Positions 1-64,000 of a DNA stretch of 64,000 nucleotides are shown here, piece by piece (the stretch's first letter is position 1; every line of letters begins with the position of its first letter). The stretch covers positions 2,611,501-2,675,500 of the forward strand of contig NZ_CP124576.1 in NCBI RefSeq assembly GCF_000281715.2, written 5' to 3'. Source of the stretch: Sphingobium sp. AP49 (GTDB lineage Bacteria > Pseudomonadota > Alphaproteobacteria > Sphingomonadales > Sphingomonadaceae). A model generated the notes under the pieces. It was not told where the DNA came from. It saw nothing but the letters and a program-made list of their open reading frames with translations, and searched no databases. A program made the position numbers and the translations under genes.

Positions 1-2
1 AG

Positions 3-128
3 GACGCCTTCGGCAAGGTGGTGGAACTCGCCAGCGCCCGCCAGGCCGGCGACACCGGCGCCGACGCGGTGCCGCCCGGCTGGCACCTGGGCATCGTCGA
101 AGCCGAATTCCACGGCCCGGTCGACTAG
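3..128 (+). CDS. C-terminal fragment of an unidentified protein
   Basis: The window opens inside a reading frame that runs without a stop to TAG at 126-128. The last 41 residues are visible and end in WHLGIVEAEFHGPVD. The fragment is rich in Ala, Gly and Asp and shows no motif that I recognise, so I assign no function. Codon use (third-position G/C) matches the neighbouring real genes, which supports the frame being coding. The following 280 bases hold no other gene on either strand, so this is the last gene of its transcription unit. Confidence 0.5.
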   Translation, partial: DAFGKVVELASARQAGDTGADAVPPGWHLGIVEAEFHGPVD

Positions 129-159
129 GCGGACGGTCTGCAAACGACCAGATGCGGCA

Positions 160-275
160 ATCGTCACCCCGGCCCCTTCGACAGGCTCAGGACAGGCTTG
201 AGCCGGGGTCCCGCTTCTTTATCTGTTGCATAGAAAAGCGGGATGCCGGGTCAAGCCCGGCATGACGGATGTGGG
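160..275. repeat. REP-like palindromic intergenic repeat
   Basis: Two 22-base arms at 195-216 and 236-257 are inverted copies of each other with 19 of 22 positions matching, separated by about 19 bases. The left flank carries CCCCTTCGACAGGCTCAG and the right arm contains its own palindrome, CCGGGTCAAGCCCGG. Elements with these words are scattered between genes in sphingomonad genomes. The position just after the stop at 128 fits a transcript-end hairpin or a REP/RAYT-type element. No transposase gene lies next to it. Confidence 0.65.
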
Positions 276-411
276 TAGGGCGGCTTGCGGCCATTTTTGG
301 TCATTAGTCGAGCGCGCTTGTTTTCCTATTAGATGACCTTTCTGCCCCTGCTGATGTGCTGACGGGAAGGGAAGTGCACCTATGACCCCGCTGCGACAGC
401 AGTGGGTCCGG

Positions 412-1032
412 TCATTCGTTTGGGTTTTGCATAAAGGGAGCAACCAGCCCATGTCCTTCAGCAAAGGCATTTAAGCGATCCGCGAGACGGTCCGGGTCTT
501 CGTAAAATTGTTTGTCCAATCGCTCCAACCGGGCGGAGCGATGATGGCGGGTGACAAGTTCCGTGAGGCGGCGTACTTTTGAGTTCGTAATCCGCCACCG
601 TTCAGATCGGCTGTCGGGCGGATAATCAGTGTCAAACATGGTGCGAGCGGCTTCTTTGAGCAGTCGGGCCGAGTTTTCTGCTCCCATCTCTTCCAGGCCG
701 CTCAAGGCGAGGCGATAATAGTTGCCTGAACTGTTATAAAAATACTGGTCGAATCCACCGTTATAAACATCACTTTCCATAAGGCAGACGGAGAAATATA
801 CCTTTTCCTGTATTGACCATCCATCCAGTTCTTGATTGTCGGCGCTCCGCTTGACGAGAGATACCCAAAGCTCGCGGAAAGGGTCATACTCCTTCAGTTT
901 TTGATAATAGGCGCGCGACGCCTCCATACTTTCCCTTATGCCTTGTTTGCATGCCATGCATATGCCGCCGGTGGCTTCAGCCGTCGTGGGTAGTATCAAC
1001 GCACCGCATTTATCACAGGGTATTTTGCTCAT
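412..1032 (-). CDS. DUF4375 (DMP19-type) protein with N-terminal zinc ribbon
   Basis: This 206-residue protein has two parts. Residues about 5-30 hold two CxxC knuckles (CDKC and CMAC), a small zinc ribbon. The rest matches the DUF4375/DMP19 family, recognisable by the segment NGGFDQYFYNSSGNYY and the helical stretch after it. Family members are small cytoplasmic proteins of unclear role; the Neisseria member DMP19 is a DNA mimic, but that role cannot be transferred from sequence alone. I chose the ATG at 1030-1032 because the protein then begins directly before the zinc ribbon; an ATG 63 bases upstream is possible. The gene stands alone and its base composition is slightly less GC-rich than its neighbours, which may mean it was acquired. 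Confidence 0.7.
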   Translation of the reverse strand: MSKIPCDKCGALILPTTAEATGGICMACKQGIRESMEASRAYYQKLKEYDPFRELWVSLVKRSADNQELDGWSIQEKVYFSVCLMESDVYNGGFDQYFYNSSGNYYRLALSGLEEMGAENSARLLKEAARTMFDTDYPPDSRSERWRITNSKVRRLTELVTRHHRSARLERLDKQFYEDPDRLADRLNAFAEGHGLVAPFMQNPNE

Positions 1033-1260
1033 GGACGATTTCTGCCCGCCCACTCTTGGCAGATCAAGTTTTAGACGCATGCCCACGCAGGACAAAATCT
1101 AATGTCCCACGCTCGCGAAGTTCAGATTCACTAAGCCGATGGCCGCGCTTGCGGTTCCCCGAAAAGGAGGAAAACAACGGCAGCTAACCTCACAACTGAC
1201 GCTAAAAGCGGCCTGTCCGCTTCCCACCCGTCCCGGCCATTGGGCGAGTGCCGGATGCTC
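1033..1260. other. Intergenic stretch with no gene seen
   Basis: Between the DUF4375 gene and the terminator of the TonB receptor gene there is no convincing reading frame on either strand. The stretch holds the upstream region of the DUF4375 gene. The small open frames here have no matching codon bias or start signals. Confidence 0.5.
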
Positions 1261-1303
1261 CCCCAAAGCAAAACGCGGTCCCGGGGGGAGGCCCGGAACC
1301 GCG
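1261..1303 (-). terminator. Rho-independent terminator of the TonB receptor gene
   Basis: Inverted arms CGCGGTCCCGGG and CCCGGAACCGCG (1274-1303) form a GC-rich hairpin. Read on the minus strand it is followed by TTTTGCTTTG, a T-rich tract. It lies 35 bases past the stop of the receptor gene at 1338. Confidence 0.7.
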
Positions 1304-1337
1304 CTCGCACCGATCCGCGATGCGGATCGTGATCGGA

Positions 1338-4300
1338 TCAGAATTTCGCCTGGACGCCCGCGAAGAAGCGCTGGCCAGGATAATAGACATCCACCGGCAT
1401 ATCCTTGTTGATATAGACCGACGAATATTCCTTGTTGATATTCTGCATCTCGAAGAACACGCTGAAGTGATATTTCGGGAAGCGCAGTGTCACCTTGCCG
1501 TCCAGATAGCCTTCACCCTTGCGATAGAGCGGGTTGTTGCCGTTGGTCGCGCTGATCACCGTATCGAGCCACTTGGAGCGATAATTGTAGCTCATGCGGA
1601 AGTTCAGCCAGTCCTTGTCGTAGAAGAAGCTGGCATTGTAGGTGTAGCTCGACAGGCCGGGATATTCCTTCAGCTCCTGGCCGGTCGCGCTGTTGGTGAG
1701 GTTGGTGCGGATGGCGCGGGCATAGGTGAAGTTGCCGCTCGCCCCGAACCCGTCGAAGGGCTTGGGCAGGAAGGTGAAGGCGGTCTGGGCGCTCGCCTCG
1801 ATACCGTCGAGCAGCGCGCCGAAACCGTTGACCGGCTGACGCACCGTATAGCTGGTACCGTCATGGAACAGGTCGACGCCGCTGCGCGTCACGTTCGGGA
1901 TGACGAAGCTCGACTCATATTTCTTGTAATAGCCCAGGCTCAGCACCGTATCGGCGTTGGGATACCAGGCCAGGTTCACTTCCCACTGGTCGGCACGATA
2001 GGGCTTGAGGTCCGGGTTGCCCGCGGTGCAGACATCGTCGGTCGCCAGGATGGTCTGGTCGTCCAGGCAGTTGATGTTGGGCACCAGGTCGGTCGGCTTG
2101 GGCCGGGCCAGGTTCTTGGCCCAGTTGGCGCGCAGGAACAGGTCGCGGGCCACCTCCAGATTGGCGTTAAACGCGGGCAGGAAGTCGGTGTAGCTGTTCG
2201 AGATCTGCGCTTCCTGCGCGGCCAGCGTCACCGTTTCGGTACCGCCCGTCGCATTGAGCCGGGTCACGCGGCTGATGTTGGTGCCAAGGCCGGTATCCTT
2301 GGTGTGGGTCCAGCGCAGGCCCGCATTGCCGGTCAGCGGCATGCCGAAAATCTCGGTCTCGATGTCGGCCATGACATAACCAGCATAGATTTTCTCGTCG
2401 ATGCGCGCGCTCGGGATCTGCGGCAGGCCATTGGCCTCCAACACCAGATCCTGGTCGAAGCCCGACAGGTCATAGAATTGCGACAGCACGCTGCTGTCGA
2501 AATTCGGGAAGGCGATCGCGCTCGGAATGCCCGAAGGCGCGCCCTTCAGGCCCGAAAAGAGCGGCGCGCCGCCGGTGACACCACCCAGCGCGCTGACCAT
2601 CGCCTGATATTGGGCGGGGGTCATGTAATAGGTGTTGCCGTTGCGCGCCTGCGGAGTGGCGACGATGTTGGTCGTGTACGACACGTTGGCGCTCGACTGA
2701 TAGGTGTTCGTCGTCGGATCGATCAGGCGCGAGCCGCCACCGGCATAGTTCAGGAACTTCTGCTGGCGCCATTGCGCACCGAACTCGATCTTGCTGACGA
2801 TCGGATGGTCGATGACCCAGTCCGCATCGAACTTCAGCTGATCCTCGGTATTGTTGAGCTGACCCGGACGATATTGCAGCGCGGGACCATAGATCGGCAG
2901 GACCTGGCCGTTGGCACCAGTGCGCGTTGCATCGGTATAGACGTTGGGATCGGCTGGATCGAAGCTCGACGGGAAGGTGAAGACCGGTACGCCCTGGTCA
3001 TTGTTGCGGTCGATGGTGATGCCCGAAACGCTGGTGCCGATCGAGATCAGGTTGGTTTCCTGCTCGGTATGGGCGGTCGCGTGCGATCCCATGAAGTCGA
3101 ACGTCAGCCGATCGCCCAGCTCCCACTTGAAACCGCCGGAGAAATATTTGCTGTTCTGGTCATAGCTGAAATCGCGGCGCTGCACGCCGACGATATTGGC
3201 CGCACCATTATAGTTGGGCGCCGCCGCCGTGCCGATATTGACCGCGTTGAGCGCGGTGGTCAGGCTGGTGACGACATGGTTCTCGTTGACGGTCGAGGTG
3301 CCCAGCTGCACGCGCGGACGCGACGTGCCGCCATTGGCGCCGGCCGCCAGCGCCGGATCGAGGTTGAAGCGCTCGATGCGACCCAGGTCGATCGAATAGT
3401 TGGTGTCCTGCAGCCGCTGGTTGCGCAGGTTGACCTGGGCATTGGCATAGGCGCGGAAATTGGGCGCGACCTGATATTGCAGCGTCACGTCGCCCGAAAT
3501 GCGCTTGTCGTTGCGCACCCACTGGCGATAGCGCGGCACCGTCGGCGCCCAGTCGAAGAACTGGGTTTCGCAGGCCAGCCGGCGCGAGGTCGCATTGGCG
3601 GTCGTCGTGCCGCCGACGCCGGCGCAGCTCTCATAGGTGTTGTAGTTGGCGTAGAGCGGGTCGGCGACCGTCTTCTCGCCCGAATGGTCGAAATCGGCCA
3701 GGCGCGACCAGTTGGTGTTGCTGATATAATCCTGGCGGGTGTCGACATCGCTATAGGTCGCGTTGACCAGGATGCCCAGGCCATCGATCAGGAATTTGGG
3801 CGCACCGGCGAAGAAGGCCAGGCGCGGCTTCCAGGTTTCGGTGGTGTCGAGATTCTGGACCGATGCGATCGCCGAGATGATCGGGTCCTTCAGCTCCAGC
3901 GGCTTGCGCGTTTCCACGCGCACCGTGCCGCCGATGCCGCCTTCGGTCAGGTCGACGGCATAACCTTTGTAGACGTCGATCGACTTGACCAGTTCGGCTG
4001 CCACTTCGCGGAAGTCGCCGGCGCGAGTGCCGGTCGCGCTGACCTGACTGACGCCGTTGATCTCGACGCGGTTGAGGTCAGGCTCGACACCACGGATCGA
4101 GACCTGCACGCCCTCGCCGAAGTCGCGGCTCAACTGCACGCCGGTGATGCGGGCCAGCGAGTCGCCGACATTCTTGTCGGGGAAGCTGGCGATGTCGTCG
4201 GCGACGATCGAATCGACGACGGTGTTGGCCGCCTTCTTGCGATTGATGGCGGACTGGAGCGAGGCGCGGGTGCCGACCACGACGATATCGGCCGCCGGTA

Positions 4301-4475
4301 CGGCATCGTCCTTCTTCTGGGTGACGGCAGGATTGGCTTCATTAGTCTGAGCAAAAGCAGCCGACGACATCAGCAGCGCGCCGCTCAATGCCAGGCCCGA
4401 CACCCCCTTCAGCAGGGCGCACAATTGCCGACGATCAACAGAATTTTCAGAATTTTCAATGGTATGCTGACGCAT
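1338..4475 (-). CDS. TonB-dependent outer-membrane receptor (TIGR01782-like)
   Basis: This protein of about 1045 residues is an outer-membrane beta-barrel receptor that takes up a ligand with energy from TonB. It starts with a signal peptide ending in SSAAFAQ. The plug domain follows (DIVVVGTRASLQSAINRKK, then FPDKNVGDSLARITGVQLSR), and the barrel ends in the terminal aromatic residue of GVQAKF. The plug wording is that of the Caulobacter/Xanthomonas/sphingomonad subfamily that often imports plant-derived carbohydrates. I chose the ATG at 4473-4475 because GAGAGGGG lies just upstream; an in-frame ATG seven codons earlier lacks this. The gene is divergent from the PL11 lyase gene, so pectin (rhamnogalacturonan) oligosaccharides are the likely ligand. 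That assignment is by context only. Confidence 0.93.
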   Translation of the reverse strand: MRQHTIENSENSVDRRQLCALLKGVSGLALSGALLMSSAAFAQTNEANPAVTQKKDDAVPAADIVVVGTRASLQSAINRKKAANTVVDSIVADDIASFPDKNVGDSLARITGVQLSRDFGEGVQVSIRGVEPDLNRVEINGVSQVSATGTRAGDFREVAAELVKSIDVYKGYAVDLTEGGIGGTVRVETRKPLELKDPIISAIASVQNLDTTETWKPRLAFFAGAPKFLIDGLGILVNATYSDVDTRQDYISNTNWSRLADFDHSGEKTVADPLYANYNTYESCAGVGGTTTANATSRRLACETQFFDWAPTVPRYRQWVRNDKRISGDVTLQYQVAPNFRAYANAQVNLRNQRLQDTNYSIDLGRIERFNLDPALAAGANGGTSRPRVQLGTSTVNENHVVTSLTTALNAVNIGTAAAPNYNGAANIVGVQRRDFSYDQNSKYFSGGFKWELGDRLTFDFMGSHATAHTEQETNLISIGTSVSGITIDRNNDQGVPVFTFPSSFDPADPNVYTDATRTGANGQVLPIYGPALQYRPGQLNNTEDQLKFDADWVIDHPIVSKIEFGAQWRQQKFLNYAGGGSRLIDPTTNTYQSSANVSYTTNIVATPQARNGNTYYMTPAQYQAMVSALGGVTGGAPLFSGLKGAPSGIPSAIAFPNFDSSVLSQFYDLSGFDQDLVLEANGLPQIPSARIDEKIYAGYVMADIETEIFGMPLTGNAGLRWTHTKDTGLGTNISRVTRLNATGGTETVTLAAQEAQISNSYTDFLPAFNANLEVARDLFLRANWAKNLARPKPTDLVPNINCLDDQTILATDDVCTAGNPDLKPYRADQWEVNLAWYPNADTVLSLGYYKKYESSFVIPNVTRSGVDLFHDGTSYTVRQPVNGFGALLDGIEASAQTAFTFLPKPFDGFGASGNFTYARAIRTNLTNSATGQELKEYPGLSSYTYNASFFYDKDWLNFRMSYNYRSKWLDTVISATNGNNPLYRKGEGYLDGKVTLRFPKYHFSVFFEMQNINKEYSSVYINKDMPVDVYYPGQRFFAGVQAKF

Positions 4476-4620
4476 AGCCGATCCCCTCTCTCCCAAAACC
4501 CCCTGACCAACTCCGTTTCCCCACGGTCGTCGAATCAGTTTCTAGACGGAGAGTTACTGAACCTATATGTGGGATGCAATTCTAATATTTGGATCATCAA
4601 TGATCTGAAAGGGGAGATTG
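4476..4620. promoter_or_regulatory. Divergent promoter region with palindrome, receptor/PL11 lyase
   Basis: This 145-base gap serves both divergent genes and is clearly more AT-rich than its surroundings. It contains the inverted repeat GATCAT-CA-ATGATC at 4592-4605, only a few bases before the ribosome binding site AGGGGAG (4610-4616) of the lyase gene. That position suits a repressor operator. No regulator gene lies next to it. Confidence 0.45.
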
Positions 4621-6552
4621 ATGCAACGGACGTCCACAATGCGGACCCTTTTACTGGTCGCGGCCCTGTCAACATCGCTGTCAACATCGCTGTCAACTTG
4701 GGCCGCCAGCCCACCTGCCCGAGTCGCGGCGGAACGGCTGGACCGGGGCGCTGTCGCCCTCCCCGCCCAGGATGGTGGCATGCTGGTGGGCTGGCGCCTG
4801 CTGGCGGATGATCCCGCCAATGTCCGCTTCCGCCTGCGCCGCGACGGCAAGCCGATCCATGACAGCCGCGTCGGCGAAGCGACCAGTTTCGTGGACCGCA
4901 GCGGCAGCGCCGCCAGCCGCTACACGGTCGAGCGGATCGGCGACAAGGCCGGATCGCAGCCCGTTGCCCTGTGGGGCAAGGGCTATCTGTCCATCCCCCT
5001 CACCCCGCCCGCCGATGGCGTCACCCCCTCCGGCGAAGCGTTCAGCTACACTGCCAATGACGCGAGCGCGGCGGATCTCGACGGCGACGGCCGCTTTGAG
5101 ATCATCCTGAAATGGGATCCGACCAACAGCCATGACAATAGCCAGGCCGGCTATAGCGGGCCGGTCTTCCTCGATGCCTATCGGCTCGACGGCACGCGCC
5201 TCTGGCGCATCGATCTTGGCCGCAACATCCGCGCCGGCGCCCATTATACCCAGTTCCTCGCCTTCGACTTTGATGGCGACGGCCGCGCCGAAGTGGCGAT
5301 GAAAACCGCCGACGGCACGGTCGACGGCACCGGCACGGTGATCGGCGACGCCAAGGCCGACTGGCGCGGCCATGATGGCGAAGTGCCGCAGCAGGACCGC
5401 ACCGGCGCGAAAGTCCTGCCCGACGGCACCAAGGTCGCACCGATGCAGGGCCGAATCGTCAAGGGACCGGAATATCTGACCGTGTTCGACGGCCTGACCG
5501 GCAAGGCGCTGGCCACCGCCCCCTATGATCCGCCGCGCTATCCCGGCGGCAATCCCACCACCACGCAGCTCGCCGAGAGCTGGGGCGACGGCTATGCCAA
5601 CCGGTCGGACCGCTTCCTGGCCGGCGTCGCCTATCTCGACGGCCATCTGCCCTCGATGGTCTTTGGCCGCGGCTATTATGCCCGCACCGCGATCGCCGCC
5701 TGGGACTGGCGCGATGGCAAGCTGACCCAGCGCTGGCTGTTCGACAGCAGCCAGCCCGGCAAGGCCGACTATGCCGGACGCGGCAATCACCAGCTTTCGG
5801 TCGCCGATGTCGACGGCGATGGCCGCGACGAGGTGATCTACGGCTCGATGGCGGTCGATGACGATGGCAAGGGGCTGTGGACCCAGCCGCTCTTCCATGG
5901 CGACACCATGCACGTCGGCGACCTCGACCCCGCCCGTCCCGGCCTCGAAAAATTCGGCGTGTTCGAAGATGTGAAGCGCAACGGCCAGCTTGGCTCCGCG
6001 CTGCTCGACGCCCGCACCGGCCAGCCGCTCTGGACCACCCCGGCCCAGCAAGACACCGGTCGCGGCGTCGCCGCCGATATCGATCCGCGCCACTGGGGCG
6101 CCGAATTCTGGAACTCCAGCTCGGCCGAACTGTTCGACGTCGCCGGCAAGCCGATCGGTCCGCGCCCGCGCCAGATGAACTTCGCCATCTGGTGGGACGG
6201 CGACCTGCTGCGCGAACTGCTCGACAAGACGACCATTTCCAAATGGGACTGGGAAAATGGCAAGGAAATCCCCCTGCTTTCGCCCGAAGGCCTGTCCTCC
6301 AACAACGGCACCAAGGCGACACCGGCGCTGCAGGCGGACCTGATCGGCGACTGGCGCGAGGAAGTGGTGTGGCGCAGCGCCGACAATCGCGAACTGCGCA
6401 TCTACACCACGCCAATCCCGACCCAGCACCGCTTCGTCACGCTGATGCAGGACCCGGTCTATCGCCTGGGCGTCGCCTGGCAGAACACGGCCTATAACCA
6501 GCCGCCGCACACCAGCTTCTATCTGGGCGCCGGCAAGCAGGGGGAGCGATAG
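4621..6552 (+). CDS. Rhamnogalacturonan lyase, polysaccharide lyase family 11
   Basis: This 643-residue secreted enzyme matches PL11 lyases (YesW/YesX type), which cleave the rhamnose-galacturonate backbone of rhamnogalacturonan I by beta-elimination. A signal peptide ends near TWAAS. Calcium-binding loops typical of the eight-bladed propeller are seen as DLDGDGRFE, DFDGDGRAE and DVDGDGRDE. Other family words are EIILKWDPTNSHDNSQ and DPVYRLGVAWQNTAYNQPPH near the C-terminus. The length matches the family. ATG 4621 was chosen because AGGGGAG ends five bases upstream; a TTG directly before it and an ATG at 4639 are alternatives. The signal peptide contains a 12-base tandem duplication. The divergent receptor gene probably imports its products. 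Confidence 0.92.
   Translation: MQRTSTMRTLLLVAALSTSLSTSLSTWAASPPARVAAERLDRGAVALPAQDGGMLVGWRLLADDPANVRFRLRRDGKPIHDSRVGEATSFVDRSGSAASRYTVERIGDKAGSQPVALWGKGYLSIPLTPPADGVTPSGEAFSYTANDASAADLDGDGRFEIILKWDPTNSHDNSQAGYSGPVFLDAYRLDGTRLWRIDLGRNIRAGAHYTQFLAFDFDGDGRAEVAMKTADGTVDGTGTVIGDAKADWRGHDGEVPQQDRTGAKVLPDGTKVAPMQGRIVKGPEYLTVFDGLTGKALATAPYDPPRYPGGNPTTTQLAESWGDGYANRSDRFLAGVAYLDGHLPSMVFGRGYYARTAIAAWDWRDGKLTQRWLFDSSQPGKADYAGRGNHQLSVADVDGDGRDEVIYGSMAVDDDGKGLWTQPLFHGDTMHVGDLDPARPGLEKFGVFEDVKRNGQLGSALLDARTGQPLWTTPAQQDTGRGVAADIDPRHWGAEFWNSSSAELFDVAGKPIGPRPRQMNFAIWWDGDLLRELLDKTTISKWDWENGKEIPLLSPEGLSSNNGTKATPALQADLIGDWREEVVWRSADNRELRIYTTPIPTQHRFVTLMQDPVYRLGVAWQNTAYNQPPHTSFYLGAGKQGER
4666..4697 (+). repeat. 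12-base tandem repeat in the lyase signal peptide
   Basis: CTGTCAACATCG occurs at 4666-4677 and 4678-4689, followed by a partial third copy CTGTCAAC. It encodes repeated Leu-Ser-Thr-Ser units in the hydrophobic part of the signal peptide. Copy number change would stay in frame. Confidence 0.8.
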
Positions 6553-6561
6553 GCGCCCCCG

Positions 6562-8190
6562 TCAGGAGGCGCGGGCCAGATCCTGTCGCCCCGGATCGGC
6601 CAGCGCCACCGGACGGTTGAGGGCGACGGACAGGCGATCGGCCGTCCGCAGCGCCAGCGCCGCGATGGTCAGCGTCGGATTGGCCCAGCTCGACGTCGGG
6701 AAGGTGGACGATCCCACGACATAGAGATTGGCCTGGCCATGCACCCGGCCATCGGCATCGACCACGCCCTGGCGCGGATCGGTCGCCATGCGGGTCGTGC
6801 CCATATGGTGATAGCCGCCGATCGCATGGGAGGAGATGAGCGGATCGTTGCGCCACAATTCGCCCGGCTCGTCCAGCCAATCCGCGCGCTCGACCCGGCC
6901 CATGTCCAGCCGTTCGAGTTCGCGGCCAAGGCCATCGACCAGCCCGGTGACGCTATGCTTGTCGATCGCCGACAGCCGCCAGTCGAGCGCCACGCGCGGC
7001 ACGCCCAGCGCGTCGCGTTCCTTGGTCAGCAGCACCCGGCTGTCGGGATTGGGCGCCTGTTCCGCCCGCACCAGCAGCGCGATCTCCAGCTTGCCCGCCT
7101 TGTGCAGCAACCAGGGGCGCAGCGGATCGACATGGCGCTGTGCCCAGGTCGCCGCCTTCTTGGTCATCATCCACAGCTGGCGACCGCCCCGCGTCGGCGA
7201 CATGTCATGCTTGAGCGAGCCATAGGCCCGCATGCCCCAGAATTGCGACGCGCTCGCCGGCTGCCGCCCGACGATGGTCAGCGAACTGTTGAGCAGCCCC
7301 TCGCGCCGCTGCAGATCGGCAGACGGCGTGATCAGCGCCGCCATGTCATGGCCGCCGATCCGGTGCCGCCGGCCGAACGCCTTGAGCAACGGCCAGGCTT
7401 TCGCATCGACGATCCGCCCACCGCGCGCATGGGGATGCTCCATGAAATTGCGGCCGACCTGGTCGCGCTCATTGCCGATGTTCGACGCCAGCAGCAACCG
7501 GGCATTCTCGATCCCACCCGCCGCCAGCACGAAGGCGCGCGCCTCGACATGCAGATGCGCGCCGGCCAGCGCCTTCGCCTCGACCCGGCTGATCGCGCCA
7601 TCCCTGGTCACGATCCGCGTGACGCTGGCATGGGTGATGATCTCGCAGCGCGGATGGTCACCCAGATCCTGGCACGCGTCGAAGGTGAAGCGGTTGAAGC
7701 GCGGATCAAAATTCCACACCGGCATGTGCAGTTCGGAACGGTCGAACCCGGGCAGCGGCACGCCATGGGCGCTCAGCGCATCGGCGCTCGCCGGCTCGTC
7801 GCCAATCTCGAATATGCCGCGCGCCTGGCCATAATAATCCTGCAGTTCGTCCCAGGACAGCGGCCAGCCCGATCCCGCCACCCAGTCGCGGCGCTGGAGG
7901 TCGATCGGGTCCAGCGTGGCACAGCGCCCGCCCCAGATCGCGGTCGTGCCGCCAAAGAAGCGCAGCCGCGCATCGTCCAGCTCATAATAGGCCTGGCCGA
8001 CATTCCTGCCGGCATTGAGGTCGGCGGTCTCCCGCTCATAGTCGAGGCCACCACTTTCCAGCAGTAGCACCTGATGCCCGGCCGCCAGCAGACGACGCGC
8101 GGTGGTGATGCCGGCCGCGCCCGCGCCGATGACGCAGACGTCCGCCTGCCGGCGCAGCACGCCGGCCTGTTGCGAGAGATCAATGCTCAT
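6562..8190 (-). CDS. GMC-family FAD-dependent oxidoreductase
   Basis: This 542-residue flavoprotein belongs to the glucose-methanol-choline oxidoreductase family, which oxidises alcohols. The FAD-binding GxGxxG motif is IGAGAAG at residues 21-27. The C-terminal block holds HHMGTTRMATDP and the segment NLYVVGSSTFPTSSWANPTLT, typical of the family's active-site and FAD regions. The Asn and His of the C-terminal block are present, so it is probably active. No signal peptide is obvious. Its start codon directly follows the anti-sigma factor stop, so it is the last gene of the sigma/anti-sigma operon. The substrate is unknown. It converges on the PL11 lyase gene with nine bases between stops. Confidence 0.88.
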   Translation of the reverse strand: MSIDLSQQAGVLRRQADVCVIGAGAAGITTARRLLAAGHQVLLLESGGLDYERETADLNAGRNVGQAYYELDDARLRFFGGTTAIWGGRCATLDPIDLQRRDWVAGSGWPLSWDELQDYYGQARGIFEIGDEPASADALSAHGVPLPGFDRSELHMPVWNFDPRFNRFTFDACQDLGDHPRCEIITHASVTRIVTRDGAISRVEAKALAGAHLHVEARAFVLAAGGIENARLLLASNIGNERDQVGRNFMEHPHARGGRIVDAKAWPLLKAFGRRHRIGGHDMAALITPSADLQRREGLLNSSLTIVGRQPASASQFWGMRAYGSLKHDMSPTRGGRQLWMMTKKAATWAQRHVDPLRPWLLHKAGKLEIALLVRAEQAPNPDSRVLLTKERDALGVPRVALDWRLSAIDKHSVTGLVDGLGRELERLDMGRVERADWLDEPGELWRNDPLISSHAIGGYHHMGTTRMATDPRQGVVDADGRVHGQANLYVVGSSTFPTSSWANPTLTIAALALRTADRLSVALNRPVALADPGRQDLARAS

Positions 8191-8955
8191 TCACGCATCC
8201 TGATTATTGGCCAGATCGGCCGCATGTTTCTGCAGGAAAGCCTGGGATTCCACGCCGGTCAGCACATAGACGGTGCCCTTGCGTGCCCAGTAGGCGATGG
8301 TTTCGCCATCGACGACCTGCGTGCGCGGCGTCTCCGGCAGCCCGGTTGCGGCACGGGCCGCGAACAGCGATACTGGCGCCTTCTCACCTGCGTCGATCAC
8401 CAGTTGCAGGCTCGGCCCATAGTCGGACGGGAACAGCTGCACATCCAGCACCCGCCAGCCCGCCGGCAGCACCGGCACGTTGATATGGGTGGCGGACCGG
8501 ACATCGGCTGGGTCGAAATGCGGGATTTCGGGCTGCGACTTCATGTGCGACCGCACCAGCGCGGTCTTGTGCGACATCAGCGCTTCCTCGATGAACACCG
8601 GCATCGCCTGTGCCGGCGGCGCCACGCCCATGTTCAGCTTGCCCACGCCCAGCGCCACGGCGGCGACGATGCCCGCCGCCATCGCCAGCCCCCGGCTCAA
8701 CCGGCCGAACAGGCGATTGCGGTGCAGCGCGCTCTCGACCTTTCGGGCGCTGTCCTGCAACCGTTGCGGCACCGGCTGCTCATTCTGTTGCGCCAAGGCG
8801 CGCATCGCATCGCGAACCGACAAGTCGGCCAGCACGCGCGCGGCGACATCGGGGTGGCGCACCAGATAATCGGCGACCTCCAGCCGCCCCATCGCGTCCA
8901 GCTGATCGTCGACATAGGCCTGCAATTCGGTTTCGGTGATGACGATATCCGCCAT
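8191..8955 (-). CDS. Membrane-anchored anti-sigma factor
   Basis: This 254-residue protein has a short cytoplasmic N-terminal domain (ELQAYVDDQLDAMGRLEV..L) of the kind that binds ECF sigma factors. One membrane helix follows near residues 90-107 (GLAMAAGIVAAVALGVGKL), then a periplasmic domain. The zinc motif HxxxCxxC of ZAS-type anti-sigma factors is absent, so it would not be a redox-sensing ZAS protein. It lies three bases after the ECF sigma gene and directly before the GMC oxidoreductase gene, so it most likely inhibits that sigma factor. The inducing signal is unknown. Confidence 0.85.
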   Translation of the reverse strand: MADIVITETELQAYVDDQLDAMGRLEVADYLVRHPDVAARVLADLSVRDAMRALAQQNEQPVPQRLQDSARKVESALHRNRLFGRLSRGLAMAAGIVAAVALGVGKLNMGVAPPAQAMPVFIEEALMSHKTALVRSHMKSQPEIPHFDPADVRSATHINVPVLPAGWRVLDVQLFPSDYGPSLQLVIDAGEKAPVSLFAARAATGLPETPRTQVVDGETIAYWARKGTVYVLTGVESQAFLQKHAADLANNQDA

Positions 8956-8958
8956 AGT

Positions 8959-9480
8959 TCAATCCTTCACGATGCGCAGCTGGGCGGGGCGGGCGGCCGG
9001 CATCCCGTCCTCCAGCGCGCGCAACCTCGCCCTGGCGCGGGACAGGCGGGAAATCAGGGTGCCGATCGGAATGCCGATGGCAACGGCGGCGTCCTGATAG
9101 GACAGCCCCTCGACCGCAACGAGATGCAGGACAGCCTGCTGCTCTTCCGGCAGCGCCGCCAGCGCCGCTTCGATCTGGTGCAGGCGGACCGATTGCTCCT
9201 GCGTCGGGGCCTCGACCGGATCCGCCTGCGCTACGACATCGGCGCGGAACCGTTCGCGTACGGCCGCCCGGCGCGTGCCGCTGACGAAGACATTGTGCAG
9301 GATGGAAAACAGCCAAATGCGCAGCGGCCGGCCACGCTCATATTTGTCGACATTGGCATAGGCGCGCACCAGCGCATCCTGCACCAGATCCTCGGCATCG
9401 CTTTCATTGCCGGTCAGCCGACGGGCATAGCGCATCAGCGCGGGCAACAGGTCGACAACCTTGGGCGGCATGGGTTTCAT
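8959..9480 (-). CDS. ECF-type RNA polymerase sigma factor
   Basis: This 173-residue sigma factor has region 2 (YARRLTGNESDAEDLVQDAL, then IWLFSILHNVFVSGTRR) and region 4 (LPEEQQAVLHLVAVEGLSYQDAAVAIG...ISRLSRARARLR). Regions 1 and 3 are absent, as expected for the extracytoplasmic-function group. It heads an operon with a membrane anti-sigma factor and a GMC oxidoreductase. Such sigma factors usually drive their own operon. I searched the 75 bases upstream for the common GGAAC/CGTT promoter pair and did not find a convincing copy. ATG 9480 fits the family length. Confidence 0.92.
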   Translation of the reverse strand: MKPMPPKVVDLLPALMRYARRLTGNESDAEDLVQDALVRAYANVDKYERGRPLRIWLFSILHNVFVSGTRRAAVRERFRADVVAQADPVEAPTQEQSVRLHQIEAALAALPEEQQAVLHLVAVEGLSYQDAAVAIGIPIGTLISRLSRARARLRALEDGMPAARPAQLRIVKD

Positions 9481-9555
9481 ACGTCACTTACGCCTCAGTG
9501 AACGCTTTAATCCCCCTTCACCCAAATATTTCTAAATTATGGAGGTTCAACCCGG

Positions 9556-10581
9556 TCAGGGTTGGATTTCGCGCCGTTCCGCGCTGCTGCGCAGGCCTGC
9601 TTCCAATATTTCCATCACCGCGATCGCCTCGTCCGCCGGCACCGGATTGGCGCCCTCGCCCCGGATCGCATCAGCCAGCGCCTGCCAGAACAGGCGATAA
9701 TCACCCGGCTCGTTCGGGACCGGATGCGTGTTGCCCGCCGAATCGGTCAGATGGCCCGGCTGCGGATCAATGCCCCAGTCCGCCCCCTCGGGCCGCTGGC
9801 CCGCGACCGTCGCGGCTTCCTGCCCGTCGGTCCCTTGCTTGATCCAGCTGCCCGCCGTGCCATGGACGACGAAGCGCAGCCCATGCGCTGCCGCCTGCTT
9901 GGTCGCATGCAGCAGCACCCGGTGGCGCGGATAACGCAATGTCACATGAAAATAGTCTGGCGACATCGCGCCTTCACGCAAGGCGGCAATGTCCGCGCTC
10001 ACCCCTTCGGGCTTGCCGAACAGGCACAGCGCCTGATCGATCAGATGCGGCCCCAGATCCTGCCAGATGCCCGCCGCACGCGCATCCTTCCATGTCGTCG
10101 CCGGGGTCGGCCGCCAGCGGTCGAAATGGCTCTCGAACTGGATGATTTCGCCCAGCCGTCCCTCGGCGATCAGCCGGCGCAGGGTGCGAAAATCCGCGTC
10201 CCAGCGCCGGTTCTGGAACACGGCAAGCAGCCTGCCCGCACTTTCCGCCTCGGCCGCCACCCGGCGCGCATCGGCCAGCGTGGTGGCAAAGGGCTTGTCC
10301 ACCAGCACATGCTTGCCCGCCCGCAGCGCCGCGATCGCATGGTCGGCATGCAATTCATCGGGACTGCACACGATGACAAGGTCGATCCCCGGCAGCGCCA
10401 GCAGCGCATCGACATCGGGCACCACCTGCATGCCCGGCAGGCCGGCATGGACCTTGGCCGGATCGCGCGAGATGACGGCGCACAGCGCCATGCCCAGCGT
10501 CGCCATCACATAGGGCGCATGGAACGCCCGTCCGCCAAGCCCATAGCCGATCAGGCCCACGCCGATTTCCTGCATCATCAT
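9556..10581 (-). CDS. Gfo/Idh/MocA family NAD(P)-dependent oxidoreductase
   Basis: This 341-residue protein has the N-terminal Rossmann fold of the Gfo/Idh/MocA family (VGLIGYGLGGRAFHAPYV). The family's cofactor and catalytic words follow: VDKPFATT (the K-P motif) and GPHLIDQAL with the His/Asp pair. Members interconvert sugar, inositol or related polyol hydroxyls and ketones. The wording is closest to the YdgJ/YvaA-like branch. The start is one of three consecutive ATG codons at 10581, 10578 or 10575. It is divergent from the VOC gene and shares with it a promoter region containing a 20-bp palindrome. The substrate is unknown. Confidence 0.9.
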   Translation of the reverse strand: MMMQEIGVGLIGYGLGGRAFHAPYVMATLGMALCAVISRDPAKVHAGLPGMQVVPDVDALLALPGIDLVIVCSPDELHADHAIAALRAGKHVLVDKPFATTLADARRVAAEAESAGRLLAVFQNRRWDADFRTLRRLIAEGRLGEIIQFESHFDRWRPTPATTWKDARAAGIWQDLGPHLIDQALCLFGKPEGVSADIAALREGAMSPDYFHVTLRYPRHRVLLHATKQAAAHGLRFVVHGTAGSWIKQGTDGQEAATVAGQRPEGADWGIDPQPGHLTDSAGNTHPVPNEPGDYRLFWQALADAIRGEGANPVPADEAIAVMEILEAGLRSSAERREIQP

Positions 10582-10629
10582 CGTCCCATATCGCCGGGGC
10601 GGATCAGGGCGCGCGCGCCTTGCCCCAAA

Positions 10630-10649
10630 AAGATAGCATATACTATCTT
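10630..10649. promoter_or_regulatory. 20-bp near-perfect palindrome, candidate operator
   Basis: AAGATAGCATATACTATCTT is an inverted repeat with 7-base arms and an AT-rich centre in an otherwise GC-rich region. It lies in the 113-base gap between the divergent oxidoreductase gene (start 10581) and the VOC gene (start 10695), where a repressor could control both. No regulator gene is adjacent. Confidence 0.55.
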
Positions 10650-10694
10650 CCTGCCGAATCCCGCGAACGGGATCATCCGGAGAGGATAGCGCTT

Positions 10695-11204
10695 ATGCTG
10701 TTGCGCCGACCATCGCCGCTTGTCGACCCGGAATCGGGCGTGCTGCGGGCCGACCATTTCCAGATCGCCTATGCGACCAATGATATCGACCACGCCCAGG
10801 CGATCCTGGCCGATCGCTATGGCATCGGCGCCTTTCGCCGGCTCGAAGGGCCGCTGGCGGCGGGCGGCCAGATCCGCGTCGAACTGGCCTGGGTCGGCCC
10901 GGTCATGTATGAATTGCTGAACGCCTCCGGGCCGGGATCGGCCATCTATATGGACCGCCTTGCCGCCGGCGACGATTTCCAACTGCGCCATCATCATCTG
11001 GGCTATCTGATCCACGACGCCGCGCAGTGGCAGGCTCTCCTCGCCCGTGCACAGGCCGACGGCCTGCCCGTCCCCCATGTCAGCCATAATGAAGGCTTCA
11101 TGGACAGTTGCTTCGTCGATGCGCCCGAACTGGGCCATTATCTCGAATATATTTTCCCGACCCAGGCCGGGATCGACTTCTTCGCCGCCGTCCCAGCCAC
11201 CTAA
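10695..11204 (+). CDS. VOC (glyoxalase/dioxygenase fold) family protein
   Basis: This 169-residue protein has paired vicinal-oxygen-chelate modules. The first begins LRADHFQIAYATNDIDHAQAI, the second HHHLGYLIHDAAQWQALLARA, and it ends ELGHYLEYIFPTQAGIDFF. His in ADHF, His in HHHLGY and the Glu in YLEYIF could form the metal site of a glyoxalase, epimerase or lyase. ATG 10695 was chosen because GGAGAGG lies nine bases upstream; an upstream TTG at 10620 would add residues with no family match and would overlap the palindrome. It is followed after 31 bases by a Gfo/Idh/MocA gene, so a two-gene operon is likely. The reaction is unknown. Confidence 0.8.
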   Translation: MLLRRPSPLVDPESGVLRADHFQIAYATNDIDHAQAILADRYGIGAFRRLEGPLAAGGQIRVELAWVGPVMYELLNASGPGSAIYMDRLAAGDDFQLRHHHLGYLIHDAAQWQALLARAQADGLPVPHVSHNEGFMDSCFVDAPELGHYLEYIFPTQAGIDFFAAVPAT

Positions 11205-11235
11205 ATTCCCCCTGACCCACCCGAAAGGACCAACC

Positions 11236-12300
11236 ATGCCCCCTGCCCCCCGCGCGATCGTCGTCGGCACCGGCTTTGGCTGCCGCATCCATGTCCCCGC
11301 GCTGCGCGCTGCGGGGTTCGAGGTGGCAGGCCTGGTCGGCACCGATCCCGACCGCACCCGTCGTCGCGCCGATGCTGTCAATATCGCTGACATCTTCACC
11401 GATCTCAGCGAGGCGATCGACCGCACTGGCGCGGTCGCGGTGACAGTCGCCACACCGCCGGCCACCCACGCCGCGCTTGCCCTGACCGCGATCGAGCGCG
11501 GCTGCCACATCCTCTGCGAAAAGCCGATGGCCGCCGACCTGGCCGAGGCTCGCGCGATGCTGGCGGCGGCGGAACAGGCCGGGGTCACTCATCTGATCGG
11601 CAACGAGTTCCGCTGGGCACCCGATCGCGCGATGATCGGCCGCGCCATCGCCGACGGGCTGATCGGCGATCCCCGCTATGTCACCCTGTCCAGCGTCATG
11701 CCGATCGTCGCCGATCCTGCCGCCCGCATGCCGCGCTGGTGGTTCGATGCCGGCGCGGGCGGCGGCTGGCTCGGCGCCCATGGCTCGCATCTGGTCGACC
11801 AGTTGCGCGTCTGGCTGGGCGAGGTGGACAGCCTCAGCGCCACCCTGCCCACCGTCTCGGACCGCCCGGCCGACGCGGCGGAGGACAGCTATATCGTCCG
11901 CTTCCGCATGAAGAATGGCGCGCAGGGCGTACTTCAACACAGCGCGGGCGTCTGGGGGCCATCCGAAAATATCAGCCGCGTCGCCGGAACCCATGGCACG
12001 CTCTGGGTCGACAAGGGGGTGGTGAAGATCGCCGACCGGGATGGCGTGCGCGACCTTCCCGCCGATGCCGACCTGCAACTGCCACCGATCGAAGCCGACG
12101 ATCCGCGCAAGGCGGCGATGCTGTTTGAGTTCGCCCCCTTCATCCGCCTGTGCGAAGCCCTGCGCGCCGGCGTCGAGGGGCGGCCCATGCCCGAAGGCGT
12201 ACCGATCCCGACCTTCCATGACGGCGTCGCCGCAATGACGATACTCGACGCGATCCGCCAATCCGCGGCCCAAGATGGCGCTCTCGTCAAACTGTCCTGA
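11236..12300 (+). CDS. Gfo/Idh/MocA family oxidoreductase
   Basis: This 354-residue NAD(P)-dependent dehydrogenase has the Rossmann start AIVVGTGFGCRIHVPALRAAG, the conserved CEKPMAADL motif, and GAHGSHLVDQLRVW with the His/Asp catalytic pair. The start is ATG 11236, with AAAGGA six bases upstream. It belongs to the same family as the gene at 9556 but is clearly a different branch. It probably works with the upstream VOC protein on the same compound, which I cannot identify. Confidence 0.9.
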   Translation: MPPAPRAIVVGTGFGCRIHVPALRAAGFEVAGLVGTDPDRTRRRADAVNIADIFTDLSEAIDRTGAVAVTVATPPATHAALALTAIERGCHILCEKPMAADLAEARAMLAAAEQAGVTHLIGNEFRWAPDRAMIGRAIADGLIGDPRYVTLSSVMPIVADPAARMPRWWFDAGAGGGWLGAHGSHLVDQLRVWLGEVDSLSATLPTVSDRPADAAEDSYIVRFRMKNGAQGVLQHSAGVWGPSENISRVAGTHGTLWVDKGVVKIADRDGVRDLPADADLQLPPIEADDPRKAAMLFEFAPFIRLCEALRAGVEGRPMPEGVPIPTFHDGVAAMTILDAIRQSAAQDGALVKLS

Positions 12301-12338
12301 AAAAGAGAAGGCCCGTCGACGGGGGGTGTCGACGGGCC
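12301..12338 (-). terminator. Rho-independent terminator between convergent genes
   Basis: A perfect 11-base inverted repeat, GGCCCGTCGAC (12310-12320) and GTCGACGGGCC (12328-12338), has a 7-base loop. On the minus strand it is followed by TTCTCTTTTTC, which makes it a good terminator for the thioesterase operon. On the plus strand no T-run follows, but the hairpin may still help end the oxidoreductase transcript. Confidence 0.75.
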
Positions 12339-12418
12339 AGATCTGCGAGACCGCCAGAGCGGGGGGAAGTGCGGCGGCCTCATCGAATATAACGGACCAT
12401 TGAAGGGAAGGTTCCCAC

Positions 12419-13039
12419 TTATTGCTGATGCGGCAGCAATTCGATGAACAGCCCTTCGGCATCGGCGCACAACAGGTCGCCATCGCGCAGTTCGCCGCGC
12501 ACGAAACGCTTGCGCCCCTCGACCTTCGTCACCCAAGCGCTCACCTGCAATTCCTTGTCGATCGGCGTGATCGCCCGATAATTGACATGTAGATAGGCGG
12601 TGCGCGCCATGCGCTGGGCGCTCATATTCGCCGGCAGCCCCAATATCTCGTCGAACAGCAAAGCCACCGCCCCGCCATGGGCGGCATAATTGGCGCCCAG
12701 ATGGAAGGCGCCAAAGGTCACCCGGGCATGCAGCGAATCGTCGCCCATCTGATCGGGGATGAAGGCCGGCGCGAACACCTGGCCATGGCCCGGCGCATCG
12801 CGCACCCGGCCGAACATGCGATGCGCCTCTTCCGCCACCATCGGCGTCAGCCGCTGCGTCCAGGCGGCAAGGTCCGCGTCCAGCGCCTGCGCCGTAGCGT
12901 CGTCCAGCTTGGCCGCCGCGACATGATCCAGGAAATCGCGCAGCCGATCGATCATGCGCGCATAGGGCGTATCGCCCGTCAGCCAGCGCCCGCCCAGCAG
13001 ATCCCGATCCTCATTCTGCGATGCTGCGCCGTCCGACAT
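12419..13039 (-). CDS. PaaI-type hotdog-fold acyl-CoA thioesterase
   Basis: This 206-residue protein carries the hotdog-fold thioesterase signature HGGAVALLFDEILG, in which the Asp/Glu after the long helix is catalytic in PaaI-like enzymes. Family members hydrolyse acyl- or aryl-CoA esters and often relieve stalled CoA intermediates in catabolic pathways. ATG 13039 was chosen because GAGAGGAA lies upstream; two ATGs further upstream would add residues unlike the family. It is the last gene of the minus-strand operon with TetR, FbiC, the F420:NADPH reductase and a thiolase, 114 bases after the thiolase stop. Confidence 0.85.
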   Translation of the reverse strand: MSDGAASQNEDRDLLGGRWLTGDTPYARMIDRLRDFLDHVAAAKLDDATAQALDADLAAWTQRLTPMVAEEAHRMFGRVRDAPGHGQVFAPAFIPDQMGDDSLHARVTFGAFHLGANYAAHGGAVALLFDEILGLPANMSAQRMARTAYLHVNYRAITPIDKELQVSAWVTKVEGRKRFVRGELRDGDLLCADAEGLFIELLPHQQ

Positions 13040-13153
13040 GCCCAAATTCCTCTCTCTGCCATCCTGCTTAGGCATGTCTGGTGCGCAGAGGGAAGCCCCG
13101 TCCGGGCGGGAGGCGCAGCAGCGCCGGGACATCATCGCCCCGGCGCCGCATCG

Positions 13154-14326
13154 TCACAGCCGCTCGACGATCGTCACATTGGCCATGCCGCCGGCCTCGC
13201 ACATGGTCTGCAAGCCATAGCGCGCGCCACGATCATGCAGCGCGCTGACCAGCGTCGCCATCAGCTTGGCCCCCGACCCGCCCAGCGGATGGCCCAGCGA
13301 AATCGCCCCGCCATGGACGTTGAGCCTGTCGGGATCGGCACCCAGCGCCTTGGCCCAGGCCAGCGGCACCGGCGCAAAGGCCTCGTTCACCTCATAGAGA
13401 TCGATGTCGCCGATCGTCATGCCCGCCTTCGCCAGCGCCCGCTCCGTCGCCGGGATCGGCGCCTCCAGCATGATGACCGGATCATGGCCGATCACCGTCA
13501 TCTCGTGGATGCGCGCCAGCGGCGTCAGTCCCAGCGTCTTGAGCCCACGCTCGTTGACCACCAGCAGCGCCGCCGCGCCATCGCAAATCTGGCTGGCGTT
13601 GGCAGCGGAAATCACGCCCCCCTCGGTCAGCAGCTTGACGCTGGATATCCGTTCCAGACTGGCATCGAACCTTATGCCCTCATCCACGTCGTGGATCACC
13701 GTTTCGCCCTCCGGCGTCACCACTTCCAGCGGCACGATTTCCGCCGCAAACTTGCCCGCCTGCGTCGCGGCCGCCGCCCGGCGATGGCTTTCCAGCGCAT
13801 AGGCGTCCAGCGCATCGCGATCGAAGCCATATTTGCTTGCCATCATCTCTGCCCCGCCAAACTGGCTGAACGGCGTATCGGGATAGCGCGCCTCGATCCC
13901 GGGACTGCGATAGGTGCCGAAACCATGCTTGGCCGCAAGCGTCCAGGGCAGGCCCATGGGCACGCGGGTCATGCTCTCCACGCCGGCGGCGATCACGACA
14001 TCCTGGATGCCCGCCATCACCGTCGCGGCGGCAAAATGCAGCGCTTGCTGGGACGAACCGCATTGCCGGTCGACATGGGTCCCCGGCACGGATTCAGGCA
14101 AGCCGCCGGCCAGCACGGCGTTGCGGGCGATGTTCGCCCCCTGCTCGCCGCCCGGACAGGCACAGCCCATGATGACATCCTCGACCGCCGCCGGATCGAT
14201 CCCCGCCCGGTCGACCAGCGCCGCCAGCACGCGCCCGGCCAGGTCGGCCGGATGCACGCCCGCAAGACGGCCGCCTCTCTTCCCCCCCGCGCTACGTGCG
14301 AGGGCGGCGATATAAGCCTCAGCCAT
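13154..14326 (-). CDS. Acetyl-CoA acyltransferase (thiolase)
   Basis: This 390-residue protein is a canonical thiolase that cleaves 3-ketoacyl-CoA with CoA or runs the reverse condensation. The nucleophilic Cys is C89 in VDRQCGSSQQ, the His is H346 in GHPLGGSG, and the second Cys is C376 in TMCEAGG. All three are present, unlike in the thiolase-like protein at 28429. Length is normal. It lies 22 bases after the F420:NADPH reductase gene and is therefore in the same operon. It probably completes beta-oxidation of the compound handled by the divergent operon. Confidence 0.93.
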   Translation of the reverse strand: MAEAYIAALARSAGGKRGGRLAGVHPADLAGRVLAALVDRAGIDPAAVEDVIMGCACPGGEQGANIARNAVLAGGLPESVPGTHVDRQCGSSQQALHFAAATVMAGIQDVVIAAGVESMTRVPMGLPWTLAAKHGFGTYRSPGIEARYPDTPFSQFGGAEMMASKYGFDRDALDAYALESHRRAAAATQAGKFAAEIVPLEVVTPEGETVIHDVDEGIRFDASLERISSVKLLTEGGVISAANASQICDGAAALLVVNERGLKTLGLTPLARIHEMTVIGHDPVIMLEAPIPATERALAKAGMTIGDIDLYEVNEAFAPVPLAWAKALGADPDRLNVHGGAISLGHPLGGSGAKLMATLVSALHDRGARYGLQTMCEAGGMANVTIVERL

Positions 14327-14348
14327 GTTTCACTCCTTCTGGCGGCGA

Positions 14349-15014
14349 TCAGACGCCGGTGATGCGGATGCCGGATCCCGGCACCTTATATTTGCGGTTG
14401 AGCGCGATCAGGACGGAGGTCAGCCCCTCGGCCACCACCGAATTGCACAAGGGCCCGGCATTCCAGGCGCGCAGGCCGATTTCCTGCGCCAGTTCGACCA
14501 CCTGGTCCGCCGCCTCGCTGTCGTCGGCGCAGACCAGCACGTCGCACTCGATCTCCTCGTCCAGCTTGGTCAAATGATGCGCGCTGATATTCTGGAAGGC
14601 GGACACGACGCGAACGCCATCGCCCAGCATCTTCTGCACCGCCTCGACCGCCGATCCGCCTTCGGGCAACTGCACCCGGCTGACCTTGGGCGGCACCAGT
14701 GGCACGGTCACGTCGATCAATATCTTGCCCGCCAGCGCGTCGGCGACATCCTTCACCGTCGATTGCTGCGCAGCATAGGGCACGGCCAGCACGATGATGT
14801 CGGCCTGCGCCGCCGCATCGGGATTGGCCGCGCCGACGACCGAACTCCCGCCCAGCGTCGCGTTCATGGCATCGGCCGCTTCCTGCGCCCGCTCGGCGGT
14901 GCGGCTGCCGATGATGACCTTGTGTCCCTTGTGCGCCCAGCGCAGCGCCAGGCCGCCGCCTTCCTTGCCGGTCCCGCCAAGCACGGCGATCGTCGCCAAA
15001 GCTTCATTCTGCAT
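14349..15014 (-). CDS. npdG: F420:NADPH oxidoreductase (NpdG/Fno-like)
   Basis: This 221-residue protein has the N-terminal NADP-binding signature of the Fno/NpdG family: IAVLGGTGKEGGGLALRWA, then VIIGSR. The last segment (GLRAWNAGPLCNSVVAEGLTSVLIALNRKY) matches the F420-binding half of these enzymes. Fno transfers hydride between NADPH and coenzyme F420. ATG 15014 was chosen because AGGAGAGG lies seven bases upstream, inside the end of fbiC; the two genes overlap by 11 bases, so translation is probably coupled. The direct overlap with an FO synthase gene makes the F420 assignment strong. Other NADP-binding members of the same superfamily exist, so cofactor use should be tested. Confidence 0.88.
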   Translation of the reverse strand: MQNEALATIAVLGGTGKEGGGLALRWAHKGHKVIIGSRTAERAQEAADAMNATLGGSSVVGAANPDAAAQADIIVLAVPYAAQQSTVKDVADALAGKILIDVTVPLVPPKVSRVQLPEGGSAVEAVQKMLGDGVRVVSAFQNISAHHLTKLDEEIECDVLVCADDSEAADQVVELAQEIGLRAWNAGPLCNSVVAEGLTSVLIALNRKYKVPGSGIRITGV

Positions 15015-17424
15015 ATTCAAACCTCTCCTGGTTCGTATCGGCCTCGCGCCGCCGCTTGCGCGGGGGCGTCAGGACCATGGGTGTCAGTTCCGCCGCGGTC
15101 ATTCCGCGTGCATGGATATCCGCGCTCACGCCGCCATAGGCGGTGCTGCGCTGCCGGGGCGTACGGTCGATCGACCGGATCAGCGCCTCCATCGCGGCGG
15201 GCGGCATTTCCTGGCCATGCTGGGTGCCGGCCGCGCGCGAGATGCTCTCGTTCATCAGCGTGCCGCCCAGGTCATTGGCGCCGCCCTCCAGGCAGGCTTT
15301 CACCCCTTCCGGCCCCAGCTTGACCCAGCTCGTCTGGATCGACCGGATATGGGGATGCAGCGCCAACCGCGCGACCGCGTGCATCAGCCGCACCTCGCGG
15401 AAGGTCGGGCCATGGCGCGACTGGCCGCGCACGCCCATCGGCGCCTCCATATGGACGAAGGGCAAGGGCACGAATTCGGTGAAGCCGCCGGTCCGCCGCT
15501 GCAGGTCGCGGATGCGGATCAGGTGCCTTGCCCAGTGGCGCGGCGTGTCGACATGGCCGAACATGATCGTCGCAGTGGTGGTGAAGCCCACGCGATGCGC
15601 GGTCTCGATCACCTCCAGCCATTGCGCCGTGTCCAGCTTGTCGGGGCAGATGATCGCCCGCACCTCGTCATCCAATATCTCGGCCGCCGTGCCGGGCAGC
15701 GTGTCGAGCCCCACCGCCTTCAGCCGGCGCAGGAAATCCTCGACCGGCAGGCCCAGCGTCGCCGCGCCCTGCCACACTTCCAGCGGGGAGAAGGCATGGA
15801 TGTGCATCTCGGGCACCGCCGCCTTCACCGCGCGGGCCAGGTTGAGATAGGTGTCGCCGGTATAATGGGGGTGGATACCGCCCTGCAGGCAGACTTCGGT
15901 GCCGCCCCGCTCCCACGCCTCACGGGTGCGGCGGACCACTTCCTCCAGGTCCAGGTCATAGGGCTTGCCGCGCAGCGCCTCCGCCTTGTCGCCCTTGGAA
16001 AAGGCGCAGAAGCTGCATTTATAGGCGCAGATATTGGTGTAGTTGATGTTGCGGTTGACGACATAGCTGATCGTGTCGCCCATCTCCTGCATCCGCAGGG
16101 CGTCCGCGCTGGCGCAGACATGCACCAGGTCGGTCTCGCGCGCGGTGAACAGCGCCTCGATCTCGGCTTCTTCCAGCAGCGCCCCGGTCATCGCCCGGTC
16201 GACGATCGCCGCGATCGCGGGATCGGCCGGCAGCGCCGACGGCCGCGTGACGCGCGGCTCCAGCGCGATGCCCGGCGACCAGCTATCCTCGCGCGCAAAG
16301 CCCATTGCATCGGCATGGGCCAGCACATGGCGGACCATCGCCTGGTCCTGCCAGCGCTCATTATCCTGCGCATAGGCGGGATAGACCGGCAGCCGGGCGA
16401 CCAGCATCCGCCCTTCGCCCTCGGTCGCGGCGCGCAGCCGCTCGACCGCCGGCCAGGGCGCTTCCGGGTTCACATGGTCAGGCGTCACCGGCGACACCCC
16501 GCCCCAGTCATTGATCCCCGCCGCCATCAGCTGGGGGAAGTCCGCCGCCGACAGGTTGGGCGGCGCCTGGATATTCATCTCCGGCCCAAGGATCAGCCGC
16601 GCCACCGCGATCGTCCACAGCAATTCGTCCATGTCCGGTTCGGGCGCATCGGCCATCACCGTGCGTTCCTTGGCCCGGAAATTCTGGACGATCACTTCCT
16701 GGATATGGCCATAGCCATCCTGCAGGTCGCGGATCGCCTCCAGCGCCTCGATCCGTTCCTTGCGCGTCTCGCCGATGCCGATCAGGATGCCCGTGGTGAA
16801 GGGGATGGCCAGTTCCCCCGCCAGCCGGATCGTCTCCAGCCGTGCCGCCGGCTCCTTGTCGGGCGAGCGATAATGGGCGCCGCCCTTGCGGCACAGCCGA
16901 TCGGACACCGACTCCAGCATCAGCCCCTGCGACACCGAAACCCGGCGCAGACCGGCCATTTCCTCGCGGGTCATGACCCCGGCATTGATGTGCGGCAGCA
17001 GCCCGGTCTCGTCGCGCACCAGCGCCGCCATTTCCGCCAGATAGGACAAGGTGCTGTCATGGCCCAGCCGCGCCAGTTCCTCGCGCGCGGCGGCAAAACG
17101 CAGCTCCGGTTTGTCGCCCAAGGTGAACAGCGCTTCGGTACAGCCCGCCGCCTTGCCGGCGCGCGCCACCGCCAGCACGTCCTCGCGCGTCATATAGGCA
17201 TTTTCGCCCGGCCGTGGCGGCTGCGAGAAGGTGCAATAATGACAGAGATTGCGGCATAGCTGGGTCAGCGGAATGAAGATCTTGCGCGACCAGCTCTGCA
17301 CCCGGCCATGGCCTTCGTCGCGCAGCGCCGCCGCCTGCGCCATCAGCTCGGCCAGCGGCATCGCCAGCAGCTCTGCCGTGCGCATCCGCTCCGCTTCGCC
17401 GATCCCGTCCAATCCTGCCATCAT
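15004..17424 (-). CDS. fbiC: Bifunctional FO synthase (CofG-CofH fusion, FbiC), F420 biosynthesis
   Basis: This 806-residue protein has two radical-SAM halves. The first holds the iron-sulfur motif CRNLCHYC (C57, C61, C64; CofG half) and the second CAYKCSFC (C466, C470, C473; CofH half). Together they join 5-amino-6-ribitylaminouracil and tyrosine to form FO, the deazaflavin core of coenzyme F420. Family words include ENAYMTREDVL, GILIGIGETRKER and the second-half segment DTISYVVNRNINYTNIC. Fusion of the two halves is the actinobacterial and proteobacterial form; archaea have two proteins. The start is ATG 17424 or the next codon. The other F420 genes (fbiA/cofD, fbiB/cofE, fbiD/cofC) are not in this window. 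It follows a TetR gene by 51 bases. Confidence 0.95.
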   Translation of the reverse strand: MMAGLDGIGEAERMRTAELLAMPLAELMAQAAALRDEGHGRVQSWSRKIFIPLTQLCRNLCHYCTFSQPPRPGENAYMTREDVLAVARAGKAAGCTEALFTLGDKPELRFAAAREELARLGHDSTLSYLAEMAALVRDETGLLPHINAGVMTREEMAGLRRVSVSQGLMLESVSDRLCRKGGAHYRSPDKEPAARLETIRLAGELAIPFTTGILIGIGETRKERIEALEAIRDLQDGYGHIQEVIVQNFRAKERTVMADAPEPDMDELLWTIAVARLILGPEMNIQAPPNLSAADFPQLMAAGINDWGGVSPVTPDHVNPEAPWPAVERLRAATEGEGRMLVARLPVYPAYAQDNERWQDQAMVRHVLAHADAMGFAREDSWSPGIALEPRVTRPSALPADPAIAAIVDRAMTGALLEEAEIEALFTARETDLVHVCASADALRMQEMGDTISYVVNRNINYTNICAYKCSFCAFSKGDKAEALRGKPYDLDLEEVVRRTREAWERGGTEVCLQGGIHPHYTGDTYLNLARAVKAAVPEMHIHAFSPLEVWQGAATLGLPVEDFLRRLKAVGLDTLPGTAAEILDDEVRAIICPDKLDTAQWLEVIETAHRVGFTTTATIMFGHVDTPRHWARHLIRIRDLQRRTGGFTEFVPLPFVHMEAPMGVRGQSRHGPTFREVRLMHAVARLALHPHIRSIQTSWVKLGPEGVKACLEGGANDLGGTLMNESISRAAGTQHGQEMPPAAMEALIRSIDRTPRQRSTAYGGVSADIHARGMTAAELTPMVLTPPRKRRREADTNQERFEYAE

Positions 17425-17475
17425 CCCGCTCCGCTTGTTTCGTCTTCTATGTTCTGATTGTGATTGCGCCCCGGT

Positions 17476-18195
17476 TCAACCGACAGGACCCGGCCGATCC
17501 GCAATAGCGCCGTCGCGTTGCCCCAGCCCCTTGAGCATCGCCGCCGGAAGATCCGCCGGCGCTTCCAGCAGCGCCACCAGTGTCTGCAGGAAATGCTCGA
17601 CGCTTGCCTCGCTGCCCCACATCGGATGCGCCCGGCTTTCGTCGGCCAGCGCCCGCTGCCGCGCCGAAAGCACCGCGCTCAGATAAGCCCCCATGAACAC
17701 GAAGCGCTGGTTCTGCAGCGCCACCGGCAGGTCCGCCATCATCCCGCGCAAATGGTCGAGACACCGGCCATAGGCATTGTTCCAGGCCGGATCGATCGCA
17801 TCCAGCATCATGTCGCGATGGGTCATGGCAAAGATGACGATGAACTGGACATAATGGCTGTCGGGCAGCGCCAGCACCGGCCGGACCAATATCTCCACCA
17901 CCTCGCGGATCGTGCGCGGCCCACCCTGCGCCTCCAGCCCGTCGAGCGCCGCATTGCGCTCCCGATCCAGCGCTATCGCGCCGTCCATCACCAGCGCCCG
18001 GACCAGCGCCTCCTTCGACCCGAAATAATAGCTCACGGCGCCGTGATTCTTCTGCCCCGCCGCCGCCGCGATCTCGCGCACGGTCACGCCATCGACGCCC
18101 TTTTCGGCGAACAGGCGCAACGCCACCTGCTTGATCTGCTCGGCAGCGGATCCGCGGGTGGCATCATCGGCCTTGGCGAGTTGAAGTCTGACCAT
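17476..18195 (-). CDS. TetR/AcrR family regulator, first gene of the F420 operon
   Basis: This 239-residue protein has an N-terminal TetR helix-turn-helix (LRLFAEKGVDGVTVREIAAAAGQKNHGAVSYYFGSKEALV, residues about 26-65) and a C-terminal ligand-binding domain. The HTH wording with NHGAVSYYF is typical of regulators of sphingomonad acyl-CoA catabolic clusters. It is divergent from the ten-gene operon starting at 18291 and is cotranscribed with fbiC, npdG, a thiolase and a thioesterase. The palindrome TGCAAT-N5-ATTGCA lies four bases before its start codon and suggests autoregulation. The inducer is probably an acyl-CoA or related intermediate of the neighbouring pathway, which is inference. Confidence 0.9.
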   Translation of the reverse strand: MVRLQLAKADDATRGSAAEQIKQVALRLFAEKGVDGVTVREIAAAAGQKNHGAVSYYFGSKEALVRALVMDGAIALDRERNAALDGLEAQGGPRTIREVVEILVRPVLALPDSHYVQFIVIFAMTHRDMMLDAIDPAWNNAYGRCLDHLRGMMADLPVALQNQRFVFMGAYLSAVLSARQRALADESRAHPMWGSEASVEHFLQTLVALLEAPADLPAAMLKGLGQRDGAIADRPGPVG

Positions 18196-18198
18196 GAG

Positions 18199-18215
18199 TG
18201 CAATTTCTCATTGCA
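18199..18215. promoter_or_regulatory. Inverted repeat TGCAAT-N5-ATTGCA, candidate TetR operator
   Basis: Arms TGCAAT (18199-18204) and ATTGCA (18210-18215) form a perfect inverted repeat in the 95-base gap between the TetR gene and the divergent phosphotransferase gene. Both strands' transcripts would start near it. Binding here could repress both operons. Confidence 0.55.
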
Positions 18216-18290
18216 ATGCTGGTTCGTCAAGTGCATTATCCAATTGACCTAATCGACGGCTAACAGTCGATAAAAGCGAGGGATGCCTAA

Positions 18291-19313
18291 GTGGAATCAG
18301 CGGTCGACATCGAGTCGCTGGCGGCGTGGATGACGGATCAGGGGCTTGGCACCGGTCCGATCGACAACGTGACGCCGCTTGCCGGGGGGACGCAGAATAT
18401 CCTGCTGCGCCTGACCCGCGACGGCCGCGACTATATTTTCCGTCGCCCGCCGGCGCACCCCCGCCCCAACAGTAATGAAACCATGCGGCGCGAGGCCCGG
18501 CTGCTGCGCGCCATCGCCGGCACCAATGTCCCCCATCCCGCGCTGATCGCCGATTGCGGCGACGAAAGCGTGCTGGGCGTCGCCTTCTACCTGATGGAGC
18601 CGGTCGATGGCTTCAATCCGGTCGGCCAGCTGCCCATGCCCCATGCCGGGTCGCCCAAGATGCGCCACGCCATGGGCCTGGCCCTGGTCGACGGCATCGC
18701 CGCATTGGGCGCGCTCGATCATCAGGCGCTGGGTCTCGCCGATTTCGGCCGGCCCGACAATTTCCTCGGCCGCCAGGTCGATCGCTGGCGCAGCCAGCTT
18801 GCCGGCTATGGCGAATTTGCCGACTGGACCGGGCCGCAGGCGCTGCCCAGCGTCGACGCCATCGCCGCCTGGCTGGAACGACACCGCCCGGCCGATTTCA
18901 CCCCCGGCATCATGCATGGCGACTATCATCTCGCCAATGTCATGTACCGCCCCGACAGCGGCGATCTTGCCGCGATCATCGACTGGGAACTGGCGACGAT
19001 CGGCGATCCGCTGCTGGACCTGGGCTGGGTGCTCGCCACCTGGCCCGACGGCAGCGGCGCCAGCACCGTGTCGGTCACGCCGTGGGAGGGTTTCCCGACG
19101 CCCGCCGAACTGGTCGCGCGCTATGGCGCCGGCTCCGCGCGCGATCCGTCTGCGGTCGACTGGTATCATGTCCTTGCCTGCTACAAGCTCGGCATCCTGC
19201 TGGAGGGCACCCATGCCCGCGCCTGCGCCGGCAAGGCGCCACGCGACACCGGCGACCGGCTCCACAGCCGCGCCATCCACCTTTTCGACCGCGCCCAGGC
19301 GCTGATCCGCTGA
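18291..19313 (+). CDS. APH-type phosphotransferase, LvaA/ACAD10-11 kinase-like
   Basis: This 340-residue protein has an aminoglycoside-phosphotransferase/choline-kinase fold. The catalytic loop is MHGDYHLANV (D211, N216) and the metal-binding motif is IDWE (D231). The N-terminal ATP-binding part shows GGTQNILLRLTRDGRDYIFRRPP. In animal ACAD10/ACAD11 this domain is fused to an acyl-CoA dehydrogenase, and in Pseudomonas LvaA it is a separate kinase; both phosphorylate the hydroxyl of 4-hydroxyacyl-CoAs. The acyl-CoA dehydrogenase gene two places downstream fits that role. The start is GTG 18291, with GAGGG eight bases upstream. The LvaA helper LvaB is not seen. It is the first gene of a ten-gene operon. 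It is not expected to be an antibiotic-resistance kinase. Confidence 0.87.
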   Translation: MESAVDIESLAAWMTDQGLGTGPIDNVTPLAGGTQNILLRLTRDGRDYIFRRPPAHPRPNSNETMRREARLLRAIAGTNVPHPALIADCGDESVLGVAFYLMEPVDGFNPVGQLPMPHAGSPKMRHAMGLALVDGIAALGALDHQALGLADFGRPDNFLGRQVDRWRSQLAGYGEFADWTGPQALPSVDAIAAWLERHRPADFTPGIMHGDYHLANVMYRPDSGDLAAIIDWELATIGDPLLDLGWVLATWPDGSGASTVSVTPWEGFPTPAELVARYGAGSARDPSAVDWYHVLACYKLGILLEGTHARACAGKAPRDTGDRLHSRAIHLFDRAQALIR

Positions 19314-19314
19314 C

Positions 19315-20076
19315 ATGCAGGAAGGATGTTCCCCCTTGGGCAATGAACTGGACTTCACCGGAAAGACGGTGCTGGTGGTCGGCGGATCGAGCGGCATCGG
19401 CAATGGCATGGCCCAGGCCTTCCTGAAGCGCGGCGCCCGCGTCCATGTCTGGGGCACGCGCGCCAGCGCCGCCGACTATGCCGGCGAGGAAGGGTCGGAC
19501 CTCGACGGCATCGGCTATACCCAGGTCGATGTCAGCGATCCCGCCGCGATCGCCGCCGCGCCCGCCCCCTTCGATGCGCTCGACATCCTCATTCATTCGC
19601 AGGGTGCCGTCCTCTATCGCCGCCAGGAGTTCGAGGTCGACGGCTGGAATAAGGTGATGGCGGTCAATCTCGACTCCATCCTCCACATCTCCAACCGCTT
19701 CAGGGATGCGCTGGCCGCCACCAAGGGCGCCGTCATCGTCGTCAGCTCGATCGGCGGGTTCAAGGCGACCTTCGGCAACCCCGCCTATGCCGCGTCCAAG
19801 GCCGGCGCCGTCAATCTGGTCCGCGCGCTCGCCATCGCCTGGGCGGGCGACGGGATCCGCGTCAACGGCATCGCCCCCAGCCTGGTCGACACAAAGATGA
19901 CCAAGGTGACGATGGACAATGACGAGCGGCGCGACCGCGCCTTGTCGCGCATCCCGCTCGGCCGCTTCGGCTCGGTGGACGAGATGGCGGGGGTCGCTTT
20001 GTTCCTCGCCTCTTCCCTCTCCACTTATATTTGCGGGCAGACGCTGATCGTGGACGGCGGCCTCACGCTGACCTGA
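19315..20076 (+). CDS. Short-chain dehydrogenase/reductase (SDR)
   Basis: This 253-residue classical SDR has the cofactor motif GGSSGIG (residues 23-29) and the catalytic Tyr-Lys pair in [10 protein letters not shown] (Y158, K162) with the preceding Ser in VVSSIGG. It is an NAD(P)-dependent oxidoreductase of a ketone or hydroxyl. In the Pseudomonas levulinate operon an SDR-type enzyme (LvaD) interconverts the 4-oxo and 4-hydroxy groups; a similar role is plausible here by gene order. ATG 19315 follows the kinase stop by one base; a TTG at 19336 has a better ribosome binding site (GCAGGAAGG) and may be the true start. Confidence 0.9.
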
Positions 20077-20119
20077 TCCCCTGCCCGCCTTAGCCCCATT
20101 TCCCAAAAGGACCGATCGC

Positions 20120-21349
20120 ATGGATTTCGAATATTCCGACAAGGTGCAGGCGCTGCGGGCGCAACTCACCGATTTCATGGACGCCCATGTCTATCCGATC
20201 GAGAAGGAACGGGATCATTTCCACCATGATCCCGCCCATCTGTGGCAGCGCTGGCCGGGCACCGAGACGATCAAGGCCAAGGCGAAGGAAGCGGGCCTGT
20301 GGAACCTGTTCCTGCCCCATGAATATGGGACATGGAGCCCCGGCCTCACCAACCTCGAATATGCGCCGCTGGCCGAACTGATGGGCCGGGTGATCGGATC
20401 GTCGGAATATTATAACTGCTCCGCGCCCGATACCGGCAATATGGAAGTGCTCGCCCGCTACGGCACGCCCGAGCAGCAGGAAAAATGGCTCAAGCCCCTG
20501 CTCGCGGGCGATATCCGCTCCTGCTATGTCATGACCGAGCCAGGCGTCGCCTCGTCCGACGCCACCAATGTCGAAACGACGATCGTCGCCGATGGCGACG
20601 ACTATGTCATCAACGGCCGCAAATGGTGGATTTCGGGCGCACTCGATCCGCTGACCAAAATCTATATCCTGCTCGGCCGCACCCCCAATGCGGACCGGCC
20701 GCGCCACCAGCAGCATTCGCAGATCCTGATCCCGGCCGACACGCCGGGGATCGAGATCGTTCGCCCGCTCGACGTGATGAACGCCGTCCACTCGCCCGGC
20801 GGCCATGCCGAAATGGTCTTCAAGGATGTGCGCGTGCCAAAGGAAAATCTGATCCTGGGCGAAGGGCGCGGGTTCGAAATCGCCCAGGGTCGTCTGGGGC
20901 CGGGCCGCATCCACCATTGCATGCGCCTCATCGGCCAGGCCCAGCGCGCGCTCGAATATATGGCCCGCCGCGTCGACAGCCGCGTCGCCTTCGGCCGCAA
21001 GCTCGCCGACCAGGGCAGCATCCGCCAGGATATCGCCTTGTCCTTCTGCGAGATCGAACAGGCCCGTCTGCTGACGCTCAAGGCCGCCGACGCGATGGAC
21101 CGTCACGGCAACAAGGTCGCCAAGGATCTGATCGCCGCGATCAAGATCGTCGCCCCGCGCATGACCCAGACGGTCGCCGACCGGGCGATGCAGGTGTTCG
21201 GCGGCATCGGCATGGCCAGCGACTTCCCGCCTGCCGCCGCCTTCATGAATGCGCGCTACCTGCGCCTCGCCGACGGGCCGGACGAAGTCCACATGGCCCA
21301 GCTCGGCAAGCTCAAGATCGCCGAACTCAACGCATTGCCGCAACGCTGA
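20120..21349 (+). CDS. Acyl-CoA dehydrogenase, LvaC/ACAD11-like
   Basis: This 409-residue flavoprotein matches acyl-CoA dehydrogenases. Visible blocks are [21 protein letters not shown] (FAD/substrate region), [25 protein letters not shown] and the C-terminal [24 protein letters not shown] block followed by LADGPDEVH. The last wording is typical of the ACAD10/11 and LvaC branch. In that branch the enzyme acts on a 4-phosphoacyl-CoA and loses phosphate to give an unsaturated acyl-CoA. ATG 20120 has AAAAGGA nine bases upstream. It lies in one operon with the phosphotransferase, SDR, transporter and CoA ligase. Confidence 0.92.
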
Positions 21350-21377
21350 GAGACGCAAGAGGGCGAAGGGAAGGATC

Positions 21378-22730
21378 ATGCTGATGACCAGCCAGGAAAC
21401 AGCCCCGGACGGCCGCGATACCCAGCAACTGGGCACCGCCTGGTGGATGGTGGCGGTGCTGTTCGGCCTCTATGTCCTGTCCTGGGTCGACCGGTTGATC
21501 GTGTCGATGCTGGTCACGCCGATCAAGGCGCATCTGCTGCTCAGCGATGTGCAGGTCAGCATGATCACCTCGACGTCCTTCGCCATCTTCTACGCCATTT
21601 TCGGCCTGCCGCTCGGCTGGGCTGCGGACCGCTATTCGCGCCGCTGGATCATCTTCGGCGGCGTCGCGCTCTGGGCCGTCGCCACGACCGCCTGCGGCTT
21701 CGCGCAAAGCTATGAGGCGCTGCTGGTCGGCCGCATCTTCGTCGGCGTGGGGGAAGCGGCGCTGCTGCCCGCCGCCTATTCGCTGATCGCCGACGCCTTC
21801 CCGCCGCGCCTGCTGACCCGCGCCACCTCCACCTTCCAGATGGCCGGCAAGGTCGGCTCTGCGACGGCATTTGCCCTGGGCGGCGTCGCCATCGCCTTCG
21901 CCGCCGCGCATAGCGGCATCCATATTCCCTTCCATGGCCCGGCCCAGCCCTGGCAGCTGGTGATGATGATGGTCGGCGTGCCCGGCCTGCTCATCGCCCT
22001 GCTGGTCTTCACCTTTCCCGAACCGGGCCGCCGCGGCGCGACCAGGGCCGCGCGCCCGGTCGCGGAAAAGGGCGCGATCGCCGGCTTCGTGCGCCAGAAC
22101 TGGCGGCTGCTGGCGCTGATGCTGGTCGGTACATCCTGCCTCGCCATGTGCGGCTATTCGATGACCAACTGGGTGCCCGCCTATATCGAACGACATTTCG
22201 GCTGGAAGCCAGTGCAATATGGCGTGGCGTTGAGCCTGATGAACATCGTGTCGGCCGTGTCGCTGGTGATCAACGGCTGGATCGTCGACCGTCTGTTCGT
22301 GCGCGGCATGAAGGACGCCCATCTGCGCTTCTACAGTTGGCTGATCCTCGGCTTCCTGCCGGTGATCGCCTATATGTTCTTCGCCACCAACGTCTATGTC
22401 TTCCTGGTCTGCTACTGCGTGGCGCAGTTCATCACCGTACCCTTCATGGTCTATGTCTCCTCGATCATGGGGCTGATCGCACCGGCGACGATCCGCGCGC
22501 GGATGCTGGCCTTCTTCCTCTTCGTCTTCACCATATTGGGCCTGGGCGCCGGCCCGGCGATCGTCGCCGCGCTCACCCAATATGTCTTCCGGTCGGAAGC
22601 CGCGCTGGGCCAGTCGCTGGCGGTGGTCGTCACCGTCTGCTCGGTCGTCGCCCTCCTCTCCTTCCGTATGGCCCTGCGCTACCTCGCCCCCACCATCGCC
22701 GCGCGTGCCGTCCACGCGCCGGCCGCCTGA
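21378..22730 (+). CDS. MFS transporter (Spinster-like)
   Basis: This 450-residue membrane protein has about twelve hydrophobic segments and the major-facilitator loop motif GLPLGWAADRYSRR between segments 2 and 3. The start of segment 1 (LYVLSWVDRLIVSML) is typical of Spinster-like transporters common in sphingomonad catabolic clusters. It probably brings the organic-acid substrate across the inner membrane; the direction and substrate are inferred from the operon. ATG 21378 has GGAAGGA just upstream. The first 43 codons of the longer open frame belong to the end of the previous gene. Confidence 0.9.
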   Translation: MLMTSQETAPDGRDTQQLGTAWWMVAVLFGLYVLSWVDRLIVSMLVTPIKAHLLLSDVQVSMITSTSFAIFYAIFGLPLGWAADRYSRRWIIFGGVALWAVATTACGFAQSYEALLVGRIFVGVGEAALLPAAYSLIADAFPPRLLTRATSTFQMAGKVGSATAFALGGVAIAFAAAHSGIHIPFHGPAQPWQLVMMMVGVPGLLIALLVFTFPEPGRRGATRAARPVAEKGAIAGFVRQNWRLLALMLVGTSCLAMCGYSMTNWVPAYIERHFGWKPVQYGVALSLMNIVSAVSLVINGWIVDRLFVRGMKDAHLRFYSWLILGFLPVIAYMFFATNVYVFLVCYCVAQFITVPFMVYVSSIMGLIAPATIRARMLAFFLFVFTILGLGAGPAIVAALTQYVFRSEAALGQSLAVVVTVCSVVALLSFRMALRYLAPTIAARAVHAPAA

Positions 22731-22741
22731 AAGGACGCCTG

Positions 22742-24277
22742 ATGTCACTCACCCTCCAGGCTGTCGCGCCCGACCGTCGCACCGACATGGCGCTGACCGA
22801 CGAGCGTGTCTCGCTCGACTGGCTGCAACTGGATGATCGGCTGAACCGCGCCGCCAATGCCCTGAACGGCCTCGACCTGCACGAACGCCGGGTCGCCGTC
22901 TTCGCGCCCAACAGCGCTGAAACCGTGATCGCCTATGTTGCCTGTCTGGAGGCCGGCATTTCCAGCGTCCCGGTCAGCTTCCATCTCACCCCGTCGGAGG
23001 CCGCCTATATCCTCAAGGACAGCGGCGCCGTCGCCCTGCTGGTCGGCCCGGAAACGATGGAGGCGGGCCTTGCCGCCGCGGCCGAGGCCGGCGTCGCCAC
23101 CGTCATCGGCTGGCGCTGCCCCGATCATGAGAGCGTGATCCATTGGGAAGAATGGCTTGCCGCCGCCTCGACCGCCGAGCCTGACCCCAGCATGCCACCG
23201 CTGCCCCATCTCCATTATACCTCCGGCACCACCGGCCGGCCCAAGGCCACCGAGACCCCGCCGCAATATTTCCCGCGCGTCGCCACGGTGCAGGCCTTGG
23301 CGGAAACGGTCCGTGCCCGCATCACGCCCTCGCCCGGTATCGCCGTCGGCCCGCTCTATCATACCGGCCCGCTCGGCATGGCGCGCAACGTCTTCGGCGG
23401 CATGAGCCTCATCACGGTCGAGCATTTCGACGCGGAAAGGGCGCTGGCCCTGATCGAGAAATATCGGGTCGCCGGATCGGTCATGGTCCCTACCCATTTC
23501 CAGCGCATGCTCGCCCTGCCGGAAGAAGTGCGCGCTAAATATGACGTCTCCAGCATCCAGCGCCTCGCCCATACCGGCGCAGCCTGCCCCCGCGCCGTCA
23601 AGCAGGCGATGATCGACTGGTTCGGCCCGGTCCTGGTGGAGGCCTATGGCGGCACCGAGGCCGGCTCCACCACCTTCATCACCTCGCCCGAATGGCTGGA
23701 GCGTCCGGGATCGGTCGGCCGCGCCTTGGCCCCGTTCGAAACCGTCATCTATGGCGATGATGGCACGGTGCTGGGCGCCAACGAGGTTGGCCAGGTCTAT
23801 TTCCGCGACACCAGCGGCCATGGCATCGTCTATCGCGGCGACCCGGAAAAGACCGCCGCCGCCCATATCGCGCCCGGCATCTTCACCCTGGGCGAAATGG
23901 GCTATGTCGATGATGCAGGCTATCTCTTCATCACCGATCGCGTGTCCGACATGATCGTGTCGGGCGGCGTCAACATCTATCCGGCGGAATCCGAACATGT
24001 GCTGCTGCGCCATCCCAAGGTGGCCGACATCGCCGTGGTCGCGGCCCCCAATGCAGAAATGGGCGAGGAAGCCCGCGCGCTGGTGATCCCGCGCGACCCG
24101 TCCGATCCGCCGACCGCCGACGAACTCAACGCCTTCTGCCGCGCCAGCCTCGCCGGCTATAAATGCCCGCGCGGCTACGAGATGGTCGATGACATCGGCC
24201 GTACCATCATGGGCAAGGTCAACAAGAAGGCGCTGCGTCAGCGCTTCTGGCCGTCCGACCGGACGATCGGGGGCTGA
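22742..24277 (+). CDS. Acyl-CoA synthetase (AMP-forming)
   Basis: This 511-residue ligase activates a carboxylic acid with ATP and CoA. The phosphate-binding loop is YTSGTTGRPK near residue 160, the adenylate motif is YGGTEAG, and the C-terminal domain holds ITDRVSDMIVSGGVNIYPAE and the catalytic Lys region GKVNKKALR. All expected blocks are present. It lies 11 bases after the transporter gene and five bases before the PQQ dehydrogenase gene. By analogy to LvaE it would load the imported 4-hydroxy or keto acid onto CoA. The acid itself cannot be told from sequence. Confidence 0.93.
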   Translation: MSLTLQAVAPDRRTDMALTDERVSLDWLQLDDRLNRAANALNGLDLHERRVAVFAPNSAETVIAYVACLEAGISSVPVSFHLTPSEAAYILKDSGAVALLVGPETMEAGLAAAAEAGVATVIGWRCPDHESVIHWEEWLAAASTAEPDPSMPPLPHLHYTSGTTGRPKATETPPQYFPRVATVQALAETVRARITPSPGIAVGPLYHTGPLGMARNVFGGMSLITVEHFDAERALALIEKYRVAGSVMVPTHFQRMLALPEEVRAKYDVSSIQRLAHTGAACPRAVKQAMIDWFGPVLVEAYGGTEAGSTTFITSPEWLERPGSVGRALAPFETVIYGDDGTVLGANEVGQVYFRDTSGHGIVYRGDPEKTAAAHIAPGIFTLGEMGYVDDAGYLFITDRVSDMIVSGGVNIYPAESEHVLLRHPKVADIAVVAAPNAEMGEEARALVIPRDPSDPPTADELNAFCRASLAGYKCPRGYEMVDDIGRTIMGKVNKKALRQRFWPSDRTIGG

Positions 24278-24282
24278 TCTTC

Positions 24283-26356
24283 ATGCGTCTTGCGTCCCTC
24301 ACTCTGCCGTTTCTGGCCTTGCTCGCTGCCTGCGCGCCCTCCGGACAGACCCGGCGCGACGGCACCGACTGGCCCGGCTATGGCGGCATCGATGAAAATC
24401 ACTACAGCCCGCTCAAGGACATCAACGACCGCAATGTCGGCCGGCTCGGCCTCGCCTGGTATCAGGATATCGACGGCGGCGGCTCCAGCCTGACCGCACC
24501 GATCGCGGTCGACGGCATCCTCTATTATGCCTCGGGCTACAGCGTCGTTCACGCGGTCGACGCCACAACCGGCCATGAACTATGGACCTATGATCCGCAA
24601 AGCTGGAAGGCCGCCGACAAGAAGATGCGCGGCGCCTGGGGCAGTCGCGGCATCGCCTATGACAATGGCGCCGTCTATGTCGGCACGATCGACGGCCGGC
24701 TGATCGCCATCAATGCCCGCACCGGGCACAAGCTCTGGTCGACCCAGACCATCGGCAAGGATGACGAACGCTATATCAGCGGCGCGCCCTGGGTGTTCAA
24801 CGGCAAGGTCTTGATCGGCCATGGCGGCGCCGATTTCGCCCCGATCCGCGGCTATGTCACCGCCTATGACCAGAAGACCGGCAAGCAGCTCTGGCGCTTC
24901 CACACCGTGCCCGGCGACCCGAAACTCGGCTTCGAGAACAAGGCGATGGCGATGGCCGCCAAGACATGGACCGGCGAATGGTGGAAATATGGCGGCGGCG
25001 GCACCGCCTGGAACGCCATGGCCTATGACCCCAAATATAACCGCATCTATATCGGCGTCGGCAATGGCTCGCCCTGGAACCAGAAGATCCGCAGCCCGGG
25101 CGGCGGCGACAATCTCTTCCTCTGCTCGATCGTCGCGCTCGATGCCGACACCGGCGAATATGTCTGGCACTATCAGACCAATCCGGGCGAAACCTGGGAC
25201 TTCAACTCGGCGATGGACATGGAACTCGCCCGGCTGAAGATCGACGGGCAGGAACGCGACGTGTTGATGCACGCGCCCAAGAACGGCTTCTTCTACGTCA
25301 TCGACCGCGCCACCGGGAAACTGATCTCCGCCCGCAACATCGTGCCGGTCAACTGGGCCAGCGGCATCGACGTGAAGAGCGGCCGGCCGATCGAAAACCC
25401 CGCCGCCCGCTATCCCGGCGGCAAGGCGGCGATCGTCTATCCCTCGCCCTTCGGCGCCCATAATATCGAGGCGATGTCCTTCAATCCGGGCAGCGGCCTC
25501 GTCTATATTCCGACGATGGATCAGGGCCGCGTCTATATCGACCCGGCCGAACCACTAAAGGGCTGGAAGCATCTTGACGGCCAGCGCATCAGCGTCGGCA
25601 CCGGCGCGCCGCCGCCCGGCGTCACGCCCGATCGCCCCGCCACCAGCTTCCTGCTCGCCTGGAACCCGGTGACGCAGAGCGAGGCCTGGCGCATTCCGAT
25701 GCCCGGCCTGCGCGGCGGCGGCGGCACCGCGACCACGGCCGGCAATCTGCTGTTCCAGGGCAATGCCGGCGGCAAGTTCGTCGCCTATGCCGCCACCAGC
25801 GGCAAGCCGCTCTGGTCGTTCGATGCCCAGACCGCCGTGATGGCCCAGCCGATCAGCTATCGCGCGCGCGGCAAACAATATGTGACGGTGATCGCCGGCT
25901 CCCGCTTCCCCAGCGCCATCGGCCTGCCGCGCGAATGGAATTATCGCACCCAGCAATGGCGCGTCCTGACCTTCGCCCTCGATGGCAAGGCGGCGCTGCC
26001 CAAGGTCGATCCCGTCGACATGCCGGTGATCGATGATCCTGCCTTCACGGTCGATCCCGCCAGGGCCGCCATTGGCGCCACCGTCTTTGGCCAGCGCTGC
26101 TCCATCTGCCATGGCGCCAACGCCGTGTCCGGCGGCGCCGCGCCGGACCTGCTCCAGTCGGGCGTTCCGCTCGACACCGCCAGCATGAAGGATGTGCTGC
26201 ACAACGGCATCCTGCGCGAACGGGGCATGCCGCGCTTCCAGGAACTGACCGACGAAGAGATCGCCGGGCTCCAGCATTATTTCCGCCAACGCGCCCGTCA
26301 GGTGCTGGCCGCGCAATCCGCCGGTCAGCCGGGCGCCCAAACGCACAGAGGCTTGA

Positions 26357-26370
<14 letters not shown>
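24283..26370 (+). CDS. PQQ-dependent quinohemoprotein alcohol dehydrogenase, lipoprotein
   Basis: This 695-residue protein has an N-terminal PQQ beta-propeller and a C-terminal cytochrome c domain with CSICH (C606, C609, H610) and a likely axial Met in ERGMPRF. This is the type II quinohemoprotein alcohol dehydrogenase layout. The propeller shows GGGDNLFLCSIVALDADTGE and WDFNSAMDMELA. It begins with a lipoprotein signal with lipobox LAAC (C17), so it is probably anchored in the membrane and faces the periplasm. The vicinal Cys-Cys pair of classical quinoprotein alcohol dehydrogenases is replaced by Arg-Gly (RGAWGSRG). PQQ synthesis genes are not in the window. It overlaps the FadJ-like gene by 14 bases. 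Confidence 0.92.
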
Positions 26371-28428
<2,058 letters not shown>

Positions 28429-28432
<4 letters not shown>

Positions 28433-29580
28433 TGAAGGGCAACAAGATCGCCATCACCGGCATTGGCGAAACCGCTTTCCTGCGCAAGGGCGAGGAAACG
28501 GTGATGCAGATGATGACCCGCGCCAGCCTGGCCGCGATCGCCGATGCGGGCCTCACCCCCGCCGATATCGACGGCCATGTCAGCAACAAATATGTCGGCC
28601 ACCCGTCGGAGGAGGTCGCTCATGCGATCGGCGCCGCCACCCGGCGCTTCACCGCCGTCGCCGACACGGCGGGCGGCACGGCCACCACCGGCGACGCGCT
28701 GCGGCTGGCGCAGCTCGCGATCGAGGCCGGGCTCGCCCGCCATGTCCTCGTCCCCTATGCCATCCGATCGACCAAGCCGGGTGGCGTCTATGGCTTCCAC
28801 GCGCGCGAGCCGCAAAAGGCGGGGCTGGAAATGCCCGCCGGCTTCTTCGGCCAGCCCACCTATTTCGCGACCATGGCCAATCGCTACGCCCATGAATTCG
28901 GCATGAGCGAGGCGGAACTGGCCTCGGTCTCGATGACCTACCGCGCCTGGGCGGCGCTGACCCCCGGCGCCCAGAAGCGCGATCCGATGGACCTCGACGC
29001 CTATCGCCAGACGCCGATGATCTCGACCCCGCTGCGCGTCGCCGACTGCTGCCTCACCACCGATGGCGGCGGCGCCTATGTGGTGAGCGCAGTGGAGGCC
29101 GCCCGTGACCTGCCCCATCCGGTGATATCGGTGCAGGGCGTCGGCATTGGCTACAACAATTACCCCCATGGCGTGCTGTTCACGCAGAAGCCCTGCACCT
29201 TCGACTATCCCGGCTGGGACTCGGCGGCACAGGCCTATGCGATGGCCGGCGTCGATCCCAAGGATCTGGACCTCGCCCAGGTCTATGACGGCTTCTCCAT
29301 CTCGGCGATCGTCCAGACCGAGATGCTGGGCCTGTGCGATCGCGGCGAAGGCGCGCGCTTCTACGCCGCCGGCCATGCCAAACCGGGCGGCCGGATGCCG
29401 GTCAACACCAGCGGCGGCCATATGTCGGGCGGCTATGTCCCCGGCATCAACCTGCTGATCGAGGCCGTGCGACAGCTCCGCGGGCAGGAGGGCGACCGCC
29501 AGGTGCCCGACGCGCGCCTCTGCGCCGTTGCTGGCCTGGGCGGCAATAATCATTCCACCACCATCCTTGCGAGGGACTGA
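28429..29580 (+). CDS. Thiolase-like (SCP-x/Ltp-type) protein, probably aldolase rather than thiolase
   Basis: This 383-residue protein has the thiolase fold of the lipid-transfer/SCP-x group. By eye alignment the catalytic residues of true thiolases are missing: the nucleophilic Cys region reads DTAGGTATTGDAL, the His region reads SGGHMSGGYVPG with Tyr at the His position, and the second Cys region reads CAVAGLGGN. Tyr residues in VYDGFS and GGYVPG are kept. This pattern resembles Ltp2-type retro-aldolases of steroid side-chain breakdown, which need a DUF35 partner; such a partner gene starts three bases later. The start overlaps the FadJ-like stop (ATGA). Confidence 0.85.
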
Positions 29581-29582
29581 CC

Positions 29583-29999
29583 ATGGGCATTCCCATCTAT
29601 CCCGTCCATCTGGAAGACCCGCTGTTCCAGGGCTTCTACGACGGCCTCGATGCCGGCGAACTGCGCATCACCGCCGACGCCGAAACCGGCGAATGGGTCT
29701 GGTATCCGCCCGAAGTCGTCCCCGGAAAGCCCGATGCCGTGCTGGAATGGCGTCCGGTCTCGCCGGAGGGCAAGGCCTATAGCTTCACCACCGTGATCCG
29801 CAGCCTGCTGCCCGGCGACCACAAGGCTGAAGTCCCCTACACCGTCATCCTGTTCGAGCCGGACGATGCGCCGGGCGTGCGGATTGCGGGCATATTGGTC
29901 GACGACGACGGCGTGGAACCGGCCTGCGACATGCGCCTGCGCTTCCGCCCGGTCGAGGCGGGCGATCACCGCATCGCCGGCTTTGCGCCGGTTCGCTGA
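29583..29999 (+). CDS. DUF35 OB-fold protein without zinc ribbon cysteines
   Basis: This 138-residue protein aligns with the DUF35 (ChsH2 C-terminal/Ltp-partner) family. The N-terminal helix DPLFQGFYDGLDAGEL, the WYPPEV segment and the OB-fold segment AYSFTTVIRSL are recognisable. The usual rubredoxin-like zinc ribbon has two CxxC pairs; here that stretch (ITADAETGEWVWYPPEVV) contains no Cys. The partner role is therefore probably kept by the OB fold alone. The position directly after a thiolase-like gene is the standard arrangement, in which the two proteins form one complex. Confidence 0.8.
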   Translation: MGIPIYPVHLEDPLFQGFYDGLDAGELRITADAETGEWVWYPPEVVPGKPDAVLEWRPVSPEGKAYSFTTVIRSLLPGDHKAEVPYTVILFEPDDAPGVRIAGILVDDDGVEPACDMRLRFRPVEAGDHRIAGFAPVR

Positions 30000-30000
30000 G

Positions 30001-31041
30001 ATGCAGTTGGACCGGCGCACAGCGATGCTGGGCAGTGCGGCGATGGCGCTCGCCGGCTGCACCCGCGCCGGCCCGTCGCGTGCCTCCACGGTTCCGACGC
30101 CCCTGACCCCGGCGGATTTCAGCCTGGTCATCGACGGCCTCGACCATGCCGAGGGTGTCGCCAGCGCGCCCGACGGCCGCCTGTTCCTGTCCAACAGCGG
30201 CGGCGCGATCGGCGTGCTGGCACCGGGACAGCCGCTGCGGCAGGTCGGCGCCCCGCTCGCCGCCAATGGCGTCGCCGTCGATGCGCGGGGCCGCGTGATC
30301 GTCGCCAATATGGGCCTGCTCAAGCAGCAGCCCGGCCCGCTCCAGCGCATCACCCTCGAAACCGGCGCGGTCGAAACCCTCGTCTCGGAACTGGAGGGCC
30401 GCCAGCTCGTCGCCTCCAACGGTCCCGCCACCGCGCGCGATGGCAGCATCTATTGCACCCACAGCAGTTGGGGTCCGGTCGCCAATATCGGCACCACCAC
30501 GCCGGCGGGCTTCATCTACTTGGTCCGGCCCGACGGCAGCGCCGCGATCGTCGCGCGCGCCCTGCGCGGGGTCAACGGCCTCTGCCTCGACCGGGACGAA
30601 CGCCATCTCTATGCCTCGCTGACCGCCGAAGGCCGCATCCGCCGCTGGCGCCGCAACGCCGACGGCACCCTTGCCGACCCGCAGGATTTCGGCCCGCAAC
30701 TGGGCACCGTCGTCCCCGACCAGACGGTCAAGGCGATCCTCGCCCTGCCGCCGCAGGAAAAGGCGGCGCTGGGCTATTGCGACGGCATCGCCTTCGACAT
30801 GGCCGACAATCTCTGGATCACCCTGCCCTTTTCCAACCGGCTGGTCGCGCTGACGCCACAGGGGCGGCAGATCGACATCCTCCACGATCCCGCCGGCGAA
30901 AAGATCGCGATGCCGACCAATCTCTGCTGGGGCGGGCCCGATCGCCGCACGCTCTATGTCGTCTCGCGCGGCAAGGGCATGATCGTCCAGGCCCGCACCG
31001 CCATCGCCGGCGCCCCACTCGCCAACTGGCCGGCCGGATAA
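30001..31041 (+). CDS. SMP-30/gluconolactonase-like periplasmic lipoprotein
   Basis: This 346-residue six-bladed propeller protein matches the SMP-30/gluconolactonase/LRE family of metal-dependent lactonases. Candidate metal ligands are the Glu in DHAEGVASAPDG, the Asn in RGVNGLCLD and the Asp in YCDGIAFD. The N-terminus has an Arg pair and a lipobox LAGC, so it is probably a lipoprotein in the periplasm. ATG 30001 directly follows the stop of the DUF35 gene. In this operon it could open a lactone to a hydroxy acid before uptake. That is inference; arylesterase or a regulatory sugar-lactone role are alternatives. It is the last gene of the operon. Confidence 0.83.
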   Translation: MQLDRRTAMLGSAAMALAGCTRAGPSRASTVPTPLTPADFSLVIDGLDHAEGVASAPDGRLFLSNSGGAIGVLAPGQPLRQVGAPLAANGVAVDARGRVIVANMGLLKQQPGPLQRITLETGAVETLVSELEGRQLVASNGPATARDGSIYCTHSSWGPVANIGTTTPAGFIYLVRPDGSAAIVARALRGVNGLCLDRDERHLYASLTAEGRIRRWRRNADGTLADPQDFGPQLGTVVPDQTVKAILALPPQEKAALGYCDGIAFDMADNLWITLPFSNRLVALTPQGRQIDILHDPAGEKIAMPTNLCWGGPDRRTLYVVSRGKGMIVQARTAIAGAPLANWPAG

Positions 31042-31095
31042 GAAAGACTCGTCATTGCGAGCATCGGTTGATCTCATGTCCTCCCGCTCTCGCGC

Positions 31096-32073
31096 TCAGC
31101 CCATCTCGATCACCACCTTGCCCTGCGCCTTGCGGTCCATGATCCAGCGGATCGCCTCCCGGCTCTCGTCAAAGCCGAAGCGCGCGCCGATCGCCGGCCG
31201 CAACCCGCCCTGCTCATACCAGTCATAAAGCTGCGCCATATTGGCGGCATGGATGTCCGGCTCGCGCCGGCTGTGCATCCCCCATGTCATGCCGACGATC
31301 GATGCCGTCTTCACCAGCGGCAGGTTCAACGGGATCGCCGGAATGCTCCCGGCGGCAAAGCCGACCACCAGATAGCGCCCGTCCCAGCCCATGGTGCGGA
31401 AGGCCGGCTCGGCCAGATCGCCGCCGACCGGATCGAAGATCACATCGACGCCGCGCTCCCCCGCCAGCGCCTTCACCGCCTGCTTGATGTCGACCTGCGC
31501 ATAATTCACCGTCTCGTCCGCGCCATGCGCCCGCGCCAGATCCAGCTTCTCCGCGCTGGAGGCCGCCGCGATCACCCGCGCCCCCATGCGCTTGCCGATC
31601 TCCACCGCCGCCAGCCCGACGCCGCCCGCCGCGCCCAGCACCAGCAGCGTCTCGCCGGCCTGCAACCGCCCGCGCTGGCGCAGCCCGTGCAGCGCCGTCG
31701 CATAGACCATGGTGAAACCGGCCGCGACGTCGAATTCCATCGCATCGGGAATGATGCTGGTGCGGAAAGCCGGCGCCACTGCCTGCACGGCAAAGGCGCC
31801 CTGGAACGGGATCGCCGCCACCCGGTCGCCGATGCGAAAGCCGTTGACGCCCTCGCCGATCGCATCGACCACCCCGGCCGCCTCGCCGCCGGGGATGAAG
31901 GGCAAGGGCGGCTTGGTCTGGTAGAGGTTCTGGATCATCAGCGCGTCGGGGAAATTGACGCTCGCCGCCCGCACCGCCAGCCTGATCTCGCCCGGCCCCG
32001 GCTGGGGCACGGGCACGTCACGAAACGCCAGTTGCTCGGGCGCGCCATGCGCCTCGCACATCAGCGCCCGCAC
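31096..32073 (-). CDS. Zinc-free MDR family NADPH:quinone oxidoreductase-like protein
   Basis: This 325-residue protein is a medium-chain dehydrogenase/reductase with the quinone-oxidoreductase layout. The GroES-like N-terminal half carries VRAASVNFPDALMIQN and PGGEAAGVV, and the NADPH site is LGAAGGVGLAAVEIGKRMG. No catalytic zinc Cys/His set is present. Family members reduce quinones, enones or enoyl-CoAs. It lies three bases after the SnoaL-like gene in the minus-strand operon 38604-31096. Its substrate is probably an unsaturated intermediate. Confidence 0.88.
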   Translation of the reverse strand: MRALMCEAHGAPEQLAFRDVPVPQPGPGEIRLAVRAASVNFPDALMIQNLYQTKPPLPFIPGGEAAGVVDAIGEGVNGFRIGDRVAAIPFQGAFAVQAVAPAFRTSIIPDAMEFDVAAGFTMVYATALHGLRQRGRLQAGETLLVLGAAGGVGLAAVEIGKRMGARVIAAASSAEKLDLARAHGADETVNYAQVDIKQAVKALAGERGVDVIFDPVGGDLAEPAFRTMGWDGRYLVVGFAAGSIPAIPLNLPLVKTASIVGMTWGMHSRREPDIHAANMAQLYDWYEQGGLRPAIGARFGFDESREAIRWIMDRKAQGKVVIEMG

Positions 32074-32076
32074 GGA

Positions 32077-32724
32077 TCAGCTACCCAGAAACTGCTGGCG
32101 CATCTTGTAATAATCGTCGCTCGGATATTTCTCGCTATGCTGCCCCGCCGGCCAGTCGGCATAGGGCGTCTGCGCGGGTTCGGGCGGCGAGGTATAGTCG
32201 GACAGGCCCCGGCGACGGATGATCTTCCACACCCCGTTCCGCCGTTCCAGATCGTCGAGATAGCGGCCCTGGAAGAAGACATCCTCCTCGCCTCCGCCTT
32301 CCTTGCGGTCGCGCCGATGCTGCGCGAAATAATAGCATTCGGAAAAAGCCTTGTCCCCCTTCACATCGACCGAGACATTGGTGATGTGGTGGCAGGCATA
32401 TTTGAGCGTCGACACGATCTTGAACGCGAAGCCGACGAAATCGGACGACTTGCCCTCGAACTTGCCATGCTTGTGCGTCGATTCCGGCCAGAACAGCGAT
32501 CGCAGCAGCGCCTCGTCCGCCCGGTCATTGGCCCGCGCATAGGCATAGAGGAGTTCGGTGATCGCCTGCTTGGACTCGATGATGTCCAGCCGCTGGGCCA
32601 TGTCCATGCCGCTCGCCTTTCCCTTTGGCGCGGCGGCCGATGCTTCGGCGGCGGCGGCCATGCCGATAGGCAGCGCCAGCATGGCGGCCAGCGTGCCGCG
32701 ACGATTGCGTTCTTCCATGCTCAT
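32077..32724 (-). CDS. SnoaL-like/NTF2-fold protein with export signal
   Basis: This 215-residue protein has an NTF2-like SnoaL domain (QRLDIIESKQAITELLYAYA, then DEALLRSLFWPEST, HHITNVSVDVKGDKAFSECYY, and NGVWKIIRRRGLSDYT). Such domains act as small dehydratases, isomerases or cyclases, or simply bind ligands. The N-terminus (EERNRRGTLAAMLALPIGMA) has twin arginines before a hydrophobic stretch and looks like a Tat-type export signal. The ATG at 32724 overlaps the LLM gene stop as ATGA; ATG 32718 also fits the ribosome binding site. It may act on the product of the neighbouring oxidoreductase. Confidence 0.8.
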   Translation of the reverse strand: MSMEERNRRGTLAAMLALPIGMAAAAEASAAAPKGKASGMDMAQRLDIIESKQAITELLYAYARANDRADEALLRSLFWPESTHKHGKFEGKSSDFVGFAFKIVSTLKYACHHITNVSVDVKGDKAFSECYYFAQHRRDRKEGGGEEDVFFQGRYLDDLERRNGVWKIIRRRGLSDYTSPPEPAQTPYADWPAGQHSEKYPSDDYYKMRQQFLGS

Positions 32725-33728
32725 TCTCCCGGATTTTCCAGCAGGCCCGGCTCGGCGCGCAGGCGCGGCAGCACTTCCTTCTCGAACAGGCGCAGGCTGC
32801 GCCACGACACTTCGGGGTCCAGCCCGCCCAGCAGCGCGTGGAAGGTGACGGCGGTGCCCCGACCCAGCCCCTTGAGATATTCGAAACATTCGTCGGGCGT
32901 CAGCAGCTTGATGTTCGGCATCGCCTTCAGCCCCTCGATCGTTTCGGCGGGCTGGTAACGGGTCTGGCCGGTGCCGCGCTCCTTGGCCCATTCGGCATAG
33001 GCGTTGGTCGCATAGGCGACATGCGGCGCCACCAGCGGCCAGTCACGGTCCGGATCGTCGGAGACATAGAGGAAGCTCGCGGCCGGCTTGCGCAGCTCCT
33101 CCGGCGGCGGGAACCCGGCCTTTTCGCGCTCTTCCTTGTAGAGGGTGAACAGGTCGGGATGGCCGGGGAAATATTGATAGCCGCCCTTGGCCGCGCGGAT
33201 CGCCGACTTGTCGGTCGACCCGCCCATATAGATTTTCGGGCCGCCTGGCGTCGCCGGTGCCGGCGTCACCCGCACAGTGCGGTCACGAAACTCGAACGGC
33301 TCGCCGGTCCAGGCCAGCTTCAGCGTGGCCATCGCCTCGTTCATGATCGCCAGCCGCTTGCTGATGTCCTTGCCGAACATCTCGAACTCATGCGGGCGAT
33401 AGCCCATGCCGGCGGTCAGCCACACACGGCCGGGCGCGATATTGTCCAGCACCGCCAGATCCTCGGCCAGCCGCAGCGGATCGTGCATGGTCACGACCAG
33501 CGCCGACAGATGCGCGACGATAGTGTCCGTCGCCCCCAGGATCGACGCCGCCTGCACCATGGAGGACGGGCAATAGCCGCCCTCCGCGCCATGATGCTCG
33601 GCCAGGAACACCTGCGTGAAGCCAAGCTTATCGGCCCATTGCGCCTGCTCGATCGCGGTGCGGTAAAGCACGGGATGCGGCGCGCCGAAATCCGGCCGGT
33701 TCATGTCGTAACGAAGGTTCAACTGCAC
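32721..33728 (-). CDS. LLM-class (luciferase-like) flavin- or F420-dependent oxidoreductase
   Basis: This 335-residue protein has the TIM-barrel fold of the luciferase-like superfamily: LYRTAIEQAQWADKLGF, FLAEHHG (E44, H45, H46), LAEDLAVLDNIAPGRV and GMGYRPHEFEMFGKD. The superfamily contains both FMNH2-dependent monooxygenases and F420-dependent dehydrogenases and reductases. The EHH motif is that of bacterial luciferase-type monooxygenases, and a flavin reductase gene lies in the same operon, which favours a two-component monooxygenase. F420 genes at 14.3-17.4 kb leave F420 use possible. No signal peptide is present, so it is cytoplasmic. Confidence 0.88.
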   Translation of the reverse strand: MQLNLRYDMNRPDFGAPHPVLYRTAIEQAQWADKLGFTQVFLAEHHGAEGGYCPSSMVQAASILGATDTIVAHLSALVVTMHDPLRLAEDLAVLDNIAPGRVWLTAGMGYRPHEFEMFGKDISKRLAIMNEAMATLKLAWTGEPFEFRDRTVRVTPAPATPGGPKIYMGGSTDKSAIRAAKGGYQYFPGHPDLFTLYKEEREKAGFPPPEELRKPAASFLYVSDDPDRDWPLVAPHVAYATNAYAEWAKERGTGQTRYQPAETIEGLKAMPNIKLLTPDECFEYLKGLGRGTAVTFHALLGGLDPEVSWRSLRLFEKEVLPRLRAEPGLLENPGE

Positions 33729-33764
33729 CCTTTGGGTTCCTCTTCCCTAATATCTGTTGTTGGT

Positions 33765-36164
33765 TCAGGCGGCCGAGACGCGCGACACGATGCGACCGGT
33801 CACGTCCGCCGCCTGCATCGCCTTGCCGCTGTCGATCAGCGCGTCGATCGCGCCCGGCGCATAGCCGATCTCGGCCAATATCTGCCGCGTATGCTCGCCC
33901 AGACGCGGCGCGGACTTGCGCGCATGGCCCGGCGTGTCGCTCATATGGATGAAACTGCCGAACTGGCGCACATGGCCATACATGGAATCGAAATTCTCGA
34001 TCACCCGGTTGCTGGCCACCGCCCAGTCCTGCCACAGCGCCTCGCGCACCCAGCTCTTGGCCGCCGGTATCTCGCACGGCACGCCCGCCGCATCGAGCAG
34101 GGCGAAGACCTCCGCGCTTGTCCTGTCGGCAAACCAGGGCGCCAGTGCCGCCAGCAGCGCCGCGTCATGCAGCGACCGTTCCTTCGGCGAGGCAAAGCGC
34201 GGATCTTCGATCAGCCCGGCCTGTCCCACCGCCCGCGCCAGCGCCGCGAAGCGCCCGTCTTGCCGGCAGGCTATGCAGATCCAGCCGTCGCTGGTGCGAT
34301 AGAGCCGGTCGAGCGCATTATAGCCCGCCTGATCCTTGTCGAGGCGGAAGCCATAGACGACCTGCTTGTCGGCATCCAGAAAATGCTCGGATGTGGTCCA
34401 CAGGCTCGAATGGAGCTGCGGTATCTCCATATAGTCGCCGACGCCGCTGATCGCGCGCCGCTCCAGCCCCATCAATATGCCCGCCGCGCCCAGAAAGCCG
34501 TTATTATAATCCTCGTTGCCGAACACCGACCGGGTCGGCGGATTGCCCGCGCCGCCGCCTTCGTAGAGCAGGCCGGTCCAGCCCGACACCAAGGGCGCAA
34601 AGCTCTTGAGCAGCGACTTCGGCCCCTTGGAGCCATAGCCGGGCAGATAGACATAGAGCAGGCGCGGATTGATCTTCGACAGCGCCTCATAGCCGATGCC
34701 CAGCTTGTCGGCCTTGCCGGGGCGCAGATTATGGGTGACGACATCGGCCTCCCCCACCAGCTTCAGCGCCGCCTCCAGCGCCTCGGGCTGCTTGAGGTTC
34801 AGCACGATATCGCGCTTGCCGCGCTGTGCCGCGTCGAAACAGTCGGGCAGCGGCCGCATCTGGTCGCCGTCCGGGGTCTCCACCTTGATGACGTCGGCGC
34901 CCAGGTCCGACAACAGCCGCCCGCCAAAGCCCACCGCGAAGAAGGAGGAGAAGTCCACCACCTTGATGCCTTCGAGCGGCCGGTCGAGCGGCTTGCCCGC
35001 CGCCGCCAGTTCGCCCCGCTTACGCGCGATCAGGTCGGCCAAGGCGCCATTGTCGGCGCCGATCGCCGGCGCCGGGCGCGGCGCGGCGCAGGGCGTGCGA
35101 TCGAACCGCACCGCCGGCGCGGCCTGATAGATGGTGCCGAACTCCGCGTCCGGCAGCGCGATCCGTTGCCCGACAAATTCCACCTGCTCGTCCAGCAATA
35201 CTTCGGCCGGTTCCAGCACCGGCAGCGCCGCCACATCGGCCGCCTGGAACAGTGCGATCCATTCGGCGCGCGGGCGCGCCTTGAACGCATCGAAAATCTC
35301 GACGCGGGCGATATGATATTCGTCATCGCTCAATGGCACCGACATTTCCGCCGCACCCTTGACCACCGACACCCGGTCGCCAAAGCCCAGCTGGTCCATC
35401 GCCGCCTTGAAGCCGCCCTGGCCGCCGGTATGGATCTGCAGGAACAGGCCGTCGCCGCATTCGAACATGCCGGTCACCAGTCGGGTCCGGCCGAAGCGGT
35501 CGACCGCGCCGGAATCCCCCGCCTTGATGTAGGAAATCCCCTCTTCCTGCCACCAGTTGTTCATCGGCGACTGGGCCAGCATGGCGTCGAGCAGCGAGGA
35601 TTCCACCCTCTGCCCCTTGCCCGTCGATCGCCGCGCACGGATCGCCGTCAGCGCGCCGATCACGCCCAGAAACGCCTGACCATAATGGAGCGCGGGATGG
35701 CCGAGATAGACCGGTCCCTCGCGGAACGGGCTGGACTTGTCGATCATCGTGCCGAGCAGCGCCGCCGCCAGCCCTTCGCCGCGCGGCCGGTCGGCAAAGG
35801 GCGTGTCCGCGCCATAGGCGGTCAGCGCCGACACGATCAGCCCCGGATAGTCGCGCGCCAGGCTCTCACCGTCCAGGCCTAGCGCCTTCGCCTCCCCTTC
35901 CTCCAGCGCATGGATGAAGATGTCTGCTCCGCTCAGTAGCCCGCGCAGCGCCGCCCGGTCGTCCGCATCGGCCGCGTCCAGCTCGACGCTGCGCTTGGAC
36001 CGGTCCCAGCTCTTGCGGGTCAGTTCATGGGCGAAATAGGCGCCGCCCCTGGGCTCGACCTTCAGCACATCGGCGCCATGGTCGGCGAGCAACATGCCCG
36101 CGATCGCGACCGGCATTTCGGTCGACAGCTCGATAACGACAAGATGGTCCAGAGGGCCGGGCAT
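33765..36164 (-). CDS. Fused double-domain type III CoA-transferase (CaiB/BaiF family)
   Basis: This 799-residue protein contains two complete CaiB/BaiF-type domains; the family is normally about 400 residues. Domain 1 runs from about 5 to 380 (LDHLVVIELSTEMPVAIAGM, LLADHGADVLKVEP) and domain 2 from about 395 on (GIKVVDFSSFFAVGFGGRLL, SDLGADVIKVETP). In the enzyme family an Asp carries the acyl anhydride. By eye alignment domain 2 keeps it (D552 in NEDYNNGFLG), while domain 1 has His there (H160 in PALHYGQAFLG). ATG 36164 has AGGAG just upstream. It would move CoA between acids in this pathway. Confidence 0.9.
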   Translation of the reverse strand: MPGPLDHLVVIELSTEMPVAIAGMLLADHGADVLKVEPRGGAYFAHELTRKSWDRSKRSVELDAADADDRAALRGLLSGADIFIHALEEGEAKALGLDGESLARDYPGLIVSALTAYGADTPFADRPRGEGLAAALLGTMIDKSSPFREGPVYLGHPALHYGQAFLGVIGALTAIRARRSTGKGQRVESSLLDAMLAQSPMNNWWQEEGISYIKAGDSGAVDRFGRTRLVTGMFECGDGLFLQIHTGGQGGFKAAMDQLGFGDRVSVVKGAAEMSVPLSDDEYHIARVEIFDAFKARPRAEWIALFQAADVAALPVLEPAEVLLDEQVEFVGQRIALPDAEFGTIYQAAPAVRFDRTPCAAPRPAPAIGADNGALADLIARKRGELAAAGKPLDRPLEGIKVVDFSSFFAVGFGGRLLSDLGADVIKVETPDGDQMRPLPDCFDAAQRGKRDIVLNLKQPEALEAALKLVGEADVVTHNLRPGKADKLGIGYEALSKINPRLLYVYLPGYGSKGPKSLLKSFAPLVSGWTGLLYEGGGAGNPPTRSVFGNEDYNNGFLGAAGILMGLERRAISGVGDYMEIPQLHSSLWTTSEHFLDADKQVVYGFRLDKDQAGYNALDRLYRTSDGWICIACRQDGRFAALARAVGQAGLIEDPRFASPKERSLHDAALLAALAPWFADRTSAEVFALLDAAGVPCEIPAAKSWVREALWQDWAVASNRVIENFDSMYGHVRQFGSFIHMSDTPGHARKSAPRLGEHTRQILAEIGYAPGAIDALIDSGKAMQAADVTGRIVSRVSAA

Positions 36165-36286
36165 CACGCACTCCTGTTCGGCGGTCTGCGCCGCCTCTTG
36201 TTCGGATCTGGCCGATAGTGCGCGGAATCGCGCCTCCGACCTTTCCCTTGAAACAGACACGCTTTTTCCCGGTAGCGCAAGCAATA

Positions 36287-36302
36287 TTGCACTATGGGTT
36301 CA
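36287..36302. promoter_or_regulatory. Degenerate TTGCA-N6 operator-like site upstream of the CoA-transferase gene
   Basis: TTGCACTATGGGTTCA shares the left arm and spacer of the TTGCA-N6-TGCAA operator seen at four other places nearby. Its right arm is degenerate. It is preceded by the palindrome GCAATATTGC (36281-36290). It lies about 120 bases before the CoA-transferase start. Confidence 0.35.
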
Positions 36303-36305
36303 AAT

Positions 36306-36947
36306 TCATTCCTTGCCCGTCAGCCGTGCCGGATCATAACGCGGCCGGTCCATCTGGAAACTGTCGCCATTGCGCACATACCAGCCGCTGCCATGGGTGC
36401 GGCCGATCAATTTCATCGCTGGCGTATCGAAATAGACCCGTTCGCGATCGGTGATGAACTCGTCGCGGATATGCGCCATGACGATCTCGCCGATGATCAC
36501 CGTCTGCATCGTGCCGATGTCCATCGCCGCGACCTTGCGGCATTCGAAGCTGACCGGGCTGCTGGCGATCAGCGGGGGCGCGACCAGCACCGACGGCGCG
36601 GTCTCGATCCCGGCATAGTCGATCTCGCTGACATCGGCCGGCGCATCGACGCTGCAATGGTTCATCTTCTCGGCATCCTCCTCGCACACCAGGTTCACGA
36701 CGAACTCGCCGGTGGCGATGATGTTGGCGGCCGTGTTCTTCAGGCCACGCGATACCGGCTCCTTGAGCAGGCCCAGCGCCACCAGCGGCGGCTCGGTGCC
36801 GACGCAGTTGAAGAAGCTGTAGGGCGCGGCATTGACCACGCCCGCTTCGGATTTGGTGGTGATCCACGCGATCGGGCGCGGGGTGATGGTCGAATTGACG
36901 ATCTTGTAGCGGGTCGCCATCGGCAGGCTGCGCATGTCGAACTGCAT
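36306..36947 (-). CDS. Flavin reductase family protein (FMN-binding split barrel)
   Basis: This 213-residue protein matches the flavin reductase-like FMN-binding split-barrel family (KIVNSTITPRPIAWITT, NAAPYSFFNCVGTEPPLVAL, EFVVNLVCEEDAEKM, SFECRK). Such proteins supply reduced flavin to a partner monooxygenase or bind FMN themselves. In this operon the obvious partner is the LLM oxidoreductase at 32721. It begins three bases after the crotonase stop. Confidence 0.87.
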   Translation of the reverse strand: MQFDMRSLPMATRYKIVNSTITPRPIAWITTKSEAGVVNAAPYSFFNCVGTEPPLVALGLLKEPVSRGLKNTAANIIATGEFVVNLVCEEDAEKMNHCSVDAPADVSEIDYAGIETAPSVLVAPPLIASSPVSFECRKVAAMDIGTMQTVIIGEIVMAHIRDEFITDRERVYFDTPAMKLIGRTHGSGWYVRNGDSFQMDRPRYDPARLTGKE

Positions 36948-36950
36948 GAC

Positions 36951-37772
36951 TTATTCCTTCGCCCCAGTTGCGACCTTCGCGGCAGCCTTCGCCGCTGCGC
37001 GTGCCTTGAATGCCGCGCGGGCGCGAGGCACTTCCTCCCCCGCCTGGCAGGTATGGCAATAGACCAGTTCCAGCGCATGATTGGCCGACAGGTCGCCGCT
37101 CTCCGCCTGGTCGAGCAGCCGCTTGGTCAGTTCGACCGCATGGGCATTGCCGCCGCCAATCGTCGCGCCCAGCGCCAGCGCCTGCGCGACCGCCTCGCCC
37201 GGCGGCACCAGCCGGCTGACCAGCCCCAGGCTCAATGCCTCGGCCGCCTCCAATGTCCGTCCCGAAAAGATGATCTCGGCCGCGCGTGCCCGCCCCAATT
37301 GCCGGGTCAGGAACCAGGCTGCCCCGCCATCGGGCACCAGCCCGAAATCCAGGAACGGCGCACCGAACCGCGCATTGTCGGCGGCGAAGATCATGTCGCA
37401 GGCCATGGCCAGGCTCCAGGAGACGCCAAAGGCGCCACCCTCCACCGCCGCCACGGTCGGGATCGGCAGCGCGCGCAGCCGGCGGATGATCCGCTGCCCC
37501 ATCTCCAGCCGAGCGGCGAGCCGCAACGCACCCTCGCCCCGCGCCGGCGGCAGCTTTACGTCGCCGCCATTGCTGAAATAGCCGTTCGCGCCACACAGGA
37601 TCAGCATCCGTGCCGGCGTCGCATTTTCCAGCCGGTCGAGCGCAGCGGAAAACTGCTCCCACATGGTGAAGGAAACGGTGTTCTTCGCGTGCGGCCGGTT
37701 GAGGGTGATGATGGCCACGCCATCCGCGCGTAGCTCGAACAACAGTTCGGGGTCTTCGCTCGGCGCGCTCAT
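36951..37772 (-). CDS. Crotonase family protein, PaaG/ECI-like isomerase
   Basis: This 273-residue protein has the crotonase fold: oxyanion block YFSNGGDVKL and central block GGAFGVSWSLAMACDMIFA. The first hydratase Glu position is replaced (GVSWSLAM). The second reads FGAPFLDFGLVPDGGAAWFL, without the hydratase Glu but with Asp in PDGG. That is the pattern of PaaG and enoyl-CoA isomerases. It therefore probably shifts a double bond or opens a ring rather than hydrating. The C-terminal tail is Ala/Lys-rich. ATG 37772 has GGGAG upstream; a longer open frame to 37835 runs through the operator region and is not used. Confidence 0.85.
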   Translation of the reverse strand: MSAPSEDPELLFELRADGVAIITLNRPHAKNTVSFTMWEQFSAALDRLENATPARMLILCGANGYFSNGGDVKLPPARGEGALRLAARLEMGQRIIRRLRALPIPTVAAVEGGAFGVSWSLAMACDMIFAADNARFGAPFLDFGLVPDGGAAWFLTRQLGRARAAEIIFSGRTLEAAEALSLGLVSRLVPPGEAVAQALALGATIGGGNAHAVELTKRLLDQAESGDLSANHALELVYCHTCQAGEEVPRARAAFKARAAAKAAAKVATGAKE

Positions 37773-37826
37773 CTCACTCTCCCATGCTGATGCCCATATT
37801 AGGCCTGGGGCATGCCTAGACGAGGC

Positions 37827-37842
37827 GCGCACCATGATGCAA
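37827..37842. promoter_or_regulatory. TetR-type operator copy (left of a pair)
   Basis: GCGCACCATGATGCAA fits GCA-N6-TGCAA. It is the mirror partner of the next site: bases 37829-37842 and 37849-37862 are perfect 14-base inverted arms around GAAAAT. It lies 55 bases before the crotonase start and just past the TetR stop. Confidence 0.6.
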
Positions 37843-37848
37843 GAAAAT

Positions 37849-37864
37849 TTGCATCATGGTGCAG
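37849..37864. promoter_or_regulatory. TetR-type operator copy (right of a pair)
   Basis: TTGCATCATGGTGCAG fits the TTGCA-N6-TGCAA pattern. Together with the copy at 37827 it forms a 34-base palindrome in front of the crotonase operon. No T-run follows on the minus strand, so I read it as a paired operator, not a terminator. Confidence 0.65.
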
Positions 37865-37866
37865 AT

Positions 37867-38604
37867 TCATGCCGCTTTCGTCTTGGTCTTGGGCGACATC
37901 GGCAGCGCCTCCATCCCACGCTCGGCAACATCCTTGATCAGCGCTTCGACTTCCTTGCGCGCAGCCCCCTTCAGGGAACCGAGCAAGCAGGCCAGATAGC
38001 TGCTGACCAGCCGCACGATCACCTCGTCATCGGGAATGCGGCCCTGCGCCCAATCGTTGATCGTCGCATATTCGAAGCGCACCAGATCATCGACCAGCTT
38101 GTCGACCTGCACCCAGGGCTGTAGCTGCTTCGTGGCGTCGAGCGCCTCGATCCACTGCTTGTTATGATGGATGGCCGGCGAGTGCATCGCGGTCCAGATG
38201 TCGCGATCGACATCCGAACTGAAATAGAGCGCCATGATCGCCTTGATATAGTTGCGGATTTTCCGGTTGCGCTGGACGACCGAGATCATCCGCTCCAGAT
38301 TATGCTGCATCGTGCCAGGCGGGCTGGAATAGACGATGCGGCTGACATATTCGTCGAAATATTCCTGGATCGCGGTGGCGATCATGCGCTCACGGGTCTG
38401 GAAGGCGTTGTAGAGCGTGCGTTTGGCGACGCCCGCGCGCTGGCCGATCTCGTTCATGCTCAGCGCCGCGATCCCCTGCTCGGCGATCACCTTGCGCGTC
38501 TCCTCCAAAATCCGGCGGCGTCGCTCGATGATCGCCGGACTGGAATAGGTCTGCGGCCGATCGCCATTTTCCTTGAGATCAGCCATGTCCTTGTCCGTCG
38601 TCAA
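37867..38604 (-). CDS. TetR family regulator of the second catabolic regulon
   Basis: This 245-residue protein has a TetR helix-turn-helix (VIAEQGIAALSMNEIGQRAG, then VAKRTLYNAFQTRERMIATAI) and a long C-terminal sensing domain. An operator-like palindrome lies about 60 bases before its start, two more lie right after its stop before the crotonase gene, and a fourth lies in the divergent PQQ-dehydrogenase/crotonase promoter, so it is the natural candidate for the protein that binds them. The start is TTG 38604 (GGAGG upstream) or ATG 38586. The C-terminus is Lys/Thr-rich. Confidence 0.9.
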   Translation of the reverse strand: MTTDKDMADLKENGDRPQTYSSPAIIERRRRILEETRKVIAEQGIAALSMNEIGQRAGVAKRTLYNAFQTRERMIATAIQEYFDEYVSRIVYSSPPGTMQHNLERMISVVQRNRKIRNYIKAIMALYFSSDVDRDIWTAMHSPAIHHNKQWIEALDATKQLQPWVQVDKLVDDLVRFEYATINDWAQGRIPDDEVIVRLVSSYLACLLGSLKGAARKEVEALIKDVAERGMEALPMSPKTKTKAA

Positions 38605-38665
38605 CTTCGCTCATCCTCCCCCAGGCGCCCGCAGCAGGCGCACATAACCGTCGATCATAGCGCAA

Positions 38666-38681
38666 TTGCATGAACGTGCAA
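38666..38681. promoter_or_regulatory. TetR-type operator TTGCA-N6-TGCAA, autoregulatory site
   Basis: TTGCATGAACGTGCAA has perfect 5-base arms around a 6-base spacer, the same layout as at 40896 and 37849. It lies 62 bases upstream of the TetR start codon. Confidence 0.65.
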
Positions 38682-38728
38682 ATTTGATGCCGCACAGCAT
38701 GGCTTTGCGCAAGCCCTACTCCGGCACG

Positions 38729-38766
38729 AACAAGAAGCCCCGCCTCCTCGCAAAAGGAAGCGGGGC
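38729..38766 (-). terminator. Terminator of the PQQ-dehydrogenase 2 gene
   Basis: Arms GCCCCGCCTCC (38737-38747) and GGAAGCGGGGC (38756-38766) pair with one mismatch. On the minus strand the hairpin is followed by TTCTTGTTC. It lies 40 bases past the stop of the dehydrogenase gene. Confidence 0.6.
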
Positions 38767-38806
38767 AAAGCAACATCCGCCACCAGGGGACGGATGCCAT
38801 GGGAGG

Positions 38807-40852
38807 TCAGTTCGTCTTTGGCGCGGTTTCCCGCGCACGTTGGCGGATATAGTGGCGCAGGCCTTCCAGGTCCGCATCGCTCAACTGATCGAAGGCCCCC
38901 ATGCCGCGCGCCATCAGCGCCCCGTCATGCACCACCGATTTGAACGTCTCCGCGTCCAGCGGCACCGCCGACTTGCGCAGGTCCGGCGCGGCGCCGCCCG
39001 CCATCATGCCCGCACCATGACAGATGATGCAGCTACTATTGTAGATGCCGCCGCCGACCTTGGCCTTGGCCGCGTCGACGGTGAAGGCCGGATCATCCTG
39101 GATCGGCTCGTCCACCGGCTCGAACTTGGGCAGCGCCTTGGTGCCGCCGATCGCGAAAGTCAGCACCCGGCGCTGCTGCTGGCGATAATCCCAATTGGGC
39201 ACATTGGGGAAGCTGCTGCGGAAACCGGTGATGACCGACACATATTGCTTGCCGCCGACCGTATAGCTGATCGGCGCGGACAATATGCCGTTCTGTGCCG
39301 GGAAGGACCAGAGCTTGCGCCCGTCGGTGGCTGAATAGGCGTTGAAATTGCCGTCATTCGTGCCCTGGAACAGCAGGCCACCACCGGTCGCCATGATGCC
39401 GCCGTTGAACACGCCGGGCTGCGGGATCGACCAGGCAATCTTGTTGTTGGGCACGTCGAAGGCGACCAGTTTGCTGACGGCCGGTGGCGCCACCATGTCG
39501 GATGGCGGCGCGCCCAGCCCGGTATTGACCATCATCCCCGGCTTGTAGGTCCAGTCCTTCACATTGGCCGGATCGACGAAGACGCGGCCGCCCTCCATCA
39601 CCGGAATATAGCTCATGTTCGTCTTGGGACTGAACGCCATCGCCTGGACGCCATGCGCACCATTGGGGAAGGGGTACATCATGAACGGCTTGCCGTTCGG
39701 ATATTGCGCCTCGGGATTGATCTCGGGCCGGCCGGTGACCGGATCGATCCGCTTGGCCCAATTCTGCTTGGCGAACTCGCCGGCCGAAATGAACTTCCCG
39801 GTCTCGCGGTCCAGCGCATAGAAGAAGCCATTCTTGGGCGCGTGCATCAGCACCGACCGCATCTTGCCGCCAATCTCGATATCGGCCAGTTCGATATCCA
39901 TCGCATCGTTGAAATCGTGGCTGTTTTCCGGGTTCACCTGATAGTGCCAGGCATATTCGCCGGTCTTCACGTCGATCGCCACGATCGAGGCGAGATAGAG
40001 ATTGTCGCCGCCGCCGGGCGATCGGATCTTCTGGTTCCACGGCCAGCCATTGCCGGTACCCAGATAGATGCGATCATATTTGGCGTCATAGGCCATGGCG
40101 TGCCACACCGTGCCGCCACCGCCGAACTTCCACCATTCGCCGGTCCAGGTCTTGGCCGCCGCCTCCATCGCCCTGTTCTCGAAGCCCTTGGCCGGATCGC
40201 CGGGCACCACGAACCAGCGCCACGCCTTCTTGCCGGTCTTGGCATCATAGGCGGTCACATAGCCGCGGGTCGGGCTGTAGTCCGCGCCGCCAAAGCCGAC
40301 CACAATCTTGTCGCCGGCGACCCATGGCGGGCCGGTGATATAGCCGTTTTCCGCCTCGTCGAGCGTCTGGACTGACCAGCGCGGCTTGCCGGTCTTGGCA
40401 TCGACCGCGATCAACCGGCCTTCGCGCGTCGCGGTATAGATCAGCCCATCCTTATAGGCGATGCCGCGCGTGCCCCAGCCGGCGCGCATCCGCCATTTCG
40501 CCTCGGGCGCGCTGACCACGTCGGGATCATATTGCCACAACAGCTTGCCGGTCTTGGCGTCGAGCGCATGGACAACCGACAGGCCGACCGCAAAATAGAG
40601 GACGCCATCTATCGCCAGCGGCTGGGTATAGCTGTCATAGGTGTCGATGTCATAGGACCAGGCCAGACCCAGCTTGCCGACATTGTCGGCGCTGATCTGG
40701 TCGAGCGCGCTATAATGCTGCTCCTTGTCGTCGCCGCCATAGCTGGACCAGTTGGCGGTCGGGCCACCCGGCGCCGCGCTGTCCGCCCCGCAGGCGACCA
40801 GCCCGCTTGCCAGCGCCAGGCTCGCCGCCACCGTCGACACTCTTCCCTTCAT
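38807..40852 (-). CDS. PQQ-dependent quinohemoprotein alcohol dehydrogenase 2, lipoprotein
   Basis: This 681-residue protein shares its layout with the one at 24283: lipobox LVAC (C21), PQQ propeller (GGGDNLYLASIVAIDVKTGE, HDFNDAMDIELA), and a C-terminal heme domain with CIICH (C608, C611, H612). The vicinal Cys-Cys pair is again replaced, here by Arg-Ala (MRAGWGTRG). The two enzymes are clearly paralogues but well diverged. AAGGA lies nine bases before ATG 40852. A perfect operator palindrome lies 45 bases upstream, so it is probably controlled by the TetR at 37867. It would oxidise an alcohol in the periplasm and pass electrons through its heme to the respiratory chain. Confidence 0.92.
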   Translation of the reverse strand: MKGRVSTVAASLALASGLVACGADSAAPGGPTANWSSYGGDDKEQHYSALDQISADNVGKLGLAWSYDIDTYDSYTQPLAIDGVLYFAVGLSVVHALDAKTGKLLWQYDPDVVSAPEAKWRMRAGWGTRGIAYKDGLIYTATREGRLIAVDAKTGKPRWSVQTLDEAENGYITGPPWVAGDKIVVGFGGADYSPTRGYVTAYDAKTGKKAWRWFVVPGDPAKGFENRAMEAAAKTWTGEWWKFGGGGTVWHAMAYDAKYDRIYLGTGNGWPWNQKIRSPGGGDNLYLASIVAIDVKTGEYAWHYQVNPENSHDFNDAMDIELADIEIGGKMRSVLMHAPKNGFFYALDRETGKFISAGEFAKQNWAKRIDPVTGRPEINPEAQYPNGKPFMMYPFPNGAHGVQAMAFSPKTNMSYIPVMEGGRVFVDPANVKDWTYKPGMMVNTGLGAPPSDMVAPPAVSKLVAFDVPNNKIAWSIPQPGVFNGGIMATGGGLLFQGTNDGNFNAYSATDGRKLWSFPAQNGILSAPISYTVGGKQYVSVITGFRSSFPNVPNWDYRQQQRRVLTFAIGGTKALPKFEPVDEPIQDDPAFTVDAAKAKVGGGIYNSSCIICHGAGMMAGGAAPDLRKSAVPLDAETFKSVVHDGALMARGMGAFDQLSDADLEGLRHYIRQRARETAPKTN

Positions 40853-40895
40853 GGTTCTATCCTTTTCCGTGCGCCCCTGTCCGCGCCTCTTTATA

Positions 40896-40911
40896 TTGCA
40901 CCATGGTGCAG
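40896..40911. promoter_or_regulatory. TetR-type operator, perfect 14-bp palindrome core
   Basis: TTGCACCATGGTGCAG contains the perfect palindrome TGCACCATGGTGCA (40897-40910). It sits between the divergent PQQ dehydrogenase 2 gene and the crotonase gene at 41025. A half site, TTGCACCAAAG, follows at 40967-40977 nearer the crotonase gene; both are preceded by ATATTGCA. Confidence 0.7.
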
Positions 40912-40998
40912 GTTTTTACGGGAGTCAACGGCCGAGCGGTTGACTCGCTCACACCTCCGCATAATATTGCACCAAAGATTATAATTGGAGAGAGGGCA

Positions 40999-41028
40999 AT
41001 GGCTTTTCTCATGGAAAAGCAAACATGA
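40999..41028 (+). CDS. Possible 9-residue leader peptide overlapping the crotonase start
   Basis: ATG 40999 is preceded by the strong ribosome binding site GGAGAGAGG (40987-40995) and opens a 9-codon frame, MAFLMEKQT, whose TGA stop overlaps the ATG of the crotonase gene (ATGA). The crotonase gene itself has only GGAAAAG before its start. The arrangement suggests translational coupling. Expression of the peptide is unproven. Confidence 0.35.
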   Translation: MAFLMEKQT

Positions 41029-41795
41029 ACGTCGATGTCTCCTATGATGGTCCGGTCGCGATCCTGACCCTGGATCGTCCGGAACGGCGCAACGCCTTTA
41101 CCATGGCGATGCGGCAGGACATTGCCCTGGCCTTCGAGCAACTGGCCGATGACGGCAATGTGCGCGCCATCATCCTGACCGGTGCCGGTGGCCATTTCTG
41201 CTCGGGCGCCGACACAGGCGAGATGGGCGAACCCGGCACAGTCGCCTTCCTGGCACGCATGCGCCGGCTACATCGCATGATCCGCGCGATCGCCGCCATC
41301 CGCAAGCCGACCATCGCTGCGGTGGACGGCGCCTGCGTCGGTGCGGGCTGGAGCCTAGCGCTGGCCTGCGACCTGGTGATCGCCACCCCCGACGCCCGCT
41401 TCGCCCAGATTTTCGGCAAGATCGGCTATGCCCCCGACGCCGGCGCCATCTGGCAGCTGGCCCGCCTGATCCCGGTCATGCGCGCGAAGGAGATCGTCTA
41501 TTCCGCCCGCACGCTGGACGGCACCGAGGCATTATCGCTCGGCCTGGTGCTCGAACTCGTGGCCAGCGACGCGCTGATGCCACGCGCGCGCGACCTCGCT
41601 CGATCGCTGGCGGCCGGTCCAACCCTGGCGACCGGCATGGCCAAAGCCCAGTTCGGGAGCGCACTCAGCCTCTCGCTCGACCAGTTTCTGGAGCAGGAAT
41701 TCCTCATCCAGCCACTGCTCGCAACCACGCAGGACCATCGCGAGGGGATTGCCGCCGTTCGCGACAAGCGCCCGCCGGATTTTCAGGGCTGCTGA
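41025..41795 (+). CDS. Crotonase family protein 2, PaaG/ECI-like
   Basis: This 256-residue crotonase has the oxyanion blocks HFCSGADTGEM and GACVGAGWSLALACDLVIA. The hydratase Glu positions are replaced (GAGWSLAL; FGKIGYAPDAGAIW), while the Asp of the P-D-x-G motif remains. This is the pattern of PaaG-type and enoyl-CoA isomerases. It is divergent from the PQQ dehydrogenase 2 gene and shares its operator region. Its 3' end overlaps the convergent glgX gene by 13 bases, and no terminator is seen there. Confidence 0.88.
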   Translation: MNVDVSYDGPVAILTLDRPERRNAFTMAMRQDIALAFEQLADDGNVRAIILTGAGGHFCSGADTGEMGEPGTVAFLARMRRLHRMIRAIAAIRKPTIAAVDGACVGAGWSLALACDLVIATPDARFAQIFGKIGYAPDAGAIWQLARLIPVMRAKEIVYSARTLDGTEALSLGLVLELVASDALMPRARDLARSLAAGPTLATGMAKAQFGSALSLSLDQFLEQEFLIQPLLATTQDHREGIAAVRDKRPPDFQGC

Positions 41796-43663
41796 GGCAG
41801 AAGACTGCGCGCCGGCACGGCAACAGCCTTGCCCCCGGGCAACTCGAACAGGCAATCCTCCCCCGATCCATTGACGCAGATGACCAGGCCCGATGCCCGG
41901 AAACGCAATGCCAGCCGCCGTCGCGCCGGATCCTCCCATTGCGCGATGCGCAATGGATGCCCGGCTTCGTCCAGCCAATCGACGTCGCCATCGCGCAACG
42001 GCGTAACGTCGTGCAGTTCATCGCATTCGGCGCGCCAGTCCGCCGCCGCAAAGGCATGGGCCTCGATCGCACGGTCCCGCCCCACCCAATCGATCCAGGT
42101 CAGCCGATTATCCTGGGCATAGGCATTATTGTTGCCCTGCTGCGATCGGCCAAACTCGTCGCCAGCGGTCAGCATGATCGTCCCCCGCGAACAGAAGAGC
42201 GTCGATAACAGCGCCTGCACGTCTCGTCGTCGTACGGCTTGCACGACCGGGTCACCGCTCATGCCCTCGACGCCATTGTTCCAGCTCAGATTTTCGCCAT
42301 GGCCGTCCCGATTATCCTCGCCATTGGCGCGATTATGCTTGTGTTCATAGGCTGTACAGTCGGCCAGGGTGAAACCGTCATGGGCGGCCAGAAAATTGAC
42401 GCTGCGGGTTCGCCTCTCTCCGCCGAAAATGTCGAACGATCCGGCCAGTCGCGTCGCAAAGGCCCCCACCATCCCGGCATCGCCCCGCCAGAAGCGACGC
42501 ATGTCATCGCGATAGCGGTCGTTCCATTCCAGCCATGGCTCGCCGAAACGCCCCAGTTGATAGCCACCCGGGCCGATGTCCCATGGCTCGGCGATCAGGA
42601 TACGGTCGCCCAATATCGGGTCGGCGCGCATCTCCGCCAGCAATGGAGCATCCGGATCGAAGCCATCGTCCAGCCGCCCGAGCGCAGGGGCCAGATCGAA
42701 GCGGAAGCCATCGATTCCCGCCTGTGTGACGAAATGGCGCAGCGAATCCAGGATCAGCCGCCGCACCATCGGCTGGTTGCAATCCACGCTGTTCCCGGTG
42801 CCGGTATCGTTGATCAGCCGCCCGCCGGGTTCATGCCGGAAATAGCCGCGCGCATTCAGCCCGCGCAATGAAAGAATAGGCCCTGACCTGTCACTTTCGC
42901 CGTCATGATTATACACCATGTCGAGGATCACGCCGATCCCCGCCTGGTGCAGAACCGCCACCGTATCGCACAATTCCGCCATGCCGCCGGGCGCCAGACG
43001 GGGATCGAGCGCAAAATAGCTGACAGGATTATACCCCCAGGCATTGGTCAGGCCCAACGGCCCCAGATGCCGCTCGTCAATCCAGGCGTTGATCGGCATC
43101 AACTCGACCGCGGCGACATGAAGACGCTGCAGATGTTCGATGATCGCCGGATGGCGGAGCGCAGCGATCGTCCCACGCTCCGCTTCAGGCACATCGGGAT
43201 GCAGCATGGAAAAGCCGCGCACCTGCAATTCGTAGATCAGGCCGCCAGGCCGGAAACATGGCGGATGCGGATCGACCGCCGGCACTGGCCCCGTGACCAG
43301 CCCCTTCGACATCAGCGGCGCCGTATCGGCGCCCTCGCCACGCGCCGCCGCCATCGCGGGATCATAAGTAAAGGCCCGATCGATCGCCGGCGCATAGGGG
43401 TCGAGCAGCAGTTTGTCGGGATCGAACCACAGGCCCCCGTCGGGATCATAAGGGCCATCGGCCCGCAAGCCATAGCGCGTGCCAGCCCCAGCCCCTTGCA
43501 CATGAACCTGCCATAGCGCATCGGCATCCCGCGCCATCGGCAGCCGCCTTTCAGCATCATCCGCGTCGAACAGGCATAGCCACATCTGCGTGGCGTCCGG
43601 CGCCCAGACCGAGAAGCGGGTTCCGGCGGCATCGACCACCGGCCCGAACCCGCCCATGCTCAT
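41783..43663 (-). CDS. glgX: Glycogen debranching enzyme GlgX
   Basis: This 626-residue GH13 enzyme hydrolyses alpha-1,6 branches of phosphorylase-limit glycogen. An N-terminal CBM48 domain ([19 protein letters not shown]) comes before the catalytic barrel with VIIL-type strand [11 protein letters not shown], nucleophile Asp in [11 protein letters not shown], acid Glu in [14 protein letters not shown] and the third acid in [10 protein letters not shown]. The length is slightly short of the Escherichia coli protein but all catalytic blocks are present. It overlaps the glgA stop by four bases and is the last gene of the glg operon. Confidence 0.95.
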
Positions 43664-45123
43664 GCCGCCGCTCGATCCAGCAGATCGCGATAGAGCGCGG
43701 CATAGCGCGCGGCACTATGGGTCCAGGAAAAATCCGCTCGCATCCCCGCCCGCTGCATCGCCTGCCACGCGTCCGGATCGCCATGCAGGCGCACTGACCG
43801 TGCGATCGCCCCGTACAGGGCCAACGGATCGCCTGCGGAAAATAGAATGCCGGTAGCCACGCCGGCATTGACCGCCGCTTCATTGGCGTCGATCACGGTG
43901 TCGGCCAGCCCCCCGACCCGCGCCACAACCGGCACGCAGCCATAGCGCAGGCCATAAAGCTGGGTCAGGCCGCATGGCTCGAACCGCGACGGGATCAGGA
44001 TCGCATCGCCACCCGCCTGCAACAGGTGCGACAACGGCTCGTCATAGCCGATCTGCACGCCCACCCGGCCGCGGTGCCGGTCGGCTGCGGCCAGGAAGCT
44101 GCCCTCCAGCGCATGGTCGCCCGATCCCAACACGGCCAGCTTCCCGCCAAGCCCCACCAGATGATCGATCGCACCGACCATCTGGTCCATCCCCTTCTGC
44201 CAGGTCAGCCGGCTGATGATGACGAAGATCGGTGCATCGTCGCGCTGCAACCCGAACCGTTTTTCCAGTGCCTTACGATTGGTGCTGCGCCCTCCCAACC
44301 CGCGTGCACTGTATCGCCTGGCGATCAGTTCATCCTCCGCAGGGTTCCAGATATCGGTATCGACGCCATTCAATATGCCGTGCAGCCGGTCGCTCCGTCC
44401 ATTGATCAAGCCGTCGAGGCCCATGCCGTTCATCGGCGAGCGGATTTCCTCGGCATAGGTCGGACTGACCGTGGTAATCGCATCGGCCGACACCAATCCC
44501 GCCTTCAGGAAGCCGGTGCCGCCATAATATTCGACGCCATCTACGCCCCACGCCTCCGCCGGCAGGCCCAGTTGACCGAAAATGTCCGCACCGAACCGCC
44601 CCTGGAAAGCAAGATTGTGAATGGTGACGATCTTGGGAATCCCATGCGCCGGGCCAAAGCGCATATAGGCGGCAGTCATAGCAGCCTGCCAATCATGGGC
44701 ATGGACGATGGCGGGGCGCCAGCCCTTGATCCCCTCTGCCGCAATGTCCGCGCCGACCCGCGACAGCGCTGCAAAACGCCGCCAATTATCACCCCAGTCA
44801 TTGCCCGCATGATCGCCATAGGGGCCGCCTTCGCGCGCGAAGAAATCGGGCGCATCCAGGATCAGCAGGTCCAGACCATCGACATGCGCCGCCAGAACCG
44901 TCGCCGTCGCGCCGAACAGGGCCTCATAACGCCGCACCACCTTGGCCTTACCTGCGCGCAACAATACCGACGGATAGCCCGGCACCAGCGTCCGGGTCTC
45001 GACGTCATGGCCCACCAGCGCGCCCGGCAATGCGCCGGCGACATCGGCCAGCCCTCCGGTCTTGATCAGCGGATAGATTTCGGACGCAACCGACAGCAGC
45101 TTGATCGCCATCCCGTGCTTCAT
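43660..45123 (-). CDS. glgA: Glycogen synthase GlgA
   Basis: This GT5 glycosyltransferase of about 487 residues extends glycogen chains from ADP-glucose. The N-terminal ADP-glucose motif [13 protein letters not shown] is present, as are [11 protein letters not shown] and the C-terminal block [19 protein letters not shown]. The start is ATG 45123, which overlaps the glgC stop (ATGA); an ATG four codons later is possible. It belongs to the operon glgP-glgB-glgC-glgA-glgX. Confidence 0.96.
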
Positions 45124-46379
45124 TCCACCAGCCGCTCGATCATGGCGGGAGTGATCAGACAGATGCCGCTATCGGTCCGTCGAAAACGACGCGCATCCTC
45201 TTCCGGATGCTCCCCGACGATCAGCCCAGGTGGGATGATGATACCGGAATCGACCACGCATTTATGCAGTCGCGCGCCGCGTCCGACCTCGCAATCGGGC
45301 ATGATGATGCTTTCGGTGACCGACGAGAAACTGTGGGTCCGCACGCCGGAAAACAATACACTGCGATGCAGCGACGACCCCGACACGATGCAGCCGCCCG
45401 CCACCAGTGACGATGTCGCGGCCCCGCGTCGTCCCTCCTCATTATGGACGAACTTGGCCGGTGGCGTCACCTCCGAATAGGTCCAGAGCGGCCAGCTCCT
45501 GTCATAAAGGTCCAGGCTGGGCACGACGTCGGTCAGATCGATATTGGCCTGCCAATAGGCATCGATCGTGCCGACGTCGCGCCAATAGGGGACCAGTTCA
45601 CTTTCGGCGCGCACGCAACTGCTGGAAAAGCGGTGGGCCACGGCCTTTCCGTGCTTCACAATATAGGGGATGATGTCGCCACCGAAATCGCGCTTGCTGT
45701 CTCGATCGTCGGCATCCCGGCGCAATTGCTCGATCAGGAAGCGGGTGCGAAAGACATAGATACCCATCGATGCCAGCGCCATGTCGGGCTGGCCGGGAAT
45801 GGCCGGCGGATCCTTGGGCTTCTCGACAAAGGCGGTGATCACATCCTGCTCGTCGACATGCATCACGCCAAAGCCCACGGCCTCCTTGCGCGGCACCTCC
45901 AGGCAGCCGACGGTGACATCGGCACCACTGTCGACATGCTGCTGCAGCATCAGCTCATAGTCCATCTTGTAGACATGGTCGCCGGCCAGGATGACCATAT
46001 ATTCCGGCGCATAGGCTTCGATGATGTCGATATTCTGGAACACGGCGTCGGCCGTGCCCTCATACCATTGGCTTTCGGAGATACGCTGGCTGGCGGGCAA
46101 TATGTCGAAGCTCTCGTTGCGCTCGGGCCGCAGGAAATTCCAGCCGCGCTGCAAATGGCGGATCAGCGAATGCGCCTTGTACTGGGTCGCCACGCCGATG
46201 CGGCGGATGCCGCTGTTGAGCGCGTTGGACAGCGCGAAATCGATGATCCGCGCCTTGCCGCCAAAATGCACCGCCGGTTTGGCGCGGCGATCCGTCAGCT
46301 CGGCAAGCCGACTGCCACGACCACCGGCCAGCACATAGGCCATGGCGTCACGCGCGATCGGCTGGTTGCGTTGTTGCAT
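45120..46379 (-). CDS. glgC: Glucose-1-phosphate adenylyltransferase GlgC
   Basis: This 419-residue enzyme makes ADP-glucose from glucose-1-phosphate and ATP, the committed step of glycogen synthesis. Visible blocks are the nucleotide motif [19 protein letters not shown], the substrate motif [21 protein letters not shown] and [12 protein letters not shown]. The C-terminal beta-helix follows. ATG 46379 was chosen because GAGAGGAG lies upstream. It is tightly linked to glgB (46 bases) and glgA (4-base overlap). Confidence 0.96.
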
Positions 46380-46425
46380 TATGGCTCCTCTCGTGCCCGC
46401 GACCGCCTGCACGCGTCCGTCGGTA

Positions 46426-48585
46426 TCAATAGTCCAGTTCCAGCATCAAGGTTCCAAAGGGCGGGATGGTTATGTTCGCCCATCCTTCCTCATCGGCCTC
46501 GACCACCCCCATATTGCCGGCGCCACTGCCGCCATATTCGCCTGCATCCGTATTGAGTATCTCGCGCCAGCGCCCGCCGGCCGGCAACCGCATGCGATAG
46601 CCGTGGCGCAGCACCGGCGTGAAATGGCTGATGACGACGATCGGGGCATAGCCCGGCGCGCGTCGCTGCCAGGCGAAGACCGAGTCCGCGGCGCCATCCA
46701 CCAGCACCCATTCAAACCCTTCCGCCTCGCAATCGCGCGCATGCAGCGCCGGGCGTGAGCGGTAGAGATGGTTGAGGTCGCCGACCAGCAGTTGCACGCC
46801 ATGATGGGGCGCATGATCGAGCAAGTGCCAGTCCAGCGCCCGCTCCTCGCTCCACTCCGCCCGCTGCGCGAATTCCTGCCCCATGAACAATAGTTTCTTG
46901 CCGGGATAGCCCCACATGAAGGCATAATAAGCGCGCAGCGTCGCGAATTTCTGCCAATCGTCGCCGGCCATCTTGTGCAGCATCGACGATTTGCCATGCA
47001 CCACCTCGTCATGGCTCAGCGCCAGCACGAAATTCTCGGTAAAAGCATAGAGAAGGCCAAAGGTGATGTCGTCATGATGATGCTTCCGATGCACCGGCTC
47101 GCGCGCCAGATAGCGCAGCGTGTCGTGCATGAAGCCCATATTCCACTTGAAGCCGAAGCCCAGACCGCCTCGATCGACGGGCGCCGATACTTTGGGCCAG
47201 CTGGTTGATTCCTCGGCAATGGTCATTATCCCGCCATGGGTACCATATAATGCCTTGTTCATCTTCTGCAGGAAGGTCACCGCCTCGACATTCTCGCGCC
47301 CGCCATGGTCGTTGGGTATCCATTCCCCGGCCTTGCGCGAATAATCGAGATACAGCATCGACGCGACCGCATCGACCCGCAGGCCGTCGACATGATAGCG
47401 CTCGGCCCAGAACAGCGCATTATTGGCCAGATATTCCGCCACCTCACGCCGCCCGAAATTATAGATCGCTGTGTTCCAGTCGGGATGGAATCCCTTGCGC
47501 GGATCCGCATGTTCATAGAGCGCCGTCCCGTCGAACTGGGCCAGCCCATGCTCGTCGGTCGGGAAATGCGCCGGCACCCAGTCGATGATGACGCCAACAC
47601 CGGCCCGATGCGCGCCGTCGACGAAGCGGGCGAACCCGGCCGGATCGCCGAACCGCGCAGTCGGCGCATACAGACCCAGCGTCTGATAGCCCCAGCTTGG
47701 ATCATAGGGAAATTCGCTGATCGGCAGAAATTCGATATGGGTGAAGCCCATGCCGACAACATAGGGAATCAGCCGCTCGGCAAGCGCATCCCAATGCAGG
47801 AAGTCGCCATGTTCGTCGCGCTGCCATGACCCGGCATGGACCTCGTAGATGGAAATGGGCTGGCGTCGTGCATCTGCCTTTTCCCAATGCGCCCGGTGGC
47901 GCGCATCGCCCCACTCATGCGCGGGTGGACCGGCGACGATGGATGCGGTGGATGGCCGCAGTTCAGACCGGAAGGCGTAGGGATCGGCCTTCAGCGGCAG
48001 CACGACACCGTCCGGCCCGACGATCTCGAACTTATAGGGGTGGCCGATGCCGACTTCGGGCAGGAAGATTTCCCACACGCCCGCATCCTGCCGGTGCCGC
48101 ATCGCCGCGCGCCGCCCGTCCCAGCGGTTGAAGTCGCCGACCACCGACACGCGCCGGGCATTGGGTGCCCAGACCGCAAAATGGGTGCCGGCGACCCCTT
48201 CATGCTCCATCGGGTGGGCGCCCAGCTTCTCGAACAGCCGCTTATGGGATCCTTCGGCGAAATAATAATCATCCATCGGCCCCAACACCGGGCCAAAGCC
48301 ATAGGGATCGATCGTCGCATAGCTGCCGCCATCGGCATAATGCGCCTCATAGCGCAATGGCTGACGCTTGCGGACCTTGACCTTACCCTCGAACAGCCCG
48401 TCGGGATGGACGCGCGCCAGTTCGCCAACCGGCTTGCCGTCCAGCGTCTGTGCGCTGACGCTGACCGCATCGGGCAGCATGACGCGGGCGGTAAAACCGG
48501 GATCAGCCGGATGCACGCCAAGCGTCGCGAAGGGATCGGCATCCCGCCCTTCGACCAGCCGGTCGATCTGCTCCGGCGTCAGCAC
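46426..48585 (-). CDS. glgB: 1,4-alpha-glucan branching enzyme GlgB
   Basis: This 719-residue GH13 enzyme introduces alpha-1,6 branches into glycogen. It has an N-terminal GlgB domain ([21 protein letters not shown]), a CBM48 domain ([20 protein letters not shown]) and the barrel with nucleophile Asp in [15 protein letters not shown], Glu in [11 protein letters not shown] and Asp in [10 protein letters not shown]. Length is that of standard GlgB. It follows glgP by 39 bases. Confidence 0.96.
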
Positions 48586-48624
48586 GCTCCTATCTCCCGT
48601 CTCCGCCGATTGCGGCCATTCCTA

Positions 48625-51090
48625 TCATCCCATCTTCCAGATATCGGCGGCATATTCCCGGATCGTCCGGTCGGATGAGAACCAACCCATCCGCGCGACA
48701 TTGTGGATCGCCTTCTTTGCCCAAAGGGCCTGATCCTGCCAGATCGTATCGACCTGGCGCTGGGCCGCTGCATAGCTGTCGAAATCCGCCGCCACCATGA
48801 ACCAGTCATGGTCGTAAATGCCCTGGATCAGATCCTTGTACCGATTGGGATCGTCTGGCGAGAAGACGCCGCTGGCGATCGCATTGAGCGCCTGGCTGAG
48901 TTCCCGGCTCTGTTCGATCACGTCACGCGGGTTATAGCCTTCCGCCCGACGCTGGTTCACCTCCGCCGCGGTCAAGCCGAAGATCATGATATTCTCTTCA
49001 CCGACATGGTCGCGCATCTCGACATTGGCACCGTCCAGCGTGCCGATGGTCAGCGCGCCATTGACCGCGAACTTCATGTTGCCGGTGCCCGACGCCTCCA
49101 TGCCGGCGGTCGATATCTGTTCCGACAGGTCGGCCGCCGGGATCATCATCTCGGCCATGGAGACATTGTAATTGGGCACGAACTGCACCTTGAGCAGCCC
49201 CTGCACCGACGGATCATGATTGACCGCGCGGGCGACATCGCCCGCCAGCTTTATGATCAGTTTGGCATTATGGTAGCTGGGCGCCGCCTTGCCACCGAAC
49301 AGCTTGACCCGGGGCACCCAGGTCTTTTCCGGATGCGACCGGATCTGGTCATAGAGCGCCACCGCTTCGATGATGTTGAGCAGTTGGCGCTTATATTCGT
49401 GAATGCGTTTGATCTGGATGTCGAACAGCGCGTCCGCGTCGATCCGGGCATTGATCCGCTTGCGCAGCAGGTCGGCGAGCGCGACCTTGTTCGCCCGCTT
49501 GACCACCAGAAACCGTTCCTGAAACGCCGTGTCGTCGGCGAAATTGTCAAGCTCTCGCAGCGCTTCGGCATCGTCCATGAAGCGATCGCCGATCGCCTCG
49601 CGGATCAGCTCGAACAGGCCGTGATTGCACTGCATCAGCCAGCGGCGGAAGGTGACGCCGTTGGTCTTGTTGTTGATGCGCGTCGGGTAGAGCTTGTGCA
49701 GGTCGGCAAAGACCGTGACCTTCATCAGGTCGGTGTGCAGCGCCGATACGCCATTGACGCTATGTGATCCGGCAAAGGCAAGATTGCCCATCCGCACCCG
49801 TCGCTCGCCGCCCTCGTCGATCAACGATATCGTGCCGATTCCTCGGTCGTCGAACTGACCCGATCGCCGCGCCTCGCCCAGCAGCCGGCTATTGACCGCA
49901 TAGACGATCTGCATGTGGCGGGGCAGCAGCCGCTCGAACAAAGGGATCGGCCAGCTTTCCAGCGCCTCCGGCAACAAGGTGTGGTTGGTATAGCTGAACG
50001 TCCGGCGGGTAATGTCCCACCCCTCGTCGAAATCCAGTCCATGCTCGTCGAGCAGGATACGCATCAGTTCCGCCACGGCGACCGCCGGATGGGTATCGTT
50101 GAGCTGGATCGCCGCCTTGTCCGGCAGCGTCTGGATGCTGCCGAAATATTGCATATGCCGGCGGACAATGTCCTGCAGCGAGGCCGATGAGAAGAAATAT
50201 TCCTGCCGCAACCGCAACTCCTGCCCCGCCGGCGAGCTGTCGGCGGGATAGAGCACGCGGGTCAGCGCCTCGGCTCGGTTGCTTTCGGACAGCGCGCCCA
50301 GATGGTCGCCGGCATTGAACTTGTCGAGCAATATCGGGTCGATCGGCTGCGCCTCCCACAGGCGCAGCGTGTTGACCCGCTTGCCGCGCCAGCCGGCGAT
50401 CGGCGTGTCATAGGGGGTGGCGATCACCCGTTCCGCCGGACGCCAATTCATCTGGTGCGGCCCGCAATCCTCGCACTCGGCCGGGTCGACGCGCCCGCCG
50501 AAACCGACTTCATAGCTCGCCTCGCGCCGCTCGAACTCCCAGGGATTGCCATGTGCCAGCCAGTTTTCTGGCAATTCCACCTGCCAGCCGTCGCTGATCT
50601 CCTGCCGGAACATGCCGTTCACATAGCGTATGCCATAGCCATAGGCGGGGATATCGACCGTCGCCATGCTTTCCATGAAGCAGGCCGCCAGCCGTCCCAG
50701 GCCGCCATTGCCCAGCGCCGCATCGGGCTCCAGCGCGGCGATCAGGTCCAGATCGACACCCAGAGAATCCAGTGCGGCCTGCAGATCGTCCAGCATTTCC
50801 ATATTGGATGCCGCATCGCGCATCAGACGGCCGATCAGGAACTCCAGGCTCAGATAATAGACCCGGCGCCCCTGTTCCTCATAGGTCTTGTGGGTGGACT
50901 CGATCCAGGCGTCGATCACCCGGTCGCGGATGGAGAGGATGACGGCATGCAGCCAGTCGTGCGGCTTGGCAGCCTTGGCATCCTTGCCGATGCGATAGGT
51001 CAATCGCTCGACAATCTCATGCGCCAGGACCTCGGGATCGACCTGCCGCGGCGCCGGCTTGGGAAGCTTCGTCTCGCCCTTGAGATTCAT
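48625..51090 (-). CDS. glgP: Glycogen phosphorylase GlgP
   Basis: This 821-residue enzyme releases glucose-1-phosphate from glycogen chain ends with pyridoxal phosphate as cofactor. Family words are EPDAALGNGGLGRLAACFMES, the active-site segment TNHTLLPEALESWP and the cofactor region SGTGNMKFAVNGALTIGTLD with the PLP Lys. ATG 51090 was chosen because GGGGGATC lies upstream; the longer frame to 51156 lacks family match. It is the first gene of the glycogen operon, so breakdown and synthesis genes share one transcript. Confidence 0.95.
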   Translation of the reverse strand: MNLKGETKLPKPAPRQVDPEVLAHEIVERLTYRIGKDAKAAKPHDWLHAVILSIRDRVIDAWIESTHKTYEEQGRRVYYLSLEFLIGRLMRDAASNMEMLDDLQAALDSLGVDLDLIAALEPDAALGNGGLGRLAACFMESMATVDIPAYGYGIRYVNGMFRQEISDGWQVELPENWLAHGNPWEFERREASYEVGFGGRVDPAECEDCGPHQMNWRPAERVIATPYDTPIAGWRGKRVNTLRLWEAQPIDPILLDKFNAGDHLGALSESNRAEALTRVLYPADSSPAGQELRLRQEYFFSSASLQDIVRRHMQYFGSIQTLPDKAAIQLNDTHPAVAVAELMRILLDEHGLDFDEGWDITRRTFSYTNHTLLPEALESWPIPLFERLLPRHMQIVYAVNSRLLGEARRSGQFDDRGIGTISLIDEGGERRVRMGNLAFAGSHSVNGVSALHTDLMKVTVFADLHKLYPTRINNKTNGVTFRRWLMQCNHGLFELIREAIGDRFMDDAEALRELDNFADDTAFQERFLVVKRANKVALADLLRKRINARIDADALFDIQIKRIHEYKRQLLNIIEAVALYDQIRSHPEKTWVPRVKLFGGKAAPSYHNAKLIIKLAGDVARAVNHDPSVQGLLKVQFVPNYNVSMAEMMIPAADLSEQISTAGMEASGTGNMKFAVNGALTIGTLDGANVEMRDHVGEENIMIFGLTAAEVNQRRAEGYNPRDVIEQSRELSQALNAIASGVFSPDDPNRYKDLIQGIYDHDWFMVAADFDSYAAAQRQVDTIWQDQALWAKKAIHNVARMGWFSSDRTIREYAADIWKMG

Positions 51091-51210
51091 GGCCGGGATC
51101 CCCCTATATGAGTCACAGGCGATGATGGCACAGCGCGCTTCGCCATGCCAATCCATTTTTTGCAGCGCAACATGAGCTATTCCGCGTCTTTTCAGCGCGC
51201 TTCGCAGCGA

Positions 51211-52416
51211 TCAGGCGCGGCCCCGGCGCTCGATGATGGCGCCTCCGATACCGGCGCGCAGTTCCGCCCGGACCGGATGAGTGCTGGACGGCAGATGCTG
51301 GGTCATAAACAAGCCGATCAGCCGCTCGACCGGATCGATGAAGAAATAGGTCGAGAACACCCCGCCCCAATAAAATTGCTGGTTCGCCAGCGTCATAGCA
51401 AAGCCCAGGCCAAAACCGACGCCACTATAGTCGGCTTCGCTGAACATCGCCTGCGACATGCTGGCCAGATCGCCGCCGCCTGGCAGATGATTGGTCCGCA
51501 TCTGCGCCACCGTTTCGGGCTGCAACAGCCGCATGCCGTCCAGTTCGCCGCCCCGCAGCAGCATCCGGGCAAAGCGATGATAGTCGGCCGTCGAGGAGAT
51601 CAGCCCGCCCCCGCCCGATCGGAAGCGCAGCTTGCGTCGCCAGCTGCTGCGCGCGCCGCGATCCTTGAGCTTCAACCGATCGCCCTCCAGCCGCCAGGCA
51701 TCGGTCAGACGATCGATCCGGTCCGCCGGAATGGTGAAGAACGTGTCCTGCATGCCGAGCGGCGCAAAGATTTGCTCGCGATAATGGCGCTCCAGATCCT
51801 GCCCCGCCAACCGCTCGACAATCACGCCCAGCACATCGGTCGACACGCCGTAATTCCAGCGCTCGCCTGGCGAGAATTCCAGCGGCAGGCCGGCCAGCGC
51901 CGCGATGAACTCGTCCGAAGACCGCTTCTGCTGAAACTCGTCCAGCCCCAGTTCTCGATAGCGCGCATCCACCTGCGTCTGCTTCTGCAGCCCATAGGTC
52001 AGGCCCGATGTGTGGCGCAGCAGGTCGATCATCCGCATCGGCCGCGCCAGCCGCCTCGCCCCGTCTGCGCCGACGCGCAGATCCGCAAATTCGGGTAATA
52101 TGTCGGTCACCGGATCGTCCAGCGCCACCTTGCCCTGTTCGACCAATCGCATGAAGGCGACGCTGGTGACCGGCTTGGTCATGGAGGCGATGCGGAACAG
52201 CGCATCGGCTCGCAACGGCTCGCCGGTCGCGCGCGCCTGCCCGCGGCTGACCGACAGCAACGGCACCTCGTCGCGCGACACCAGCATCTGCATATGGGGC
52301 AATTTGCCGCTCTGCACATAGGTCCGGTCCAGATGATCGACCAGCGCATCCAGCCGATCGGGGTCCATCCCCGCCGCGCGCGCCGCCGCAGCATCCGTTA
52401 CCTTCGCTGTCGCCAT
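51211..52416 (-). CDS. Class C beta-lactamase-fold serine hydrolase (family VIII esterase-like)
   Basis: This 401-residue protein has the S-x-x-K nucleophile motif in IASMTKPVTS, the Tyr motif YGVS in WNYGVSTDVLG and WGGVFSTYFFIDP near the end. This combination is typical of family VIII carboxylesterases (EstB-like) rather than true beta-lactamases. No clear signal peptide is present, so a cytoplasmic esterase is likely. ATG 52416 was chosen because AGGAG lies six bases upstream; an ATG 15 bases earlier lacks this. It is divergent from the FecI sigma gene. Confidence 0.88.
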   Translation of the reverse strand: MATAKVTDAAAARAAGMDPDRLDALVDHLDRTYVQSGKLPHMQMLVSRDEVPLLSVSRGQARATGEPLRADALFRIASMTKPVTSVAFMRLVEQGKVALDDPVTDILPEFADLRVGADGARRLARPMRMIDLLRHTSGLTYGLQKQTQVDARYRELGLDEFQQKRSSDEFIAALAGLPLEFSPGERWNYGVSTDVLGVIVERLAGQDLERHYREQIFAPLGMQDTFFTIPADRIDRLTDAWRLEGDRLKLKDRGARSSWRRKLRFRSGGGGLISSTADYHRFARMLLRGGELDGMRLLQPETVAQMRTNHLPGGGDLASMSQAMFSEADYSGVGFGLGFAMTLANQQFYWGGVFSTYFFIDPVERLIGLFMTQHLPSSTHPVRAELRAGIGGAIIERRGRA

Positions 52417-52574
52417 GTCCGCTCCTGCCATAGGCGGAACGAGCTAGAGCAAGCCGCACGCCAGGTAAATGATTTCGGGCCATGACCGGTCGATCCGCGC
52501 CTTGCCATTGCCAAGACCCCATCCATCCCTCTATGGCAACCCGCCTGATCGCCAATACCGGACGCACCACAGGC

Positions 52575-53087
52575 ATGGCCACGGGCCTTTCTGCTATCTT
52601 CTTCCAGAACCGCGCTGCCCTGCTGCGCTTCCTGCGTGCGCGCGGGGCCGGCGAGGATGCAGAGGATCTGTTGCAGGACATGTGGATGAAGCTGGAGGCC
52701 AAGGATCTTGGCCCGGTCGCCGATCCGCTGCCCTATCTCTACCGCATGGCCAATAATCTGATGCTCGACCGCTATCGCTCCGCCACCCGGCGCGAACGGC
52801 GCGAACAGGACTGGGCCGAAGGGGCCGGCGGCGTGATGGCCGACCCGAATGACGACCTGGCGGTCGACGAACGCATGATCCTCAATCAGCGGCTGGAACA
52901 GGCGCGTGGCATATTGGCCGATCTTGGCCCTCGCGTCGAACTGGTGTTCCGCCGTTTCCGCATAGAGGGGGTCGGCCAGCGGCTGATCGCGGAGGAATTG
53001 GGGGTCAGCCTGACCACGGTCGAAAAGGATCTTCAGAAGGCCTATCGGGCGATGCTCGCGCTCAAGCAAAGTCTGGATACGGAATGA
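52575..53087 (+). CDS. FecI-type ECF sigma factor
   Basis: This sigma factor of about 170 residues has region 2 (AALLRFLRARGAGEDAEDLLQ, then PLPYLYRMANNLMLDRYRS) and region 4 (RVELVFRRFRIEGVGQRLIA, then ELGVSLTTVEKDLQKAYRAM). It belongs to the iron-starvation FecI group that is controlled by FecR and a signalling TonB receptor, both of which follow. ATG 52575 is the start that best fits the family; in-frame ATGs at 52533 and 52482 have no better ribosome binding site. Confidence 0.88.
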   Translation: MATGLSAIFFQNRAALLRFLRARGAGEDAEDLLQDMWMKLEAKDLGPVADPLPYLYRMANNLMLDRYRSATRRERREQDWAEGAGGVMADPNDDLAVDERMILNQRLEQARGILADLGPRVELVFRRFRIEGVGQRLIAEELGVSLTTVEKDLQKAYRAMLALKQSLDTE

Positions 53088-53124
53088 GCGGATCGGCGGC
53101 GTCTGGCTCTTCAAGGGGCAAGAA

Positions 53125-54066
53125 ATGAACAGGGCACAGGCCATGATGAATGAGGAGGCGCTCGGGTGGGTGATCCGCACGCGCGATCCCGAATTTGACG
53201 ACTGGGACGCCTTCACCATCTGGCTGGAGGGCGATCCCGCCCGCGCGACCGCCTATGATGCGCTGATGGCGGCGGACGCGGACCTGGCGGACATGGTTCC
53301 GGCAGAACCCGTCGTCATGCCCGTTGCCGCCAATGATGTCGGCGATCGGCGCCCGCTGCGCTGGATCGGCGGCGGCGCGATCGCGGCCGCGCTGGTCGCC
53401 GCCATCTCGGTCGGCCTGCTCAACCGCAGCGATATCTACAGCATCACCACCCGCCCGGGTGAAACGCGCAGCATCGCGCTGGACGACGGCACGAAGATCG
53501 AACTGAACGGCGGCACCACCCTGCGCCTCGATCGCAAGAATCTGCGCTTTGCCGCGCTTGATGCAGGCGAAGCCGCCTTCACCGTGCGCCATGACGCCGC
53601 CGATCCGTTCCGCGTGACCGTGGGCGACGCCGTGTTCGAGGATGCCGGCACCGTCTTCAACATTGTCCATGACGGCGACGCCACCCGCATCGGTGTGTCC
53701 GAAGGCAAGGTCATCTACAATCCGCAGGCCGAAGCCATCGCCCTGCCTGCCGGCCGTGCGCTCAGCGATGGTGCCGACGGGCTGCGTGTCATGGACGTTG
53801 CCCCACAGGCGGTCGCCAGTTGGCGCCAGGGCCAGCTGATCTACAGCAATGCCGCCGTTGGCGACATTAGCCAGGACATCGCCCGGTCGCTGGGCATCCG
53901 ACTGTCCGTAACCCCCGGCGCCGGCGCATCGCATTTTACCGGCACCATCCGGCTGGAGCGGGATCCTGCCCGATTCTTCGCCACTGCAGCCCCCCTGATG
54001 GGCCTGTCCGCCATCCGACAAGGAAATGGATGGCTGCTGAAGGAAGGGAATGGGCCGCAGAACTGA
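53125..54066 (+). CDS. FecR-type anti-sigma factor/signal transducer
   Basis: This 313-residue inner-membrane protein has an N-terminal sigma-binding domain (EEALGWVIRTRDPEFDDWDAF, then WLEGDPARATAYDAL), one membrane helix (GGGAIAAALVAAISVGLL) and a periplasmic FecR domain (RPGETRSIALDDGTKIELNG, then FTVRHDAADPFRVTVGDAVF). FecR passes the signal from the TonB receptor to FecI. It lies 37 bases after the sigma gene and overlaps the receptor gene by 17 bases. Confidence 0.93.
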   Translation: MNRAQAMMNEEALGWVIRTRDPEFDDWDAFTIWLEGDPARATAYDALMAADADLADMVPAEPVVMPVAANDVGDRRPLRWIGGGAIAAALVAAISVGLLNRSDIYSITTRPGETRSIALDDGTKIELNGGTTLRLDRKNLRFAALDAGEAAFTVRHDAADPFRVTVGDAVFEDAGTVFNIVHDGDATRIGVSEGKVIYNPQAEAIALPAGRALSDGADGLRVMDVAPQAVASWRQGQLIYSNAAVGDISQDIARSLGIRLSVTPGAGASHFTGTIRLERDPARFFATAAPLMGLSAIRQGNGWLLKEGNGPQN

Positions 54067-56494
54067 CGCCCTTTTCGTCACCGCCCTTGCCATCACGGCC
54101 GCATCGCCAGCGCAAGCGGCAGACAGACAGCAAATCGACCTCGCCCCGGGACGCCTGGGCGAGGCGATGGTGGCGCTCGGCCGTCAGACGGGCGCCAGCA
54201 TAGGCATGTCGGACCAGTCGCTGGCCAGCATTCCGACCCCGGCGATCAAGGGCCGCATGTCGACCCGTGATGCACTGGATCGGTTGCTGAAGGGCAGCGG
54301 CGCAAACGCGCGGCGGATTGACGACAGCAGCTGGCGGATCGTCCGTCGCCGGCCCATGCTCACCGGCACGGCGCCGCCCCTGCCGGCGGCCGCACGCCTG
54401 CTGCCCGTCGCGGAAGAAGCGACGGCGGAAATCATCGTCACAGCATCAAAGCGCGATACACCGCTCCCCCGCTATGCCGGCATGGTGGAAGCGGTCGATG
54501 GCGGATTCTTCGCCGCCGCTGACGCCGCCCAGGGCACTGCCGCCATCTTGACCCGCGTCGCCAGCCTCAGTTCGACCCATGCAGGTGCCGGCCGCAACAA
54601 GCTGTTCGTCCGCGCCATCGCCGATTCCGGCGTGGCCGGCCCGACCCAGGCGACGACGGGCCAATATCTGGGCGACATGCGGCTCAACTACGCCGCCCCC
54701 GACCCCGACCTGAAGCTGTACGACGTACGCGGGGTCGAGGTACTGGAAGGCCCCCAGGGCACGCTCTACGGCGCGGGATCGTTGGGCGGTATCATCCGTA
54801 TCGTCCCCAACGCCCCCGACCTTGCGAATTTCGGCGGCCAGATATCGACCGGCCTGTCGGCAACCCAGCATGGCGATCCGGGCGGCGATTTGTCCGCCAT
54901 CCTCAACCTGCCGATCCTGGCCGAGAAGATTGCGCTGCGTGTCGTGGGCTATGGCATGCAGGAAGGCGGCTACATCGACGATGTCCTGCGCGACAAGGAT
55001 GACGTCAACCGCACCCGCACCTATGGTGGGCGTGCGGCCCTGCGCATCGCGCCAAGCGACGACTGGACCATCGATCTCAGCACCGCCTATCAACATATCG
55101 AAGGCGACGACGCCCAATATGCCAGCCGCGAAGTCGGCCGACTGGAGCGGGCGTCCAGCGTCGCGCAGCCCTATTATGCCGACTATGTTCTGGCCAACGC
55201 CCGGATCGAACATCAATGGGACGATCTTCGTTTCGTCTCATCCACGGGCTATGTCCGCAACATCCTGTCCGAAAGCTATGACGCAACCCAGCCAGAGGGC
55301 GCGCCTGCCCTGTTCCGCCAGCGCAACAAGGTCGAGCTATTCTCAACCGAAAATCGGCTGGTGCGCGATCTCGACAATGGCCTGGGCTGGTTGGTCGGCG
55401 CCTCCTATCTCGAAAGCACATCGAGCATCCAGCGCTCGTTGATCAGCTATGGAGCGCTTGCCGCTCCCGCAGTCGAAATCCTGCCCGGCGTACCGCTCTA
55501 TGGCCGCGGTCGCCCTGCTACCGCGACCGGCGTACGCAACCGGATCAAGGAAATTACCCTGTTCGGCGAAGCCTCGTTCGAGCCGTTCAAGGGCCTGGTC
55601 GCCACCCTCGGCGGCCGCCTGACCAACAGCCGCCTGACCGGCGAGGCCATCGACCCGGTTGCCATGCTTTCGGCGGTCGCCGACCTCGCCCGGGTCGAGG
55701 CGCAGGCCGACCGGTCGGAAACCATCTTTCTCCCCTCCGTCTCGCTGCTCAGCGACGCGGTCAAGGGCCTCACCCTCTATGCCCGGTTTGAACAGGGCTT
55801 CCGCCCCGGCGGCCTCGCAGTCGACGACCAGCGCGCCCAATTCTTCCGCAACGATCGTATCTCGACGCTGGAACTGGGGTTCCGTCAGGGCGTTCCGGGG
55901 CGCGATCCAATCGCGATCAGCGGCAATGTCGCCTATACCGACTGGAAGGATATCCAGGCCGATGTCACCGACCGGATCGGCCTGCCCACCACCGCCAATA
56001 TCGGCGATGGACGTATCTATACGGTGGAGGGGCGCCTGACCCTTCGCCCACTGCCAAGCCTGAGCCTCGATGGCAGCATCATCTATAATGATAGCCGCCT
56101 GACCCAGCCGGCCCAGTTCGTGCGGGCGCTGTCATATGAAGGGCGATCGCTGACCCTGCCCAATGTCGCCAATCTGGGCGGTCGGTTGGCTGCCGACTAT
56201 CGCGCGCCGCTGGGCGACGCCATGCGCCTGCATCTATCGGCATCGGCCCGCTATATCGGCAAGTCGCGCCTGGGCGTCGGGCCGATCCTGGGCCGTACCC
56301 AGGGCGACTATGTCGATACCAGCCTGTCGGCTTCGGTAGCGCGCGGCCCGCTCGAACTATCGCTGGCGCTCACCAACATTCTCGACAGCGACGGTAATCG
56401 CTTCTCGCTCGGCACCCCGTTCGACCTGCGCACCGATTATTATACCCCGCTGCGCCCCCGCACGATGCGCCTCGGCCTCGACTTCGCCTTCTAA
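54050..56494 (+). CDS. TonB-dependent receptor with STN signalling domain (FecA-like)
   Basis: This 814-residue receptor has a signal peptide ending near SPAQA, a secretin/TonB short N-terminal (STN) domain (residues about 25-100, IDLAPGRLGEAMVALGRQTG), a plug (AEIIVTASKRD, then VEVLEGPQGTLYGAGSLGG) and a barrel ending in LGLDFAF. The STN domain marks it as a transducer that signals to FecR when ligand binds. The ligand is unknown; siderophores are usual, but sphingomonads use such receptors for many compounds. The gene overlaps fecR by 17 bases. Confidence 0.93.
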   Translation: MGRRTDALFVTALAITAASPAQAADRQQIDLAPGRLGEAMVALGRQTGASIGMSDQSLASIPTPAIKGRMSTRDALDRLLKGSGANARRIDDSSWRIVRRRPMLTGTAPPLPAAARLLPVAEEATAEIIVTASKRDTPLPRYAGMVEAVDGGFFAAADAAQGTAAILTRVASLSSTHAGAGRNKLFVRAIADSGVAGPTQATTGQYLGDMRLNYAAPDPDLKLYDVRGVEVLEGPQGTLYGAGSLGGIIRIVPNAPDLANFGGQISTGLSATQHGDPGGDLSAILNLPILAEKIALRVVGYGMQEGGYIDDVLRDKDDVNRTRTYGGRAALRIAPSDDWTIDLSTAYQHIEGDDAQYASREVGRLERASSVAQPYYADYVLANARIEHQWDDLRFVSSTGYVRNILSESYDATQPEGAPALFRQRNKVELFSTENRLVRDLDNGLGWLVGASYLESTSSIQRSLISYGALAAPAVEILPGVPLYGRGRPATATGVRNRIKEITLFGEASFEPFKGLVATLGGRLTNSRLTGEAIDPVAMLSAVADLARVEAQADRSETIFLPSVSLLSDAVKGLTLYARFEQGFRPGGLAVDDQRAQFFRNDRISTLELGFRQGVPGRDPIAISGNVAYTDWKDIQADVTDRIGLPTTANIGDGRIYTVEGRLTLRPLPSLSLDGSIIYNDSRLTQPAQFVRALSYEGRSLTLPNVANLGGRLAADYRAPLGDAMRLHLSASARYIGKSRLGVGPILGRTQGDYVDTSLSASVARGPLELSLALTNILDSDGNRFSLGTPFDLRTDYYTPLRPRTMRLGLDFAF

Positions 56495-56606
56495 ATCCCC
56501 TCCCGACGCTGCTGCTTCGCATTTTCCCTGACGGGACAGCCCGGACGGTGCCGTCCATGCGGCATGTACGCGCCCATCAAACGGCGTGGCATTCAGAGGA
56601 GACATC

Positions 56607-59600
56607 ATGCGACATTTGCTGGCCTGCACGGCCATCGCTCCGGTCCTGGTTGCCCTGGTGGCTACCGACGCCGCGGCGGAAACCACCATCGGTTCATCGA
56701 CCACCACCGCCGTAAAGACCTCCACGGCCGCCTCCGGCGCCCCTGATTCCATCACCGTCAGTTCGGCTGGCAGCATCACGCTGACCAGCGGCACGGCGAT
56801 CACGATGGACAGCAACAACAATGTCGGCAACGCTGGCACGCTGAAGATTTCCAACGTCGACAACGCGACCGGCATCCTCGCCTCGGCGGGAACGACCGGG
56901 AACATCACCAACAGCGGCACGATCACGCTGGACGAGGATTATACCGCGACCGACAGCGACAGCGATGGCGATCTTGACGGTCCCTTCTCCAAGCAGACCA
57001 ACAAGAACGGCATATTGGTCGCGGCCGGCGCTGCTCATATCGGCAATGTCGACAATAGCGGCACGATCACGATCGAGGGCAACAACTCCGCCGGCATCCG
57101 CATCAATTCCGCATTGACCGGCAATCTGTCGACCTATGGATCGACCAGCGTGGTCGGCGACAACAGCTATGGTGTCGTGGCCAACGACATCAGCGGCAAC
57201 GCCACCATTCGGGGTGCGATCAACACGGTTGGTGCGAACAGCACCGCCGTTGCATTGCTGGGCGACATCGGCGGCGCATTGAAGATTCAGGGCACACTGA
57301 TCAGCACCGGCTATCGCTACACTACCCGTCCGAGCGACGTGACCAAGCTTGACGCCGACGACCTGTTACAGGGTGGATCGGCGCTGGTCATCGCCGGCAA
57401 TGTCAGCGGCGGCGTGATCTTCGACGTGCCGCCCACCGCCAGCGACGATGACGATGATGATGACACCGACATTGACGATGACGGCCTGACCGATACCACC
57501 GAAACCACTGCCCAGGTCGTTACCTATGGCTCGGCGGCGGCGGTTCAGGTCGGTGCGGCCGATGCCGACACCAGCATCGGCGTGGTCGCGGCCGATAGCA
57601 GCGGCTACGGCATCGTCGTGCGCGGCGCGATCGGCGGCTACGGCATCTATGACGGCGTGTCCGCGAACGGCATGGTTATTGGTGGTCTTGGCGGCGACGT
57701 CACGGTGGCCAAGGGCATGCTGATCGCCGGCTCGGTCGCTGCCACTTCCTATGACAGCAACGCCACCGGCCTGCGCCTCGGATCGGGCGCTACCGTGCCG
57801 ACGGTCGAGGTGTCCGGCACCGTCAGCGCCACCGGCGCATCGCTCGCCAACACCAGTGCCCGCGCTCTGGTGATCGATGCCGGTGCCAATGTCACCACGA
57901 TCAAGGTCAGCGGCGCGATCGGCGCCCTCGCCCTCGACGATGAAAAGGGCAGCGCGATCGGCATCCTCGACAGCGCCGGAACCGTCACCAGCCTCAGCAA
58001 CACCGGCAAGATCAGCGCGGCAGGCGGCCTCACCAATGTCGCGATCGACCTTAGCGCCAACAGCAGCGGCGTCACCCTGACCCAGGCCGCGGCCTCTGCC
58101 ACCGCGGCAGCGCCCAACATCACCGGAACTATCAAGCTGGGTTCCGGCAATGACGTCATGACGGTGTCGGCAGGTACGATCATCGGCAATGTGAACCTGG
58201 GCGCGGGCAACAACAGCCTGGCCCTGTCGGGCAGTTCGACGCTGACCGGCAATGTCAGCTATGCCGGTACCGGCGCCGTCCTCACCCTGGCCGATACCGC
58301 CAAAATGGCGGGTGCGCTCGATTTCGGCGGCGGCGCAGGCACGATGACGCTCGGCGGTACATCCAGCTACAGCGGCGCCATCAGCAACAGCGGCAATATC
58401 GCGCTGGTTTTGAATGGTGGGACGCTGGCGGCCTCCAACACCGGGTCGGTCGCGCTCGCCTCGCTCAGCGCCAGTTCGGGTTCGACCCTGGGCGTCACCA
58501 TCAATGGCGCGGACGGCAGCCATACCGTCTATGATGTAGCCGGGGCGGCCAGCTTCGCCAGCGGATCGAAGGTCAAGGTGGCGCTTACCCAGGTCGGGGG
58601 CTCTGAGGGCGATTATGTGATCGTCCGCGCCGGATCGCTGTCCGGCAGCCCCGCGCTCGACAGCCAGACCCTGCTCCCTTACATGTTCAAGGGCAGCGTC
58701 TCGGGCGACAGCACGACCGGCGATGTCACCCTGTCCATCGCCGCCAAAACGACGTCGGAACTGGGCCTGACTGGATCGCTCTCAAGGGCTTATTCCGCAA
58801 TCTTCAATGCCCTCGATAACGATAGCACAGTCGCCGGCGCCTATCTGGGGATCACCGATGGCGCAACGCTGAACGCTGCGCTGCGTCAAATGCTGCCCGA
58901 ACATGCCGGTGGCACATTCGAGGCCGTCACCGCCGGTTCGCGCGCAACGGCGCGGATCCTGTCCGATCCCAACGGCATCTATCGCACCAAGGATGGCAGG
59001 CTCGGCTTCTGGCTCCAACAGGTCGCCTTCGGCAGTTCCAAGAGCCTGGGCGACACCGCGTCCTACGATATCAATGGCTGGGGTGCTGGCGGCGGCGTCG
59101 AATATCTGACCGATCTGGGCGCCTTCGGCGGCTCGTTCGCCTATATCCATGGCAGCGACAACAGCGACAGCTCGAACAATGCCGTCGATTCCGATCAGTA
59201 TGAACTGGCAGCGCACTGGCGCGGCAGTTGGGGTCCGCTCCAGGCCTTCGCCCGTGCATCGGCGGCACAGATCAACTTCAACGGCACCCGCAATTTCCAG
59301 ATCGACGATGTGCTGCGTACCGCCAAGGGCGACTGGTCCGGCCAGCTCTATTCGGCAACCGGCGGCCTTTCCTATCAGCTGCAGTTCGACCGGTTCAGCC
59401 TGCGTCCGTCCGTCGGCATCGACTATTATCGCCTGAAGGAAGACGGCTATAGCGAGACTGGCGGCGGCGATGCCTATGACCTGACCGTGATGAGCCGCAC
59501 CAGCGACGAACTGACCGCGAATGGCAGCGTGTCCGTCGGCTATGAACTGGGCAGCCTCAATCGCGAGGATGGCTGGGCACGGATCGAGCTGGAAGGCGGC

Positions 59601-59822
59601 CGTCGCCAGATCATCGGCGGTTCGCTCGGCAACACGGTCGCCTATTTCAAGGATGGCGACGCCTTCACCCTGGTCGCTGACGAGCGCACCAATGGCTGGA
59701 CCGGCCGCGCCCGCCTCTATGGCGGCACCGATACCTTCCGGGTCGGCGGTGAATTCGGCGCCGAACAACAACAAAGTCATGTGGCGATCTCATTTAGGGC
59801 GACGGTAAACTTCGTCCTGTGA
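56607..59822 (+). CDS. Autotransporter (type V secretion) with repeat-rich passenger
   Basis: This 1071-residue protein has a signal peptide (LLACTAIAPVLVALVATDAAA), a passenger of about 750 residues built of short beta-helix-like repeats rich in Gly, Ser, Thr and Asn, and a C-terminal autotransporter beta-barrel (about residues 790-1071, e.g. GRLGFWLQQVAFGSSKSLGD and VAISFRATVNFVL). It ends in Leu instead of the usual Phe. Two Asp-rich segments (near residues 116-125 and 280-299) look like calcium-binding loops. ATG 56607 has AGAGGA six bases upstream. It follows the signalling receptor by 112 bases and may belong to the same regulon. Its role (adhesion, biofilm or surface layer) is unknown. 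Confidence 0.9.
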   Translation: MRHLLACTAIAPVLVALVATDAAAETTIGSSTTTAVKTSTAASGAPDSITVSSAGSITLTSGTAITMDSNNNVGNAGTLKISNVDNATGILASAGTTGNITNSGTITLDEDYTATDSDSDGDLDGPFSKQTNKNGILVAAGAAHIGNVDNSGTITIEGNNSAGIRINSALTGNLSTYGSTSVVGDNSYGVVANDISGNATIRGAINTVGANSTAVALLGDIGGALKIQGTLISTGYRYTTRPSDVTKLDADDLLQGGSALVIAGNVSGGVIFDVPPTASDDDDDDDTDIDDDGLTDTTETTAQVVTYGSAAAVQVGAADADTSIGVVAADSSGYGIVVRGAIGGYGIYDGVSANGMVIGGLGGDVTVAKGMLIAGSVAATSYDSNATGLRLGSGATVPTVEVSGTVSATGASLANTSARALVIDAGANVTTIKVSGAIGALALDDEKGSAIGILDSAGTVTSLSNTGKISAAGGLTNVAIDLSANSSGVTLTQAAASATAAAPNITGTIKLGSGNDVMTVSAGTIIGNVNLGAGNNSLALSGSSTLTGNVSYAGTGAVLTLADTAKMAGALDFGGGAGTMTLGGTSSYSGAISNSGNIALVLNGGTLAASNTGSVALASLSASSGSTLGVTINGADGSHTVYDVAGAASFASGSKVKVALTQVGGSEGDYVIVRAGSLSGSPALDSQTLLPYMFKGSVSGDSTTGDVTLSIAAKTTSELGLTGSLSRAYSAIFNALDNDSTVAGAYLGITDGATLNAALRQMLPEHAGGTFEAVTAGSRATARILSDPNGIYRTKDGRLGFWLQQVAFGSSKSLGDTASYDINGWGAGGGVEYLTDLGAFGGSFAYIHGSDNSDSSNNAVDSDQYELAAHWRGSWGPLQAFARASAAQINFNGTRNFQIDDVLRTAKGDWSGQLYSATGGLSYQLQFDRFSLRPSVGIDYYRLKEDGYSETGGGDAYDLTVMSRTSDELTANGSVSVGYELGSLNREDGWARIELEGGRRQIIGGSLGNTVAYFKDGDAFTLVADERTNGWTGRARLYGGTDTFRVGGEFGAEQQQSHVAISFRATVNFVL

Positions 59823-59916
59823 CGTCTCACTCATGAATTGGCGGGCCACACCCCACAGACCCTCCCGGTCCGCCAGTTGCGCCATGGCATGATGTTCCTC
59901 CCCAAGGAGCGCCAGG

Positions 59917-59967
59917 GCAAAAAAGAGGGGCGTTGCATGGGTTTCACCCGAGCAACGCCCCTTTTTC
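59917..59967. terminator. Bidirectional-looking terminator after the autotransporter gene
   Basis: Perfect arms AGGGGCGTTGC (59926-59936) and GCAACGCCCCT (59952-59962) are flanked by AAAA on the left and TTTTT on the right. It ends the autotransporter transcript on the plus strand. Confidence 0.85.
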
Positions 59968-60037
59968 ATGCGGCGTTTCTTTTTCGTCCCCGCAACTGTC
60001 CCGTGCAGCAAAGCCCGATGATATGGCAATGGGCCAA

Positions 60038-60078
60038 GAAAAAAGGGGCGATGGCATCGCCATCACCCCTTTTTTTCC
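60038..60078. terminator. Bidirectional-looking terminator after gatB
   Basis: A long stem, AAAAGGGGCGATGG with CCATCACCCCTTTT, surrounds a short loop and has A-rich and T-rich flanks on opposite sides. It lies 20 bases past the gatB stop on the minus strand and also backs up the autotransporter terminator. No gene lies in the 275 bases between 59822 and 60098. Confidence 0.85.
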
Positions 60079-60097
60079 GTCGATTGACGTCCTGGCC

Positions 60098-61597
60098 TCA
60101 GCCGGCGAGCGCCTTCTTCACCAGTTCGTTGACGACCTGGGGATTGGCCTTGCCCTGCATCGCCTTCATCGTCTGGCCGACGAAGAAGCCGAACAGCGCT
60201 TCCTTGCCGCCGCGATACTGCTCGACCTTGTCGCCATTGTCGGCCAGCACCTTGGCCACCGCCGCTTCGATCGCACCGGTGTCGCTGGTCTGCTTCAGGC
60301 CCTTTTCCTCGACGATCTTGCCGGGCTTGTCGCCGGTTTCCAGCATGATCTCGAACACCTGCTTCGCGATCGTGCCGCTGATCGTGCCATCGGCCACCAG
60401 CGCCAGCAATTCAGCGCCTTCCTCGGGGCTTACCGGGCTTTCCTCAAGGCTTTTGCCAATGCGGTTGAGCGCGCCATACAGCTCCGACAGCAGCCAGTTG
60501 GCCGATGCCTTGGCGACTTCGCTCTCGCTCTTCTTCTGGATGCGCGCGCCTTCGGCCAGCAGCGCCTCGAACCAGCGCGCCGTGTCGGCGTCGGCGGTCA
60601 GGGTCGCGGCGTTGTAGGCGGACAGGCCCAGATCCTGCGCATAACGACGCAGCTTCGCGTCCGGCAGTTCGGGCAGCGACTGGCGGCATGCCTCCAGGAA
60701 GGCATCGTCCAGTTCCAGCGGCAACAGGTCGGGATCGGGGAAGTAGCGATAGTCATGCGCATCTTCCTTCGACCGCATCGAACGGGTCTCGTTCCGATCC
60801 GGATCATAGAGCCGGGTTTCCTGCACGATCTTGCCGCCGGCCTCCAGCACATCGACCTGGCGGTTCGCCTCATGCTCGACCACGGCCATCACGAAGCGGA
60901 CCGAGTTCACATTCTTGGTCTCGGTGCGGGTGCCAAATTCCTCCCCCGGGCGACGCACGGAGACATTGACGTCGGCGCGCATCGAGCCTTGGTCCATATT
61001 GCCGTCGCACGAGCCGACATAGCGAAGAATGGTTCGCAGCTTCGAGAGATAAGCCCCTGCTTCGGCAGGTGAACGCATGTCCGGCTTCGACACGATTTCC
61101 ATCAGCGCCACGCCCGACCGGTTGAGGTCGACATAGGAGCTGGTGGGATGCTGGTCGTGCATCAGCTTGCCGGCGTCCTGCTCGACATGGATGCGCTCGA
61201 CGCCGATCACCTTGGTGCTGGCTTCGGGATTCTTTTCGTCCAGAACGATCTCGATCTGCCCCTCGCCCACGATCGGGTGATAGAGCTGGCTGATCTGATA
61301 GCCCTGCGGCAGATCCGCGTAGAAATAATTCTTGCGGTCGAAGCGCGACCATTTGTTGATCTGGGCGTCGATCGCCATGCCGGTGCGCACCGCCTGGCGG
61401 ATGCACTCGCGGTTGGGCACGGGCAGCATGCCGGGCATGGCCGCGTCGATCAGCGAGACCTGCGTGTTCGGTTCCGCGCCGAACGCGGTCGCCGCGCCCG
61501 AAAAGAGCTTGGCGTTGGACGTGACCTGCGCGTGGACTTCCAGGCCGATCACGACCTCCCACTCGCCGGTTGCGCCCTGGATGCGATAGCTGCTCAT
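60098..61597 (-). CDS. gatB: Asp-tRNA(Asn)/Glu-tRNA(Gln) amidotransferase subunit GatB
   Basis: This 499-residue subunit binds the mischarged tRNA and activates it for amidation. Family blocks are [53 protein letters not shown] and SMRADVNVS, with the C-terminal YqeY-like domain at the end. Length is normal. It overlaps the small membrane protein gene by four bases and lies downstream of gatC and gatA on the same strand. Confidence 0.97.
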
Positions 61598-62013
61598 TTT
61601 TTTCTGTTCCGATGATGAATATAGTTGATCGTGGTCAGGACGGCATTGCTGCCCAGCAGGCCAATGACCCAGCAGGCGGTCAGCAGGCGCAGGACGATGA
61701 CCTCGAAGCCCAGTTGCGCGCCTGCATGATGCGCAAACAGCGCAGCGACCAGCGCGATGGCGAGGAAAAAGCCCCCCATCCCGAACTCGCCGCGCAGGAT
61801 CACCGCGTTACCCACGCACAGGCCCAGGATGAATAGCGCGATCAGGACGAAGAATTTGGCCAGCAGTACATGGTCGAACGGCCGATTGTCGATGTCGGTC
61901 AGCGAATTGCCGACATAGGCGCTCAGGATCGCGCCGAAGGCGACGTTCAGCGCCGCCTGCGCCTCCCGCAGCACTTCGACATTGCGTTCCCGAAAACCGC
62001 CCGGTCTGAACAT
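61594..62013 (-). CDS. Small four-helix inner-membrane protein in the gat operon
   Basis: This 139-residue protein has about four hydrophobic segments (roughly residues 22-34, 49-69, 78-96 and 105-127) with a basic C-terminus (YIHHRNRKK). I recognise no family. Its stop overlaps the gatB start (ATGA), so it is translated with gatB. It may have no functional link to tRNA amidation. Confidence 0.8.
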
Positions 62014-62045
62014 GGCTTCTCCGTCCCTGGGGCCTCTTGCCTAGC

Positions 62046-63548
62046 TTACCACCATTTGTCCGGCCGCGCGGTGAACCCGGCCCGCTCTTCGATGGCGAGC
62101 GACGCGTTCAGCACGGTCTGTTCGTCCAGCGCCTTGCCGATCACCTGCAGGCCGATCGGCAGACCGGCCGCATCCAGCCCGCCCGGGATCGCCATCGCCG
62201 GTAGCCCGGCCAGCGAGGCCGGCACCGTGAAGACGTCGTTCAGATACATGGCCAGCGGATCGGCCTGCTTCTCGCCCAGCGCGAAGGAGGCGCTCGGCGC
62301 GGTCGGCGTCAGCAGCAGGTCGCACGTCTCGAACGCCTGTTCGAAATCGCGCGCGATCAGCGCCCGCACCTTCTGCGCCTGGGTATAATAGGCGTCGTAG
62401 AAGCCGGCCGAGAGCACATAGGTGCCGATCATGATGCGGCGCTTCACTTCCGGGCCGAAGCCGGCCGCGCGGGTCGCGGCATACATGTCCTGCAGCCCCG
62501 CCCCATCGGGCAGGTCGCGCTGGCCATAACGCACGCCGTCATAGCGGGCGAGGTTCGACGAGGCTTCGGCCGGGGCGATGATATAATAGGTCGGCAGCGC
62601 ATATTTGGTATGCGGCAGCGACACGTCCACCACTTCGGCGCCGGCGTCCTTGAGCCATTCGATGCCGCGATCCCACATGGCGGAGATTTCGGCGTTCAGG
62701 CCATCGGGGCGATATTCCTTGGGAATACCGACCTTCTTGCCCTTGAGATCGCTCGACAAATTGGCTTCCCACTGGGGTACGGCCAGATCGAGGCTGGTCG
62801 AATCCTTGGGATCGAAGCCCGACATGACCTCCAGCAGGATCGCATTGTCGCGCACCGTGCGCGCCATCGGCCCGGCCTGGTCGAGCGAGCTGGCGAAAGC
62901 GACGATGCCGAAGCGCGAGCAGCGGCCATAGGTCGGCTTGATGCCCGAAATGCCGGTGAAGGCGGCCGGCTGGCGGATCGAGCCACCGGTGTCGGTGCCG
63001 GTCGCCGCCGGGCAGAGCCGCGCAGAGATGGCCGAGGAGGAACCGCCCGAAGACCCGCCCGGCGCCAGCGCGGCGTTGCCGCCATCATTGCGCCGCCAGG
63101 GCGAGATCACATTGCCATAATAGCTGGTCTCGTTGGACGAACCCATGGCGAACTGGTCGAGGTTGAGCTTGCCCAGCATGCCCGCGCCCGCGGCCCACAG
63201 CTTGCCCGACACGGTCGATTCATAGGTTGGCACGAAGCCTTCCAGCATGTGCGACGCGGCGGTGGTCTGCGTGCCTTCGGTGCAGAACAGATCCTTCATG
63301 CCGATCGGCACGCCCGCCAGCGCGCCCAGAGTCTCGCCGGCCGCCTTCGCCTTGTCTGCAGCGTCAGCCGCTGCCAGTGCCTTTTCCGGCGTTTCCACAA
63401 TAAAGGCATTCAAGGCCTTGGCGGCGGCGACATTGGCGTTGAAGCCCTCGGCCACTTCGCGCGCCGAAAAATCGCCCGCGCGGAAGCCGTCGCGGATTTC
63501 CGCGACCGTCAGATCAGTCAAAGCGTTCTTGTCTGTAGAATTTGGCAT
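62046..63548 (-). CDS. gatA: Asp-tRNA(Asn)/Glu-tRNA(Gln) amidotransferase subunit GatA
   Basis: This 500-residue amidase-signature subunit releases ammonia from glutamine. The Ser-cisSer-Lys triad is K85 in PIGMKDLF, S166 in [10 protein letters not shown] and S190 in [11 protein letters not shown]. Its ATG overlaps the gatC TAA by one base (TAATG). Confidence 0.97.
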
Positions 63549-63835
63549 TATTCGATCACCTTGGGCACCGCGAAAAAGCCATGTTCGGCCTGCGGCGCAT
63601 TGGCCAGCACCTTGTCACGCACATTGCCGTCGGTGACGACATCGTCGCGCAGCCGTTGATGGTTGGGGATGACGGCCGTCATCGGCTCTACGCCGGTCAC
63701 GTCCACCTCGCCCAGCTGCTCCACCCAGCCAAGGATATTGTTGAGTTCGGGCACCATGGCCTCGGCTTCGGCGTCGGTCACCGAAATACGCGAGAGGCTG
63801 GCGATCTTTTTCACGGTCTGAAGGTCTATCGACAT
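63548..63835 (-). CDS. gatC: Asp-tRNA(Asn)/Glu-tRNA(Gln) amidotransferase subunit GatC
   Basis: This 95-residue subunit stabilises GatA. It shows the family pattern [17 protein letters not shown] at the start and [17 protein letters not shown] in the middle, ending [13 protein letters not shown] 63835 gives the standard length; an upstream ATG at 63853 adds six residues. Confidence 0.94.
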
Positions 63836-63975
63836 GGGCCAAGCCGCTAGCACCCGCTCCTGCCCGCTTCAAGTGCCACCTGCGTCATCCGTCCATCTTG
63901 CATGGCCGCGCCGCTTGGGCCAGACAGGCGGCAAGAAGGCGGGACGCTCCCGCGCAGGGATGGAGACGAGAGCAA

Positions 63976-64000
63976 GTGGCCCGCAAATTCCTCTATATTG
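63976..64000 (+). CDS. Start of a gene cut by the window edge
   Basis: GTG 63976 is preceded by GGAGACGAG and opens MARKFLYI before the window ends. The hydrophobic start after two basic residues suggests a membrane anchor or signal peptide. Too little is visible to name it. It is divergent from gatC. Confidence 0.35.

Follow-up and report, generated by a model that had tools for sequence, protein, structure and literature searches.

Genes for FO synthase and NADPH:F420 oxidoreductase in a tetR-headed run of a conserved catabolic block in Sphingobium sp. AP49

Within the window (the whole 64,000-nucleotide stretch that was analysed), fbiC and npdG belong to a catabolic block that is conserved in relatives and spans some 28 kb (roughly 13.2–40.9 kb, Table 1). 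On balance, we favour the reading that this pair provides FO synthesis and F420 reduction for a complete F420 system and is placed in a TetR operon, with the F420H2 feeding the pathway encoded by the block. The examined relatives with this cluster have F420 genes as well, and the neighbouring pathway, which probably degrades hydroxylated acids, therefore probably needs F420.

Table 1 Features of the fbiC-npdG locus and the adjoining block in the window.
Feature	Position	Strand	Evidence
Hotdog (4HBT) thioesterase-like protein, true start uncertain	12419..13135	-	PF03061
Acyl-CoA acyltransferase (thiolase), 390 aa	13154..14326	-	NF005077 696.8 bits, cut-off 590
npdG/fno, NADPH:F420 oxidoreductase, 221 aa	14349..15014	-	TIGR01915, PF03807, PDB matches
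fbiC, bifunctional CofG-CofH FO synthase, 806 aa	15004..17424	-	NF006687, TIGR03550, TIGR03551 above cut-offs
tetR, upstream of fbiC, same direction	17476..18195	-	PF00440
Divergent intergenic region, 95 bases	18196..18290	.	between tetR and kinase gene
APH-type kinase, LvaA/ACAD11 kinase-domain homologue	18291..19313	+	PF01636; PDB 3dxp, 9o56, ACAD11 8v3v
Short-chain dehydrogenase/reductase	19315..20076	+	PF13561
Acyl-CoA dehydrogenase, ACAD10/11-LvaC type	20120..21349	+	PDB 2wbi ACAD11, E 3.5e-122
MFS transporter, start uncertain	21288..22730	+	PF07690
Acyl-CoA ligase (AMP-binding)	22736..24277	+	PF00501/PF13193
PQQ-dependent alcohol dehydrogenase with cytochrome c domain	24283..26370	+	TIGR03075 491.9 bits, cut-off 480.05; PF01011, PF13442
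FadB/FadJ-like multifunctional enzyme (hydratase, 3-hydroxyacyl-CoA dehydrogenase)	26357..28432	+	PF00378, PF02737, PF00725
Thiolase-like protein	28429..29580	+	PF22691
Zinc-type alcohol dehydrogenase/quinone oxidoreductase	31096..32073	-	PF00107, PF08240
SnoaL-like protein	32077..32718	-	PF13577
Luciferase-like (LLM) oxidoreductase, candidate F420H2 user	32721..33728	-	PF00296
Family III CoA-transferase, two domains, start uncertain	33765..36284	-	PF02515, two stretches
Flavin reductase-like protein	36306..36947	-	PF01613
Enoyl-CoA hydratase/isomerase	36951..37835	-	PF00378
Second TetR-like regulator of the block	37867..38604	-	named from sequence appearance
Second PQQ-dependent dehydrogenase with cytochrome c domain	38807..40852	-	PF01011, PF13442

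The identities that the initial annotation gave to the two genes were confirmed by profile matches above their cut-offs. FbiC scored 1143.5 bits against the bifunctional CofGH model NF006687 (cut-off 1018), 511.3 bits against TIGR03550 for CofG (cut-off 213.35) and 577.6 bits against TIGR03551 for CofH (cut-off 374.1). Judged by these profiles, it is a fused FO synthase with both radical-SAM halves above their model cut-offs, and the two motifs reported for them (CRNLCHYC and CAYKCSFC) are present in the translation. NpdG scored 226.4 bits against TIGR01915 (cut-off 149.8), and its best PDB match was the F420:NADP oxidoreductase 5n2i (E 1.7e-37), followed by 1jax. The reported 11-base overlap agrees with the ORF coordinates, since npdG starts with an ATG at 15014 whereas fbiC runs on to the end of its stop codon at 15004. 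A TTG at 15020 is also a possible npdG start. The TetR gene described ahead of the pair and the thiolase and thioesterase genes described after it were likewise found in place, and the same-strand run tetR-fbiC-npdG-thiolase-thioesterase has gaps of 51, 22 and 18 bp plus the one overlap. Homologues of this tetR also adjoin fbiC in relatives, where the order tetR-fbiC-npdG(-cof)-thiolase recurs, and the arrangement is thus not a matter of chance. The thioesterase-like gene had no match among those listed for 80 relatives' loci or in the block comparison.

The TetR protein encoded upstream of fbiC is a probable local repressor and a weak relative of PsrA (44.8 bits, far under the PsrA cut-off of 300). 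An inverted repeat in the divergent intergenic region, TGCAA-N7-TTGCA at 18199–18215 (seen by eye, then searched), is a candidate TetR operator. Its looser core, GCAA-N7-TTGC, occurs at the same place in 4/9 relatives (L017, L018, L019 and L031). The region also contains CGTCAAGTGCATTATCCA at 18225–18242, whose 16-base pattern is present in all nine aligned relatives. A sigma-70 scan of 12300–18500, a range that includes this intergenic region, predicted no promoter in it.

The single-contig, Sphingobium-like genome holds one cofE-cofD-cofC operon (C1:105110-107344), away from the fbiC locus. CofE (223.8 bits), CofD (180.9 bits) and CofC (134.6 bits) each scored above cut-off, with one such match apiece in the genome. 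By these matches, FbiC, CofC, CofD and CofE make up a complete gene set for F420 biosynthesis. All three homologues whose absence the initial annotation had named as evidence against itself are therefore present, and an orphan fbiC is ruled out. The CofC position aligned to S162 of M. rhizoxinica holds a Gly, the residue also present in FbiD of M. tuberculosis. A Ser (or Thr) here marks 3PG-F420 according to the accessible text of PMC8764529, and the Gly rules this variant out. In S. scionense, whose FbiC is 98% identical to that of the window, cofEDC lies inside the fbiC operon, and in L017, L018 and L019 fbiC-npdG-cofE-cofD-cofC-thiolase forms one run beside the cluster. The L031 run ends at the contig end after cofD and the L032 run has no thiolase match. 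The CofEDC of the window genome comes from another lineage and place than fbiC-npdG. Parts of the F420 pathway can evidently swap between lineages and places while a genome retains one complete set.

The divergent operon pairs the kinase with the ACAD10/11-LvaC-type dehydrogenase. Alignment showed that the catalytic Asp of the kinase (ACAD11 D220) is kept, as are the equivalents of ACAD11 R626, H634, R637 and D753 in the dehydrogenase (residue numbers from the accessible text of PMC12440821; the chain index is one lower). With these five checked residues kept, the two proteins are, by sequence, a split ACAD11/LvaA-LvaC pair, and 4-hydroxyacyl-CoA catabolism is therefore the likely function of the operon. 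Kinase-dehydrogenase pairs of this kind are known from Pseudomonas putida, in its lva operon, and from mammals, as ACAD10/ACAD11; F420 genes go unmentioned for them in the accessible text of PMC12440821. The window block differs from these systems in also having PQQ dehydrogenases, a CoA-transferase and an LLM protein.

In the proposed pathway, the block would take up an alcohol or acid, which the PQQ dehydrogenases would oxidise and the ligase or CoA-transferase would activate. The kinase would then phosphorylate a 4-hydroxyacyl-CoA and the LvaC-type dehydrogenase would eliminate the product to an enoyl-CoA, followed by beta-oxidation and thiolysis. NpdG would make F420H2 from NADPH for at least one pathway enzyme, with CofE, CofD and CofC supplied by the one separate operon. 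The best candidate F420H2 user in the block would be the LLM protein.

We investigated the occurrence of FbiC and the cluster in 397 genomes of the same family. FbiC was found in 57/397; matches occurred in 139 genomes, but the other 82 scored 27 bits or less and were read as biotin-synthase-like noise, the weakest of these 82 not being among the matches listed. The initial annotation had described F420 as best known from archaea and actinobacteria and as reported in only some proteobacteria, a background that the count for this family corrects. All genomes with the cluster dehydrogenase at 78% identity or above carried FbiC (11/11, P 2.2e-10), compared with 1/22 genomes having just a 60–73% homologue. 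In G011 the cluster occurs without fbiC-npdG, tetR being directly followed by the thiolase gene, and FbiC is encoded on another contig. Both observations support F420 dependence. Linkage of FbiC with the cluster was seen in two FbiC lineages, since the genomes G084, G320 and G362 have the cluster dehydrogenase at 16–19 kb from an FbiC that the tree places in a separate lineage.

The block was kept in S. scionense (most genes 96–99%), L184/L018 and L185/L019. It was present in rearranged form in L186/L032, G133, G201, G212, G320 and G362. This comparison left out L132, which is half of the G084 stretch, and the G084 result rests on match places and the tree. The second TetR-like gene was kept in the block of L182, L184, L185 and others.

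The strongest rival explanation is a serious one, to which we give somewhat less than an even chance. The LLM protein and the PF01613 flavin reductase would form a two-component FMNH2-dependent monooxygenase, and F420 would serve another enzyme, either of the pathway or elsewhere in the genome. Such a monooxygenase, perhaps Baeyer-Villiger-like, could yield a lactone opening to the 4-hydroxy acid for the kinase and dehydrogenase. The LLM fold matches both F420 and FMN members, with FMN monooxygenases scoring higher. The protein exceeded no NCBIfam cut-off, either for the best F420 model (TIGR03619, 84.0 vs 166.9) or for FMN models (TIGR04027, 88.3 vs 412.9; TIGR04020, 82.6 vs 244.45). Its distribution argues against the FMNH2 explanation, as all 19 genomes in which homologues were found carry FbiC (15/15 in the same family at E<=1e-60; 4/4 in the class sample at E<=1e-55). 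Orthologues at 75% or above were also confined to FbiC-positive genomes (9/9). Yet the LLM gene was missing in 3/11 cluster carriers, which weakens its candidacy as the F420-using step. Against the FMNH2 explanation, four of 72,556 plasmid records matched the LLM protein at E 1e-40, all from Rhodococcus, and homologues of the flavin reductase overall were not confined to FbiC-positive genomes (17 of the 43 among the 397). At 67% identity or above, 7/7 genomes with the reductase were FbiC-positive. The reductase is itself unlikely to be the F420 user of the block because 26 of those 43 genomes are FbiC-negative. The Rhodococcus plasmid locus (LLM 48%) was rejected as the same cluster, as the dehydrogenase, kinase and ligase encoded next to that LLM show just 27–33% similarity and no match to the window ACAD11-type dehydrogenase was among those listed.

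It is less probable, and on our estimate unlikely, that fbiC-npdG is a passenger F420 module inserted in the tetR operon and serving unlinked F420 enzymes. Enzymes of F420 type are encoded at distant sites, namely 422 kb (TIGR03557), 1309 and 4403 kb (both TIGR03619) and 2223 kb (TIGR00026). The NCBIfam scan covered nine of the genome's 11 LLM genes, all but L007 and L008. Furthermore, 46/57 FbiC-positive genomes lack the cluster dehydrogenase at 78% or above, so F420 has other uses. Window-type FbiC occurs without the cluster in L022 and L030 within the stretch examined, and G331 (FbiC 87%; apparently one genome with G687) had no match to the cluster dehydrogenase. The passenger explanation is opposed by the presence of FbiC in every cluster carrier, outside the cluster in G011, and by the linkage in two lineages. 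The proposal of the initial annotation, that an F420H2-dependent reduction belongs to the neighbouring pathway, is thus upheld in part: the complete cof set, the tight tetR run, the linkage and the co-occurrence favour it, whereas the 46 genomes and the distant F420-type enzymes indicate that F420 need not serve this pathway alone. FO is a photolyase antenna in some organisms, but that FbiC supplies FO solely for this role is highly improbable given NpdG in the same operon and the presence of CofE, CofD and CofC.

Catabolic clusters carrying their own NADPH:F420 reductase are known from the npd picrate genes of Rhodococcus and Nocardioides. In those clusters the hydride transferases have been identified and, to our knowledge, fbiC is not included; the window block shows the reverse. 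Plasmid F420 operons of Aromatoleum aromaticum EbN1, Novosphingobium resinovorum SA1 and Sinorhizobium meliloti pSymA also place F420 genes near CoA-type catabolic genes, although these differ from those of the window block. SA1 and pSymA each have an annotated TIGR03619 LLM adjacent or close to their F420 genes, and EbN1 has a PNPOx-like gene. The bacterial genes set out in the accessible text of a 2021 review (PMC8498797) share FbiC, Fno-type NpdG and CofC/CofD/CofE with this genome, whereas here fbiC-npdG forms part of a tetR operon that belongs to one particular catabolic block. For Alphaproteobacteria, that text marks both Fno and Fgd as questionable, and it states that no F420-dependent enzyme of non-actinobacterial F420-making bacteria had been studied experimentally, leaving the role open. 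Our literature search, with subscription papers mostly beyond reach, found no description of this cluster among the titles and abstract openings listed, and none of F420-dependent degradation gene clusters in Sphingobium.

A more far-reaching reading, which we hold to be less likely than not, is that the whole block depends on F420 in sphingomonads and some other Alphaproteobacteria, that its LLM protein belongs to a subfamily resembling FMN monooxygenases in fold yet using F420H2, and that the same TetR would switch on fbiC and npdG together with the pathway. If true, Proteobacteria would have an F420-dependent degradation route of assignable chemistry. With its defined genes, likely substrate class, candidate regulator site and candidate enzyme, the block can be put to the test in relatives that are culturable, the S. 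scionense type strain among them.

The initial annotation had placed an overlapping fbiC-npdG gene pair among tetR, thiolase and thioesterase neighbours, and this arrangement was borne out, including the 11-base overlap, with both encoded enzymes scoring above curated cut-offs. The best PDB matches of NpdG were the F420:NADP oxidoreductases 5n2i and 1jax. The thioesterase-like gene had no match among those listed for the relatives' loci and was therefore left outside the conserved block.

Features of the fbiC-npdG operon and other genes in the window
Feature	Position	Strand	Remark
hotdog thioesterase-like gene	12419-13135	-	downstream of npdG
thiolase	13154-14326	-	downstream of npdG
npdG	14349-15014	-	NADPH-dependent F420 reductase
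fbiC	15004-17424	-	FO synthase
tetR	17476-18195	-	upstream of fbiC, same direction
glycogen-metabolism-like genes	41783-51156		by eye; adjoining the catabolic block
gatB, 139-aa ORF, gatA, gatC	60098-63853		one run, by eye

A lack of cofC, cofD and cofE in the genome had been named as evidence against F420 use. This objection falls, since all three were found above cut-off in a single operon (G000:C1:105110-107344) of the strain's own genome (4,506,188 bases, single contig, 99.99% complete), ~2.5 Mb from fbiC by contig coordinates. A malic-enzyme-like gene (named by eye) adjoins this operon (L001, L191). In an alignment, its CofC carries Gly at the position of the Ser described as critical in the 3-phosphoglycerate-using enzyme (PMC8764529), so ordinary F420, not 3PG-F420, would be the expected product.

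The placement of cofE-cofD-cofC differed among relatives. The three genes lie between npdG and thiolase in Sphingobium scionense, the closest relative by FbiC (98%), and in relatives' loci L018 and L019. cofE-cofD follows npdG in L031, where the contig ends within the run, and in L032 (Niveispirillum), where no thiolase match was found. They are missing at the fbiC-npdG operon in the window, L020, L021, L024, L028 and L029. Exactly one cofE match was detected in 23 of 24 genome handles tested (two of them, G331 and G687, apparently being duplicates of a single genome), and none in the fragmented assembly G206. cofE sits inside the operon in S. scionense and away from it in S. fuliginis, S. chlorophenolicum and S. 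estronivorans, on another contig in the latter two. The window genome's cofE shared 73-75% identity with the genes of these three species and 65-71% with their counterparts in G011, G084, G156, G320 and G362, versus 48% with that of S. scionense. The distant operon belongs to a lineage distinct from the S. scionense operon copies; the genome thus combines FbiC-NpdG from one lineage with CofEDC from another.

A divergent operon starts 95 bases beyond tetR. Both halves of ACAD11 have a homologue in this operon, the kinase half in the first gene (PDB matches 3dxp, 9o56, 8v3v) and the dehydrogenase half in the third (2wbi, E 3.5e-122). All five ACAD11 residues examined (kinase D220; dehydrogenase R626, H634, R637, D753; PMC12440821) have conserved equivalents in the alignment, placed by a chain index one below the published numbers; PDB chains differing at one Asp each (8v3u, kinase; 8v3v, dehydrogenase) agree with this index. 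Such pairs are described as phosphorylating 4-hydroxyacyl-CoA and processing it to enoyl-CoA (PMC12440821 and the lva operon cited there). The other block genes, encoding a transporter, a ligase, two PQQ dehydrogenases, a FadB-like enzyme, thiolases, a double CoA-transferase, a luciferase-like oxidoreductase (LLM), a flavin reductase and a hydratase, fit a route in which a hydroxylated or alcoholic substrate is taken up, oxidised and passed through beta-oxidation. TIGR03619-type LLM and SnoaL-like pairs of the same kind as the window's occur beside F420 genes in G212 (L140 2224-3851) and G201 (L137 2136-3795). A cytochrome P450 is present in the block of several relatives (L134 6563-7789 in G320; homologues in G084, G362, G133, G212 and L186) and was not observed in that of the window.

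The tetR-kinase gap contained the conserved block GATAATnnnnTTGACG (relatives' orientation, limited letters at n) in 9/9 relatives compared, with one copy per relative locus and one in the window, the pattern being derived from the same sequences in which it was counted. The window's gap also holds an inverted repeat, TGCAA-N7-TTGCA, occurring once in the 64 kb. Its looser core, GCAA-N7-TTGC, was found at the same place in L017, L018, L019 and L031, and not in L020, L021, L024, L026 or L032. A divergent, TetR-controlled promoter common to both operons is plausible.

F420 genes in Alphaproteobacteria were already known (PMC8498797), and plasmids of Aromatoleum aromaticum EbN1, N. resinovorum and S. 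meliloti carry them near other catabolic genes. On EbN1 plasmid 2, the F420 operon (L097 17115-23567) is preceded by a PNPOx-like gene, in a region with many insertion sequences. No description of F420 genes linked with an ACAD11/Lva-type block was found in the titles and abstract starts of the open-licence papers searched.

Elsewhere in the genome, a Ddn-like deazaflavin-dependent gene (TIGR00026; G000:C1:2223259-2223654, L016/L190), far from fbiC and flanked, by eye, by a GntR-like regulator on one side and by EthD-like and SnoaL-like genes on the other, is likely a further F420 user. A TIGR03557 member (L012, G000:C1:422203-422763) scored 429.7 bits (cut-off 210.4) and fell under the FGD equivalog cut-off (185.2 versus 420).

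The block (~13.2-40.9 kb) is kept in S. scionense (L017, L182; most genes 96-99%), L018/L184 and L019/L185, and is rearranged in Niveispirillum (L032/L186), G133, G201, G212, G320, G362, G011 and G084. Across 397 genomes of the window's own family (presumably Sphingomonadaceae), FbiC (matches of at least 47% identity) occurred in 57. All 11 genomes with the cluster's dehydrogenase at ≥78% had FbiC, compared with 1/22 of those with a homologue at 60-73% only; as the genomes are related, P values for this co-occurrence serve as guides only. Physical co-inheritance does not account for the whole of the link. In G011 thiolase directly follows tetR without fbiC-npdG between and FbiC is on another contig, and the FbiC of G084, G320 and G362, 16-19 kb from the cluster dehydrogenase, comes from a well-separated branch of the tree (SH-aLRT 100, branch 0.44). 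Finally, the cluster's dehydrogenase was missing from 46 of the 57 FbiC-positive genomes, and F420 therefore serves other purposes too in this family.
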